DNA of 64,000 nt from positions 1-64,000 of the forward strand of contig WTXG01000109.1 in assembly GCA_022496185.1 (NCBI GenBank), in the 5' to 3' direction. Shown here piece by piece: positions 1 through 64,000 of this stretch (position 1 is the stretch's first letter; every line of letters begins with the position of its first letter). The translations under genes were made by a program, and so were the position numbers. Origin of the DNA: Multifurca ochricompacta (taxonomy: Eukaryota > Basidiomycota > Agaricomycetes > Russulales > Russulaceae). The notes below the pieces were generated by a model, which saw only the letters and a program-made list of their open reading frames with translations, was not told the origin of the DNA and searched no databases.

Positions 1-847
1 TGGCCGGATGTATGAAGAAGGATGGCCCCGTCTATGGAGCTCCAGTATACCTGGAAGAAAGGTACACCGGCCGTCTGCACCACACTATGACCGACGAACA
101 ACTGGGGCATCTGGCTGCTGAAGATTCGCGAGCCTTTGCCATCGACGAAGTACTGAGTGACATGCGACTTCCGCGTCTCAAAGCTGAGGTAATGAGACTG
201 CGGAAGAATCTGACCCTACGCAATACACTCAACAAGCAGTACAAAGAACACACGAAGATGATGGCCCGGCTGACCAATGGGATGTTCCAGATCGAGCAGG
301 AGTTGGTGGAGATTCGAAAAAGGCTGGAGAAGGGGGATGCCTACCAAACTATTGCCGAAAGGTACGCTGACACGTATGCCCGACCCCTGCCCCCACGATC
401 ATTGGGGGCCGCTCCCGTGCTGTTGCCGAACCGGTTCGAGATGCCGCGTATGCATGAGAACCCCCGTGGAGAAACGTGCTGGCGTTGTGATAGTAAGTAT
501 CACATCAGCTGGAATTGCCCCCTCAATCGCAAGTGGTGTCGACACTGCCGTAGCAACCTGCATTGGAGCAGGTTCTGTATCTTCCGCCGTGTAGGAGTCG
601 CCCCGACGATCAACAATCCGTCCGCATGGTGCGGCAAATGTTTGCGCCACAATGCTGGGCATCGCGAACTGGACTGCCCGGTTCATGACCAGTGCCGCTT
701 ATGTGGTCGACGTGGCCCCTACGGATTCCTCCGCACCCACCAATGTCCCAGGACGAGGACAAGGAGAACTACACCATGGATGATCGTAATGTAGCTGACG
801 ACTACTTGGAGTTGGTACAGGATGATGACGGTACGAGTCGTTTCTAG
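1..847 (+). pseudogene. Gypsy ORF3 (zinc-knuckle protein), 5'-partial with one frameshift
   Basis: The frame is open from the window edge and matches the C-terminal two thirds of the complete ORF3 of Gy-2 (45,672-46,955). It shows the block GPVYGAPVYLEE, a charged helical segment (MRLPRLKAEVMRLRKN and following), then zinc-knuckle motifs: CWRCDSKYHISWNC and CRHCRSNLHWSRFC (both CX2CX4HX4C), and a variant CX2CX6HX4C. One base is missing near 750-757 relative to Gy-2, so the last codons run out of frame; the original stop is TAG at 845-847. The normal gag with its own zinc knuckle sits elsewhere in this family, so this is an additional nucleic-acid-binding protein of unknown function. Confidence 0.8.
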
Positions 848-878
848 CCGGGTCTGCTAGAACCAGAAGAGGGGGTGA

Positions 879-1462
879 TGTTACGACCTCTACCGTCTGC
901 CCCCGTTTTCTTTCTACTCCCCAACGACGACCCCTCCCTGCCACCCACCTTGCACTTCTCGATCACGTCTCCATCGTGGGATCCATCACATGCTTTACTT
1001 CCATCCCCGTGACCCGCTTTGTACTTGTTGACGCACGTTTGCTTATGATTGACTTGTTATCTCGTTATCGCCTTATCTTTACGACCGGACACTTACTTAA
1101 TACCCTATCAGAAGCTCGACTTTACGCCGTCCGCTTCCGTATATTTGGGCCCACCTGACTCTATATTCTTATCTTGTAGACGCCCATCGAGTTACGTATA
1201 TAAGTCCGCTGTAGCTACACTGTAGACCTGAGACTTGACTTATTGAATACATCGGTGCCTGTCTTCCGGACATCCCTTTGATCTCTGACTCAGTTGTCTC
1301 AAGTACTTCGGGTACTTTTCCGTTTAACATCGTCTTAGGGAGCGCCCCTTTGACTTTGACTCATCCCACTTCATCTCCAAGGGACCTTATTGGTTTCTTA
1401 CCTGAACCTACGAACCGCGCTGTCACACAAGTCGTGTGGAACGTCCCGCACCGGGCGTAACA
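879..1462 (+). repeat. 3' LTR of Gy-1a
   Basis: The 584-bp LTR begins TGTTACG and ends CGTAACA, so its termini are inverted repeats. It contains a TATA box (TATATAAG near 1,197) followed by AGACTTGACTT at 1,231-1,241, the predicted RNA 5' end. That element carries one C-to-T change relative to Gy-1b and Gy-2. A polypurine tract lies immediately upstream. Confidence 0.88.
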
Positions 1463-2849
1463 GTGTGGGCCATTCCCGGATTCCTTGTACCTTCACCGGG
1501 TCCATCCGCACACGTCCGTTTTCGAGAATGACTCCCAGGTACTCGACACTTTGTTGTTCGAATGAGCATTTGGCTGGTTTAAGATAGAGGTCGTGTTCAT
1601 GCAGGATGTCCAGTACTTGGTGCACCCGTTCTCGGTGGTGGGTAAGGTCGTCTGTGGTGGCTACAAGGATGTCGTCCATATATACTACCACCTCTCCAGT
1701 GAGAATAAGGTCGCGGAAAACATGATTCATCATCGCTTGAAAGGTGGCTGGCGAGTTGGTGAGACCGAAAAACATGACATTTGGTTCAAAGAGCCCTTGG
1801 TTAGTTTTGAAAGCCGCTTTGCACTGATCCCCTTCTTTGATCCTGATATTATTGTACCCCCAGCGGACATCCATCTTGGAGAATAGGGATTTGTCTCGCA
1901 TGGTATCAATGAGTTCTGAGATAAGCGGTAGGGGGTAGGCGTTCTTTACAGTGTAAGCATTTATTCGTCGGTAATCTTGGACAGGTCGAAGTTTGCCATC
2001 TTTCTTCTTGATAAAGAAGAATGGTGATGCGTACGGCGACTTCGACGGACGAATATATCCCTTTGCCAAGTGCTCTTCGAGGAATGCCGTAAGTGCCGTT
2101 TGTTCTGCCTGCGACAGTGGGTAGATTTTACAATCGATTGCTGATGGGGTGTCGGGTGTGAATTCTATGGCATGGTCCCATGGTCGCGCAGGTGGAAAAC
2201 GCTGCGATTCCGCCTCTGAAAACACCTTCCAGTGTCGGTGATATGCTTCCGGTACTACCTCTTCAAAGGTTTTCTCCGAGTGTCCCTCCACTGCCTTCTG
2301 GGCAAGCTCCGATGCTTTGGTGACAAAGCAATGCCCCGCATCCTCATCCTCCTCCTCTGTTCTTCGTGCCGCCGAATGTCGAGCCATATAGTCGTACCCC
2401 ATGGATGTGATCAGGACAGGGTAGAACTCTTTGTCCATGGTTGCGTCACTCCAGTTAATCTTTGGTTCGAATGCTGCAAGCCAGGGATATCCTAGGATCA
2501 AATCTTCGTCTCCTAAGTTGGTAACTAGGAAGCGAATGACTTTGGTTTGCTCTCCCACTTGGACATTAAGATCAGTGTAATGCGTAATCTTTCCTGCCCG
2601 ATTAGCCGTTCCATCGATATTCCAAATATTCTTCTCCTGGGGGAGTGCCAGCATCCCTAACCCCATGGTCCTTGCCATTCGTGGGCTAATAAAGTTGTCG
2701 GTGGCTCCTGAATCTATCAGGATGTCACGATCGGCCGTCTTCTGTGTAGTCTCGAAATGTACTGGTATTTTCAGTGATTTGAAGCGACTAGTATACACAG
2801 AGGTTACATGTAATGCTCGTGCCCAGGCCGATGGGGTAGAGCCGGTCAA
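1398..2849 (-). CDS. pol: Gypsy protease-reverse transcriptase, 3' truncated
   Basis: The 483-codon frame carries an aspartic protease (ILIDSGATDNFI, about residues 43-54) and a Ty3-type reverse transcriptase: [48 protein letters not shown] and the catalytic YMDD in [11 protein letters not shown]. It would copy element RNA into cDNA in virus-like particles. Codons past 1,463 come from the inserted Gy-1a LTR and are foreign. RNase H and integrase are missing. This is the best-preserved pol frame of the family here: Gy-2 has several frameshifts over the same region. The short overlap with the gag-side frame at 2,846-2,849 suggests that gag and pol are joined by frameshift or reinitiation. Confidence 0.88.
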   Translation of the reverse strand: MTGSTPSAWARALHVTSVYTSRFKSLKIPVHFETTQKTADRDILIDSGATDNFISPRMARTMGLGMLALPQEKNIWNIDGTANRAGKITHYTDLNVQVGEQTKVIRFLVTNLGDEDLILGYPWLAAFEPKINWSDATMDKEFYPVLITSMGYDYMARHSAARRTEEEDEDAGHCFVTKASELAQKAVEGHSEKTFEEVVPEAYHRHWKVFSEAESQRFPPARPWDHAIEFTPDTPSAIDCKIYPLSQAEQTALTAFLEEHLAKGYIRPSKSPYASPFFFIKKKDGKLRPVQDYRRINAYTVKNAYPLPLISELIDTMRDKSLFSKMDVRWGYNNIRIKEGDQCKAAFKTNQGLFEPNVMFFGLTNSPATFQAMMNHVFRDLILTGEVVVYMDDILVATTDDLTHHRERVHQVLDILHEHDLYLKPAKCSFEQQSVEYLGVILENGRVRMDPVKVQGIREWPTLLRPVRDVPHDLCDSAVRRFR

Positions 2850-4326
2850 AAATCCTTTTTTGCGAACGCTTTTTCTACTAGGATCGCTCGCACCTCCTCG
2901 CTCTCCTTCATCATGTTAGACCAAATTTCTTGTGCCTTTTCCTCTTTTGTTGATGTTTTCTTATCGACAGTCGGTGGGTTATTGCGGACAGGCGTGACCG
3001 TGGCTTCAGCCACGCGCGCCCCTTTCTTAGGGCACTCTCGAGACATGTGCCCTTGCGCCTTGCAACGGAAGCATCTTCCTTCCTTCATTAATGTTTGTCT
3101 TTCGTCTTCGGTGAGTGTGGCCTGGGCCCTAGTTCTATCTGCTGAGGTATCCATGGCGTTTGGGTCTCTTTGGGAGGCATGTGCAGGTTTAATTCCGAAG
3201 GCTGCCTTCCACTGATCACGGGTCCTTCCCTTCTTGGTATCGACTCCAAACGTGTCTGGAATCGAGATAGTCCTGCTGCTGTCGTCGGCAGCATCAACCC
3301 ATGTATCCCAGTCGTTAGGGTGGTGGAATGGATAATGTTCTTTACCAGAGGGTTGGGCAGCCCTGGGAGAAAGGTCCAGTGTTGCCTCTTCGTCTGTATC
3401 ATAACCGCCCTGTTGGCCAACTTCTGAACTTGCTACATAGGCGTCAGTTCTCCTTCTCCATTTTCAGAGCTTTTAACTCTCGGGCTGCCTTCTGCTTGGC
3501 CTGCCCGTCTGTGAATGCGTCTTGAACCTCTGGGCAATGTTCCCAGAGGCCTTCGCTAGTGGTCGACGACCACTCTCAATCTTTCGTTCAGCCATTCTAG
3601 CTGTCCATGTCCAGTCATCTACTGCCTCTCCTCGAATTAATGACAGAAGAGGTTGGCACGCTGGAAAGGGTTGATGATTTGGGGACATCGTGGTTAAAGT
3701 TTTTGAAGTAGTGAACTCTAACATAAACTTTTTGCTTTGTGATCGGTCCCCTGTGAATGTCTGTGGTAGTACTCCCGATAGACGTCCTGACGGTGGGGGA
3801 ATGTTCGGGGCAGCATGGCTGGGGCGGGGGGGAGCTGGGTCTGGAGCTGGGCGGCAATGGTAGACATTCTTGGTAAAACGGGGTGACAGTATCGGTAGAC
3901 TGTATGGAAATCTGGGGAGTTGTCAAAGCAGGGGCTCTGGACGTGGCAACTCTGGGTGCAACTGGGGTGGTAGTCGACGCTAATACCAGTGCTTCTTCAC
4001 TATTTCTTCTACGTACTCTTCTGGTTCAGAGTCCGTGACAATGGCCGGGGGATTTTCTCTCCACGGTCCTAGTCCAAATTCAGGTGGGGCGGGTCCTGTA
4101 GTAACCCAAGAGTGTCGGCTATCCGAGTATCGGATACGATACCAAACTCTTTCTCGTCGTCGTATTCTACCGGTTGGTATCTTCCGTCGTGATAGACGTA
4201 GTATCCAAACTCGGATTCAAAATCTTTCCAGGCGGCAGAGCCAAGTACTTGTTGTGAAAGATTATTCTCGTCTCTGCGTTCGATGAGTTCTTCTCGGAAG
4301 AGGGTCTGACTGCGGCTGGAAGCCAC
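2846..4326 (-). pseudogene. gag: Gypsy gag (capsid/nucleocapsid), frameshifted
   Basis: The start MASSRSQTLFREELIERRDE at 4,326 is identical to the Gy-2 gag start. The frame then breaks several times (near 4,069, 3,615, 3,473 and 3,088). The C-terminal piece (3,154-2,846) has a nucleocapsid zinc knuckle, CFRCKAQGHMSRECPKK. The middle holds a retrotransposon gag core (compare AYVAKFRSLANRAGY in Gy-2). This copy cannot make an intact Gag. Confidence 0.82.
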
Positions 4327-4332
4327 TGTGAG

Positions 4333-4343
4333 AGACTCGACTT
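4333..4343 (-). promoter_or_regulatory. Self-priming PBS of Gy-1b
   Basis: On the sense (minus) strand AAGTCGAGTCT lies two bases after the 5' LTR. It is the exact reverse complement of AGACTCGACTT (plus-strand 4,568-4,578), which lies about 30 nt downstream of the LTR TATA box, where transcription should start. This is the Tf1/sushi self-priming arrangement. No tRNA-type PBS beginning TGG follows the LTR. Confidence 0.75.
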
Positions 4344-4345
4344 GA

Positions 4346-4938
4346 TGTTACGTCCGGTGCGGGACGTTCCACACGACTTGTGTGACAGCGTTCGTTCGTA
4401 TATCGGATAAGAGACCAATGGGGTCTCTTGGAGTTATGCGGGAAAAGTCAAAGTCAAAGAGGCTGTACTCTAAGACGATGTTGAGCGGAAAGTACCAGAA
4501 GTACTTGAGATGGTCGAGTCAGAGCGTTCAAAGGGAAGTCCAGAAGACAAGCACCGATGTATTCAATAAGTCGAGTCTGAGGTCTACAGTGTAGTTACAG
4601 CGGACTTATATACGTAATCGAATGGGCGTCTAAAGATAAGATAATGCAGAGTCATGTGGGCCCGAATATACGAAAGCGGAGGGCGTAGAGCCTAGCTTCT
4701 GATAGGGTATTAAGTAAGTGTCCGGTCGTAAAGATAACAAGATAAAGGATAACGCGATAAGAGTCAAACATAGGTAAACAACGGGTCAACAAGTCCAAAG
4801 CGAATCACGGGGACGGGAGCAGGGCACGTGAGGGGTCCCAGGATGGGGACGTGATCAGGAAGTGTAAGGTAGGCGGTAAAGAGGGGTCGTCGTTGGGGAG
4901 GGTGAAGAAAACAGGGTTACTTGGCAGAGACTGTAACA
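4346..4938 (-). repeat. 5' LTR of Gy-1b
   Basis: The 593-bp LTR begins TGTTACG and ends TGTAACA on the plus strand, aligns end to end with the 879-1,462 LTR, and carries the TATA box (plus CTTATATA near 4,605). The right flank is LINE sequence starting at 4,939. Confidence 0.85.
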
Positions 4939-5418
4939 GATGGACATAAATGAGGGTCTTGGCCTGCTGACCGGTGGAGAGTGCAGGGTAGAAAAACTGC
5001 CACCCTGGGTGGACTGGAGCACCAAAGGTGTCCGTTCCTTCTGAGGCAACATCTGAGCATGTGATACCAATCATCCCAAACCAGGGTTCCTGTACAAGAA
5101 TGATATGATCAGTCCAGTTTGTATTAAGCACAGCATGTAAATTATGATTGCTGCATTGCATGTTGATTGTCAGGATGGATGTATCACTCATGGAAAGGGT
5201 CTTGGGACCCAGAAGGGGGTCAGTGGAGATGGCATGTTCCGCATCACGGCAATGTTGGACAATAGTGTCATATTCATCCAGATCATGGGGGATGCGTAGC
5301 TGGAGGGTTGTGGTGTCCCCATTGCCTCCCAGTACTCGGTCAAGGAAATAAAGGTCAACATGTCGTGTGTGAGGGACACGGGCAGAGACAACCAGGTGGA
5401 GGTGATTCAGGCCAAGGG
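4939..5418 (-). pseudogene. LINE (Tad-like) ORF2 N-terminus, endonuclease fragment
   Basis: The minus-strand frame contains SILTINMQCSNHNLHAVLN followed by HIILVQEPWFGMIG and GWQFFYPAL. This is the start of an exonuclease-endonuclease-phosphatase domain as found in fungal Tad-type LINEs; the E of QEPW is the usual metal ligand. It is cut on the 5' side by copia Co-A3 (at 5,418) and on the 3' side by Gy-1b (at 4,938). The rest of ORF2, including reverse transcriptase, is not in the window. The matching ORF1 lies across Co-A3 at 11,936-17,843, so this is one broken LINE. Confidence 0.72.
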
Positions 5419-5921
5419 TGTGAAACAGGCATGTGCGCAGCATACTGACTGTGAAGTTAGCGGGTTAAGCTAAAAGACAAGTTAGACTTCAGAGGTGAAG
5501 AAAACTCTGTATTACTATACTACTGACCTATAAGACAAGTTAGCTACAGAGAGCAGTTAGTCAAAGGTATAAGTAGGAAGTAATGTAGAAGGGACTTACA
5601 CTTCAGAGGTGAAGAAAACTCTGAAGTGTAGAGGACGAAACAGACACCCTTATATACTCTTCAAGGGGTGGTCTGTGCACTGGGAATAAGTCCACAAGTG
5701 CCGGACAAAGTCCAAACAACAAACATGAGAGAGAAAGGCCATTGGCCATTACAGTAATCACATGTTACATGGTGCATCAGTCAGCTACTGCGGAATGTGA
5801 GAAGAAAAGTAATAATGATAATGTAAAAAGTCCGAAACTCCGGTATCTAATCTAATCTACAAAGTAGCTAATCTAATCACCTGATGCCTGAAGCATCACT
5901 GAACATCTACTGTGTTCAACA
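5419..5921 (-). repeat. 3' LTR of Co-A3 (copia family A)
   Basis: On the sense strand it begins TGTTGAACACAG and ends TTTCACA. A TATA box (TATATAAGGG) is followed about 27 nt later by a hairpin formed by ACACTTCAGAG and CTCTGAAGTGT. Confidence 0.93.
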
Positions 5922-6196
5922 TCCCTCCATGCTGAAGGCATCTGGTCATGGATGGGAAATGAGTTGGATGAGCACACTGCCATCACAATTAAATGAGCAT
6001 ATCACCGGCCAGAGATCCAACTTCTCTAACTCTTTGAGTGCGAGAGAGACATGGTGTTCAGAGGCATATCGCGGTGATTTGCTTATGCAAACTGAAACCA
6101 TACACACCTCTTGCATCACTCTCGAAGTTGAGAACTTTGCTCATGGTGGGAAAGTGAAACTGGTATTCAAAGTCTCCAGATTCCAGCTCTCTCATT

Positions 6197-9100
6197 TCAG
6201 CATAAGTCCAAGTCCTTTGACCATGGTTTCAAATGATGCTCTTGGTAGAGACTTAGTAAAGCCATCTGCCAGCATCTCACCTGTGGGGGTTGCACTAACT
6301 CAATTGTGTGCGATTCAATGTACCCCCTAATGGCATGGTACTTGATAGGTATATGCTTTGACCGCCTTCCTGTGACTGGGTTTAATGCCAAATCTACGGC
6401 ACCCTTATTGTCACAATGGAGTAGTATAGGGGAGGATACCTCATACCCTAGTTCCTCCATAAAAGTCCTATACCATGCTGCCTGATTTGCAGCCTCAGAG
6501 AGGCTCATATATTTGGCCTCAGTGGTGGACTGTGCTACTGTTTTTGCTTTCTGGAACACCATGAAATGGCTCCATTGGCTAAGTAAAACACGTAGCCTGA
6601 GGTAGAGTGGCAGTCCTCTTGATCTCCCCATGAGGAATCTGCAAAGCCATGAAGGCCACTCTCCCCATTCCCTCCAGAATACTGCAACTTGCAGTCTTTT
6701 GTACTATTAAGATACTTTAAGACATATTTTGCAAGTCGCATGTGATCTTGAGAGGGGTTGGAAGCGTATTGACTAAGGTGCACTACAGCAAAACTGATAT
6801 CAGGTCTGCTTCCAATCTGCACCCATAGCAGTGACCCCATCAACTGTTGGTACTTCTTTATTTCTGAAGTAGATGCCTGGCCATCAAACTTGACCAGATG
6901 AACATCAGCGCCAGAGGGAAGAGGAGTATATACTCGGTTGGAATCCCTCATCCCAAACTTCTCAATAATAGATAAAACGTAGGCTGCCTGGTCAATTTCC
7001 AGTGTCTTGTTAGGATGATCCCTGGTGATATTAACTCCAAGGTATGACTGGATTTCTCCCAGTCAGTCATCTCATATGACTAGATAGAGACGACTTCAGC
7101 CATGTTATCTTATCATTGGAAGACCCAAGTATAGTATGTCATCTACATAGAGAATGACATAAAGTGAATCATCCCCTCCTTTTGATGAAACACGTATACT
7201 CCTGCATCAGAGTACGTCCGAGTGAAGCCCAGTTCATTAGAACTGCATGGAATTGTAGATTCCATGCTCAGGAGGCTTGTTTGAGGCCATATAATGCTTT
7301 TTGTAGCCTACAAACTTTGGACTCTTGACCAGCAATGACGAAACCAACTGGTTGCTCCATATAAATTTCCTCATCCAGATGCCATGTAGGAATGCTGATT
7401 TGACATCCATCTGGTGGATTTCCCAATCCTCTAGCGTAGCTAGCACTAGTAATAATCTAAGTGATTCGAATCTGGCACTGGGGAAATGTTTCATCGAAGT
7501 CCACTCCTTCTATTTGAGTGAACCTTTTGCCACGAGCCTAGCACGAAACCGTCCATCTGGTTTCAGCTTAAAAACCCATTTTGATTGACTGCCTTTCTTC
7601 CTTTTGGAAGATCCTCAAGGCGCCACACATCTAATTTATCTAAGGCATCAATTTCATATTTACATGCCTCAAGCCATTCATTGGCATTGTCAGACTGCAT
7701 TGCCTCCTGAAAAGTCAGGGGATCTCTATAAGAGACTCCTGCGGCATTTAGCAACTCCATGTGCCCAAGTCTGGAAGAACCCTGCACAAACTCAGCATTA
7801 TCCTCATTATAAAATCTAGGATTCATACGACGTGATCGTTTGGGACAGGCAGTATCAAGATCTAAATCTTCCTGCACAGCCCTGTCACATTGCTGAGAGT
7901 GTGGACTTTCCCTAGTAAAGACTGGTTGGGAAATTCTGCCAACATTCTTTTAGATTGTCTTTTGGCACAGGTTCTTGGGGGAGTTCTGATGGTTCCATGA
8001 TTTGGGATGGAGGTGTCTGATAGATAGTGATGTGTGCATCTCATTTTCGGGTGTGGTAGGCTCAGGATTTACTTGAGGAGGTTCCACTACCTCCTGTTCC
8101 TCAACCTCAGCTTCCTTGTCTTCAGGAGCCTGAGGAACTGTGGCTATTGCTGGTTGAGGCTGGACAGGCCTCTCAACTTCTAAACAAAAGGCGTAACTTT
8201 TTCCTTTTGTTTTCCCTTGTGTCCTTGGCAAGGTTGGATGGGAAGGATCCTTCATCAAATGTCACATCTCTTGACAATATGAAGGATCGAGTATGCATAT
8301 CCCAAAGAAGATATCCTTTAGAGTGGGGTGCATACCCGACAAAGACTGTTTCCCTGGCTTTGTGATCCAGTTTACGTCTTTTGTCCTCTGGGACAGTATA
8401 GTAGGCTAAGCAGCCAAAATTTTAAAGTATGAGACATCTGGAATGTCCCCATCCAGAAGCTCAAGCGTGTCCTCCACTTATTAGACGGATTGGTGTTCTA
8501 TTGTATATGTGACAGGCTGTTCGCACTGCACATTCCCAGAAACCAAGGGAAAGACCAGCATGATGCAGCATACTGGTGGCCTTTTCCATGATGGTTCTGT
8601 TGAACCTTTCAGCCCTTCCATTCTGTTGTGGGGAATATGGCATTGTCAATTTATGCTCTATGCCAGCCTCTCAAGTATGACTTCAGCTCCCTATTACAAT
8701 TGCCACCTCGTCTGTGTGTAAGGTCTTTATTTTCTTGTCTGTTTTATTTTCCAAGAATGCCTTAATGTTACAGAAGACCGATGTAAATCACTTTTAGCTT
8801 TCATAGCAACAACTAGAGCTGTCCTGCTAAAGTCGTCTATGAAAGTGGCGAAGTATAGGTTCCCTTGAATTGAAGTACATTGCAAGGACCAACTAGGTCA
8901 CTATGAATACTTCCAAGGGTGCTGAAGCTCTCTTTTGAGAGGGAGGGAATGGAAGACGGTGTGATTTTCCCATTTCACAGCCATAACACGGCTTGTCTTC
9001 CACTTGGCTATTATCAATACTAAGGCCTTTTACAGCCTTAGGAGCATGTCTTTTGAGGGCCTCTTTTGACATATGACCCATGTGCAAATGCCAGGTTCAA

Positions 9101-9376
9101 GGCTACTTGATGCAGATTTGTGGGAAGCAGTATTTAGATTCTGCATAGTTTTCCCAAAGACCCAATAGAGTCCCATAGCCTTGACACCTTCCGCTATAAT
9201 TGCATTATTGTACTTTATTTTGACCTCAGATGGAGAGAATTCCACTGACCGCCTTTGTCTGTGATGCAGCTTGTCACAGTATTCTTTCACTGCCAGGCAT
9301 ATAGAAGACATTATTTAACTCTAACTCATAATTGTTTCGAGTTTGAGTATGACTTTGCCTGTTCCTTCAACTTGGA
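6197..9376 (-). pseudogene. pol: Copia pol (integrase, RT, RNase H), many frameshifts
   Basis: Read right to left the pieces are: GAG-pre-integrase (MGHMSKEALKRHAPK, 9,087), integrase tail (MPYSPQQNGRAERFNRT, 8,649), RT start (SNANEWLEACKYEIDALDKL, about 7,700), QMDVKSAFLHG (about 7,440), and RNase H with GLHGFADSSWGDQED (about 6,640) and SKHIPIKYHAIRGYI (about 6,340). Each frame ends after 60-140 codons because of small indels. The same protein in Co-A1 has far fewer breaks. Confidence 0.85.
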
Positions 9377-10547
9377 CTATGGATCCATCCCAATTGTCAC
9401 CTGATGTCCCTTGTGTGGGAAATACTCAGAGAAATCATCTAAGTATGGTGTAAAGTGGGTGGTGGCTCCACTGTCCATCATCCAAGGATTGCTGCCATCA
9501 TCGACTTCTTGCGTATGCTCGGTCATGTATAAAGTGAAATGGAGGTGTCTCATGCACCTCCTGTATTCTGCCACTACCATTAACTATGGTAGCTACTTGT
9601 GTGGAGTTTGTTTGTACACTGGGGCCTTGCCCCTTCCTCTTGTTGCCCTTTTTGCCTGCATCAGCATTGGCTCTGTCCTGTTTCCTTTGCCGACATTCAT
9701 TAGCCTTGTGGCCCAGCTTCTGGCAATAGAAGCAGGTGACATCATTGGATGATGATGCACCTGCAGGTTGTGGCATGAATGATACTTGTTTTTATTTTTA
9801 TTTTTGTTGACATGGGCTGCCTTGTTAAGGGCAACCCCAACACCACTTCCTGCGGGGCCGGCTAGTCGGCTTTCCTCATTTAGGAACCTTTGTACAAGGT
9901 CCTGAGGGGAAAGGTGGTCAGGAGGACCTGACACCAGGATATAGCCAGCAATGGCACTGTAGGATGGAGGTAGGGATTGGAGCAAAATAAAGCTCAACTG
10001 GAGATCAGAGATCTCCATCCCATTTTCCTTGAGAGTACTCCTCACATCCAACACACGCTGCAACTGGGGCCTGAATTGCTTTCCTTCTTCCAAGCGGAAG
10101 GAGGACACAGAGCACCACAAGTTGTAGGTGGCCATGCTCCTACTGAGCCATAGAGCGATTCTAAACACTCATACTTGGCATTGACAGAAGGAAAGTTCTG
10201 TCAGAGGCAATTTGGGAGTATGTTTCTGGTGATGTGACCATCACCAGAACTCCCATGAGGACTTCTTCCACCCTGTTCCATTCTAGGTACATGGGCTCCA
10301 ACCATAGTGCAAAGCGTTTGGCGTACTCATCATCCTTTTCACCATCCTCTGGCTTGGGCAGATTCAGGAACTCAGGGGCATCATGAGTAATGTGCCTCTT
10401 CATTCCGTTTATCCTCAGCAAGGCAGTGAAGGACACCGACCATTGCTGCCAATTCGAGCCATCAAGTTTATCAAACTTGAAAGTGGGAGGGAAGACGATG
10501 GAAGACATTGATATGAGATGATTAAAAAAAGTTGATCCTGGTTCCAA
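9377..10547 (-). pseudogene. gag: Copia gag and protease, frameshifted
   Basis: The start MEPGSTFFNHLISMSSIVFP at 10,547 matches the Co-A1 and Co-A2 starts. The Gag core reads FKFDKLDGSNWQQWSVSFTA. The frame breaks near 10,161. The zinc knuckle CFYCQKLGHKANEC lies at about 9,735 and the protease DSGATTHFTPYLDDFS at about 9,470. Confidence 0.85.
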
Positions 10548-11415
10548 GGAGCAGTTAGAACCAGTTGTCCAGGTCTCATTTAAGAGGGCCCATCCAATCT
10601 GTGGCGCTATGCTTCAGAACTTAAAAAAGTCCTGCCTCTGATGTGCGACTTCTAAGTAGTATAGTAGACTGTCTAGCCCATCTACAACAAGTCCTAAGCC
10701 CACATCAGGGGGACATTGTGTAAATAGATGGGGAGTCATGTCATGGAGGAGCCAACCGCAAGTTCCACTAGAGACAAAGGGTATAGAGCCCTTCCTCTAG
10801 TGCTGGTGGTGGAGTCCATGATTAAGCCCTAGATGATTGGGGCCATGACTATAGTAGACTATTGGGTTTCCTCTGGTTGGGGCGAACCCCCAATGAAAGC
10901 AGCGGGTACTTCTGCCCAGAGACAAAACCCTCTAGCTACTGTGTATATACTATAGTAGTTCAAGCCTACTTGTATCGAGCCCAAGCATCATGGGAGTGAC
11001 TACCCATGCCTTGTTCTAGACCCTAAACTCTACCAGCAGGTCACTAAACCTGGCTTACGGATCGAGCCAAGCATTGACTGAACCTATAGCCCCAAGCCTT
11101 CTGGGCAAGTGGCCTACTAAGACTATGGATGGGACGAAAACCCAGCTACAACTAAGAATACTATTTACTTAGAGTGCACATGAGGAACTCAAGGTGTTTC
11201 ACCTGCTTAGGGTCCCTCATCACCTTTCGCAAGAATCCCCTGAGGGACTAGCCAGACAGATCAAGGTGGGCACATAAAGCGCACCACCTTGTGGACAGTT
11301 AAGGGCAAGAGAAGATGAAATCGAAGCTCACTGTGACTGTGATTGGGAAGGAGGAAGTCTTGAAGCAGTGAGCTTGAAGAAAGGTTGGACTGATCAAAGG
11401 AACGTCAGTTACATG
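10548..11415 (-). other. Long 5' leader of Co-A3
   Basis: About 870 nt lie between the PBS and the gag start. I see no sizeable frame in it. The leader is retained in Co-A1 (37,029-37,942) and in the chimera (53,438-54,305), with many CTATAGT-type repeats. Confidence 0.6.
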
Positions 11416-11433
11416 TGCCCAGGGCCCATAACC
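11415..11433 (-). promoter_or_regulatory. Copia PBS, half-tRNA-iMet type
   Basis: On the sense strand GGTTATGGGCCCTGGGC directly follows the LTR. It is complementary to the anticodon arm of initiator tRNA-Met (GGGCCCATAACC contains the CAU anticodon), the priming arrangement known from Drosophila copia, rather than to the tRNA 3' end. Confidence 0.75.
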
Positions 11434-11935
11434 TGTGAAACAGGCATGTGCGCAGCATACTGACTGTGAAGTTAGCAGGTTAAGCTAAAAGACAAGTTAG
11501 ACTTCAGAGGTGAAGAAAACTCTGTATTACTATACTACTGACCTATAAGACAAGTTAGCTACAGAGAGCGGTTAGTCAAAGGTATAAGTAGGAAGTAATG
11601 TAGAAGGGACTTACACTTCAGAGGTGAAGAAACTCTGAAGTGTAGAGGACGAAACAGACACCCTTATATACTCTTCAAGGGGTGGTCTGTGCACTGGGAA
11701 TAAGTCCACAAGTGCCAGACAAAGTCCAAACAACAAACATGAGAGAGAAAGGCCATTGGCCATTACAGTAATCACATGTTACATGGTGCATCAGTCAGCT
11801 ACTGCGGAATGTGAGAAGAAAAGTAATAATGATAATGTAAAAAGTCCGAAACTCCGGTATCTAATCTAATCTACAAAGTAGCTAATCTAATCACCTGATG
11901 CCTGAAGCATCACCGAACATCTACTGTGTTCAACA
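11434..11935 (-). repeat. 5' LTR of Co-A3
   Basis: 502 bp, nearly identical to 5,419-5,921, followed by the TSD AAGGG. Confidence 0.93.
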
Positions 11936-13367
11936 AAGGGCATTGAGCTCATGGCCATCATTTGTTAGCAGGGCAGCTGCTTGCTGGGCACGAGTCTGTG
12001 GGAACAGGGCCCGGTACTGAACTGGGTGGGGGTGACCGCAGCAGCAAAAGGGGATGAAACTTCCATAATGGACGCACCTGTAGCTGTCGGGGGGATTGGT
12101 GGATGACAAACTTTGCTCATGGTCATTTTGCATTCAGCCGGTGAGTCTGGTGGGAGGTTACTTCAGTGAACCCACCTGCAGCCATTGCCGCATGCTGGGC
12201 TGTGGATGGACCAGGAGCGATGGAAGGGGCAGGTGCAGAGGCATTCCCAGCCAGTGTCTGCGTCGCAGCAGGGGAGGCTCCAATGGGTGGAGCCACAGGG
12301 AATCAAGACTCACCTGGGGGCAGTCAAGGAGTTGGGGAGGGGCAAAGGGCCTCACTTGGGGCACTTTGTGGAGCGAGCATGGTGGCTAAACTGGCCACAA
12401 AGCAGGCACTTGTACTTACAGTTGCACACTCCCGCAATGGCATGTGCACCCTGACAATGCTGGGCATGCTCATCAAAGGGGTGGGCACCACCACACTTGT
12501 AGCACTTGGGCGGTTAACTGGCTGTGGGCACTTTAGTTTATTAGTGCCGCAGTTGCGCTGCAGGGCACAATGGCCAAGCATGTGACAGCGGCCACACTGG
12601 AGGAGAGTAGGGGACTCGCCACAGTGGACAAGTTTGCCAGCCTGGCCAAACATATAGATTGGGGTGCGCAGTAGGGAGGCAATTTCCATAGGAGTGAACC
12701 CATGGACTGCAAACACTACTGTGGACCGGGGGGACTTGATGTAGGCAGGGTCGACCTGCCATTGAGGGGGGATGGGAAGAGGGCCCTGGTGAAGGGCCGT
12801 TCCTGCGGAGCTCACTCCAGAGGATGTCATTTGAGAAGACAATGCCATCACCAGAGGAGACATAAATATCACGCAGTTGGAACCAAGCCCAGCCTCGGGT
12901 GGGGACAAGAGCACCACCAGGGAACTGTTTCACTAGTGCCAACTCATATGGGAGCAAACTCTGGAAGGAATGCTCACCAGCAAAGGAGAAAATGAAGTTG
13001 CCTTGGCTATTGCCAAGACCAACTGACCACCGGCCCCCAAAAGGTGGGGGCAGAGGCATTAATGCGTTGAAGGGCATGCCTTGCAATGAGCACTAACTCA
13101 GGGACTGCAGCCTTTCCTCGGTCAGTCTGTCCAGAGGGCAGAGCTGGAAGGAGGACAGTTACGTCCGTGGTGTGGGCAGCAGGGGCTGCCTGTGTGGTTG
13201 AGGTTGAGGCAGCATCCACCCGAGGGTTGGGTCTGCCTGCCATTGTGCGGCCTTGGGCTCTTGTGGCAGCCTGGGCAAAAGTAATTGCACGAAGTTGTTG
13301 GGCCATAGTGGCTGGTGTAACAATGCGGAAGGGGTCGGGAGGGGTGGCACCTACTGGAGGGGCAGGG
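11936..13367 (-). pseudogene. LINE ORF1, C-terminal segment with zinc knuckles
   Basis: This is the C-terminal third of a Tad-like LINE ORF1 (gag-like RNA-binding protein). Pieces include GRWSVGLGNSQGNFIFSFAG (about 13,030) and a cysteine-rich region with CGRCHMLGHCALQRNC and nearby CX2C motifs (about 12,590-12,380). At least two frameshifts occur (near 13,000 and 12,840), and stops appear before 12,160. The plus-strand frames over this region are antisense shadows. The ORF1-ORF2 junction lies where Co-A3 inserted. Confidence 0.7.
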
Positions 13368-14747
13368 TGTAACGCTCAGCGGGGCATTGCTGTGCGACGT
13401 GCACCGGTTGGTGCGAGTCCACTGACACTAGTCCGGCACTAGTCAGCCACATCCGCGGCACCCGACACTGTGGGTCCGGGAGCTTCAGCAAGCCTGGCAC
13501 AACAAGGCCAGGCTCTTAGCTTCAGGTGAATAGGAAGTTGTGCTATAACCAAGCACGGAGAGAGATGGGACAAGTCAGCCAAAGGGAGCTAATCCCCTAA
13601 GGCTGTTGAGTGGGGACAGGACCCGGCCACAATGCTAGAAGCACACCAAGTGGACCAAAGTCAGAGAGGGCAAAGGAAGGGAAGCCAGAGCATCAACAGC
13701 ATCTGGGTAATGGATGAGGTTCGGAACAAAAGTGCACACCCATTGCCAGAGGCAATGGGGTCCTTCTGGAGATTATGAAGAATGAAAAAGGGCAAATAAG
13801 CCCCTCTGTATTCCGTGACTAAGGAAACTCTAGGCTGAAGGCACAAGAGGTCAAATCTAGGGTTGTACAAACTGTCTACAGGGTCTTATATACTGTATGG
13901 GGATCTGGTTTGTAGCTAATCAGGAACAGGGTCAGAGTCCTTATCATCCAATAGCAGATAAGATGTCAAATATAGTCCATGATAAGGATAAGCCTTATCA
14001 GAAGCATAATCATGTGGGACAGCCCCACAGGAGTCATATCAGTGTGGGAGGATTCCCACCAGGGTCAGGGGTAAATGGGGAGATAACAGGTCCCACAGGA
14101 GTCAGGGTGGATGTGGGAATACTCCCACAGGAATCAGAGAAGCGAATGATAAGCCAGATGGGCCATGTGATCAGAAGAGGGTAAATGATCAGATGAAGAT
14201 GCTGTGATCAGGGTCAGGGATCACATGGTCCAAAGTCACATGGTCAGGGATCACATGGTCAAGGATCACATGGCCAAGGGTCACATGGCCAGGAGTCACA
14301 TGACTGGCAGAGGGTCAAGTACAAGCCAAAGTTGAAGATTAGATTGGCAGGGACAGTGTCAGAGATCCTATGGGTGTCAGCCACAGGGACAGGGTACAGA
14401 TGCTGGCCAAGACAAAGGCCAAGCATCAGGAGAAGGGGGGTCTACAGCCAACAGCACAGTAGCTGAACTATCAGTGGGTCAGGTGCAGGTGTCAGGGATG
14501 GGGTGCTATGAGCGTCATATCACCAGCATCAGGGTGGGGTCCTGGGCACACAGGCCACAGGCATCAGGCAGGGTCCCAAGGCAGTGAGCCAAGGGCATCA
14601 AGTCAAAGGTCCTAGGCACAAGGCCATAGGCATCTGGGTTCTGGGGCCAAAGTGGTCAAGGGATGGTGGAATAGGGGAATGGACAGTCAAGTGTGGTACA
14701 AGGGGGAGGTGCAGTGTAAAGGTCAGGAAAAGAGTAGGGTCGTAACA
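13368..14747 (-). repeat. Solo LTR-C (large gypsy-type LTR)
   Basis: The 1,380-bp block begins TGTAACG and ends CGTAACA, with the 5-bp TSD CAGGG at 13,363-13,367 and 14,748-14,752. On the minus strand a TATA box (AGTATATAAGA, about 13,893) suggests promoter orientation. It contains no coding frame. Part of the same LTR occurs on the plus strand at 57,393-58,431. The LINE target carries an inherent 24-bp tandem repeat here, which makes the flanking duplication look longer than 5 bp. Confidence 0.82.
14200..14312. repeat. CACATG tandem array inside LTR-C
   Basis: About six imperfect units of 14-19 bp centred on TCACATGG (for example GGATCACATGGTCA). CACATG is an E-box-like hexamer. A related but shuffled cluster of CACATGACC/ATGTGACC words occurs at 58,300-58,425 in the other LTR-C copy, so the array belongs to the LTR. 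Confidence 0.75.
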
Positions 14748-15610
14748 CAGGGGTGGCACCTACTGGAGGGGCAGGGGCACCATGGACATGAGGGCCATGG
14801 GCAGGAGCTGACGCGCGGGGAGGGGCATGGCCCCATTCCAAACGTTCAATCCTGTTGACAAGTGTGGCCAGTGTGGTCACAATGCGGTCAATGGGGTCTG
14901 TGGAGGGTGGGGGAGCAGACGCCTGTGGCAGGGGGGCTGTAACAGAGTCAGGAATATACAATAATGAAGGAGAGGGCTCAGTGTTGTTGCCCATGTCTGC
15001 ATCTGCAAAATCAGAGGCACCAAGGCCATGAATTGCAGAGTCATGGTGAACCACTTGGGATGGTGGGAGCGATGACACTGGTGGGGAGTCTGGTGATAAG
15101 GCCATGGGTACGGCTGCTTGTGAGGGCAGCGCAGTCCCAACAGTGGACCCATGGCGGGCCTGGCTCACTTCCCTATGCTGGGCACGAGATGATGGGCACA
15201 ATGGGTAAGGTTCTGCATGGGAACTGGCACGTGAGCGGGCATGGGATGGGGATGGTGGCGAGGTGAGATGTTGTTGGGCAGCACGCCGCTTCTTCTTCGG
15301 GGTTCTGTCGAGATCAAGCCCAGGAAGAGGGGAGATGCCAAGTGCATCAATCTCCGCCATGGCGCGGTCATGACATTCCTGGGAATATGTAAGTCGGAAG
15401 TGGGCAACATCTTGGGAAACAGCATCCCGAGCTTCTTGTTGGAGTTGGGCAAGAACCTGGTTGTAGACCGAGGCGCGTGAGAGCTCAACCTCCTGTTGGA
15501 CAGCTGAGTGGAGTTCTTTGATGTATTGGTTGCGCACAGTTGACCGCATGTCATTGTTGGCGAACTCGAGGTCCAAGTCCACACGGAGGGCAGCAAGTGC
15601 ATGGGACCGT
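14748..15610 (-). pseudogene. LINE ORF1, middle segment
   Basis: A continuous minus-strand frame. It begins with a long helix (NDMRSTVRNQYIKELHSAVQ, QQEVELSRASVYNQVLAQLQ), then a basic patch (RTPKKKRRAAQQ), then a low-complexity Pro/Ser region ending in repeats of APPVGATP. The helical part resembles a LINE ORF1 coiled coil. It continues from 17,063-17,843 across the hAT insertion and into 13,367 across LTR-C. Confidence 0.7.
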
Positions 15611-17062
15611 TAGTGATTGTCAAGGGTTTTCATACCCGCGCGGGTAAGCGCCACGGGTTTTGCCGGGTACAGGTACGGGTATATGGCTCCTAACCCGTGG
15701 AAACCCGTACCCGCGCGGCGGGTTTGGCGGGTATAGGCGCCGATTATCCATTGACAAGATCAGTGGAATTTCCAAGATAAAACACATCTGCAGCCACAAA
15801 AATAAAAGATCTCGTCTGATGTATGCTACAGGGTATCTTTAAATATGTTCTAGTATTATCCTACAAAATATCAAAGCAGATCAACGGTGCGATGTAAAAT
15901 AAAACTGTTATCAGTGATCTACATTCTTGAAAATCATGATGCATCTGTTTTATTAACGCGCGACCAATTCTGCCGGTCTGGCACTATCTAAAATACTCTC
16001 TAGACTACTTTAGACTATTCTATAATCTAATTATCAAATTAATTTATTGAAACAAGGCCCGTGTGTATCTACAAGCTGCATGGGGCAGCGACTACATTGC
16101 ATTGCATGGTGGTCTGACCTCCTTCCTATTAAGGAAGGTTGACTTAAACGCGCAGAATTGTGCATCCAGGGACCAGGACAGTCGCGCTTGTATGAAATGA
16201 AACTAGAATAATAAAATAATAATGTAAATAAAAGATCCTTTTAATCTTCTGAACATAAAACAACAATTTTTGAGGAATCTTGAGTAGCCATAAATGAACG
16301 CGTTGTGTCCAAGTGCTTATCTCCTTGACCGGGATGGCCCGGGCCATTTATCCGAAATGCGCAGAAATGCAAAGATCGGTCACGCTCATATAAAATTGAA
16401 ACCAGAATAATAAAATAAAATTGGAATAATGAATTATCTTAATCTTATGAACATAAAATAGGAATCTTTGAGGGATCTTGAGTAGCCATAAATGAACGCA
16501 TTGTGTCTGAGTGCGTATCTCCTTGACCGGGATGGCCCGGGCCGATTGTCCGAAATGCGCGATGCAAGTAAAGAACTTGCACGCGTTTCATTTTATGGGC
16601 AACCCAGGTATCAAAACAATTATCCAGGGGTTACCCCTACCAATGTCTATGTGTTCATTAAATTTTTTTGCATTCTGTGTGGTTATCTGACAGGCTATTC
16701 ATCAATGTTCTATAACATCCTATCTAATCATCTCTGTATACTGGATTTTAGTTGTGCTTGTATAAAATTGAAAGCAGAATAATAAAATAATAATGGAATA
16801 ATGAATTATCTTAATCTTCTGAACATAAAACAAGAGCCATTGAGGGATCTTAAGCAGCCACAAATAAACGCGTTGTGTATCTTCTTGGTCCGGGAAGGCC
16901 CGGGCCGGTTATCCGAAATGCGCGATGCAAGTAAAGAACTTGCACGCGTTTTCACGGGTGACCCACGGGTAACCCGCGGGTTACCCGTACCCATAGTGAC
17001 GGGTACAGGTACAGGTACGGGTACCAACGAGGATACCCCAGGGTTACCCCTGCCAATCACTA
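15611..17062. mobile_element. hAT-beta copy 1, non-autonomous
   Basis: 1,452 bp with termini TAGTGATTGTCAAGGG and CCCCTGCCAATCACTA. The perfect 8-bp TSD GGGACCGT is at 15,603-15,610 and 17,063-17,070, as in hAT elements. There is no transposase frame. The interior has three diverged repeats of about 150-200 bp (starting near 16,190, 16,390 and 16,760), each AT-rich and ending in a GGCCCGGGCC-like core. It is CpG-rich compared with copy 2 at 55,781. Confidence 0.88.
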
Positions 17063-17843
17063 GGGACCGTGCCTCAATCTCAATAGCTGAGGAGTAGGCA
17101 GAGGGGTCCTCGCGATTGGGTGAGGAGAATATAGCCTGGAGCTGCGAGAGCATGGCCTTGATGTGTTCAAGAGGGGTTGCTGGAATAGGAAGACTGCAGG
17201 CTAGTGAAACAGAGTCAGGGAAGTCACTCTCATGATAATCAAGGAGGGAACATAAGTTGGGGGAGCGCAAGGCTCCCCATGTAATTGCCGCAAGGATGCC
17301 GTGGGTGACGCGGCCCCAAGTGGGCGGGTCGAGGGCCAGAGCAGCTATCTCCTGCTTGCCACTGCAATGGAGGCCAGCGTCCAGAAGGGCTGCAAGCATT
17401 GAGCCAGCCCGAGAGGGCTGGTCCTCAGGGAGAGTGATATGGGGTTCATCTTCCATGCGGAAGGGAGAGGCCCAGTAGTACAGGGAGTAGCCCATATGGG
17501 ACTCCGAGAAGCTTGCAAGTGCATTTTGGCAGAGGTGTGTAGCAAGGGTGATCGCCTTGCCCACATGGTGGTCATCAACCTCCCCATCGGCCAGAACCGT
17601 GAGAGTGTCGTAGAGCATGGGCCACTCAAGAGAGTGGGCCACCGTCACCTGGTACTGATCAGGTGGGTGGTCAAGGGGATTTGGGACCCCATGGACAAGG
17701 GTGGGCCCGCCAGAGCGGGGGGGAGCAACATAGGGAGGGGGTGGAGTGGCCACAGCCACTCCAACCACTGGGACAGGTTGGACTGACATGGTCGACACAG
17801 CAGACGACACCATCAGAGGGTTGGAGGCATTGCCCCCAGACAT
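17063..17843 (-). pseudogene. LINE ORF1, N-terminal segment
   Basis: Start chosen at MSGGNASNPL (17,843) because the related LINE at 36,009 also starts MSGG. The frame contains GGPTLVHGVPNPLDHPPDQY, LEWPMLYDTLTVLADGEV, GYSLYYWASPF and IAALALDPPTWGRVTHGIL, a conserved N-terminal domain of basidiomycete Tad-like LINE ORF1. It is open until the hAT insertion at 17,062 and was intact before that event. The upstream in-frame ATG at 17,912 is an alternative start. Confidence 0.72.
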
Positions 17844-18085
17844 ATCAGTGAAGGTACTTATGCACGGAATGTGTGTGCAGTGAGTGGACTTAGGAAAGGG
17901 CTTGGTATTCACAACTATGCTAGACTAAAAACACGCCAAAGCGAGCAGGGCTCAAGCTTGATGGTGGTGGTTCAAGACAAAGAAGGATGAGGTCGACTTG
18001 TATAACGCACGCACCCTCAGGATGGCTTTCAAGCAGTCCGGGATGCCAAAAATGCGCATCCAGGACAACTGGCAGTTCCAACCAT
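17844..18085 (-). other. Probable LINE 5' untranslated region
   Basis: On the minus strand this matches the sequence before ORF1 of the second LINE (35,860-36,008), sharing stretches such as CCACCACCATCAAGCTTGAG and GCTCGCTTTGG. The 5' end is placed only approximately. Confidence 0.5.
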
Positions 18086-18480
18086 CATAACTGAAGTGAG
18101 TATGTGAATGATTAAAAGTCCACGTCGGTTTTTGTTTAACTACTTGCTGGCACACCCTGCCTCTCTCCTTTTGGGGACACACTTTACCTTGCACTCACCA
18201 CGGATTGGATCCGTTCTGCAAGTACATCAACGATCGCAAGATCCACCAAAGCTCAAAGTCAAGCAAATGGTACTACTAGTACTGGGTTGACAGGCCGGGG
18301 AACAGCCACCTTGCATTTCCTCGTTGTCGTTGCCTTGTCCTCATGCTCTATAAAACATGTATTATAGCCTGTTGGAAGTGCAGCCATAGCACGCAACCGA
18401 TTGATACCGGAGATGGCGGCCCGGATTCGTTTATCACCCAATATTCATAGCACGCGGGTCGTGCAAATTTTCTTTATCAT
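18086..18480. other. Intergenic, with an LTR-D fragment (about 18,125-18,235)
   Basis: The stretch TTTGGGGACACACTTTACC to GGATTGGATCCGT matches the 3' end of the LTR-D copies at 25,178 and 31,750. No gene is seen in the rest. Confidence 0.5.
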
Positions 18481-18515
18481 AAAGACTCAGTAGAGTAGTT
18501 AGAAACCTCAATCTT

Positions 18516-18643
18516 TCTATCCCAAAGACTGAGGTCAGTACTTTCTGTGTTACAGCTCTATTATCCCTTCACTGATTCATTTGTGTAGCTACGCATTTAT
18601 AGGTATTAACAAATTACATAGTCTTTCTATCCCAAAGACTGAG
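18516..18643. repeat. Direct repeat upstream of the CHAT gene
   Basis: TCTATCCCAAAGACTGAG occurs at 18,516-18,533 and 18,626-18,643, and AGCTA(C/T)GCATTTATAG also occurs twice, giving an imperfect tandem duplication about 110 bp apart and roughly 140-260 bp before the CHAT start codon. Confidence 0.6.
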
Positions 18644-18778
18644 CTATGCATTTATAGCTCACTACATAGCCGTGGTCTTCACCGTTCTCCAGCACCCGCA
18701 ACCATTTTTGCTATTCACTCTCTCAATTCTTCACCAGAGGACCTGCGGTTACCGTGATTCCCGTGCATTGAATAAAAC

Positions 18779-21700
18779 ATGACCCAAGGACGTAAGTGCA
18801 CAACTTAGTCACCTCTTTCCCAAGCATATGCCCTCCTATCATCAGTAATTGATATTTTCTTATTTGCAGTTTCCATTATGGAACTCGACCAAATGATCAC
18901 TTCTCGTCAGCGTGAAATCTCAAGGATCCCTCGATCTCATCCCCTTTACACTGCCTGCATCCACCTTCTGGCTATATCGCGATTCGAACGCTATCTGCTA
19001 TCAGAACAGAAGGAAGATCTTGACAAATCTATTGTTCATTTCACCGAAGCGGTCTTTCTTCCACCTTCTTGGGGATTCTACCTAAATGTGGTTCAAGTCT
19101 TCTTTCAACTCATACTTTCCCTTATTCGTCGTTCCGAGAAGTTCAAGCTACCTGAAGATTCCAAGTGTGTGGTTGAATATCTTCGTCATCTCCGAGGGCT
19201 ACCCCTTGATACCTTTGAGGTCTCGCACAAAGTCGTCACAACATCGCTTGTTCAGGCATTGGGTATTCAAGTTGAGCTGGAAGCGGGTGGGACGCGGGAT
19301 ATTAAGGAGATGGTGATCCTCTGCCAAGAACTTCTCACCTGTCACAGCTCAGCAAACTATCCAACTGACGCCATTACCGCCTTGGTCCATGCCGTTTTAC
19401 GCAAATTTCGTCAAGGGAAGCAAGTACAACCGTTAGATGGAGTCATTCAATGCCTTCGGGACGCACTGAAGCTCTTCCCGCCAGGCTTTCATCTAGTTCT
19501 TCTCGGGCTGGCTGCTTCCCTTGTGATTCGATACGGAACAAATTATTCAAATGGTGATTACGATGAAGCAATGACCCTCCTAGAGAGTGTCATTGCCTCC
19601 AACCCCCCGGGAGAGAGCACTGGTGCATCTCAGGCCATTGCTTCAGTGATGGCTACAACACTTGCACGCCTACGGGCTAGCATCTATCCAAATCCCCAAT
19701 ATTTAGAGGAGGCCAATTCCCGTCTTCGTGCCTTACTCAGCTCTTCTTCTCTCGACAGTGACCTTCGGCATAGTTTTACACACGGGATGGCAATCCTCGC
19801 TAAGGAGCGCTTCAATAGTTTTGGTCTCACGGAAGCACTTCAAGAGGCGCATTCCTATACTTCCAAAATGGTCAACCTTGCATCGTCCTCAGCTCATGGT
19901 ACATTTGGAGAAGGTATTGACAATGTGGAAGCTGTCCGGGCGGCGTATCCAATGGCGGTGGTAGAGGAGAAAATTCAAAATCTTCGAAAACTGATCTCCG
20001 AGACTCCGCCAAGGTCCTCCAAGTGCAACGCGTCCCTCCAACATCTTGCGGATTGGTATAGGACCAAGTTTTCTCGTAGCAACGATATCATAGACCTTGA
20101 AGAGGTGATCAAGTGCCGCCGGGTACTACTTGCATCAGCTGACACGAGTCATCCATTTGGATTCAAACCAGCACTCTTTTTGGGCTTTGACCTCTACATG
20201 GCGTTTATGTGCTCAAATAAAATGGAGTACCTTGACGAGTCTATCACCGTGCATCGTGGTGTTCTCGAAATGCAAAGCGCGCAGCCATTCCGCTTCAAAG
20301 TGATTCAACAGCTTGTTGCATCTTTATCCAAACGCATTAAATTACTTGGTCACAAACAGGATTTGGATGAAATCATTGAGCTAATTCTTTTTGGTGTCAA
20401 TGACAGATTCGCGAAGGTATCTGACCGATTTGATTTGTCATGTTTCTGGGCATCCATTGCACGATCGGCCAGGCACCCGTCTGTCTCTGTTGCATATGAG
20501 AAGGCCATGTCATTAATACAGAGCTCATTTGTCTCCGCGCCGACCTTACAAATGCAACATTCTCTACTTGTCGCAATGCGAGGGGTCGGTGACAAGATGC
20601 CGCTGGACTACGCGTCTTACCAGGTCGACATGGGTCAATTCAGTCAGGCTATTGAGACTCTAGAACGAGGGAGGGCCTTACTATGGTCCGAAATGCGTGG
20701 TCTTCGCAATTCAATGGATCAACTTTCTGGTGTCAATTCACCTTTAGCAGAGAAACTTGCAGCAATTAATAGAAATCTTGAGTCACTCGCCATGTCCGTC
20801 ACGCCAAGTGGGATTATAGAGATCGGCGATGGTGGATCACAACTTGGTGACGGGATGGACCCATTTGGTCATCTGGTGGTCAAGCAACAGGAGCTTCTGG
20901 AGGATCGAGATGTGCTCGTGTCGCAGATCCAAGAATTACCAGGGTTTGGGAACTTTCTGAAGACGCCGTCATTCCAAAGTATTCGTTTTGCTGCTTCACA
21001 TGGGCCGGTCATTATTATCAACCATAACGAGTGGCGTTCCGATATCCTCATACTCTTTCAAGACACTCTTCCTTCCCTTATCCCTACAACTAATGATTTC
21101 TACGAGCGTGCAAATAAACTAAGAGATCGCCTAGTGGTCGCACGAAAGGAGGGTCTCGACTCAGAGAGCTACGGACGCGCTTTACGTTCCGTACTCGAGG
21201 GCCTTTACAAACTTGTCGGCAGACCAGTCATCGACAGACTACGCGCTTTTGGCATACCAGAACAATCGCGAATTTGGTGGTGTCCGACGTCCGTTTTCTG
21301 CTCTCTTCCCCTTCATGCAATGGGCCCGATCCCATCTAATGATGGTGTCAAACGATACTTTTCGGATCTGTATATCCCTTCATATACCCCAACGCTCTCT
21401 GCACTCATCGAATCTCGAAAACCCAGTTCAAAAACGTCCTACCATCCTTCGTTGCTTCTCGTGGCGCATCCAGATGCATCCTTACCAGGCGCCTTAGGAG
21501 AGATGGAGGTCATACAGTCTCTCAATACGCGGCTGCCGGTGTCGGCCCTTAGTGGGAAGAATGCGACACCGGCTGCTGTGGTAGAGGGACTCCGGCATCA
21601 CGGATTTGCACATTTTGTTTGTCATGGAACACTCGAGACCGGAAAACCATTCGATGCTTCATTCAAGCTGTACGAAGATGAGCGCCTTACTCTACTCGAC

Positions 21701-22042
21701 ATCGTGCGCTCTCGACTGCCTGCTGCTGAATTTGCATTCCTTGCTGCATGTCACACTGCGGAATTGACAGACGAAAGTATTGCTGACGAGGGACTTCATC
21801 TTACCGCGGCAGTGCAATACTGTGGGTTTCGAAGTGTGGTGGGGACGATGTGGGAGATGGCGGACATAGATGGGCGTGAACTTGCAGAGAATTTCTACAA
21901 GTCTATGTTCTCTGGGAATGGACAAGGGGTACCTTATCACTTGAGGTCTGCAAGGGCGCTTCGTGATGCAACGCGGAAGATGAGGAGAAAGAAAGGGATG
22001 ACTCTGGAGCGGTGGGTGAACTTTGTCCATTACGGTGCGTGA
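18779..22042 (+). CDS. TPR-like/CHAT domain protein
   Basis: A large CHAT-domain protein of about 1,061 residues. Exon 1 (18,779-18,791, MTQG plus one base) joins exon 2 (18,870-22,042) through an intron with GTAAGT and TTTGCAG. The join is in frame with the ATG at 18,878, which is the alternative start if exon 1 is not used. The N-terminal about 600 residues are helical, TPR-like units (for example DLDKSIVHFTEAVFLPPS, DEAMTLLESVIASNPPG). The C-terminal CHAT domain is a caspase-like fold with a His-Cys dyad visible in FVCHG (His about 923) and FLAACHTA (Cys about 965), so it is probably an active peptidase. Such proteins are often expanded in Agaricomycetes; their substrates are mostly unknown. 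A link to programmed cell death or defence is inference from family relatives. Confidence 0.88.
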
Positions 22043-22400
22043 TGGAGGAAAGCTTTTGCTCGCGGTAAGTACCTCAATACGTTTGGGTAAGAGCCTTCGG
22101 CTTCACCTATTCACATCCTATGTCACGAAATTTATATAGATGCTTTTTTGTTTGATAGTATATCACTTCGTGGGGAGGCATATGATTGGACATTGTATTT
22201 ATTTATTGGCATCACCCGTGGGATTTGTTTAAAAAATATCTAGTTTATATACTGCATCTAGGGTATCACCTAAGGACGGTTGTGCATCCTTCTTCTCCGA
22301 TCACCGCCATCTGCTTGAGCTTTCCCCTCGGATCGCTCGCACTGCTGGCTCTTAGAGTTACTAGATACACACCATAAACTGTCCACAATCATAGTTTTTT
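22043..22400. other. Intergenic, 3' flank of the CHAT gene
   Basis: No gene or repeat recognised. Confidence 0.5.
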
Positions 22401-22419
22401 ACCCCCCCCCCCCCCCCCA
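22401..22419. repeat. Poly-C homopolymer run
   Basis: About 17-19 consecutive C residues directly before LINE-like sequence. The length may be unreliable for sequencing reasons. Confidence 0.8.
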
Positions 22420-22424
22420 CTGAA

Positions 22425-22834
22425 TAAACCACCGCCATCCATCACCTGACGTGGATGGCTGCCCTAGCTACTGCCACAAAACATAGAGATGGGGCCTCAG
22501 ACCCCACCTCCATCCCACTCCTCACACTCTCCCAGCTACAAACTACAACAACTGAGGTCAATGCTGCCCTACAGGTAACAGACCCACTTCAATGAATCCC
22601 AGGTTTGCCACAACTGGGCTTTTGCCAGGCCATCACAGACCCTGCTGCTTTGACCCATTGGACATTGCAGCCATGAAACTAGCCCCCCTCTCTGAGACTG
22701 TTGGTGACAATGCCTTCAACAATACTCAAAGATTGTGTCACCAACTTTTGGCTGACCTGCCTAATAATGCCGCAGGCTACAGCTTGTATTACCTGGGCCA
22801 AGCACTAGCAGAGCATACTTCTGATGAACGCAGC
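22425..22834 (+). pseudogene. LINE ORF1 fragment
   Basis: The plus-strand frame includes NAAGYSLYYLGQALAEHTSD, which resembles GYSLYYWASPF in the LINE ORF1 at 17,063-17,843. Flanking stops and loss of the rest indicate a relic. An LTR (22,835-23,229) separates it from another ORF1 piece. Confidence 0.5.
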
Positions 22835-23229
22835 TGAGGTTAGATAAGCGCTACCTAAACGGGTAGCAAGATAATTCAGTTGTGAATGGTCAAAACTATA
22901 CATTAATTAGTCTTTACCTAAACGGGTAGCAAGATAACTACTCGAGTAATGTTAGCTATACGCGCGGTAAAGATAATCTAAGTAAATACTCACTTCAGTT
23001 GTGAATGGTCAAAACTGAAGTGTACAACACAGAAATAATGTCCTTAAATACTGTAAAGAGCGTGCTGTGCTATGGTCATGAAGGATTGTATCTTAATCAT
23101 AAGTAATCATAACAAACGAGTGGAATGTCAGTAGGTATATTACAATGTCCACTTAACTCCGTCTTGCACCGGCAACTCTGGTCACCTCTGATCCGGTCCG
23201 GCCAACTCTGATCCGTTACCGGCTCAACA
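22835..23229 (-). repeat. LTR-B copy 1 (copia family B)
   Basis: Begins TGAGGTTAGATAA and ends CTCAACA on the plus strand (sense TGTTG...CTCA). It aligns with the LTR at 36,120-36,507. It contains CACTTCAGTT and AACTGAAGTG as a hairpin next to a TATTTAAGG-type TATA element (minus strand). No matching 5-bp TSD is seen, so it may be an old or recombined copy. Confidence 0.65.
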
Positions 23230-23530
23230 ACTCCGACCAACTAGTTATGACTGGCAGAGTAAACACAGAGGCCGCGGCCAGGTTGGAGTTGGTGTCATTC
23301 TCCAATGATGAAATGGAAGCATACAGTAGGGAGGCCACAAGGCTGGACCTAAGTGAGTCAATCCAAACTGAGATCCTCCGGGAAGCCCCTGCCTTGCGCG
23401 AGCAATGGAAGGCACAACTTCTAACAGATTGCACAAGAATCCGTGCCCGAGATTGAAGGCTTGCACAAAAAACACTTGCAGGACTGCAAGACGGAGGTCG
23501 TAGTAGCCATTATGTTGGCTCATCTTTTAC
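23230..23530 (+). pseudogene. LINE ORF1 fragment (helical region)
   Basis: The frame contains TEAAARLELVSFSNDEMEAY and IQTEILREAPALREQWKAQL, comparable in position and character to the helical ORF1 region at 15,450-15,600. It ends at a stop at 23,454. It is probably the continuation of 22,425-22,834. Confidence 0.45.
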
Positions 23531-23570
23531 TGTACAAATTTTCTCTTTTTTTGGAAGACCTCCTATCTAG

Positions 23571-23897
23571 GGCTGCGCACCATCCATCTGACGGGTAACA
23601 GCTGTCTATTTGGTCAGAAGGCAGGTACGGCTGACCCCTACACCATCCATCATGTGTACTCACTGGATCGCTGACAGATACGGTACGGGTAGTACGGGTA
23701 TGGGTACCAGACGCCTGATGTTTAGATAAGCAAAACTACCTAGAAAGGCAGTCGTAACTAGTGTGCATTAGCTACAGATAAGATAAGAGAATAGTCCTTC
23801 TGTTATGATGGTCAAAACTGAAGTGAATTGTACATGAAAAGCATCCTTATACATACCCATCCATACCGTGAGGTACGGGTACGGTGCGTAGCCTTAC
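23571..23897. mobile_element. MITE-like unit with an LTR-B fragment inside
   Basis: The ends GGCTGCGCACCATCC and (reverse complement) GGCTACGCACCGTACC form an imperfect terminal inverted repeat, with GGTACGGGTA-type subterminal repeats. The interior (about 23,725-23,870) is a piece of LTR-B. No clear TSD is seen. Confidence 0.4.
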
Positions 23898-25177
23898 TCC
23901 TATCACGGGAAAAGTACACCGGCATCACGAAGGCAGGACCTGGCGAGTGCCAGTGGAGTGGTGGGTATCCAGTCCAGGATGGCAACTCTGTTGCGCCTCA
24001 CTCCTTTCACGCTTTGCATCGCCTTACGCCTTCACCCACTTTTCGTCGTCATTCAGATGTAGAGCAATCCAGGGAGGTACCAATCATTCATTTGTGCACG
24101 ACGCGCGTATCTGCCGAGAGAATCACAATCACATCAATGGTGGCTCGCAGATGGCGGCGCGCATTTCTGTTCCTGAGATCCATAGGCATGCGGTAGGTGG
24201 GGAGTTATGAGACTGGACAGAATGTTGTTTATTTAGTAAGGGTTCAAAATTAAGGGTTCTTTGCCTGGATGTTCGTTCCCCTGGCACCAGTCTTCCGGGT
24301 TGTAACGAAATTTAAAAAAAAAACTGAGATTTGGAATGTACGTGCCTTCGGGCTGGTGAATCGAACAAGCATCATTGGTGGAGCTTTTGATACTCAATTC
24401 TTTTGAGTAATGCAATGAATTTGTCTTTGCTCTAAATGGATAGAGTAGTAGTGCTGGGGCCCCTTGATGCGACCTCGTCATGATCAAGGTGTGTGCGGAG
24501 GCCAAAGCCGAACTCAAAGGGGAGAGAGCCTAAGCAAGGCGTTGTAGTTATTACCATTTTTACAGACCGTAAATGCGGTGATGAAACCTACAGTGTGCCA
24601 GATAGAAAACAGCACACTGCTTTTCTAAGCCGTAAATATCGTCCCGCTAGGTGGCCGCAACACTCCATCCAACAGGAACCGATCTGGATACCTTCGTTCT
24701 GACTGATATAAGGCTTGCCTAGTCCTTGTTGCGGGGACTCCGCTATTCACACGGTTAATCGGCAAGCGCCTGCCATGCGTTGATGGCTTGGCATATGCAC
24801 ACCGGGCCGCTTCAGTCCGCTTCTCCAAGGACCGCGTGGCCAAGGAATATCGTAATGTCACGTTAACCATTACTATTATACTCCACAGCGTCAAGATTGG
24901 AGGTTGAGTTGGAAGGTGTGCACCCTGCATTTTCTCGTCAAACTTCCCCTCTCAACATGCTTCCTCATCACAGCTCTCCACAGCGAATAAAGCAGTAGTG
25001 TTTTTTGGTGTCTATGAAAGTTCTTGCAATGGTAGAACTATCATATCTTGGAAGTGTGTGCCTCTTTGACTAATGATTTGCCACAGACATGGCTTTGTGG
25101 GAACAGCATGTCAGGCATCCTTATCACATCGACAATCATCTAACAAGTAAATGTGCAACATTGACTTTCGAGCATAC
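23898..25177. other. Intergenic, no gene recognised
   Basis: Only short unsupported frames; no domain, splice-consistent gene or tRNA seen. Confidence 0.5.
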
Positions 25178-25730
25178 TGCTGTACGGATCCGATCCACGG
25201 TGAGTGCGAGGCAAAGTGTTCCCGAAAGGAGAGAGGTAGAAAAGAAGAGAGAGAGAAGAGGGATCCCCTGAGATAACTAAGACTTTGAATGAGGGTGTAT
25301 CGTGCTGCTTGCTGGTTCTGTTTGAGAAGTCGTTGAGAACACAAAAAGAAAGATACAAAGAGAGGAGAGAAATGCAATTTTTTGTTAGCTCACTGGCTGG
25401 TCTACTACTACCCTTATATACTTGTAGAGTAGTTATGAAGCTGAAGAGGACGAATTTGGATGAAAGGAGACAATTGAGACGAAGCCAGGCACAATAAAGG
25501 CAGAGAGGTGAAGACGGAGAGGTGAAAATCTGGCAATAAAGACGGGGAGGAGTCAGGGAGGAAACGGAGAGGTGACGGAGAGCTAATGAAACTGGTTTTA
25601 AGGAATGGACGGGCAGATGGCCCACACCGCTCAGAACTAACTGCCTTTTGTTACGCGTACAGTTGGCAAGTACAACAGGTATAACTGTTTCGGCGATCAT
25701 GTCATGTTTAGAGTGGATCGTCTAGACAAA
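25178..25730 (-). repeat. LTR-D, probable solo LTR
   Basis: On the minus strand it has a TATA box (AAGTATATAAGGG, about 25,420) and ends with CACTTTGCCTCGCACTCACC and GGATCCGTACAGCA. The direct repeat CATAC flanks it (25,173-25,177 and 25,731-25,735). Related sequence occurs at about 31,490-31,806 and 18,125-18,235. Exact ends are uncertain because the left sense end does not start with TG. The long minus-strand frame here has no protein-like composition. Confidence 0.55.
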
Positions 25731-25735
25731 CATAC

Positions 25736-28389
25736 TAACAAACACATTTACTCTGAGGCGCATCCTTAATTACCTCAAGTTTCTGTGGGAGTTTATTAGT
25801 GGCCAAATTTCTGTGAGTGGTCCAAATTTCCATCGATTCAGCAACTAAATAAAGGAACTTTTCTTAGAAGAAGAATTGGTTCGCATTCCCGTAAAGCTCT
25901 ACTTCTCGAAGCTCGTTATCTTTTCACCATCTTATTACAATGTCATTTCCTAAATGCTTCCCGAGGACGTTCGTTCTCAGAAGGCCCTAAGGTTATTGCC
26001 GATCAACAATACTATTCTGATCCGCCAAGCGGCGGCCTCGCGAGTGGATAGCCTTGGGCCGCGTGCAACTATACTGTGAGACCATTAGCAGTCAGCAAGA
26101 AAAATAAGACAGTATATTGTGTGTACTATTTAGTCATACTATAATTGGTGGTGGAGGCTATCCATTACCCTCATGCCTCAAGCATGGAGTCTTTCAAGTT
26201 ACCTATATGGCAAGCAACAGCCCCACGCGCAAGAGCCTCGGTCATACCAATACCACTTTTGAGAACGTGGCGTGGGGAGTGGACTAAAATAAAGGAGCAC
26301 AATCCCATTGATACCCTGTAGCCAATATAGGACAGCTCAGTTGCGCCGCCCATATCTTGGCCTTGGTATCAGAATCTTCTCATCATTTTCATCTAACCTG
26401 CATTGCCAGGCAGTCAGCCTGAGCGGCCCTATTGCTTCATTCTATGCGATGTACATATAGTAGTGATGGCCAAGATCCATGACTTTACAGTCCTTGACCA
26501 CTATGTATAGAAGAACATGGCACTCACAGGCACCAGGGGGGGGAGATGCTACCGGTTATTTTGTCCGTGTGGGTGCTTGATCCGTGGTACGGTAGACCAC
26601 TCGGCATTGTATTCGACGCCGTGGCGATCGGCGGCCTGAAGCCAAACCAGTTGGGTCTGACCAAAGTTCAGACAGAGGAAACAAAACGAAAGGCATTAAT
26701 TCCAATTTTCAACCATCCTGAGTCACGTGATCCTTTAGTAATGCCTGGGCCTTTTCCAACTTTTGGATCAGTCGCGACTGCAGTTTATAGTTTCAACATA
26801 CCTGATCGCAGTGCATGCACCATGCACTTACTACTTCACTCTGAATCGTTTGTGACTTCGTAAAATAGAAAAACACCTCCGCGTGTTGATGTCACCGTCC
26901 AAGAACCCCGAATAGCTCGAAGGCACGTCAATATGCTTCCTGCATTCCGTTGGAATTTGAATATTACTACCAGTCAGCCACCATATAGCGCTATACGGTA
27001 CTAAACGAAGACTCTGTAATTTTTGGTTTTTGTCATCTCTTTGTAAATAATTTTCTGAGTAATACAAAATTCCACATCACACACTCTTTATGTCTTTCGG
27101 CGCTGATAAACCCAACTTTGTTACCATCTTGTGAACGATGAACAGTCCGGATAAAACGGCCTTGCTCCGTTTTCACAGTGTCTGGGCTGTGATAAGATAT
27201 AACTTACTAAGCAACTCTTGACCCATTACCTGATATACTGCTATAGGATGGAGGAAATAGGCATGGTGGATTAATTCGCTCTGCGAGCTCAGATTTATGA
27301 GTTGGAAGCTTGCACTTCATGCAGCTATGCCTTGACTCAAGAGGAATTTAATTTTTTTTGATAGCGAGGCCTTCAACAGCTTTGATCTTAAAAATGGCAA
27401 AATTTGAGCCTTTTTATCTGTTTCTTTGATTGAAAGAATGCGGGAGGGGCAGGTGAGTATAGGTTCTTGTTACTTTTTCTCAAACCGGATGAACTCCTCG
27501 TAAGTTTAAGTTCAGGGACGGTACCGAAGAGAGTATGAATGAAATCTTCATGGAATTGATGATCACACACCCCCATCCCGTTGTAAGCGCTATTTATTAA
27601 TATTATTCTAAAATGCCGGCAACGCGTATACTCTTTTTGATCGTCCCTGACTGTCGCTACTTTGACCGGCCATCCGAGTCCATGTTCCCAACCTTGTTTA
27701 GTACCTGCCTCGAGTTTCCCCTTCCCCACCAAAAACTCGCAAAGCAACCAACAAATAATGTCAGTGACATTATTCTGATCTAATCTTCTTCAGTCTCCTG
27801 ACTTTGACCTGAAGACATCAATGTGGATTCGTCGTGAACATAGGTGCAAAGATGTCCTTCCCGTTACAGATCGACCTTCAGCTCACCGAAATCTATGACC
27901 GTTAGTCGATCTTACCAGATAGACATCCGGACGTCGTGTACCGTTCGTTGTCTTTTCCTGTTTTTTCAAAGCTCCTCCAGTGAGGAGCGTCTTACCGTGC
28001 CTTAGTTTGCTTGCTCCGAGTCGGTTCACCTTTGTTTTCCCTCGGCGCTGACTCCTACCCCAAGTCAACCCATATCGCTTGACATGAACCTGTGCATCGC
28101 CCAACAATCATTGACATGGCATACTCCTCCCGTACCACGCCGGCGTGACGCCACCACTTAACCGAACTCTTGGCTGGCGCTCAAAAGCTCTCACGCACGC
28201 AGGCACATTTGCCTTCGTGTATCCCTGCGCAATTATACCTCATGTGACGCGTCATTTATTAGCTATATTGACCTCATTCCAGCTTTGTGAGATTACTTGA
28301 AAGGCCCTCTTCGCCTCCGGGCCAAAGTAACAGGCTATCTATCACCTTCCTGATCTCCCGAGCCGTCTTCAATCCGCTTGCTCTAGATC
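25736..28389. other. Intergenic, no convincing gene
   Basis: Several short frames without recognisable domains. An ATG at 27,851 followed by MSFPLQIDLQLTEIYD and a GT could be a first exon, but no continuing exon was found. Confidence 0.45.
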
Positions 28390-30109
28390 ATGCCGACTCT
28401 CCCTCCTGTCCCTCCAAATATCTCAGAGATGTAAGCACTAGTTTATCTGTTCGTTGGATCATTGCGGATCTCACCGTTATCTTCAGAGCTGCACCCCTCG
28501 TACGTGAGATGGGTCTTTGTATTAATCCTGCGTCGCTCACATCATCCGTCCGGATGTTTAGCTTTTGGGAGTCATCTGGAACTGGAGCCTATTTGGTGCT
28601 CTGGTCGTTCAGTTCTGTAGGTACTCTTTGATCATGGCCATGACCTAGTTACTCACAGAGCGGTTAAGATGTCTACAGCTACAACTTCCCAGGAGACAAG
28701 AGGCTTATCAAGCTATTGGGTACGCGCAATTGTCTATGTCACCATTTACCTCGTTCATCGTGTAACTTAGTATACAGTGTATTCTTGTTGGAAACACTAC
28801 AAACCGCACTCAGCGGCGCGGACATCTATTACTGGTTTGTCTCCGGCTTTGGTAATATGGACCACCTCGCTTCGCCATATGCTTCCGCGTTCGATGTACC
28901 GATAATAGGCGCTGCGGTCTCCGTGGCCGTCCAGTTCTTCTTTGCGTACCGTATCTGGGTGCTTGGGGGTAGGGAATTTTGGTGGATATGCGCCATTATT
29001 TACATGGTGAGCCTGCCTCTCATGTATCAGCCCCCAGGGCTGTCTCATGGTCATTGCAGGCCTCGACCATTGACGCAAGCGCAGCAATGGGGGGGGGAAT
29101 CTATGTAAGCCTCTTTTGCATTTTGGGTTTTTTTCTCAAGTGTAGCTAGGCGCATATACACGGGAAATTTTCCCGTGGAAAAATACTGAAGATACTTGCG
29201 ATGGTAGGGCCACCAATGCGAGCAACTTCCTCATCGTTCTAATAGCTAATGAGCTATGTCGTTCTTCAGATTTGGCTCATCGGAAACACCGTGTCTGATG
29301 GGCTGATTGCTGCTTCGTTGCTTTATCACGTAAATCCCTGTTCTTTTCCTATAAGAACCCAAAGTCGATCCTGTTTTCTGATAAATCTTCTTGCAGCTGA
29401 GAAAACTCAAGAAAAGAGAGGGTCAGTTGAGCAGTAATACGTTAGTCAGCATCGTGAGACTGACCGTCGAGACGAACATATTGACGAGTGAGTTGATTGT
29501 GCCTCGCATCTTATGATTGCGGCTGATTGCGGTGTAATTTCATATCATGCCCGTCTTGTCTAGCCACTGTGGGAATCATAACGCTGGTGGTGATCCTCGT
29601 GTTCCCTGTGTGTAGTTTCATGTGCCATGTGTTCCCAGCCACCGAAACTGACAGATCGACATGTTGCTTCTGGAAGGATAAGAACTGGTACACTTGTCCG
29701 TGAGTTACCCCTCGAACTCACCGCTTGTATTCTTTCAGGCGCTAAGCAATCACTTCACTAATCCCCCCCCTTTCAGAACTGCCATATTCGGGAAATTGTA
29801 AGGGCTATCACCGTTTTATCACCCCTTAAGCTGCACTCCTCATGACTCCGAAATAAAAACCCCCTTTTCTTCGACAGATACTCCAACACGCTCCTCGTAA
29901 CGCTCAACAATCGCATTTCGCTCCGCGGATCGTCAGGAGCGCGCAGGGAAGGCATCATCAGATCACCCGCTGGGACGTTCCCCGGTAGTTCACCCCGCTC
30001 GGAGGGCATCCCGGACATCATGCTTATGGATCTTGAGAAGCCACCCACGGCCCTCAAAGCACATCCATTAGGTGAGAGAGGGACGCCGGAGAGGGTTTTC
30101 AGTGCGTAG
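28390..30109 (+). CDS. DUF6534-type multi-pass membrane protein, 12 exons
   Basis: Spliced model, about 303 residues. Exons: 28,390-28,430; 28,487-28,499; 28,562-28,616; 28,669-28,719; 28,771-29,006; 29,060-29,104; 29,270-29,329; 29,397-29,487; 29,564-29,607; 29,677-29,699; 29,777-29,797; 29,878-30,109. Every junction is GT-AG and keeps frame. The protein starts MPTLPPVPPNISEIAAPL. Recognisable blocks are LLGVIWNWSLFGALVVQFYV, VYSVFLLETLQTALSGADIY, IYYWFVSGFGNMDHL, AVQFFFAYRIWVLG, VRLTVETNILT and YSNTLLVTLNNRISLRG. This is the layout of the basidiomycete DUF6534 family, with about seven hydrophobic segments and a cytosolic-type tail. Its function is unknown. No frame damage is seen, so it is probably a functional host gene. 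Exon 2 is only 13 nt. Confidence 0.85.
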
Positions 30110-31480
30110 TGCAGCTCTTCTACTTCCTTTTCACTCACATTCAGTAGTTCCCCGCGTCGTCGCATGATCGTGGCGCCGATCATGGTGTTGGCGACATTGA
30201 CTTTCTTTTTTTTCTGGTTTGACGTCCTTACACGAGGATGGGATGCTATTTATAGTCAGTACAATAATTAATTTTCTTCTGTTGTCAGACTACTATCATG
30301 AGGTACAAATATATCCAGTCGTGAGTAGATGATTCACATCCGCTTCTGGAAGCGTGCACAGCCAAGCAAAGATAAATGTTTCACGATCTGGTGGTGGTGG
30401 GTGAATTAAGCCAAAGAGAGAACTCACCCACCGTATATCCCGATGGGCTCACATTCAGTCTTGCGTTCATGGCGTGTGTGTTGCATTGTCGATGATAGTG
30501 GTGAGGGGAACATATTTTTGCGATATTTACTCGGTGTCGGAGAAGGCTGAATAGGACCGTGCTCGCAAGAAAGAGAGAGGAAGAGGAAGAGAGAAAGGGA
30601 CAGATAAAGGTTAGATTGTTCCCCCGCTATTATCGCGATCATCACGTGAATAGGCACACATCTGATGAAAAATGGGGTTAGATTGCCGTGCTCGTCCCTA
30701 TCGTATTAAGAAATGAAATTTGTCATATTCTCGTACGGACCATCCCTAGCCCCAATGCGCTGAACAACAAGACAAGGAAATAGTACCACATTTTCTACCG
30801 ATCGTATCTCACTCTGTAATCGATTATCATGCGGAATTCCTGATGTGCCCTGCTTCGAAAGCCTTTTGCGAATGGTCTGGTTCAGATCGTCCTGTGCACC
30901 TACTCTAAGTCTGCTCCATGCTGGACGAGCAACCGTGCCATATTAAAGTGTCCAACTTGTCGATACAAAAGTGTAATTGAGTCGAGCCTCATCCTCTATC
31001 TTGGTCATTCACATCTACACATTACTGAAGTCGTGCAATATCAAGATGTCCGAATTGCGATTCCATGTGCAACAGAGTAGAGCCACATGAATCTCGTGCT
31101 ATTGGTGTCCACACCATTCTATATGCTTCCCTGCCATGTCGACAAAAACCTGAGCTATCTCAAGCATTCCCGTCCATCCGCTTTGTGCTGCCGTTGTCAT
31201 AGTAACTCTGACATTTCAAGGCATCCGCTCCCCACTGCCATGTGCAACGGGGCTCGGCATGAATTATCTCGAGAATTTGCACTCATTTGAGATGCTTAAT
31301 TCGTGTTCGTCATGTGACATCGCTGGTATTAAACGCGCAAGGGTTTTCCCTTCGGGTATTAGCCGATACATAAAATCTGTCTGGTGTAAGGATGGCTACG
31401 GCGTTGAGCATGACACCATCGGCTGTCGCCACTCCAATGCAATTAATGCAAGGTGCGCTGATATTGCGTAATTCACTCTC
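30110..31480. other. Intergenic, no gene recognised
   Basis: A purine-rich GA tract on the plus strand near 30,565-30,600 is the only notable composition feature. Confidence 0.45.
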
Positions 31481-31489
31481 TACGGCTTG

Positions 31490-31806
31490 CTTGTTACTAT
31501 TCCACTCTTTCAAATTCTAGACTCTCAACAAGTATATAAGGGTATCTACAATGCTTGTAGTAGAGCCAGAAAGCCAGCAATCTAACATTTCTCTCTCTCC
31601 CTTTTCTCTTTGTGTGCTAAAGAACTCTTCAATGACCTCAAGCGCAAGGCCAAACGGAACCAGCCGGCAGCGTATTTGCAAGTTAATATATCCTCATTTG
31701 AAGTCGTAGTTATCTTAGGGCTCCCGCGTCTCTCTCTCATCTCCTGCCTCTCTCCATTCGGAAACACACTTTGCCTCGTACTCGCCGCGTACTGAATCTG
31801 TACACT
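31490..31806 (+). repeat. LTR-D copy 2, partial
   Basis: TATA box CAAGTATATAAGGG (31,530), then TTATCTTAGGGCTC and CACACTTTGCCTCGTACTCG, matching the promoter-to-end half of the 25,178-25,730 LTR on the opposite strand. It lies about 210 bp beyond the stop codon of the NLR gene. Ends not determined. Confidence 0.5.
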
Positions 31807-32019
31807 GGCCAGAGCACTATGAGAACGTAGAGAGGAAAGAAAGACTGGCTCCATGTAGCTATTGTCCTGTGTTTGTTTCGCCTTGAGCGTTCGACGACAC
31901 ATAACTTGATTACCACTATCTGTATACCGTGTCATGCAAAGCACCTACGTTGGACATAGAAGAGGACCTGTACACCTTCAACTACGGGTTATCCTAGGTA
32001 ATCACAGATCAACGCATGG

Positions 32020-35000
32020 CTACACCTTATGCTCCTCGGCGCCGTGGTTCAACAACAGTTCTGCTATTTCGCTGTGTCCCTTCTCAGACGCCACTTGAAA
32101 AGATGTCTTACCCTGATTATTCCGTGCATTTATATCCGCACCGCGTTCCAGCAGTCGCCGTACAACATCCAGATCTCCTTGTTGTGATGCAACATCCAGT
32201 AGAGTCTGGCCGTCAACGTTCCGAGCGTTTACATCCGCACTGTGCTTGAACAGAAGCTGCGCGACTTTCAAATGACCTCTCTCCAAAGCCCGATAAAGTG
32301 CTGTCTTGTTGTCATACCAGGCATTCGTGTCTGCGCCATGCTCCAATAGGAGTTGTACTATATCTTTGTGCCCTTCTTCAGATGCCAGCAACAGTGGAGT
32401 CCTGCCCATGAGACTCTTGGCATTGACATCCGCCCCAGATTTGATGAGTAATTGTGAAATTTCCAAATGTCCTTTGTCTGCTGTTTCGTGCAACGGAGTC
32501 CACCTCACGCTGCCCCGTACATTGGCATCCGCTCCATACTTGAGCAGCACCTTCGCCACATTGACGCAATTCCGCACAGATGCAGTATATAACGGGGCGT
32601 CTCCACCACTCACGGAGTTCACATCCTGTGACCGCATAGTGATTAGCCATTCCGCCACCCCACTAAAGTCGTTTTCTGCCGCGAAGGATAATGGTCCTTG
32701 TTTTGGCTGAGAAGGCCTTTCCAGAATCGTCCCTTCCTTGCCTTTCATATCTTTATCTTTAATCCAAATCCACATCGCAAAGTGCGGTTCATCTGGGTCG
32801 AACACCTCTTTCATCCCATCGTCCATGTATAACGCCACATTCCCGAATTTCGCATGATCCACCCAGTGCTTGCCAGCATAAAATGCAAGTCGAAAATCTT
32901 CGATCGAGTGTGTCTTGATGTGCTCGTTTAGGTCCAGTAAAACCGCGAGGCAGGCTTGTGCGACAATCAGATGGGCGGGTTCAAGGGGAATGTAGTAGCG
33001 TGAGATACGTCCTCTTGCCAATCGCTCCGACGTCAAGAACTCCTTGACTGAGAAGTGAGAAAATTGAACAACCGGGGATCCGTCCACATTTACGACCATA
33101 AGTAAACTCGAGCAGGTAGAGAGAATAGCATCTCCTGCATTTTCAGGCCGCCAATCTGCCTCGAATCTTGCACTTTCTCCTTCCTTGAAATCGAATGCCA
33201 GGAACTCTGCAAGCTCTTCGACACGGAACGGCCGAGAAGCAACAGTAACACATTGCAACAAACGATGAGCATATGCCCAATTCTCGTCGTCGATATCTTG
33301 TAATGTGCGCTCGTATGTCTCGTCCAGTGTCCCAGGTAACTCTTCCAGAGCACGCCGGATTCGTCCTGGAAGACAACGACGGAGCTTGTCCAGCTGGCAA
33401 TACACCCATCGGAACCTGTCCCATCAAGTGAGTGACTTGCACCTGCAAGAGTTCATCTTAACCGATCCCTCACATTCCATCAGCTTCTTCACACAACTTA
33501 TTGATCACCAATTCTTTATCCCCCTTTCGCCACTGACGTGTTTTTGTATCCGAATTGATGAACGAGTTGATATACGAGTTGATGTCCTCTGTTTGTCCAC
33601 TCTCATCATGGAGAGACACCGAATGAGACGCTAAAGGTTTAAGTACACCTTCAATGTCTGCCTCGGGACGACTCGTGACGGAAATATGTACGTGAGGGTA
33701 GCCTAGTTTCACAAGTCCCTTCACGATCTCAAGGACACTTTCTCGTGGTGATGGTGTCCCAGTACCCCTAGGACATTCATCGAGTGCATCTGCGACAATG
33801 TATATTGGGCCTTGTCCAGAGAGCGACAACATGTCATCGAGGCATTCGGCAAGGGAATCGTCGCTTGGCTGCTTTGACCCAGCGTCATGAATCGAATATA
33901 AGCGAGAGAGGATGTGCGAACAAGAATCAGATTGAGCAGAGAGTTGAGTAAGAAGGGAAGAAAGGAAGCCGCGGGTATCTTGCTTTGCGGTATCCCTGAA
34001 ATCAAAGTAATAGTATGCAAGAGACGCCAGGCCTGCCTCTCGCATTCTGGTAATTTCATGAACTAGGGCAGAACTAGTGGATCATGCCAGCGTATCAATA
34101 GAGAGGCAACGACGAGATTGGGTAGGAGCACACCAAAGGACACTCTTTCCAGAACCAGCTATATAATCAGGGTGATTCATATCATACATGCAAAGAGTGA
34201 AAGTGGATAAACGTACGCTTTCCGTGAACCCACAATAACGAACCCGTGGCTCTCCATTCTGGAAAAGTGTTTCCATCGATGAACCATGAAGCAGTTCCAT
34301 CGTGGTGAGATTTCCGTGCGATGTTGTGGTTTTTCGATGGGTCTGGAGGAGAGAGCCATCTTCGGAAGGTCTCTTGTAACTGCTCACCTGCGCAAAATTC
34401 TTAGTCTCTACAACGAGACATGACCGAGTACGAAGAGGACGCACGTCTTGACTTATTCATCTCATTAGCAACTTGCTGCATGACCACTTTAACCAACAGT
34501 CAGCTTCGCTCGATTATAGAGTTATAGAGTAAGCGAGAACTACCAAGAGTTTGATGAACCTCGTCTGTTGATGCTTTTCCGTCTGAAAAGGGTAGATATT
34601 CAGCTCAGTCTGAGTGATCATTTCGAACTTTTCGGTACCGTCCATGACCACTTTCATATTCTTCACAAGACCATAAACAACCTCCAAAGTCTGCGCCGCC
34701 GTTGTCCGAGCTTCTTCCTGCGTAAGTCGATCCAACCTCTGTAGAACAGCTCCAACATCATTCTCTCCTAAAAGCTTCTTTCCGAATGCTCCTGCGTGAG
34801 ATTCAACAAAAGCCCCTGCGTCCCCACAATCTGAGAAACTCACTGAGGCGCCCTTGCTTGACCTGTTCCGTAGCGAGGGCAAGGGTGGACAGGAATTCGA
34901 TAAGGATTTTCACGACTATCGCCGTCATTGCTGTCGTAGATGGAATCTTCGTATAAATGTCAAGACGTCTGAGGAAGTTTTCCATAGACTCGAAAAGATC

Positions 35001-35501
35001 GACAAGTGCATCGTAGCTCGAGCTGACGTCCTTGATTGCCTAGTAATCACGGGTGTCAAAGAGACTTGCTCAAGGCAGCTGAGAGAATTACACATACCCC
35101 AAGTAAGATACCGATTCCAGCGAAGATTGCATTTGCGGGTGGGAAGGACTGGAAGAAAAGTGTTAGGTTAGTTCGCAGCAGCGTATGGCATGAGAAACAA
35201 GCGCATTACGACATACTAGCCCAAGACTATTTCCGAGGACGCCGCTCGTGGAGAGGGAATAAAGAACATGAACGGTGCGCTTGATCCACTTCATCACATT
35301 TCCATCTTCCCCTCTAAATTTATTGAACTTATTTGCCTCCTGTTGGAGTATGGAAATGACGGATTCGGCGTCCTGACAATGGATAAGTTTGATCGCGAGC
35401 TGATGTTGGAGGAGAGATGTGTTTGCTCGTTTCTCAAACTCGTTCAATGCGGTTTCAAAGAGAGACTTGAGAACAGAATCGGAAGAGGTGTTGGAAGACA
35501 T
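32020..35501 (-). CDS. Goodbye-NACHT-ankyrin STAND (NLR-like) protein, 10 exons
   Basis: Spliced model, about 985 residues. Exons (minus): 35,501-35,217; 35,148-35,098; 35,039-34,844; 34,791-34,639; 34,582-34,544; 34,488-34,447; 34,387-34,217; 34,158-34,134; 34,073-33,474; 33,415-32,020. All junctions are GT-AG and frame-consistent. The N-terminal Goodbye-type helical domain (about 1-250) includes ANKFNKFRGEDGNVMKWIKR and RLDRLTQEEARTTAAQTLEV. NACHT follows, with Walker A GKPGSGKS (about 311-318) and Walker B IYIVADALDE (about 411-420). Six C-terminal ankyrin repeats (about 780-985) include TPLHETADKGHLEISQLLIK. Fungal proteins of this architecture act as ligand-sensing, oligomerising switches in non-self recognition or cell death; that role here is inference. 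Start chosen at MSSNTSS; an in-frame ATG at 35,531 is the alternative. Confidence 0.88.
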
Positions 35502-35859
35502 GGGTGTTGAATAGAATGGGTTTGATCGCAAGCATCACAATAGATAGCACACGACGATATCATAGCCTTGAGGTGCCTGGTGATCTGCCAGACCGGATAT
35601 AGGAGATAGACGCGCGAGTGAACCACTGATAACCACCAGCAATAACAACCTCTCAATGGCGAAGCTGTCAAACACTCGCTAGTCACAGCTGCAGCTGAGT
35701 AGAATGGCAGCTACTATGTAGGCTCTCTTTGATTATCTCTGTTCCATAACCTTGTTCCAATCTCTGTATGCGTTTCCTTTTGCTGTATTGCGCATTCCGG
35801 ACAGACTGGCCCGGCCCGAGGAGGAGGATTTTAGGAGTGTCAAGATCGCACTCGGACAC
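35502..35859. other. 5' flank of the NLR gene
   Basis: No gene recognised. Probably contains its promoter; no specific element identified. Confidence 0.4.
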
Positions 35860-36119
35860 AAGATCATTCCTCTTTGTCTGAAACCACCACCATTAAGCTT
35901 GAGCCTTGCTCGCTTTGGAGTGCTTTAGTCTAGCTTAGAGTGCAAATATCAGTTTCCTAGTCCTCTCATTGCCTGCCTTAGTGACAGATCTTACTGTCCT
36001 TGGCCCTCATGTCTGGGGGCATCAACCACCCTATTCTGGTGTCATTGGCTAGCTTGATGCCATCCATCCCCTGCATTGTCCTTCCCCCTCTGGGAGGCAT
36101 CATCTTAATGAACACAGCC
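35860..36119 (+). pseudogene. LINE 5' UTR and ORF1 start, truncated
   Basis: The plus-strand copy of the LINE 5' region seen on the minus strand at 17,844-18,085 is followed by an ATG at 36,009 (MSGGINHPILVSLASL), corresponding to MSGGNASNPL of the other LINE. It is cut after about 37 codons by LTR-B at 36,120. The remainder would lie beyond the right-hand nest. Confidence 0.55.
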
Positions 36120-36507
36120 TGAGGTTAGATAATCCAAACTACCTAGAATGGTAGTTATAATTCAGTTGTGTTGGTCAGAACTGATAATATTAGTCTTTAC
36201 CTAGAATGGTAGTTATAACTAGTATGTGTTAGCTACATAGGTAAAGATAAGATAACAAAATACTCACTTCAGTTGTGTTGGTCAGAACTGAAGTGAACTG
36301 TACAGTAAAAGCATCCTTTAAATACTGTAAATGAGTGTGCTTATAGTAACCAAGATAAAGAAGGATTGTGTCTAATCAAGTAAGGTATCAAAGTATTCAC
36401 AGGAAGGTGAAATGCAGTCTGCATGCTACTGCACAACACACAACTCACTTGTTAGTACCACACACTTAGCAATTGATCTGACCTGGCCATATTGATCCAT
36501 TTCCAAC
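36120..36507 (-). repeat. LTR-B copy 2: 3' LTR of Co-B
   Basis: Begins TGAGGTTAGATAA. Its last bases (ending CCAACA) lie at 44,674-44,679 because Co-A1 inserted 1 bp from its end. On the sense strand a TATTTAAAGG TATA element (about 36,338) is followed by a CACTTCAGTT/AACTGAAGTG hairpin. Next to it at 44,680 is the sense polypurine tract ATGGGGGGA. Confidence 0.78.
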
Positions 36508-37009
36508 TGTTGAACACAGAAGATGTTCGGTGATGCTTCAGGCATCAGGTGATCAGATTAGCTACTTGTAGATTAGATTAGATACCGGAGTTTCGGACTA
36601 TTTACATTATCATTATTACTTTCTTTCTCACATTCCGCAGTAGCTGACTGATGCACTATGTAGCATGTGATTTCTGTAGTAGCCAATGGCCTTTCTCCCT
36701 CATGTTTGTTTGTTTGGACTTTGTCTGGCACTTGTGGACTTATTCCCAGTGCACAGACCACCTCTTGATTAGTATATAAGGGTGTCTGTTTCGTCTCTTA
36801 CACTTCAGAGTTTCTTCTACCTCTGAAGTGTAAGTCCCTTCTCTTACTTACTACCATACCTTGAGACTAACGCTCTTAGTAGAACTTGTCTTTGTCTAGG
36901 TCAGTAGTATAGTATAATAGAGTTTCTTCTACCTCTGAAGTAACTTGTCTTTGTCTAGCTTAACCCGCTAACCTTACAGTCAGTATGCTGCGCACATGCC
37001 TGTTTCACA
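36508..37009 (+). repeat. 5' LTR of Co-A1
   Basis: 502 bp, TGTTGAAC...TTTCACA. TATA box TATATAAGGG at about 36,773, followed by the ACTTCAGAG/CTCTGAAGT hairpin (about 36,801-36,830). Part of the hairpin sequence recurs near 36,919-36,940. Confidence 0.93.
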
Positions 37010-37028
37010 GGTTATGGGCCCTGGGCAC
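37010..37028 (+). promoter_or_regulatory. Copia PBS, half-tRNA-iMet type
   Basis: GGTTATGGGCCCTGGGCAC begins directly after the LTR and is complementary to the anticodon arm of initiator tRNA-Met. Confidence 0.78.
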
Positions 37029-37942
37029 GCTTAACTGATCTGTTATTTTCTTTTGATCAGTCCAAACCTTTCTTCAAGCTCACCAGCTTCAAGACCTCAT
37101 CTTTTTCCCAATCAGTCTTACAGTGAGCTTCGATTTCTTTTACACTTGCCCTTAACTGTCCACAAGGTGGTGCGCTTTATGTGCCCACCTTGATCTGTCT
37201 GGCTAGTCCCTCAGGGGATTCTTGCAAGAGGTGATGAGGGACCCTAAGCGGGTGAAACACCTTGAGTTCCTCATGTGCGCTCTAAGTAAATAGTATTCAT
37301 AGTTATAGCTGGGTTTTTGTCCCATCCATAGACTTAGTAGGCCACTTGCCCAGAAGGCTTGGGGCTATAGGTTCAGTCAATGCTTGGCTCGATCTGTAAG
37401 CCAGGTTTAGTGACCTGCTGGTAGAGTTTAGGGTCTAGAACAAGGCATGGGTAGTCACTCCCATGACGCTTGGGCTCGATACAAGTAGGCTTGAACTACT
37501 ATAGTATATACACAGTAGCTAGAGGGTTTCGTCTCTGGGCAGAAGTACCCGCTGCTTTCATTGGGGGTTCGCCCCAACCAGAGGAAACCTAATAGTCTAC
37601 TATAGTCATGGCCCCAATCATCTAGGGCTTAATCATGGACTCCACCACCAGCACTAGAGGAAGGGCTCTATACCCTTTGTCTCTAGTGGAACTTGCGGTT
37701 GGCTCCTCCATGACATGACTCCCCATCTATTTACACAATGTCCCCCTGATGTGGGCTTAGGACTTGTTGTAGATGGCGCTAGGTAGCCTACTATACTACT
37801 TAGAAGTCGCACATCAGAGGCAGGACTTTTTTAAGTTCTGAAGCATAGCGCCACAGAATGGACGGGCCCTCTTAAATGAGACCTGGACAACTGGTTCTAA
37901 CTGCTCCTTGGAACCAGGATCAACCTTTTTAAAATCATCTCA
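37029..37942 (+). other. Copia 5' leader
   Basis: About 910 nt without a long frame, conserved in Co-A2 and Co-A3. It probably carries packaging or translation signals. It includes repeated CTATAGT words. Confidence 0.6.
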
Positions 37943-39811
37943 ATGTCTTCCATCGTCTTCCCCCCTACCTTCAAGTTTGACAAGCTTGATGGCTCCAACT
38001 GGCAGCAGTGGTCGGTGTCCTTCACTGCCCTGCTGAGGATTAATGGGATGAAGAGGCACATCACGCATGATGCCCCTGAGTTCCTTAATCCTCCCAAGCC
38101 AGAGGATGGAGAAAAGGACGACGAGTACGCCAAGCGTTTTGCGCTTTGGTCTGAGCCTATGTACCTGGAATGGAACAGGGTGGAGGAAGTCCTTATGGGA
38201 GTTCTGGTGATGGTCACATCACCGGAAACATACTCCCAAATTGCCTCTGACAGAACTTATCCTTCTGTCAATGCCAAATATGAGCGTTTGGAATCGCTCT
38301 ATGGCTCAGTAGGTAGCATGGCCACCTACAACTTGTGGTGTTCTGTGTCCTCCTTCCACTTGGAAGAAGGCAAAATGTTCAGACCCCAGTTGCAGCGTGT
38401 GTTGGATGTGAGGAGTACTCTCAAGGAAAATGGGATGGAGATCTCTGATCTCCAGTTGAGCTTTATATTGCTCCAATCCCTACCTCCATCCTACTCAGCC
38501 ATTGCTGGCTATATCCTGGCGTCAGGTCCTCCTGACCGCCTTTCCCCTCAGGACCTTGTTCAAAGGTTCCTAAATGAGGAGAGCCGACTAGCCGGCCCCG
38601 CAGGAAGTGGTGTTGGGGCTGCCCTTAATAAGGCAGCCCATGTCAACAAAAACAAAAACAAAAAACAAGTATCTTTCACGCCACCTCCTGCAGGTGCATC
38701 ATCGTCCAATGATGTCACCTGCTTCTATTGTCAGAAGCCGGGCCACAAGGCTAATGAATGTCGGCAAAGGAAACAGGACAGAGCCAATGCTGATGCAGGC
38801 AAAAAGGGCAACAAGAGGAAGGGGCAAGGCCCCAGTGTACACAATAACTCCACACAAGTAGCTACCATAGTTAATGGTAGTGGCAGAATACAGGAGGTGC
38901 ATGAGACACCTCGCATTTCACTTTATACTATGACCGAACATATGCAAGAAGTCGATGATGGCAGCAATCCTTGGATGATGGACAGCGGAGCCACCACTCA
39001 TTTTACACCATACTTAGATGATTTCTCTGAGTACTTCCCACACAAGGGACACTCAGTGACAATTGGTGATGGCTCAGTAGTCCAAGTCGAAGGAACGGGC
39101 AAAGTTATACTCAAAACTCGAAACAACTATGAGTTAGAGTTAAATAACGTCTTCTATATGCCTGGTAGTGAAAGAATACTATCGACAAGCTGTATCACAG
39201 ACAAAGGCGGCTCAGTGGAATTTTCTCCATCTGAGGTCAAGATAAAGTACAATAATGCAATTATAGCGGAAGGTGTCAAGGCTATGGGACTCTATTGGGT
39301 CTTTGGGAAAACCATGCAGAATCTAAATACTGCTTCCCACAAATCTGCATCAAGTAGCCTTGATACCTGGCATTTGCGCATGGGTCATATGTCAAAAGAG
39401 GCCCTCAAAAGACATGCTCCTAAGGCTGTAAAAGGCCTTAATATAGATAATAGCCAAGTGGAAGACAAGCCGTGTTATGGCTGTGAAATGGGAAAATCAC
39501 ACCGTCTTCCATTCCCTCCCTCTCAAAAGAGAGCTTCAGCACCTTTGGAAGTCATTCATAGTGACCTAGTTGGTCCTTTGCAATCCACTTCAATTCAAGG
39601 GAACCTATACTTCGCCACTTTCATAGACGACTTTAGCAGAACTGCTTTAGTTGTTGCCATGAAAGCTAAAAGTGAATTTACATCGGTCTTCTGTAACATT
39701 AAGGCATTCCTGGAAAATAAAACAGACAGGAAAATAAAGACCTTACATACAGACCGAGGTGGCGAATTTGTCAATAGGGAGCTGAAGTCAATACTTGAGA
39801 GGCTGGCATAG
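37943..39811 (+). CDS. gag-pol: Copia Gag-protease-integrase (N-terminal polyprotein)
   Basis: The 622-codon frame begins MSSIVFPPTFKFDKLDGSNW. Gag (UBN2-like core) spans about residues 1-250. The zinc knuckle CFYCQKPGHKANEC is at about 263-276. The aspartic protease is DSGATTHFTPYLDDFS (about 349-364). The GAG-pre-integrase block (YLRMGHM-like, here LRMGHMSKEALKRH) is at about 475. The integrase core has CYGCEMGKSH, then HSDLVGPL with the first catalytic Asp, FIDDFSRTALV, and TDRGGEFVN with the second Asp. One base is missing near 39,800, giving an early stop; the next frame resumes at 39,820. Without that deletion integrase would continue, so this copy is only slightly damaged here. Confidence 0.88.
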   Translation: MSSIVFPPTFKFDKLDGSNWQQWSVSFTALLRINGMKRHITHDAPEFLNPPKPEDGEKDDEYAKRFALWSEPMYLEWNRVEEVLMGVLVMVTSPETYSQIASDRTYPSVNAKYERLESLYGSVGSMATYNLWCSVSSFHLEEGKMFRPQLQRVLDVRSTLKENGMEISDLQLSFILLQSLPPSYSAIAGYILASGPPDRLSPQDLVQRFLNEESRLAGPAGSGVGAALNKAAHVNKNKNKKQVSFTPPPAGASSSNDVTCFYCQKPGHKANECRQRKQDRANADAGKKGNKRKGQGPSVHNNSTQVATIVNGSGRIQEVHETPRISLYTMTEHMQEVDDGSNPWMMDSGATTHFTPYLDDFSEYFPHKGHSVTIGDGSVVQVEGTGKVILKTRNNYELELNNVFYMPGSERILSTSCITDKGGSVEFSPSEVKIKYNNAIIAEGVKAMGLYWVFGKTMQNLNTASHKSASSSLDTWHLRMGHMSKEALKRHAPKAVKGLNIDNSQVEDKPCYGCEMGKSHRLPFPPSQKRASAPLEVIHSDLVGPLQSTSIQGNLYFATFIDDFSRTALVVAMKAKSEFTSVFCNIKAFLENKTDRKIKTLHTDRGGEFVNRELKSILERLA

Positions 39812-39819
39812 AGCATAAA

Positions 39820-40530
39820 TTGACAATGCCATATTCCCCACAACAGAACGGAAGGGCTGAAAGGTTCAACAGAACCATCATGGAAAAGGCCACCAGCATG
39901 CTGCATCATGCTGGTCTTTCCCTTGGTTTCTGGGAATGTGCAGTGCGAACAGCCTGTCACATATACAATAGAACGCCTATCCGCTCTAATAAGTGGAGGA
40001 CACCGCTAGAACTTCTGGATGGGGACATTCCAGACGTTTCTTACTTTAAAATATTTGGCTGCTTAGCCTATTATACTGTCCCAGAGGACAAAAGATGTAA
40101 ACTGGATCACAAAGCCAGGGAGACAGTCTTTGTTGGGTATGCACCCCACTCTAAAGGATATCTTCTTTGGGATATGCATACTCGATCCTTCGTATTGTCA
40201 AGAGATGTGACATTTGATGAGGGGTCCTTCCCATCCAACCTTGCCAAGGACAGCAAGGGAAAACAAAAGGAAAAAGTTACGCCTTTTGTACTAGAAGTTG
40301 AGAGGCCTGTCCAGCCTCAACCAGCAATAGCCACAGTTCCTCAGGCTCCTGAAGACAAGGACGCCGAGGTTGAGGAACAGGAGGTAGTGGAACCTCCTCA
40401 AATAAATCCTGAGCCTACCACACCCGATAATGAACTTGATACACACGATCAAACTATTATCAGACACCTCCATCCCAAATCATGGAACCATCAGAACTCC
40501 CCAGAGAACCCGTGCCAAGAGACAATCTAA
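39820..40530 (+). pseudogene. Copia integrase C-terminal part
   Basis: Starts in MPYSPQQNGRAERFNRTIME, which holds the third catalytic acidic residue (Glu in RAER) of the DDE core. It continues through GYAPHSKGYLLWDMHTRSFV to an acidic, Pro-rich linker (EDKDAEVEEQEVVEPPQ). It is separated from the upstream frame by a single-base deletion and ends through another frameshift near 40,500. Confidence 0.82.
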
Positions 40531-40692
40531 GAAGAATGTCAGCAGACTTCCCCAACCAGTCTTTACCAGGGAAAGTCCATGCTCTCAACAACGTGACAGG
40601 GCTGTGCAGGAAGATTTAGATCTTGATACTGCCCGTCCCAAACGTTCACGTCGCATGAACCTCGATTTTATAATGAGGATAATGCTGAGTTC

Positions 40693-42290
40693 ATGCAGGG
40701 TTCTTCCAGACTTGGGCATATGGAGTTGCTAAATGCCGCAGGAGTCTCTTATAGAGATCCCCTGACTTTTCAGGAGGCAATGCAGTCTGAAAATGCCAGT
40801 GAATGGCTTGAGGCATGTAAATATGAAATTGATGCCTTAGATAAATTAAATGTGTGGCGCCTTGAAGATCTTCCAAAAGGAAGAAGGCAGTCAAGTCAAA
40901 ATGGGTCTTTAAGCTGAAACCAGACAGACGGTTTCGTGCTAGGCTCGTGGCAAAAGGTTTCACCCAAATAGAAGGGTGGACTTCGATGAAACATTCTCCC
41001 AGTCGCCAGATTTGAATCACTTAGATTTACTAGCGCTAGCTACGCTAGAGGATTGGGAAATCCACCAGATGGATGTCAAATCGGCATTCCTACATGGCGA
41101 TCTGGATGAAGAGATTTATATGGAGCAACCAGTTGGTTTCGTCGTTGCTGGTCAAGAATCCAAAGTTTGCAGGCTACAAAAAGTGTTATATGGCCTCAAA
41201 CAAGCTCCCGAGCATGGAATCTACAATTCCATGCAGTTCTTAATGAACTGGGTTTACTCGGACATACTCTGATGCAGGAGTATATGTGTTTCATCAAAAG
41301 GAGGAGGGTGATTCACTGTATGTCATTCTCTATGTAGATGACATAACTATACTTGGGTCTTCCAATGATAGAATAACATGGCTGAAGTCGTCTCTATCTA
41401 GTCGATATGAGATGACTGACTTGGGAGAAATCCAGTCATACCTTGGAGTTAACATCACCAGGGATCGTCCTAATAAGACGCTGGAAATTGATCAAGCAGC
41501 CTATGTTTTGTCTATTATTGAGAAGTTTGGGATGAGGGATTCCAACCGAGTATATACTCCTCTTCCCTCTGGCACTGATGTACATCTGGTCAAGTTTGAA
41601 GGCCAGGCATCTACTTCTGAAATTAAGAAGTACCAACAGCTGATGGGGTCTCTGCTATGGGTGCAGATTGGAAGCAGACCCGATATCAGTTTTGCTGTGG
41701 CGCGCCTTAGCCAATATGCTTCCAACCCCTCTCAAGATCATATGCGACTTGCAAAATATGTCTTAAAGTATTTAATAGTACAAAAGACTGCAAGTTGCGG
41801 TATTCTGGAGGGAATGGGGAGAGTGGCCTTCATGGCTTTGCAGATTCCTCATGGGGAGATCAAGAGGACTGCCACTCTACCTCAGGCTACGTGTTTTTCT
41901 TGGCAAATGGTGCCATTTCATGGTGTTCCAGAAAACAGAAAACAGTAGCACAGTCCACCACTGAAGCCGAATATATGAGCCTCTCTGAGGCTGCAAATCA
42001 GGCAGCGTGGTATAGGACTTTATGGAGGAATAGGGTATGAGGTATCCTCCCCTATACTACTCCACTGTGACAATAAGGGTGCCGTAGATTTGGCATTAAA
42101 CCCAGTCACAGGAAGGCGGTCAAAGCATATACCCATTAAGTACCATGCCATTAGGGGGTACATTGAATCGCACATAATCGAGTTAGTGCGAACCCCCACA
42201 GGTGAGATGCTGGCAGATGGCTTCACTAAGTCTCTACCAAGAGCATCATTTGAAACCATGGTAAATGGACTTGGACTTATGCTGAAATGA
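40693..42290 (+). pseudogene. Copia reverse transcriptase and RNase H, frameshifted
   Basis: RT pieces: ASEWLEACKYEIDALDKLNV (40,800), QMDVKSAFLHGDLDEEIYME (41,065) and VILYVDDITILGSS with the YVDD active site (41,325). RNase H: GLHGFADSSWGDQED (41,830), QSTTEAEYMSLSEAANQAAW (41,955), KHIPIKYHAIRGYIESH (42,125). Frames break near 40,917, 41,272, 41,780 and 42,030. Confidence 0.85.
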
Positions 42291-43358
42291 GAGAGCTGGA
42301 ATCTGGAGACTTTGTATACCAGTTTCACTTTCCCACCATGAGAAAACTCTTAACTTCGAGAGTGATGCAAGAGGTGTGTATGGTTTCAGTTTGCATAAGC
42401 GAATCACCGCGATATGCCTCTGAACACCATACCTCTCTCGCACTCAGAAGAGTTAGAGAAATTGGATCTCTGGCTGGCGATATGCTCATTTAATTGTGAT
42501 GGCAGTGTGCTCATCCAACTCATTTCCCATCTATGACCAGATGCCTTCAGCATGGAGGGATGTTGAACACAGAAGATGTTCGGTGATGCTTCAGGCATCA
42601 GGTGATTAGATTAGCTACTTGTAGATTAGATTAGATACCGGAGTTTCGGACTATTTACATTATCATTATTACTTTCTTTCTCACATTCCGCAGTAGCTGA
42701 CTGATGCACTATGTAGCATGTGATTTCTGTAGTAGCCAATGGCCTTTCTCCCTCATGTTTTTGTTTGGACTTTGTCGGCACTTGTGGACTTATTCCCAGT
42801 GCACAGACCACCTCTTGATTAGTATATAAGGGTGTCTGTTTCGTCTCTTACACTTCAGAGTTTCTTCTACCTCTGAAGTGTAAGTCCTTCTCTTACTTAC
42901 TACCATACCTTGAGACTAACGCTCTTAGTAGAACTTGTCTTTGTCTAGGTCAGTAGTATAGTATACAGTGCCTCACAAAACTGAGTCAATGTTTTGCACT
43001 TTTGCACTGTTTGTTGAATATTGCACAACCAAAACAAATATAAACAAAGTCTTGGTGTATAATAAAAGGTACAAGATAAGGGCTATGTAATGCAAAAATG
43101 ATTATGTAATTCTGATCAAAACCTGTGGAGCTATGCCCATTTCAAATTGGGGACTCATTGACTCAGTTTTGTGAGGGGGTATCAGAAATATCAGAATCTG
43201 ATGCTCCACCAAATGTACAGCAACCAATCCTTAATATATGGTTACCATAGTTATCTTAATACTGATGGGACCTGGAATAGAGCTATTTAATCATGGTTTA
43301 CATTCCCAGAATATTATAATTTCCCAATGCACCCCACCTCCTCTGCCAGAAAGAAAAC

Positions 43359-43718
43359 ATGCTCTCTCTGGCCTCTGAAGGTCATTCCACTCACACTATT
43401 GCCTCCAGACTCAGCCTCAGCCAGTCCACAGTCTCTAGGACACTCAGAATCCTCCTTCCCAACCATCAGTCACCTCATTTTGGTCATCTTTCCAAGCTCT
43501 CTGCTACCTCTGAACATGCTATCATGATACAAATCACCACAGGAAAGGTTGCCAATGCTGTCCAGGCCACAAAGCACATCAATTCCATCATCCCCAACCA
43601 TGTCTCTTCACAAACTGTGCATTGGGTTCTTAAACAACATTCATTCAAGGCTGTAACAAAGAAGAAAAGGCCACTACTCTCTGCAGTACATTGCAAGAAG
43701 CACTGGCCTTTGCTTTGA
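43359..43718 (+). pseudogene. Tc1-like transposase N-terminal half, left arm
   Basis: 119 codons: helix-turn-helix DNA-binding region (MLSLASEGHSTHTIASRLSL, SQSTVSRTLR), then a linker with SSQTVHWVLKQHSFKAVTKK. In the spacer the frame is followed by RVIWSAETKI, where the usual WSDETK of Tc1 has Ala in place of the first catalytic Asp. The C-terminal catalytic half is absent. It could bind DNA but not catalyse transposition. Confidence 0.75.
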
Positions 43719-43826
43719 AGTACCAAAAATGAGCTATGGAGGACTGGAGAGGGTGATTTGGTCAGCTGAGACCAAAATAACAGGTTTGGGTCAGATGCCA
43801 GTCCTCCACAGTCCACTCTCTGTACT

Positions 43827-44185
43827 TCAAAGCAAAGGCCAGTGCTTCTTGCAATGTACTGCAGAGAGTAGTGGCCTTTTCTTCTTTGTTACAGCCTTGA
43901 ATGAATGTTGTTTAAGAACCCAATGCACAGTTTGTGAAGAGACATGGTTGGGGATGATGGAATTGATGTGCTTTGTGGCCTGGACAGCATTGGCAACCTT
44001 TCCTGTGGTGATTTGTATCATGATAGCATGTTCAGAGGTAGCAGAGAGCTTGGAAAGATGACCAAAATGAGGTGACTGATGGTTGGGAAGGAGATTCTGA
44101 GTGTCCTAGAGACTGTGGACTGGCTGAGGCTGAGTCTGGAGGCAATAGTGTGAGTGGAATGACCTTCAGAGGCCAGAGAGAGCAT
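43827..44185 (-). pseudogene. Tc1-like transposase N-terminal half, right arm (inverted copy)
   Basis: Mirror copy of 43,359-43,718 with the same HTH sequence (a one-base indel lies just upstream of the ATG). The two copies point towards each other. Confidence 0.75.
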
Positions 44186-44679
44186 GTTTTCTTTCTGAGC
44201 AGAGGAGGTGGGGTGCATTGGGAAATTATAATATTCTGGGAATGTAAACCATGATTAAATAGCTCTATTCCAGGTCCCATCAATATTAAGATAACTATGG
44301 TAACCATATATTAAGGATTGGTTGCTGTACATTTGGTGGAGCATCAGATTCTGATATTTCTGATACCCCCTCACAAAACTGAGTCAATGAGTCCCTGATT
44401 TGAAATGGGCATAGCTCCACAGGTTTTGATCAGAATTACATAATCATTTTGCATTACATAGCCCTTATCTTGTACCTTTTATTATACACCAAGACTTTGT
44501 TTATATTTGTTTTGTTGGTGCAATATTCAACAAACAGTGCAAAAGTGCAAAACATTGACTCAGTTTTGTGAGGCACTGTAATAGAGTTTCTTCTACCTCT
44601 GAAGTAACTTGTCTTTGTCTAGCTTAACCCGCTAACCTTACAGTCAGTATGCTGCGCACATGCCTGTTTCACACCAACA

Positions 44680-44934
44680 TCCCCCCATGATTGAGACAAT
44701 CCTGGATTAGATAAGCCCTAGTCCAGTGACAAAGTCTTGGAGTTGTGTATGTGCATGTGGTTTTGTGAATCCATCAGCTAGCATTTCTCCAGTGGGTGTC
44801 CTGATTAGATTGATGTGTCCCTGTTCGATGTATTTGCGAATGGTGTGGAATTTGATAGCAATATGTTTGGATCTTCGCCCAGTCACAGGGTTAAGAGCCA
44901 AGTCCACTGCCCCTTTGTTATCACCATGTAAGGG
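44680..44934 (-). pseudogene. Co-B copia RNase H, C-terminal part
   Basis: Minus-strand frame DLALNPVTGRRSKHIAIKFH, IRTPTGEMLADGFTKPHA, then stop and polypurine tract. It continues through three later insertions to 52,894-52,914, 55,700-55,780 and 57,217-57,392. Family B is distinct from family A. Confidence 0.8.
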
Positions 44935-45061
44935 TAGTGATGTTCCGGCCCGGCTTGGCCCAAAAGCCGCGGCTTTGGCTCGGCCTGAGGCGGCTCCGGC
45001 TTTCCTGAAGTCTGGGCCGAGCCAAAGCCGCCACAGACGGCTTGGCCCTGGCCCGGCTTGG

Positions 45062-45640
45062 TGTTACGTCTGGTGTGAGACGTTCTGCACGACTTGTGCG
45101 ACAGCGTTGTGCGTGTGTTCAGATAAGAGGTCAATAAGGCCTCTTGGAGTTTCAAGATGAATGAGTCAAAGTCAACGGGGCTGCTCCCGAGTGACAATGT
45201 TGAGTGGAAAGTGCCAAAAGCACTGAGACGGTCGAGTCAAGGGTTTCAAGGGGAAGTCCAGAAGACAAACACCGATGTATTCAATAAGTCGAGTCTGAGG
45301 TCTACAAGGTAGTTACAGTGGACTTATATACGTAATCGAATGGGCGTCTATAGATAAGATAACGGAGTCAAGTGGGCCCGAATATACGAAAGCGGAGGGC
45401 GTAAAGCCTGGCTTCTGATAGGGGATTAAGTAAGTGTCCGGTTGTAAAGATAAGGGATAAGATAAGAGTCCAAACACAAGTACAGTAGTACAAACATAGG
45501 CAAAGGCGATCACGGGGAAGGGAGCAGGGCACGTGAAGGATCCCACGATGGAGACGTGATCTGATAATGTAAAGTAGGCGGCAAAGAGGGGTCGTCGTTA
45601 GGTAGGAGAAAGAAAATAGGAAGAGATGGGGTTCGTAACA
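45062..45640 (-). repeat. 3' LTR of Gy-2
   Basis: 579 bp, TGTTACG...CGTAACA. TATA box on the minus strand at about 45,331-45,324. Confidence 0.94.
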
Positions 45641-45671
45641 TCACCCCCTCTTCTGGTTCTAGCAGACCCGG

Positions 45672-46955
45672 CTAGAAACGACTCGTACCGTCATCATCCT
45701 GTATCAACTCCAAGTAATCGTCGGCTACATTACGGTCATCCATCGTATAATTTTCCTTGTCCGAGTCTTGCGGACATTGATGGGTACGAAGGAACCCATA
45801 CGGGCCGCGCTGACCACATAGGTGGCACATGTCGTAGATCGGGCAGTCCAGCTCGCGGTGCCCTGAGTTGTGGCGGAGGCACTTGCCGCACCATCCCGAC
45901 GGATTGACGATCGTCGGGGCAACTCCTACACGGCAGAAGATGCAGAACCGGCTCCAATGAAGGTTGCTGCGACAATGCCGACACCACTTGCGGTTCAGGG
46001 GGCAGTTCCAGCTGATGTGATACTTGCTATCACATCGCCAGCACGTCTCTCCACGAGGGTTCTCATGCATGCGCGGCATCTCGAACCGGTTTGGCAGCAA
46101 CACAGGAGCGGCCCCCAATGATCGTGGGGGTAGGGGTCGAGCATATGTATCGGCGTACCTCTCGGCAATCGTCTGGTAGGCGTCTCCTATCTCCAGCCTC
46201 TTCCTGATCTCCACCAACTCCTGTTCCACCTGGAACATCCCGTTCGTCAGCCTTGCCATCATCTTCGCATGCTCTTTATACTGTCGGTTAAGCGTTGTGT
46301 GCAATGTCAAGTTCTTCCGCAGTCTCATCACCTCGGCCTTGAGACGCGGAAGGCGCATGTCGTTGAGCACCTCGTCGATGGCAAAAGCACGAGAGTCTTC
46401 AGCAGCCAGATGTCCAAGCTGCTCGTCAGTCATGGTGTGGTGAAGACGTCCTGTATACCTTTCCTCTAAATAGACCGGGGCCCCATAGACGGGGCCATCT
46501 TTCTTCATACATCCAGCGACATCCATTCCTCCATTGGTATAGAATATATACTTGGCAATGGCAGTGGTCCCGTCTGCCATGGTGATCTCGAGAGGGAAAT
46601 AGGTTGACGAGTTGGGATTATTGGTGAAGAAAGGGAATTCGGGCACCTCATCATCCAACTCCATGCCCAGCAGATCGTTCAGGTGCGGCTCTTCGCTGTG
46701 CTTGAAGTCATCATTCGGGTTGGGGGACTGGTTTTTGACTCGGGCCTCGGCAGCTTCGTAGTCGATCGGGGAGGAGGGACGTGTGGAGGGATGGGTAGAA
46801 GGAAAGTTTTCAACCACTACAGTGGTGGCGGTGAAAGCATCGACGGCGGCGTTGGCAGCGATAAAAGACATAATAGATTGGATGGTGTTAGAACGTTGCT
46901 GGGGGAGCATGTACTGAAGAAATGGATGGGGCTTCGGGGCGTTTCTTTTAAACAT
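45672..46955 (-). CDS. Gypsy ORF3: zinc-knuckle protein downstream of integrase
   Basis: Complete 427-codon frame between the integrase and the polypurine tract. Residues 1-100 are variable and Ser/Pro-rich. A conserved domain covers about 103-165 (VPEFPFFTNNPNSSTYFPLE, AKYIFYTNGGMDVAGC, GPVYGAPVYLEE). A charged helical segment spans about 190-270. Then come CX2CX4HX4C knuckles at 305-318 and 325-338, a CX2CX6HX4C variant at 356-371 and a fourth Cys/His cluster at 377-394. The element also has an ordinary gag with its own knuckle, so this is an extra protein, probably RNA- or DNA-binding. The ATG overlaps the integrase stop (see 46,948). The same ORF is present in Gy-1a and, diverged, in Gy-3, which implies a selected role. 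No membrane segment argues against an env-like protein. Confidence 0.85.
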   Translation of the reverse strand: MFKRNAPKPHPFLQYMLPQQRSNTIQSIMSFIAANAAVDAFTATTVVVENFPSTHPSTRPSSPIDYEAAEARVKNQSPNPNDDFKHSEEPHLNDLLGMELDDEVPEFPFFTNNPNSSTYFPLEITMADGTTAIAKYIFYTNGGMDVAGCMKKDGPVYGAPVYLEERYTGRLHHTMTDEQLGHLAAEDSRAFAIDEVLNDMRLPRLKAEVMRLRKNLTLHTTLNRQYKEHAKMMARLTNGMFQVEQELVEIRKRLEIGDAYQTIAERYADTYARPLPPRSLGAAPVLLPNRFEMPRMHENPRGETCWRCDSKYHISWNCPLNRKWCRHCRSNLHWSRFCIFCRVGVAPTIVNPSGWCGKCLRHNSGHRELDCPIYDMCHLCGQRGPYGFLRTHQCPQDSDKENYTMDDRNVADDYLELIQDDDGTSRF

Positions 46956-48133
46956 TTCTAGGCGCTTCTGGGTGCCGAATGTGGAACTCCGAGATAAGGG
47001 TCGGAGCAGAGATATCCCCGGCGGGTTCCCACGAATTGTCAGAGTCTGGGAATCCCTTCCACTTGATCAGGTAATATAGTTTGCGCCCTCGGCCTTGTCG
47101 CTTGGAGTCTAAGACACGCTCCACTTCCCATTCTTCTTCGCCATCGATAAGGTCAGGCGGGGGTCTCGGGAAGTTCTCTCCATGAATGGAGGTTTCCTTG
47201 TAAGGGGTCAGAAGCTTGGCATGGAAGACTGGATGGATCTTCCATTTCGGCGGTAACTGCAACTTGTAAGACACATCTGACAGCTTCCTTGTGATCCGGA
47301 AGGGTCCGTGACGTCGGGGTGCCAATTTGGTCGAGGGGTGTGACGTGTGAATGTTCCTACCCTCGAGCCATACCCAGTCATTGGTCTGATAAGGTGTGAA
47401 TGTGCTTGGCTGTGCTGCCAGAAGCTGTTGCGCCTTTACCAGATTTTCATTGGCTGATTTCCGCAGCTCCTCCCATTGGCCGATTCGTTCGGTTACTGAC
47501 GGGACGTTGATAGGCTTATCTGTCCACGTGGTGCGTGGAGTCCAGCCCATGATAAGGGAGAAGGGGGTGGATTTGTCGTTCCATTGGGCCATGAGTTGTG
47601 GGCGAATTCCGCCGTCGACAGCCATTCTGCCCAGTCGTCCTGCCTGCCGTTGCACCAAAACCGGAGATACTGTTCTAGCCATTGATTCGTCCGCTCGGAC
47701 TGTCCGTCTGTCTGTGGATGGTATGCCGTCGAGATGTTCTGCGTGATGTCCAGCGTCTTGCATAAGGCCCTCGCAAACGCCGATGTGAAACGGGTGTCTC
47801 GGTCAGAGATGATCCTTTTAGGGAGTCCGTAGTGACGGTATACATGGTTCAGGTATAGTTTCGCCACTCCTTCGGCTGTGATAGTTTCGTTGCAGGGAAT
47901 GAAGAGGGCCGCTTGGAGCAATCATGATCCGTGACTGTAAGGATAGTGTCAAAGCCTTGTGATTTGGGTAATTTGACAATGAAGTCCATGGCAATGGTCT
48001 GGAAAGGAGTCGAGGTACTGGGAGTGATGGGGAGCATTGGTGGGATTTTTGGGTGCGTGTTCACCTTGTTTGCTTGACATGATGCGCATCCCGTACATAG
48101 TTCTCGATGTCTTTCTTCATATTGGGCCACCAA
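46948..48133 (-). pseudogene. Gypsy integrase with chromodomain, frameshifted
   Basis: Zinc-binding/core start (CASCQANKVNTHPKIPPMLP, 48,080), the catalytic region FQTIAMDFIVKLPKSQGFD and ITDHD (first Asp), RHYGLPKRIISDRDTRFTS (second Asp), and TAYHPQTDGQSERTNQWLEQ (Glu). The C-terminal chromodomain is KLYYLIKWKGFPDSDNSWEP (about 47,060), which marks a chromovirus and should direct integration to modified chromatin. It breaks near 47,900 and 47,750. The last frame ends at TAA 46,950-46,948. Confidence 0.88.
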
Positions 48134-48300
48134 TAGTCTCGTTTGGTCAGGGCATAGGTGTTGGCAATGCCTGGATGGCCGGCGGAGGGAAGGTCGTGAT
48201 GAAAATGGATCACCCCCCTCTTAATGTTGTCGCCACCGGTGACAACGAGTCGGTCCCCGTCCTTCCACCACAGACCGTGATCTTCTTTAGATTATGAGCA

Positions 48301-49220
48301 TCAGCCCATGAACGGCACAGGTCCTGGTTCATGTTTTGGGAACTTGTGCCCAAAGGTCCATGTCGTGGAGACTGACAACGGCCGTCTTGGCAAATACTTC
48401 CTCTGGGAGGACAGTGATGTCGTTATTGTCGTCCTCCCCTGTATGCATGTCTGGTCTGCGCGATAATGCATCTGCTCTAGCGTTCTGACTCCCGCAATGT
48501 GTTTCAGTGTGAAGTTGTACTCTTCCAGTTCCAAGACTTCTCGTGCCACACGTCGACTGATCTTATGGGGTTCTTTCCAGTATAACAGGTTGGAATGATC
48601 AGTATAGATGATGGTCTTGTGGGGGTTCCTGCCAAGTAGGGTCGCCAGTGTCGTAATGCCTTGACGATGGCTAAGAGCTCTCTGTCCCAGATGTCGTAGT
48701 TTCTTTCGGCTGGGGAGAAGGTTTCGGAGTAGTATGCCACTGGGTGAAGCACTTGTGCGGCATCTCTCTGGTATAATACTGCCCCGTTCGCAAAGTGTGA
48801 GGCGTCCACCTCTACCTCAAAGGGGTGGCTCAGATCTGGTTGGATAAGTACTGGTTCCGAGCCGACGAGGTCCCTAATCTGTTCAAACGCCTGCTGCTGT
48901 GCGGCATCCCAATGCCATGGTACGTCCTTTTTCAGTAGGTCGTTCAGTGGTCGCGCTATGCCTGAAAATCCCTTGACGAATCGTCGGTAGAAGTTACAGA
49001 ATCCGATGAACGATCGGACATCCTTGACGCAGGTCGGCACGGGCCACTCCCGGATTCCCTGTACTTTCACGGGATCCATGCGCACTTGTCCTCCTTCCAA
49101 GATGACCCCTAGATACTCAACGCTCCGTTGTTCAAAGGAGCATTTGGCAGGTTTGAGGTAGAGATCATGTTCTTGCAGTATATCCAGTACTTGATGTACA
49201 CGACGTCGGTGGTGGTCCAA
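48301..49220 (-). pseudogene. Gypsy RT thumb and RNase H, frameshifted
   Basis: KDVRSFIGFCNFYRRFVKGF, then the RNase H start VEVDASHFANGAVLYQRDA and AVAYYSETFSPAERNYDIWD-like blocks, with REVLELEEYNFTLKHIAG further on. Frameshifts occur near 49,200 and 48,520. Confidence 0.82.
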
Positions 49221-50286
49221 ATCATCTGTGTGGCTACTAGGATGTCATCCATGTAGACCACTACTTCTCCTGTGAGAATGAGATCGCGGAAGATGTGGTT
49301 CATCATAGACTGGAACGTTGCCGGCGAGTTTGTAAGACCAAAGAACATAACATTGGGTTCGAACAACCCTTGATTTGTTTTGAACGCCGCCTTGCACTGG
49401 TCACCTTCCTTGATTCTAACGTTATTGTAGCCCCATCGCACGTCCATCTTCGAGAAGAGGGACTTATCCCTCATAGTGTCAATGAGTTCGGAGATGAGCG
49501 GCAGGGGGTAGGCATTTTTACGGTGTATGTGTTAATTCGCCGGTAATCCTGAACCGGTCGCAGCTTGCCGTCCTTCTTTTTGATGAAGAAGAAGGGCGAG
49601 GCGTACTGCGACTTGGATGGGCGAATATATCCTTTTGCCAAGTGTTCTTCAAGGAACTCTGTCAGTGCCACCTGCTCGGACTGGGACAGCGGATAGATTT
49701 TGCAATCTATTGCTGTAGGTGTATCGGGGAGTAGGTCTATGGCGTGGTCCCATGGTCTGGAAGGTGGAAAGCGCTGGGATTCTTCTTCGGAGAATACCTT
49801 CCAATGCCTATGGTAAACACTCGGCACTATGTCGCTGTATGTCTTTTCCGTCTGCCCTTGTATTGCCTTTTGGGCTAACTCTGATGCTTTAGTGGCGTAA
49901 CAGTGACCTGGGTCTTCCTCTCCTGTACTCGTGGCTTTTATTGCCGGATGTCTGACTGCGTAGTCATAGCCTATGGACGTGATGACAGTGGGATATGATT
50001 CTTTGTCCATTGTCGCGTCAGCCCAGTTGATCTTGGGCTCAAACGCGGCAAGCCACGGGTATCCTAAGATAAGATCTTCGTCTCCTAGGTCTGTAATCAG
50101 GAAACGAATGTTCTTTGTGGTTTCTCCAACCTGGACTTTAGATCCGTGTAATGAGTGATTTTCCAGCGCGGTTGGCCGTTCCATCAATGTTCCAAATGTT
50201 CTTTTCCTGGGGAAGTGCCAGCCGTCCCAACCCATCGTCTTGATTAGTCGTGGGTGAATAAAATTGTCTGTGGCTCCAGAGTCCAC
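49109..50286 (-). pseudogene. Gypsy protease and reverse transcriptase, frameshifted
   Basis: Protease DSGATDNFIHPRL (50,283). [54 protein letters not shown] and [12 protein letters not shown] one-base loss near 49,515 shifts the frame between the two RT parts, and another occurs at about 49,225. Confidence 0.87.
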
Positions 50287-50410
50287 TAAAATATCTCGAT
50301 CGGCCGTCCTCTGTGTAGTTTCAAAATGGACTGGTATTTTAATGACTTGAATCGACTAGCATACACAGAGGTAACATGGAGTGCTCGTGCCCAGGCCGAT
50401 GGGTTTGAGC

Positions 50411-51915
50411 CTAACAAAAATCCTTCTTCGCAAACGCCTTTTCTACTAATATGGCGCGCACTTCCTCGCTCTCCTTCATCATGTTGGCCCATATGTCCTG
50501 AGCCTTTTCTTCTTTTGATCGCTTGTCCACAGTGGGGGGTTGTTCTGAATGGGGTGTTCTGGTGCCACCGTGGCGACAGCAACTCGTGCTCCCTTCTTGG
50601 GACAGTCCCGGGACATATGTCCCAATGCTCTGCAACGGAAGCAGCGCCCTTCTTTCATTAGTGTCTGCCGCTCGTCTTCCGTAAGTGCTGCCGAGCTCGG
50701 GCTCGATCTGCAGAGGTATCCATAGCGTTTGGATCCCTCTGGCCATGTGGTGCGGGCTTCACTCCGAACGCTGCCTTCCACTGGTCTCGGGTTTTTCCCT
50801 TTTTGGTGTCAACTCCAAACCTTGTCTGGAAGTCAAGGTAGTCTTGTTGCTGCTCCGAGCAGCGTCAACCCAGGTGTCCCAGTCATGGGGGTGATGAAAC
50901 TGAATGATATTCTTGACCAGGGGGTTGGGCAAACCCTGTGAAAAGAGGTCTAACGTTGCCTCTTCGTCCGTGTCATAGCCGGCCCTGTTGGCTAGACTTC
51001 TGAACTTGGCGACGTATGCGTCGAGTTCTCCCTTCTCCATTCTAAGGGACTTTAATTCCCGGGCTGCCTTCTGCTTGGCCTGCCCATCCGTGAAGGCATC
51101 TTTAAACCGCTCAGCGATGGTCTCCCAAAGACCTTCACTAGTGGTGTGACGCCCACTTTTGACTTGTTCATTAGCCACTCCAACTGTTCCATGGTCCAGT
51201 CGTCAACCGCATCCCCCCGAATCAGGGAAAGGAACAGATTGGCTCGTTGAAATGGATTGACAATCTGTGGGACGTCATGGTTGAAGTTTTAAAGGTCGTG
51301 AACTCCAACATGAATTTTTTGCTCTGTGAGCGGTCCCCAGTGAACGTTTGGGAAGCACTCCTGACAATCGTCCGGACGGGGGGGGAATGTTTGGTGGTGC
51401 TGCCACTGGGGCTGGTGGGGCGGGGTCTGGGAGCTGGGCGGCATGGTGGACATGTTTTGGTAAAACGGGGTGACAGTGTTGGTGGATTGTATAGAGATCT
51501 GGGGAGTTGTCAAAGCAGGGGCTCTGAACGTGACAACTTCAGGTGCAACTGGGGCTGTAGACGACGCTAATACCAGTGCTTCTTCGCTAGGTTCTTCTAC
51601 GTACTCCTCTGGTTCGGAGTCCGTGACAATGGCCGGAGGGTTTTCTCTCCACGGGCCTAGTCCAAATTCAGGTGGGGCAGGTCTGGTTGTAACCCAAGAG
51701 TTTCGACTGTCCGAGTATCGGATACAATACCAAACTCTTTTCTCTTTGTCGTATTCTACCGGTTGGTATCTTCCGTCGTGATAGACGTAGTATCCAAACT
51801 CGGATTCAAAGTCTTTCCAGGCGGCAGAGCCAAGTACTTGCTGTGAAAGATTATTCTCGTCTCTGCGTTCGATGAGCTCTTCTCGGAAGAGGGTCTGACT
51901 GCGGCTGGAAGCCAC
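50411..51915 (-). pseudogene. gag: Gypsy gag, frameshifted
   Basis: Start MASSRSQTLFREELIERRDE (51,915), as in Gy-1b. The capsid-like part AYVAKFRSLANRAGYDTDEE is at about 51,020 and the nucleocapsid knuckle CFRCRALGHMSRDC at about 50,640. A frameshift near 51,290 and another near 50,740 disrupt it. Confidence 0.85.
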
Positions 51916-51921
51916 TGTGAG

Positions 51922-51932
51922 AGACTCGACTT
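51922..51932 (-). promoter_or_regulatory. Self-priming PBS of Gy-2
   Basis: Sense AAGTCGAGTCT, two bases after the 5' LTR, is the exact complement of AGACTCGACTT at plus-strand 52,159-52,169, which lies about 30-35 nt downstream of the LTR TATA box (52,197-52,204). Confidence 0.78.
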
Positions 51933-51934
51933 GA

Positions 51935-52513
51935 TGTTACGTCCGGTGTGAGACGTTCTGCACGACTTGTGCGACAGTGTTGTGCGTGTGTTCAGATAAG
52001 AGGTCAATAAGGCCTCTTGGAGTTTCAAGATGAATGAGTCAAAGTCAACGGGGCTGCTCCCGAGTGACAATGTTGAGTGGAAAGTGCCAAAAGCACTGAG
52101 ACGGTCGAGTCAAGGGTTTCAAGGGGAAGTCCAGAAGACAAACACCGATGTATTCAATAAGTCGAGTCTGAGGTCTACAAGGTAGTTACAGTGGACTTAT
52201 ATACGTAATCGAATGGGCGTCTATAGATAAGATAATGGAGTCAAGTGGGCCCGAATATACGAAAGCGGAGGGCGTAAAGCCTGGCTTCTGATAGGGGATT
52301 AAGTAAGTGTCCGGTTGTAAAGATAAGGGATAAGATAAGAGTCCAAACACAAGTACAGTAGTACAAACATAGGCAAAGGCGATCACGGGGAAGGGAGCAG
52401 GGCACGTGAAGGATCCCACGATGGAGACGTGATCTGATAATGTAAAGTAGGCGGCAAAGAGGGGTCGTCGTTAGGTAGGAGAAAGAAAATAGGAAGAGAC
52501 GGGGTTCGTAACA
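51935..52513 (-). repeat. 5' LTR of Gy-2
   Basis: 579 bp. Carries the promoter TATATAAG (minus strand, plus 52,197-52,204) and the predicted RNA 5' end at 52,169. Confidence 0.94.
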
Positions 52514-52914
52514 CTTGGCCCAAGCCGTGGCTTTTGGCAGAGAAAATTTTATGACATATAACCAGTAGTTATAGTTCAGCTAATCCAAATCTGACTTAGT
52601 GTGTTACGTATTGCAAAGCTATATCGAAGAAAAAGTTTGAAATGCCGCGATAAACATGATCACGTGACCCAAATCAACCACTTTGTGATTAGATTTCTAC
52701 TGATTTTGACAATTGCTATTGCACTTGTATGTGCTGTTGAAAGCCGTGGCCTGAGCCGGCGGCTTTGGCTTTTAGTTTCTCTGAGCCGGGCCAAAGCCCT
52801 TGCTGGGCCGTCACAACGGCCTGGCTTGGCCCGGCCCAAACAGGCCCGGCTTGGCCTGGCTTCCGGCTTTGAGCCCGGCCAGGCACATCACTATGTAAGG
52901 GAATTGGATCTGTA

Positions 52915-53418
52915 TGTTGAACACAGAAGATGTTCGGTGATGCTTCAGGCATCAGGTGATCAGATTAGCTACTTTGTAGATTAGATTAGATACTGGAGTT
53001 TCGGACTTTTTACATTATCATTATTACTCTTTTTCTCACATTCTGCAGTAGCTGACTGATGCATCATATAACATGTGATTTCTGTAATAGCCAATAGCTT
53101 TTCTCCCTCATGTTTATTGTTTGGACTTTATCCAGCACGTGTGGACTTATTCCCAGTGTGCACAGACCATCCCTTGGGGTATATAAGGGTGTCTGTTTCG
53201 ACCTCTACACTTCAGAGTTTTCTTCACCTCTGAAGTGTAAGTCCCTTCTACATTACTCTCTACTTATACCTTTGACTAACCGCTCTCTGTAGCTAACTTG
53301 TCTTATAGGTCAGTAGTATAGTAATAGAGTTTTCTTCACCTCTGAAGTCTAACTTGTCTTATAGCTTAACCCGCTAACACTCTACAGTCAGTATGCTGCG
53401 CCTCATGCCTGTTCGACA
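52915..53418 (+). repeat. 5' LTR of Co-A2
   Basis: 504 bp, TGTTGAAC...TTCGACA; TATA box TATATAAGGG at about 53,179 and the usual ACTTCAGAG hairpin. The PBS GGTTATGGGCCCTGGGCAC follows at 53,419-53,437. Confidence 0.92.
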
Positions 53419-54305
53419 GGTTATGGGCCCTGGGCACACTTTACTGATCTGTGTCTTTTGATCAGTCCAACCTTTCTTCAAGCTCACTGCTTCAAGACTC
53501 TTCTTCCCAATCACTGTCACAGTGAGCTTTGATTTCTTTTCACTTGCCCTTAACTGTCCACAAGGTGGTGCGCTTCATGTGCCCACCTTGATCTGTCTGG
53601 CTAGTCCCTTAGGGGATTCTTGCAAGAGGTGATGAGGGACCCTAAGCGGGTGAAACACCTTGAGTTCCTCATGTGCACTCTAAGTAAATAGTATTCTTAG
53701 TTGTAGCTGGGTTTTCATCCCATCCATAGTCTTAGTAGGCCACTTGCCCAGAAGGCTTGGGGCTATAGGTTCAGTCAATGCTTGGCTCGATCCATAAGCC
53801 AGGTTTAGCAACCTGCAGGTAGAGTTTAGGGTCTAGAACAAGGCATGGGTAGTCACTCCCATGACACTTGGGCTCGATACAAGTAGGCTTGAACTACTAT
53901 AGTATTTACACAGTAGCTAGAAGGTCTTGTCTCTGGGCAGAAGTATCTGCTGCCATAGTTGGGGGTCCACCCCAACCAGAGGAGACCTGATAGTCTACTA
54001 TAGTCATGGCCCCAATCATCTAGGGCTTAATCATGGACTCCACCACTGGCACTAGAGGAAGGGCTCTATACCCTTTGTCTCTAGTGGAACTTGTGGTTGG
54101 CTCCTCCATGACATGACTCCCCATCTATTTACACAATGTCCCCCTGATGTGGGCTTAGGACTTGTTGTAGATGGTGCTAGACAGTCTACTATACTACTTA
54201 GAAGTTGCACATCAGAGGCAGGACTTTTTTAAGTTCTGAAGCATAGCGCCACAGAATGGACAGGCCCTCTTAAATGAGACCTGGACAACTGGTTCTAACT
54301 GCTCC

Positions 54306-55520
54306 TTGGAACCAGGATCAAATCTTTTTACATCTCAAATGTCTTCCATTGTATTCCCCCCCACCTTCAAGTTTGATAAACTTGATGGCTCCAACTGGCA
54401 GCAATGGTCGGTGTCGTTCACTGCCTTGCTCAGGATAAATGGGATGAAGAGGCATATTACACATGATGCCCCTGAGTTCCTGAATCCGCTGAAGCCAGAG
54501 GATGGAGAGAAGGATGAGGAGTATGCCAAACGCTTCGCACTTTGGTCGGAGCCTATGTACCTGGAATGGAACAGGGTGGAGGAAGTCCTCATGGGAGTTC
54601 TGGTGATGGTAGTATCATCAGAAACATACTCCCAGATTGCCTCTGACAGAACTTATCCTTCTGTCAATGCCAAGTATGAGCAATTGGAATCACTCTATGG
54701 CTCAGTAGGTAGCATGGCCACCTACAACTTGTGGTGTTCTGTATCCTCCTTCTGCTTGGAAGAAGGAAAGCAATTCAGACCCCAGTTGCAGCATGTGTTG
54801 GATGTGAGGAGTACCCTCAAGGAAAATGGGATGGAGATCTCTGGTCTCCAGTTGAGCTTTATTTTGCTCCAATCCCTGCCTCCATCCTACAATGCCATTG
54901 CTGGCTCAATCCTGGCATCAGGTCCTCCTGATCGCCTTTCCCCTCAGGACCTTGTACAAAGGTTCCTAAATGAGGAAAGCCAACTTGCTGGCCCCACAGG
55001 AAGTGGTGTTGGGGCTGCCCTTAACAAGGCAGCCCATGTCAACAAAAACAAAAACAAAAAAGTAACTTTCACACCACAACCTGCAGGTGCATCATTGTCC
55101 AATGATGTCACCTGCTTCTATTGCCAGAAGCCAGGCCACAAGGCAAATGAATGTCAGCAAAGGAAACAGGACAGAGCCAATGCTGATGCAGGCAAAAAGG
55201 GCAACAAGAGGAAGGGGCAAGGCCCCAGTGTACAAACAAACTCCACACAAGTAGCTACCATAGTTAATGGTAGTGGCAGAATACAGGAGGTGCATGAGAC
55301 ACCTTGCATTTCACTCCATTCCTTTTCTAGAGCATGGGTTAGGGTCTTACTTAAGGTCCCTTTGCTGGAGTGCGTGTGGGCCAACATGGTAGCAGCACAT
55401 CGTCTACTCTGTGCCTTTGACCCCCTAGAAAGGAAATTGGGAGAGTTTGCATGCACGGTTGCATGTGTGTGGGGGCATGTTGACACAAGTGTAGTGCTGC
55501 ATGATGCAACTCTCACATGA
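54306..55520 (+). CDS. gag: Copia Gag, truncated and fused to foreign sequence
   Basis: 404-codon open frame beginning MEPGSNLFTSQMSSIVFPPT. Gag is intact through the zinc knuckle CFYCQKPGHKANEC and GKKGNKRKGQGPSVQTNS to about residue 337. From about 55,316 the remaining 68 codons are translated from the foreign tandem-repeat segment (SRAWVRVLLKVPLL). Protease, integrase and RT are absent. An intact Gag frame in a pol-less unit fits a non-autonomous element that could be mobilised in trans. Confidence 0.75.
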   Translation: MEPGSNLFTSQMSSIVFPPTFKFDKLDGSNWQQWSVSFTALLRINGMKRHITHDAPEFLNPLKPEDGEKDEEYAKRFALWSEPMYLEWNRVEEVLMGVLVMVVSSETYSQIASDRTYPSVNAKYEQLESLYGSVGSMATYNLWCSVSSFCLEEGKQFRPQLQHVLDVRSTLKENGMEISGLQLSFILLQSLPPSYNAIAGSILASGPPDRLSPQDLVQRFLNEESQLAGPTGSGVGAALNKAAHVNKNKNKKVTFTPQPAGASLSNDVTCFYCQKPGHKANECQQRKQDRANADAGKKGNKRKGQGPSVQTNSTQVATIVNGSGRIQEVHETPCISLHSFSRAWVRVLLKVPLLECVWANMVAAHRLLCAFDPLERKLGEFACTVACVWGHVDTSVVLHDATLT

Positions 55521-55699
55521 CCTTGGTATATAAGGTTATGCTCCATGTAGAACCCAGGCTGTGTAGCTCAGTGGTTAGAGCACTGGACCCGGATTGTCCA
55601 GAGGTCTTGGGTTCAATCCCCAATGTGGCCATTCCTTTTCTAGAGCATGGGTTAGGGTCTTACTTAAGGTCCCTTTGCCGGAGTGCATGTGGGCCAACA
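55316..55699. repeat. 71-bp direct repeats flanking a tRNA-like module
   Basis: Copies at 55,316-55,386 and 55,629-55,699 (period 313 bp), both starting CCATTCCTTTTCTAGAGC and ending GGGCCAACA, differ at a few bases. Read on the minus strand the copies begin TGTTGGCCC, like a copia LTR start. Confidence 0.85.
55557..55630 (+). tRNA. tRNA-like sequence, probable SINE/pseudo-tRNA module
   Basis: Folds as a cloverleaf: acceptor GGCTGTG with TGTGGCC (several G-U pairs), D arm GCTC/GAGC with A box TAGCTCAGTGG, anticodon stem CTGGAC/GTCCAG with a 7-nt loop CCGGATT, and T arm TTGGG/CCCAA with B box GGTTCAATCCC. The loop lacks U33, so a decoding tRNA is unlikely. A TATATAAG lies about 30 nt upstream. 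Best read as a tRNA-derived pol III promoter module within a retroelement. Confidence 0.55.
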
Positions 55700-55780
55700 C
55701 TGTAACATTGTAGCTGAGTTCTGAGAGGAAACTCTGGTACCAAGTGGCTTGATTTGCCACTTTGGCAAGTGCCATGTACT
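55700..55780 (-). pseudogene. Co-B RNase H fragment
   Basis: Minus frame MALAKVANQATWYQSFLSEL. Bounded by the chimera's TSD on the left and by the hAT-beta TSD CATGTACT on the right. Confidence 0.78.
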
Positions 55781-57216
55781 TAGTGATTGTCAAGGGTTTT
55801 CATACCCGCGCGGGTAAGCGCCATGGGTTTTGCCAGGTACGGGTATGGGTATATGGCTCCCAACCTGTGGAAACTTGTACCCACATGGCGGGTTTGGTGG
55901 GTATAGGCGCCAATTATGCATTGACAAGATCAGTAGAAATTCTAAGATAAAACACATCTGCAGCCACAAAAATAAAAGATCTTATCTGATGTATGCTATA
56001 GGGTATCTTTAAATATGTTCTAGTATTATCATATGAAATATCAAAGCAGATTAATGGTGCAATGTAAAATAAAAGTGTTATCAGTGATCCACTTCTTGAA
56101 AATCATGATGCACCTGTTTTATCAACGTGCGACCAATTCTGCTGGTCTGGCACTATCTAAAATACTCTCCAGACTACTTTAGACTATAATATAATCAAAT
56201 TATCAAATTAGTTTACTGAAAAAAGGCCCGTGTGTATCTACAAGCTGCATGGGGCAGCGACTACATTGCATCGCATGGTGGTCTGACCTCCTTCCTATTA
56301 AGGAAGGTTGACTTAAACGCACAAGGACAGTCACACTTGTATGAAATGAAAGCAGAATAATAAAATAATAATGTAAATAAAGGATCCTTTTAATCTTCTG
56401 AACATAAACCAACAATATTTGAGGGATCTTGAGTAGCCATAAATGAACGCATTGTGTCCAAGTGCTTATCTCCTTGACTGGGATGGCCTGGGCCACTTAT
56501 CTGAAATGCACAGAAACGCAAAGAACAGTCACGCTCGTATAAAATTAAAACCAGAATAATAAAATAAAAATGGAATAATAAATTATCTTAATCTTGTGAA
56601 CATAAAATAGGAATTTTGAGGGATCTTGAGTAGCCATAAATGAACATGTTGTGTCCAAGTGCATATCTCCTTGACTGGGATGTCCCGGGCTGGATGTCCA
56701 AAATGCACGATGCAAGTAAAGAACTTGCATGTGTTTCATTTTATGGGTAACCCAGGTATCAAAACAATTACCCAGGGGTTACCCCTGCAAATTGCTATGT
56801 GTTCATCAAATTATTTTGCATTCTGTGTGGTTATCTGACAGGCTTTTCATCAATGTTCTATAACATCCTATCTAATCATCTCTGTATACTGTATTTTAGT
56901 TGTGCTTGTATAAAATTGAAAGCAGAATAATAAAATAAAAATGGAATAATGAATTATCTTAATCTTCTGAACATAAAATAAGAGTCATTGAGGGATCTTA
57001 AGCAGCCACAAATGAACACATTGTGTATCTTCTTGGTCCGGGAAGTCCCAGGCCGGGTATCCGAAATGCACGATGCAAGTAAAGAACTTGCACACGTTTT
57101 CATGGGTGACCCACAGGCAACCTGCAGGTTACCCATACCCATAGTGACGGGTACGGGTACGGGTACGGGTACGGGTACCAATGAGGATACCCCAGGGTTA
57201 CCCCTGCCAATCACTA
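55781..57216. mobile_element. hAT-beta copy 2, non-autonomous
   Basis: 1,436 bp, same termini as copy 1 (TAGTGATTGTCAAGGG and CCTGCCAATCACTA). Perfect 8-bp TSD CATGTACT at 55,773-55,780 and 57,217-57,224. It aligns along its whole length with 15,611-17,062 but has lost many CpG sites to TpG/CpA. A GGGTAC tandem repeat occurs near the right end (57,150-57,178). No transposase. Confidence 0.88.
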
Positions 57217-57392
57217 CATGTACTCTGTGTGAGTGGTGCTTTGGGCAACAGTCTTCTGCTTACACAAGGTCCAAGAGATGGATGAGTCAGCAAGTAAGAA
57301 GACATAGCCTGAGGTGGAATGATGATTGTCAGTGTGGTCCCCAAGACTAGAGTCTGAGTAGCCAACAAGTCCCTCTCTGCATGCTCCATCAT
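57217..57392 (-). pseudogene. Co-B RNase H fragment, upstream part
   Basis: Minus frame CREGLVGYSDSSLGDHTDNH, HSTSGYVFLLADSSISW and KQKTVAQSTTHTEYM: the RNase H DSS/HSTSGY motifs of copia pol. Cut at 57,393 by an LTR-C element. The rest of Co-B pol is not in the window. Confidence 0.8.
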
Positions 57393-58431
57393 TGTTACAA
57401 CCCCACTCTTTTCCCTTCCTCACACTGAGCCAGCTCCCTCACACCACCCTTGACCCTTCCCCTTCACTAAACCACTGTCTCCTGCCCTCTTTGGCCCCTG
57501 ATCCCTGATGCCCTTTGCTTGCTGCCTTGGGACCTTGCCTGATGCCTGTGGCCTGCATGCCCAGGACCCTACCCTGATGCCTGTGACATGAAGAACAGGC
57601 ATGTGTGCGCAGTGATACTGACTGTGGTTAGCGTGTAAGGCTAGAAACAAGTTATACTTCAGAGGAGAAGAAAACTCTATATTACTATACTACACACCTA
57701 GAAACAAGTTATCTACAAGAGATGGTTAGTTGTAGGTAAGGTAGTAAGTAGAGAGAGTAGGACTTACACTTCAGAGGAGAAGAAAACTCTGAAGTGTAAG
57801 AGATGAAACAGACACCCTTATATACTACTCAAGGGATGGTCTGTGCACAATGGAATGCACTAGAATCTGCTATGAGGGATAAAGGCCATTGGCCAGTGAG
57901 ATATCACATGCTACACAGGATTACTAAGGTACATCAGTCAGCTGCTGCGCATCACGAGAAAGAAAGTAATAATGATAAGGTAAAAAGTCCGAAACTCCGA
58001 ATCTTTATCTAATCTAATCTTGCACAGCTTAGACCCTAACCCAGATGCCTGAAGCACCTCAAGACACATGCCATGTCAACATGACATGATGCTCACAGGA
58101 CCTCTTACCCTTGATACCTGCACCTGACTCACTGATAGTTCAGCTACTGTGCTGATGGCTGCATTCCCCTTTCCCCTGATGCTTGGCCTCTGTCTTGGCC
58201 AGCATCTGTACCCTATCCCTGTGGCTGACACCCATGGGATCTCTGACACTGTCCCTGCCAAACTTGACTCTGCACACAAGACAACTTTGGCTTGCATTTG
58301 CCCCTCCAGACCACATGACCTGTAGGCACATGACATGGACTCAAAGCCATGACCTGTCATGTGACCCTTGACCACATGACCTCAGACCATGTGACCCCTT
58401 TGACCATGTGACCTTGGGCTTTGATCATTAG
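57393..58431 (+). repeat. LTR-C copy 2, partial
   Basis: Starts TGTTACAACCCCACTCTTTT and follows the reverse complement of 14,747-14,200, including the CACATG-rich part at 58,300-58,425. Interrupted by a solo copia LTR (57,589-58,081) and ends at a probable hAT terminus at 58,432. Confidence 0.75.
57589..58081 (-). repeat. Solo LTR, diverged copia family A
   Basis: 493 bp, plus-strand TGAAGAACAGGC...ATGTCAACA. TSD TGACA at 57,584-57,588 and 58,082-58,086. The TATA box and the CTTCAGAGG/CTCTGAAG hairpin are retained. It is clearly more diverged than the other family A LTRs. Confidence 0.85.
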
Positions 58432-58958
58432 GGTTGCGGAAAATATTTGAGGCTGATATTTTACTGGTAATTTACAGAGGGTCTGATGGGAAGGTGGTAA
58501 TTTACTGTAATTTACTGTAAAAAATTCCATGTGATACTTTCATGTGATGTTTTCAATATAATTCCATTTTCATCAAGAAGTCATTGTCTAGGGGCTCTCT
58601 GAGAGCTTCTGGAGGGTTAGGAGCAGCCACAGAAATGTCACCTGATGGTTCATCAGAAAGAGCTGCTGCAAGACACTGAGATGACAGATCAATGGTTTGT
58701 GAGACCTCAAGAGAAAGTTCAGGACGGAACATCTCAAGATTTGGCTCATCCAACCAACTATCATCCTCATCATAATCTGAATTCTCATCCAGTTTGCCAT
58801 CTGACTTCGAAAAGAACCTGTTCTTGATATCAAAAAACCTCACAAACCGTTTTGAATTAGCATGCAAGTGAGCCTTTGATAACAGAGTGAGATAAGCTGT
58901 CAAAAATGTGCAAATAGACAGTTATGCACCTTTTCTTCTGTTTTGTAGTACTGCTGTA
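58432..58958 (-). mobile_element. Possible hAT-type element end, truncated by Gy-3
   Basis: Begins TAGGGTTGCGGAAAATATTT after an abrupt end of LTR-C, followed by repeats of GTAATTTACTG. The minus-strand frame within it could be a transposase C-terminus. Assignment rests on position and end sequence only. Confidence 0.35.
58553..58903 (-). CDS. Unrecognised protein fragment (possible transposase exon)
   Basis: 116 codons with FVRFFDIKNRFFSKSDGKLD, an acidic stretch (DENSDYDEDDSWLDEPNLE) and a C-terminus DNDFLMKMELY. A pyrimidine-rich stretch and TTTTGACAG directly precede AYLTLLSKAHLHANSKRF, so the true exon may start at about 58,891 after an intron that Gy-3 has cut. I do not recognise the family. 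A hAT transposase tail is one option because of the adjacent terminus-like sequence. Confidence 0.35.
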   Translation of the reverse strand: MTAYLTLLSKAHLHANSKRFVRFFDIKNRFFSKSDGKLDENSDYDEDDSWLDEPNLEMFRPELSLEVSQTIDLSSQCLAAALSDEPSGDISVAAPNPPEALREPLDNDFLMKMELY

Positions 58959-59553
58959 TGTAATGCCTGGTGCGGGTGTTCATCATGACGTGTGATGTGG
59001 TTACGTAGCAAAACTATGAAGTCAAGTGTGCACTGTCTTTCAAGTACATGGAGGTTGAATGAGAAGTCAATACCAAGGAGCTAATCCCTTAGTACCGGTG
59101 AGCAGAGAAGTGCCAGAAGCACTGAGACAATTCAGAGGTCAGGTCTTAGAGATCACCCAGAAGGTAATGCACCAAGTCAATTAAGAAGTCAAGTCTGAGC
59201 TGTACAGGGCTATCTACGTAGGTCTTATATACATAACAGAGTCGGAGCCTGAATCGGAGTATTGTACTGGGTGTATCAACAAAGTTGTAATCTATCCATA
59301 TAAAGAACAGAGTCAGGGTGGGCCAGGTGAGAATATATGTAGATGAATCCAGTATAGTTGCGATTCTGGTGGGAAAATACATAAGAGTTCTTGTGTAAAG
59401 TATGAGTCAGAGATAAGCACAGCCCGGGTCAAAGATAAGGGACAAATATGTACAAAGGGGGTCATAAACGTGATCAACAAAGGACAAACAGGGCCAAATG
59501 GCATGTCATGTGGAAAGAAAAAGAGACAAGATGATGCAGTGGGGTTCGTAACA
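58959..59553 (-). repeat. 3' LTR of Gy-3
   Basis: 595 bp, TGTAATGCC...TTCGTAACA. TATA (plus CTTATATACA, about 59,223). Plus-strand AAGTCAAGTCT at 59,186-59,196 matches the self-priming element of the other gypsy LTRs with one C-to-T change. Confidence 0.83.
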
Positions 59554-59579
59554 TTGCCCCCTTTCTAAGTCCTAGCAGA

Positions 59580-60840
59580 GCCAGCTAGAGTGGCATACCA
59601 TCGTCATCCTGTACCAGGGAGAGGTAGTTGTCAGCTACGGCATAGTGGTCCATGTCGTAGTTCTCCTTCTCCTCATCTGTGGGGCAAATGTGTGTTCATA
59701 AAAAGCCATAGGGCCCTCTTCTCCCACATTGAAAGCAACCATTGTAAACATGGCAGTCGATCTCTCAATGGCCAGCGTTGTGGGAGAGACATTTGCCACA
59801 CCAACCCGAGGGGTTCTGGATGGTGGGGGCCTGTGTGAGCCATTGGAATAGGCATTGGTGGCTCCAGTGTGAGGTGCTCTGGCAGTGTCGGCATTGTTTC
59901 TTGGCCATAGGACAACACCAGCTAAGGTGGTACTTGCTGCTGCAATGCCAGCAAAGCTTACCATCGGGATTTTCATGAAGGTGTGGCATTTTGAGGGCAT
60001 GCAGGTTGAGCCAGGGTGCAAGGTCAAGGTGATGACGGGGAAGGGGTCAGGCAAAAATGTCTGCGTACCGTTTGGATATAATTTGGTATGCCTCCCCTAA
60101 CTCCAGTCTTGTCCTAATGCTTGCCAGGTGGTGTTCTATGTCAAAGACCCCCCAGTTGATCCTCACCATTTGCCGTTCATAGTCATGGCATTGCATCTCT
60201 AAGTTGTCCCTAAGCGCCTGGAACTTATGCAGCTGTGCAACTTCAGCAGTCAGTTGTGGCATGCGTAGATCTCGAAGCACCTCATTGATGGTGAAGGCAT
60301 GAGGGTTGTGGGCTGAAAGGTGCTGTAGATGTTCTGGCCCCAAGACGTAGTGGAGCCAGTTGACTTTCTTTTCCTCTAAGTATACCGGGGCCCCATAGAC
60401 TGGCCCTCCTTTTTCCAAACATCCAGCTACGTCCATACCTTTGTTGGTGTAATAAATATATTTGGCCACTTCAGTGGTGCCATTGTTTCTCGACATCGGA
60501 ATCATGAGTGGGAAGTAAAACTGGGACCCAGGGTTGTTCAGGAAGAAGGGGAACTCAGGGGCTTCATCGCCAAAGTCGACATCGATCAGGTCATTGGGAT
60601 GGGGATGTTTGGGCAGATCAAAATCTTCATTGACATTGGAGGCTCTGATCCCTTTGGCCACTTCAGCAGCGGCATTGTAGTCAATAGGAGATAATGGGCA
60701 AGAAGGAGGATGCAAAGGAGAAAGTAAGGGAAACACATTGATAGCAGCAGAGGCATGGATGTTGGAGGGAGACATGGGTTGGATTTGAAGTAATTGTGGG
60801 GAAGGCAGTTGTCTGGTAGTGTGTATTGCGGTCTGCTCTT
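59580..60840 (-). pseudogene. Gy-3 ORF3, in frame with integrase
   Basis: Diverged homologue of Gy-2 ORF3. It conserves APEFPFFLNNPGSQFYFPL, AKYIYYTNKGMDVAGC and GPVYGAPVYLEE, then a helical region and knuckles CWHCSSKYHLSWCC and CRHCQSTSHWSHQC (59,765-59,950) and CGKCLSHNAGH. A frameshift near 60,050 separates the N- and C-terminal parts. Unlike Gy-2, the N-terminal part is continuous with the chromodomain frame (PAVDVFAPKLIEDFYRCHPE at about 60,900) with no stop between, which suggests an integrase-ORF3 fusion in this copy. Confidence 0.78.
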
Positions 60841-62247
60841 TATCTGCTTCAGGGTGGCATCTATAGAAGTCTTCTATGAGCTTGGGCGCAAAGACGTCCA
60901 CAGCAGGTTCCCACGAGTTGTCAGCATCAGGGAATCCCTTCCATTTGATCAGATAGTAGAGTTGGCGTTTGCACCCTTGGCCTTTCCATTTTGCATCAGC
61001 GATATGCTCAACCTCCCATTCTTGTTCGCCATCAACTAATTCGGGAGGGGGTCATGGGAAGTTCTGTCCATGGATCGAAGTTTCTTTGTACAGTGTCAGG
61101 AGACTGGCATGGAACATGGGGTGTATTTTCCAGGCGGGGGGTAATGTCAGTTTGTACGTGATATCCAAGAGCTTCTGTTCAATTGAGAAGGGTCCGTGGT
61201 GTCTGGGAGCTAATTTTGCTGTTGGGTGCGATGTGTGGATATTACGTCCCTCTAGCCAGACCTGATCTCCGACTTGATAGGGTGTAAACCTTGTGGGCTT
61301 CTCGGCTAGGGTCCTTTGCGCCTTCTGAAGGTTTCTACTGGCCGATTCTCATATTTCCTCCCATTGGCTGATATGTTGTGTGACCAATGGTACATTGGTG
61401 GGCTTATCTGTCCATGTCATGTGGGGGTTCCATCCCATTATAAGGGAGAAGGGGGAGGTCTTGGTTGTCCCATTTGGCCAGCTGTTGTGTGCAAACTCCG
61501 CTGTTGCCAGCCACTCTGCCCAGTCATTCTGTCTTTCATTGCACCAGAAATGAAGATATTGTTCTAGCCATTGGTTCGTTCATTCCGATTGTCCATCCAT
61601 TTGAGGGTGATATGCTGTGGAAATATTCTGTTGGATGTCAAGACATTTGCAGAGCACCCAGGCAAACATGGATGCGAATCATGGGTCTCGGTCAGAAATA
61701 ATCTTCTGAGGGAGTCCATAGTGTCGATAGATGTGGTTCAGATAGAGTTTAGCAACTCCCTCCACTGATATCGTCTCATTGCAGGGGATGAAGAGAGCGG
61801 CTTTCGAATAATCATGGTCTGTAATGGTAAGTATCGAATTGTATCCCTGTGACTGTGGCAGCTTGACAATAAAGTCCATAGCAATGGTCTGGAAAGGGGC
61901 TGTCATGACTGGTGTAATGGGTGAAGGTGCCGGCAGTTTTGGGTGAGTGTTTACTTTATTTGCCTGACATTCCACGCATCCCTTGATGTATGCTTCTACA
62001 TCCTTTTTCATGTTTGGCCACCAGTAGTCTCATTTGGCAAGGGCATAAGTGTTTGCAATGCTGGGGTGTCCTGCAGAGGGAAGGTTGTGGTGAAAATGGA
62101 TCACCCCCCTCTTAACATTGTCACCACCAGTGACAACCAATTGATCACCGTCTTTCCACCAAAGGCCATTCTTCATTTTAATGTTGTGTGGCTCTGCCCA
62201 AGATTTGCACAATTCTTGGTTCATATTTTGCATTACTTGGGCCCATA
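60841..62247 (-). pseudogene. Gy-3 integrase with chromodomain, frameshifted
   Basis: Zinc-binding start (SIANTYALAK, 62,050; GCVECQANKVNTHPK, 61,975), core FQTIAMDFIVKLPQSQGYN and TITDHDYSKAALF, RHYGLPQKIISDRDP, and chromodomain QLYYLIKWKGFPDADNSWEP (about 60,940). A TGA in place of the CGA codon of the Gy-2 NFPR motif (about 61,054) is a CpG-type nonsense mutation. Confidence 0.82.
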
Positions 62248-62489
62248 CAGTGGGTCAAAAAACTGTCCCGATGTTTGCACCATTTCTAGTATTCACTCTA
62301 TAGCACCTCAGCATTTAGGAATCTGGTTATGGTGTGGCTGTATGTCTGAAAGCCCTGCTTCCTGGCTACCATGCCCAATTTGGATCAAAGAGATTGGCCA
62401 TGATATAAGCATTTTATGATCAAATCAAATCAATCAATCATCGGGACGGTTTTTTGACCCACATTTTAAATCCACTATCTGCCCAATTA

Positions 62490-62900
62490 CTCCTTTTTTT
62501 CACCCCTTTTTGCCTTGGTAACTCCTTGAATCCTTTTAGTCATCCTTTCTATAACCTTTTGCCATCATTCTGGTGCATTTTTATTCCACTCCTCCACCAC
62601 CCTCTCCCACAACTCAGGTATCCCCTTGACTGGTTAAGAACCTTCTTCAGATCCACCCAGAGGTGTCCAATGGGGCTAATATTTCAAGGGATTGGGCTAT
62701 CCATACCAGGATTCAATATTCCTGTCTTAAAACTGCTGGCTTGCCTTCTTGGAATTGTGTTTTGGGTCATTGTCCCACTGAAACATGCTTTCACCCTCCA
62801 CCATTTCTTACTTTTCAAACCTTTCCACCACTCTGCCATCCAAAATATCACAGTACTGGCATGGATTCATGATCCCATAAACCCCCATAAGCATTCCTAG
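62490..62900 (-). pseudogene. Tc1-like transposase C-terminal half, left arm (inverted copy)
   Basis: Mirror image of 63,189-63,600, reading on the minus strand away from the centre with the same WDNDPKHNSKK motif. The plus-strand frames over it are antisense. Confidence 0.68.
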
Positions 62901-63188
62901 TCCATTCCACCCCATACAAGACCAATACCATAAGTTCTTCCTCCTCCATGCTTGACTGTCAGGGTGGTGGTTCTGTCAGAGAGTGGTTACCATGAAAATT
63001 GGACAGTGGATGACTGGAAAAGGATCTTGTGGTCAGGTGAGACTATAATGAACAGAATTGGTTCAGACAGAAGGAGCTACACTTGGGAAAAATAAGGGAG
63101 AACCACCCTCTGACAGAACCACCACCCTGACAGTCAAGCATGGAGGAGGAAGAACTTATGGTATTGGTCTTGTATGGGGTGGAATGGA

Positions 63189-63600
63189 CTAGGAATGCTT
63201 ACAGGGGTTTATGGGATCATGAATCCATGCCAGTACTGTGATATTTTGGATGGCGGAGTGGTGGAAAGGTTTGAAAAGTAAGAAATGGTGGAGGGTGAAA
63301 GCATGTTTCAGTGGGACAATGACCCAAAACACAATTCCAAGAAGGCAAGCCAGCAGTTTTAAGACAGGAATATTGAATCCTGGTATGGATAGCCCAATCC
63401 CTTGAAATATTAGCCCCATTGGACACCTCTGGGTGGATCTGAAGAAGGTTCTTAACCAGTCAAGGGGATACCTGAGTTGTGGGAGAGGGTGGTGGAGGAG
63501 TGGAATAAAAATGCACCAGAATGATGGCAAAAGGTTATAGAAAGGATGACTAAAAGGATTCAAGGAGTTACCAAGGCAAAAAGGGGTGAAAAAAGGAGTA
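63189..63600 (+). pseudogene. Tc1-like transposase C-terminal half, right arm
   Basis: Read on the plus strand from the spacer outward: NPCQYCDILDG, VEGESMFQWDNDPKHNSKKA and SPIGHLWVDLKKVLNQSRG. This includes the second catalytic Asp region (WDNDPKH) and the NPIEHLW-like third region, here SPIGHLW. Several stops make it non-functional. An inverted copy is at 62,490-62,900. Confidence 0.68.
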
Positions 63601-63842
63601 ATTGGGCAGATAGTGGATTTAAAATGTGGGTCAAAAAACCGTCCCGATGATTGATTGATTTGATTTGATCATAAAATGCTTATATCATGGCCAATCTCTT
63701 TGATCCAAATTGGGCATGGTAGCCAGGAAGCAGGGCTTTCAGACATACAGCCACACCATAACCAGATTCCTAAATGCTGAGGTGCTATAGAGTGAATACT
63801 AGAAATGGTGCAAACATTGGGACAGTTTTTTGACCCACTGTA

Positions 63843-64000
63843 GATCCATATCATGTAAGCTAACAACCGCTGTTTTTGCAAAAACATCTTCTGGTAATAC
63901 CATGATATTATCATTGTTGTCTTCCCCTTCATTGCTATTGGCTGGTCTAGACAAGGCATCCACTCACACATTGCAAGCTCCAGGGAGATGTTTGAGCGTG
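63843..64000 (-). pseudogene. Gy-3 pol, end of RNase H/linker
   Basis: Minus frame near the window edge: LKHLPGACNV, VDALSRPANSNEGEDNNDN, then VFAKTAVVSLHDM, matching the linker of Gy-2 pol (48,301-48,549). The upstream part is outside the window. Confidence 0.7.

Follow-up and report, generated by a model that had tools for sequence, protein, structure and literature searches.

Chromoviruses are often treated as one- or two-ORF elements, and a long open frame found beyond pol in such an element raises the question of whether it is a gene and, if so, what its product does. We addressed this question for a frame designated ORF3, located on DNA of Multifurca ochricompacta (Russulaceae; assembly GCA_022496185.1, contig WTXG01000109.1, positions 1 to 64,000); this whole stretch of 64,000 nucleotides is referred to below as the window. 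Judged by sequence comparison, ORF3 is a true third gene in a group of chromoviruses of the M. ochricompacta genome.

Organization of the element carrying ORF3

A sequence-only reading had placed a frame of 427 codons (45672–46955) between the end of the chromodomain and the 3′ LTR, and this frame was confirmed on the minus strand; its ATG at 46955 is non-conserved among copies. From stop to stop, ORF3 of the window copy comprises 464 codons. The best conserved ATG gives 45672–46871 (399 codons plus stop), and the next ATG upstream, conserved in one subfamily only, gives 45672–46910 (412 codons plus stop). On the same minus strand, the C-terminal open piece of pol (46948–47802; integrase tail, SH3_Tf2-1 and chromodomain by Pfam) ends at the stop codon TAA at 46950–46948. 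The rest of pol (47493–50355, minus) is spread over several frame-shifted open pieces, and gag (50759–51936, minus) is present as broken open pieces, with Retrotrans_gag detected in 50759–51202. Gag and pol are flanked by LTRs of 587 nt each (5′ LTR, 51927–52513; 3′ LTR, 45054–45640; both minus) that are 98.98% identical. The 3′ LTR begins 31 nt past the end of ORF3, with the polypurine tract region TAGAACCAGAAGAGGGGGTGA (45641–45661, minus) in the gap. ORF3 of the window copy is open, while gag and pol are split over several frames.

In copy L022, gag (510 codons), pol (1201 codons, −1 relative to the gag frame) and ORF3 (424 codons from stop to stop) are all open, and the LTRs are 99.66% identical and bordered by the target-site duplication ACCAC. 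Target-site duplications were present in copies L019, L022 and L028, and none was seen around the window copy. The Pfam scan of L022 pol detected the order PR-RT-RH-IN followed by a C-terminal chromodomain, and the L022 gag has its own CCHC (zf-CCHC, E 9e-5), in agreement with the normal gag described in the sequence-only reading. Both the LTR pair and the domain order identify the element carrying ORF3 as a chromovirus.

Two further ORF3 copies had been proposed within the window, and both are present, but at revised positions. The Gy-1a fragment, given as 1–847, lies at 3–794 on the plus strand, where the contig start truncates the frame. The Gy-3 copy, given as 59,580–60,840, lies at 60047–61051 on the minus strand with the chromodomain joined in frame to ORF3, and its knuckle stretch (59635–60096, minus) is out of frame.

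Several other features of the element and its surroundings were observed. In all nine aligned copies, AGACTCGACTT, located downstream of the conserved LTR sequence TATATAAG, is the exact reverse complement of the primer-site sequence AAGTCGAGTCT; in the window copy, this self-complementary site involves the 5′ LTR (51927–52513) and the sequence immediately internal to it (about 51913–51933). Tf1 uses self-priming, and the arrangement suggests a Tf1-like self-priming rather than a tRNA primer for the element. In the gag of copy L022 (818–2347), the first Met is codon 162. Codons 1–120 are conserved as protein (pN/pS 0.07–0.14) and show few synonymous changes (pS 0.15–0.36), and codons 121–162 are looser (0.37); this gag, like that at 50759–51936 of the window, may have a non-AUG start or one created by splicing, and an RNA signal may overlap the region. 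At 1–4915 of the window, two element copies meet in opposite orientation, with the plus-strand ORF3 and LTR extending to about 1462 and the minus-strand copy lying from 1467 onwards. Large inverted repeats with arms 98–99% complementary (43095–44450 and 62246–63842) look like separate hairpin-forming repeats. Another repeat family with its own direct repeats occupies 5419–11935, 36508–42968 and 52914–55567; the frame at 54240–55520 in this family, with a single CCHC motif, is a possible gag.

Copies, lineages and selection

We searched the window's own assembly (53.8 Mb, 605 contigs) for ORF3. At least 98 matches to Gy-1 ORF3 were found with 87–100% identity, and no internal stop was present in 61 of the 98 listed (counted by eye). 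The Gy-3 ORF3 protein gave at least 120 matches (67–100% identity), and the Gy-1 and Gy-3 proteins are about 49–57% identical in long matches. Nearly every internal stop among the Gy-3 copies listed is TGA, fitting C-to-T change at CGA, and a process resembling methylation or RIP may be at work on these copies. A third type of ORF gave at least 108 matches at about 103 separate places, with identity down to 42% along its length. The claim that ORF3 is not restricted to one locus was thus borne out by hundreds of copies in three lineages.

With the SH3_Tf2-1 domain model, at least 150 chromovirus places were detected, at least 61 of which have a same-strand ORF3 match downstream; at the other 89, no ORF3 was found among the matches listed, from which Gy-3 matches were left out. 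Since these matches were omitted and five of the 89 places had ORF3 when read, 61 of 150 is an undercount of ORF3 carriers. At six consecutive SH3_Tf2-1 places picked blind to ORF3, the frame was found in all six and was unbroken in two.

The third lineage (L053, L055, L056 and L057) is about 45–47% identical in its longest pol matches. Its 3′ ORF begins with MARIKRP in the three copies readable in full, and ends without zinc clusters in the three copies traced to the 3′ end. Similarity to ORF3 by tblastn was weak (E 8e-5 for L057 and 0.004 for L053; none for L055 and L056), and that by profile comparison was clear: hhalign gave E 1.2e-5 and probability 81 against ORF3 profile A1, and E 1.6e-7 and probability 94 over 161 columns against profile A4. 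These sequence profiles clearly support the homology of the knuckle-less ORF to ORF3.

In a fourth lineage (L039–L052 and L058; pol about 36–41% identical in the larger matches), no ORF3 was detected by tblastn at any of the 15 loci. As tblastn had missed two true third-lineage ORFs, five of these loci were read in three frames, and no long frame was found past pol. At 14 of the 15 loci (all except L048), the pol stop is located directly before the purine tract GAGAAGGGGGG and TACTGTCC, the expected LTR beginning. L054, which is outside this set (pol 43%), also gave no ORF3 match by tblastn. ORF3 is therefore present in at least three chromovirus lineages of one genome, in which another lineage exists without it. 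ORF3 had been proposed to define a chromovirus clade; it does occur in chromoviruses, but spans at least three lineages, including one that is distant in pol and lacks the knuckles. We define the ORF3 family by a core (FPF..N..S..P..APVY) followed by a helical segment, directly after a chromovirus pol; this definition covers Gy-1, Gy-3 and the third lineage, and also proteins P0009 and P0010 by protein alone.

The latter two proteins came from searches beyond this genome. A single-sequence search of 5.8 billion proteins yielded no ORF3 relative, and a search with an 18-row ORF3 profile yielded three: P0008 from M. ochricompacta (70% identity over 41%), and P0009 and P0010, which are 38% and 34% identical to ORF3 across 79–87% of its length. 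P0009 and P0010 were derived from JGI sources (P0009 also from NCBI) on contigs of about 2 kb, which are probably metagenomic. All four zinc clusters are present in both, and all 16 zinc ligands are invariant in the seven-row alignment A4, down to 35% identity. A wider profile yielded six proteins: P0008 and five more from Multifurca, of which four belong to the third type. One scan of viral contigs detected no ORF3 relative.

With the 20 Gy-1 loci taken as the best ORF3 matches, a choice that lowers dN/dS and favours unbroken ORF3, the median pN/pS of 21 Gy-1 copies over 412 gap-free codons was 0.062 in frame (207 pairs). In the out-of-frame readings of the same copies, it was 1.88 for +1 (62 pairs) and 2.05 for +2 (one pair only), and these readings contained 11–26 stops per copy, compared with 0–1 in frame. 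Together with the 16 invariant ligands, the stop-laden out-of-frame readings indicate that ORF3 is not a chance frame. In distance classes above pS 0.05, the pN/pS was 0.07–0.13 for ORF3 and 0.15–0.18 for pol; for gag, the two largest classes gave 0.136 and 0.116, a class of 13 pairs gave 0.415 and a class of two pairs gave 0.054. The six pol-picked loci served as a check on the ORF3-picked sample, and the pol-picked sample gave 0.146 for ORF3 versus 0.249 for the pol end (about 80 pol codons; 27 pairs each).

The NG86 ratios are rough, as synonymous sites are near saturation, and the median dN/dS was 0.033 for ORF3, 0.071 for pol and 0.071 for gag in Gy-1, 0.090 for ORF3 and 0.066 for the pol end in Gy-3, and 0.118 for ORF3 and 0.085 for pol between Gy-3 and L037/L038; the comparison of whole Gy-1 and Gy-3 ORF3 is beyond NG86. 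A dN/dS near 1 was looked for and was missed by an order of magnitude, in line with the selected accessory ORF proposed earlier. These results show that ORF3 is under strong purifying selection. It is more constrained than gag and pol in Gy-1 only; in Gy-3, the constraint on ORF3 is slightly below that on the pol end.

Start of ORF3 and its relation to pol

The start of ORF3 was analysed in 27 Gy-1-type copies, 21 picked by ORF3 similarity and six picked by pol. The ATG at 46871 was found in all 27. The segment CAGTACATGCTC (46905–46916, minus) includes a CAG that follows a mostly pyrimidine stretch in 27/27 copies, and an ATG that is in frame in 22/27; the ATG at 46910 with the exact CAGTACATGCTC was detected in all 21 ORF3-picked copies and in one of the six pol-picked copies, the others having no in-frame ATG upstream of the 46871 one. 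CAGTACATGCTC was considered as an invariant ORF3 start and was rejected upon its absence from five of the six pol-picked copies, and the start was moved to 46871. The distance from the pol stop to this ATG is 72–77 nt in 20 of the 21 ORF3-picked copies (101 nt in L013) and 67–76 nt in the six pol-picked copies. The pol stop is TAA in the same proportion of ORF3-picked copies (20/21), with an earlier TGA in L013.

Relative to pol, ORF3 is in frame 0 in four, +1 in seven and +2 in ten of the ORF3-picked copies, and in frame 0 in one, +1 in three and +2 in two of the pol-picked copies. An unbroken ORF3 was found in 18/21 of the former and 2/6 of the latter. Since ORF3 occurs in all three frames relative to pol, no fixed frameshift produces it; programmed frameshifting or read-through was rejected as a general route to Gy-1 ORF3, as all three frames occur with unbroken ORF3. 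RNAalifold analysis of ten copies gave 26 pairs at the junction, none with compensatory change, and thus no conserved RNA structure. For Gy-1, two routes would fit. Ribosomes might resume scanning past the pol stop and start at the conserved ATG, or ORF3 might be translated from a spliced message. The pyrimidine-rich CAG (46914), about 42 nt upstream of the ATG and present in 27/27 copies, would fit a splice acceptor; inspection of the aligned leader by eye revealed no strong GTRNGT splice donor.

In Gy-3, the chromodomain and ORF3 are fused, with no stop separating them, in nine of the 11 copies examined, a sample taken mostly from rows without stops and thus favouring open fusion. The other two, L037 and L038, have a TAG after DK between the chromodomain and ORF3. 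One ATG is invariant in 11/11 of these Gy-3 copies.

Protein features and proposed role of ORF3

ORF3 opens with an acidic stretch, after which come the core of about 65 residues (46461–46655, minus; residues 86–150, numbered from the ATG at 46910), a basic helical segment (46131–46460, minus; residues 151–260) with a predicted long helix, four C/H clusters and an acidic tail. The whole protein is acidic (pI 5.9), the basic parts being the middle and knuckle regions only. The motifs claimed for the conserved block, PEFPFF, AKYIFYTN, GMDVAGC and GPVYGAPVYLEE, were all located. Four Cys/His clusters, named zinc knuckles, had also been described, and four clusters are indeed present on the minus strand, but only the first two (46002–46043 and 45942–45983) have the retroviral-type spacing CX2CX4HX4C, with ligands invariant in 7/7 sequences; clusters 3 (CX2CX6HX4C, 45843–45890) and 4 (CX2CX11HXC, 45774–45827) are variants.

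The comparison of ORF3 with Pfam gave nothing above the cut-offs, and zf-CCHC was absent from the matches of the window ORF3 at E up to 1 and from those of P0009, P0010 and the L035 protein at E up to 0.1. As no Pfam model matches, domain-based annotation would miss this protein. Against PDB, profile A4 matched LIN28 (E 1.4e-5), the retroviral nucleocapsid 2ihx (1e-4) and a Gag (1.6e-4) at clusters 1 and 2, and coiled coils weakly (0.05 and up) at the helical part. AlphaFold2 gave no usable model for full-length ORF3 (pLDDT 38). In the prediction for part of the protein, the core plus helix reached pLDDT 69, with a 54-residue helix at about 80–95, but the core stayed under 60. No structural match to the core was found with this poor model, and given its weakness no fold match is claimed. 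An origin of ORF3 from gag was considered and rejected, as hhalign aligned just 21 columns of one CCHC.

The similarity of clusters 1 and 2 to LIN28 and nucleocapsid knuckles supports nucleic-acid binding by ORF3, and to this extent the earlier proposal of a nucleic-acid-binding protein appears to hold. We lean towards reading ORF3 as the gene of an accessory protein that binds nucleic acids, forms oligomers and belongs to the replication complex, with either re-initiation or splicing as its route of expression. The protein would assemble via its helical segment, and its knuckles would bind RNA or single-stranded DNA; in the third lineage, binding might take place via a basic tail in place of the knuckles. 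Working alongside Gag and Pol, it would serve as a second nucleocapsid or a chaperone, either in the particle or in the pre-integration complex. As the third lineage keeps ORF3 without knuckles, these cannot be the whole function, and the knuckle-less type warns that the core and helix may carry the function common to all ORF3 types. Weighing against this reading, chromoviruses without ORF3 are numerous, including one lineage in the same genome; the lack of a zf-CCHC match, the core without structural match, the acidity of the whole protein and the slightly weaker constraint on Gy-3 ORF3 than on the pol end also count against it.

Other roles were considered. It is unlikely that ORF3 counters host defence, for instance by binding small or double-stranded RNA and thereby suppressing RNA silencing of the element. 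The accessory position, the strong selection and knuckles compatible with RNA binding are in its favour, and genome defence may act on Gy-3 elements, since their stops are nearly all TGA, as C-to-T mutation predicts. However, counter-defence proteins tend toward fast evolution, whereas the Gy-1 ORF3 changes more slowly than either gag or pol, and neither Pfam nor PDB showed homology of ORF3 to a known suppressor. An extension or subunit of Pol that assists integrase, such as in nuclear import or target-site choice, is likewise improbable. ORF3 directly follows the chromodomain, and the two share one open frame in 9/11 Gy-3 copies, mostly from stop-free rows, but no DNA-target or chromatin domain was recognized in ORF3 by Pfam. 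In addition, all 27 Gy-1 copies have a pol stop and their frame relation varies, so that no Gy-1 fusion protein is made as a rule. An env-like gene for cell-to-cell transfer, suggested by a position as in the plant and rotifer env-like ORFs described in the available parts of PMC7264820 and PMC5408684, is very improbable: ORF3 has zinc clusters and a helical segment instead, and hydropathy shows no membrane span (Kyte–Doolittle; highest 19-residue mean 1.46). A captured host gene useless to the element, or a chance open frame, had nothing in its favour among the matches listed and is extremely improbable in view of hundreds of copies, several lineages, relatives elsewhere and a pN/pS of 0.06; chance is refuted, and a host-gene origin long ago is possible.

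The accessory protein of the replication complex, in the reading that we prefer, may be part of a wider picture, proposed here tentatively: a large and old group of mushroom chromoviruses with a third essential gene, forming a new family (core and helix, with or without the four-cluster zinc array) with an ORF1p-like role, whose expression by re-initiation or splicing does not depend on the pol frame and has switched to Pol fusion in one branch. A third gene as constrained as gag and pol would mean that some part of replication has gone unnoticed in chromoviruses that are very abundant. Its role is testable by comparison, because one genome holds ORF3 types that differ in the presence of knuckles and in fusion to pol, next to a lineage that lacks ORF3.

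The element shares with known fungal chromoviruses the LTRs, a gag with a single CCHC, the order PR-RT-RH-IN, SH3_Tf2-1 and the chromodomain at the C-terminus, and differs in the selected third ORF after pol. In the accessible text of PMC2864245 (Novikova et al. 2010), the majority of full-length fungal Gypsy elements have no more than two ORFs. The Figure 3 legend in the same paper mentions an ‘add. ORF’ of unknown function in at least one of the elements drawn, which are fungal apart from one from a spikemoss; this ORF is a possible counterpart of ORF3. An aORF or ORF3 between pol and the 3′ LTR is described in the available parts of PMC7264820 and PMC5408684 for many LTR retrotransposons, in most copies, and the examples given fall into env-like, antisense, esterase and exonuclease types; ORF3 of this study is in sense, has no membrane span and has a core with zinc clusters. 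An antisense aORF of the Boty brtn type was rejected, as ORF3 runs in sense with gag-pol. In the literature searched, including the available parts of PMC3248453, PMC3411680, PMC12440569, PMC7264820 and PMC5408684, no description of an ORF3-like protein was found; given the ‘add. ORF’ in the part of PMC2864245 seen, the protein is not found in print, short of being new beyond doubt.

Clusters 1 and 2 agree in sequence and spacing with the knuckle pairs of retroviral nucleocapsid and LIN28, whereas ORF3 is located outside Gag and has two more clusters, both variant, in addition to the core and the helical segment. The LINE ORF1p is encoded by a separate ORF and combines a helical segment with a nucleic-acid-binding part, forming a coiled-coil trimer with an RRM and a CTD. 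Although ORF3 contains no RRM by Pfam, belongs to an LTR-type element and has a poor core model, it resembles ORF1p in being a separate ORF with a predicted long helix and a putative nucleic-acid-binding part.
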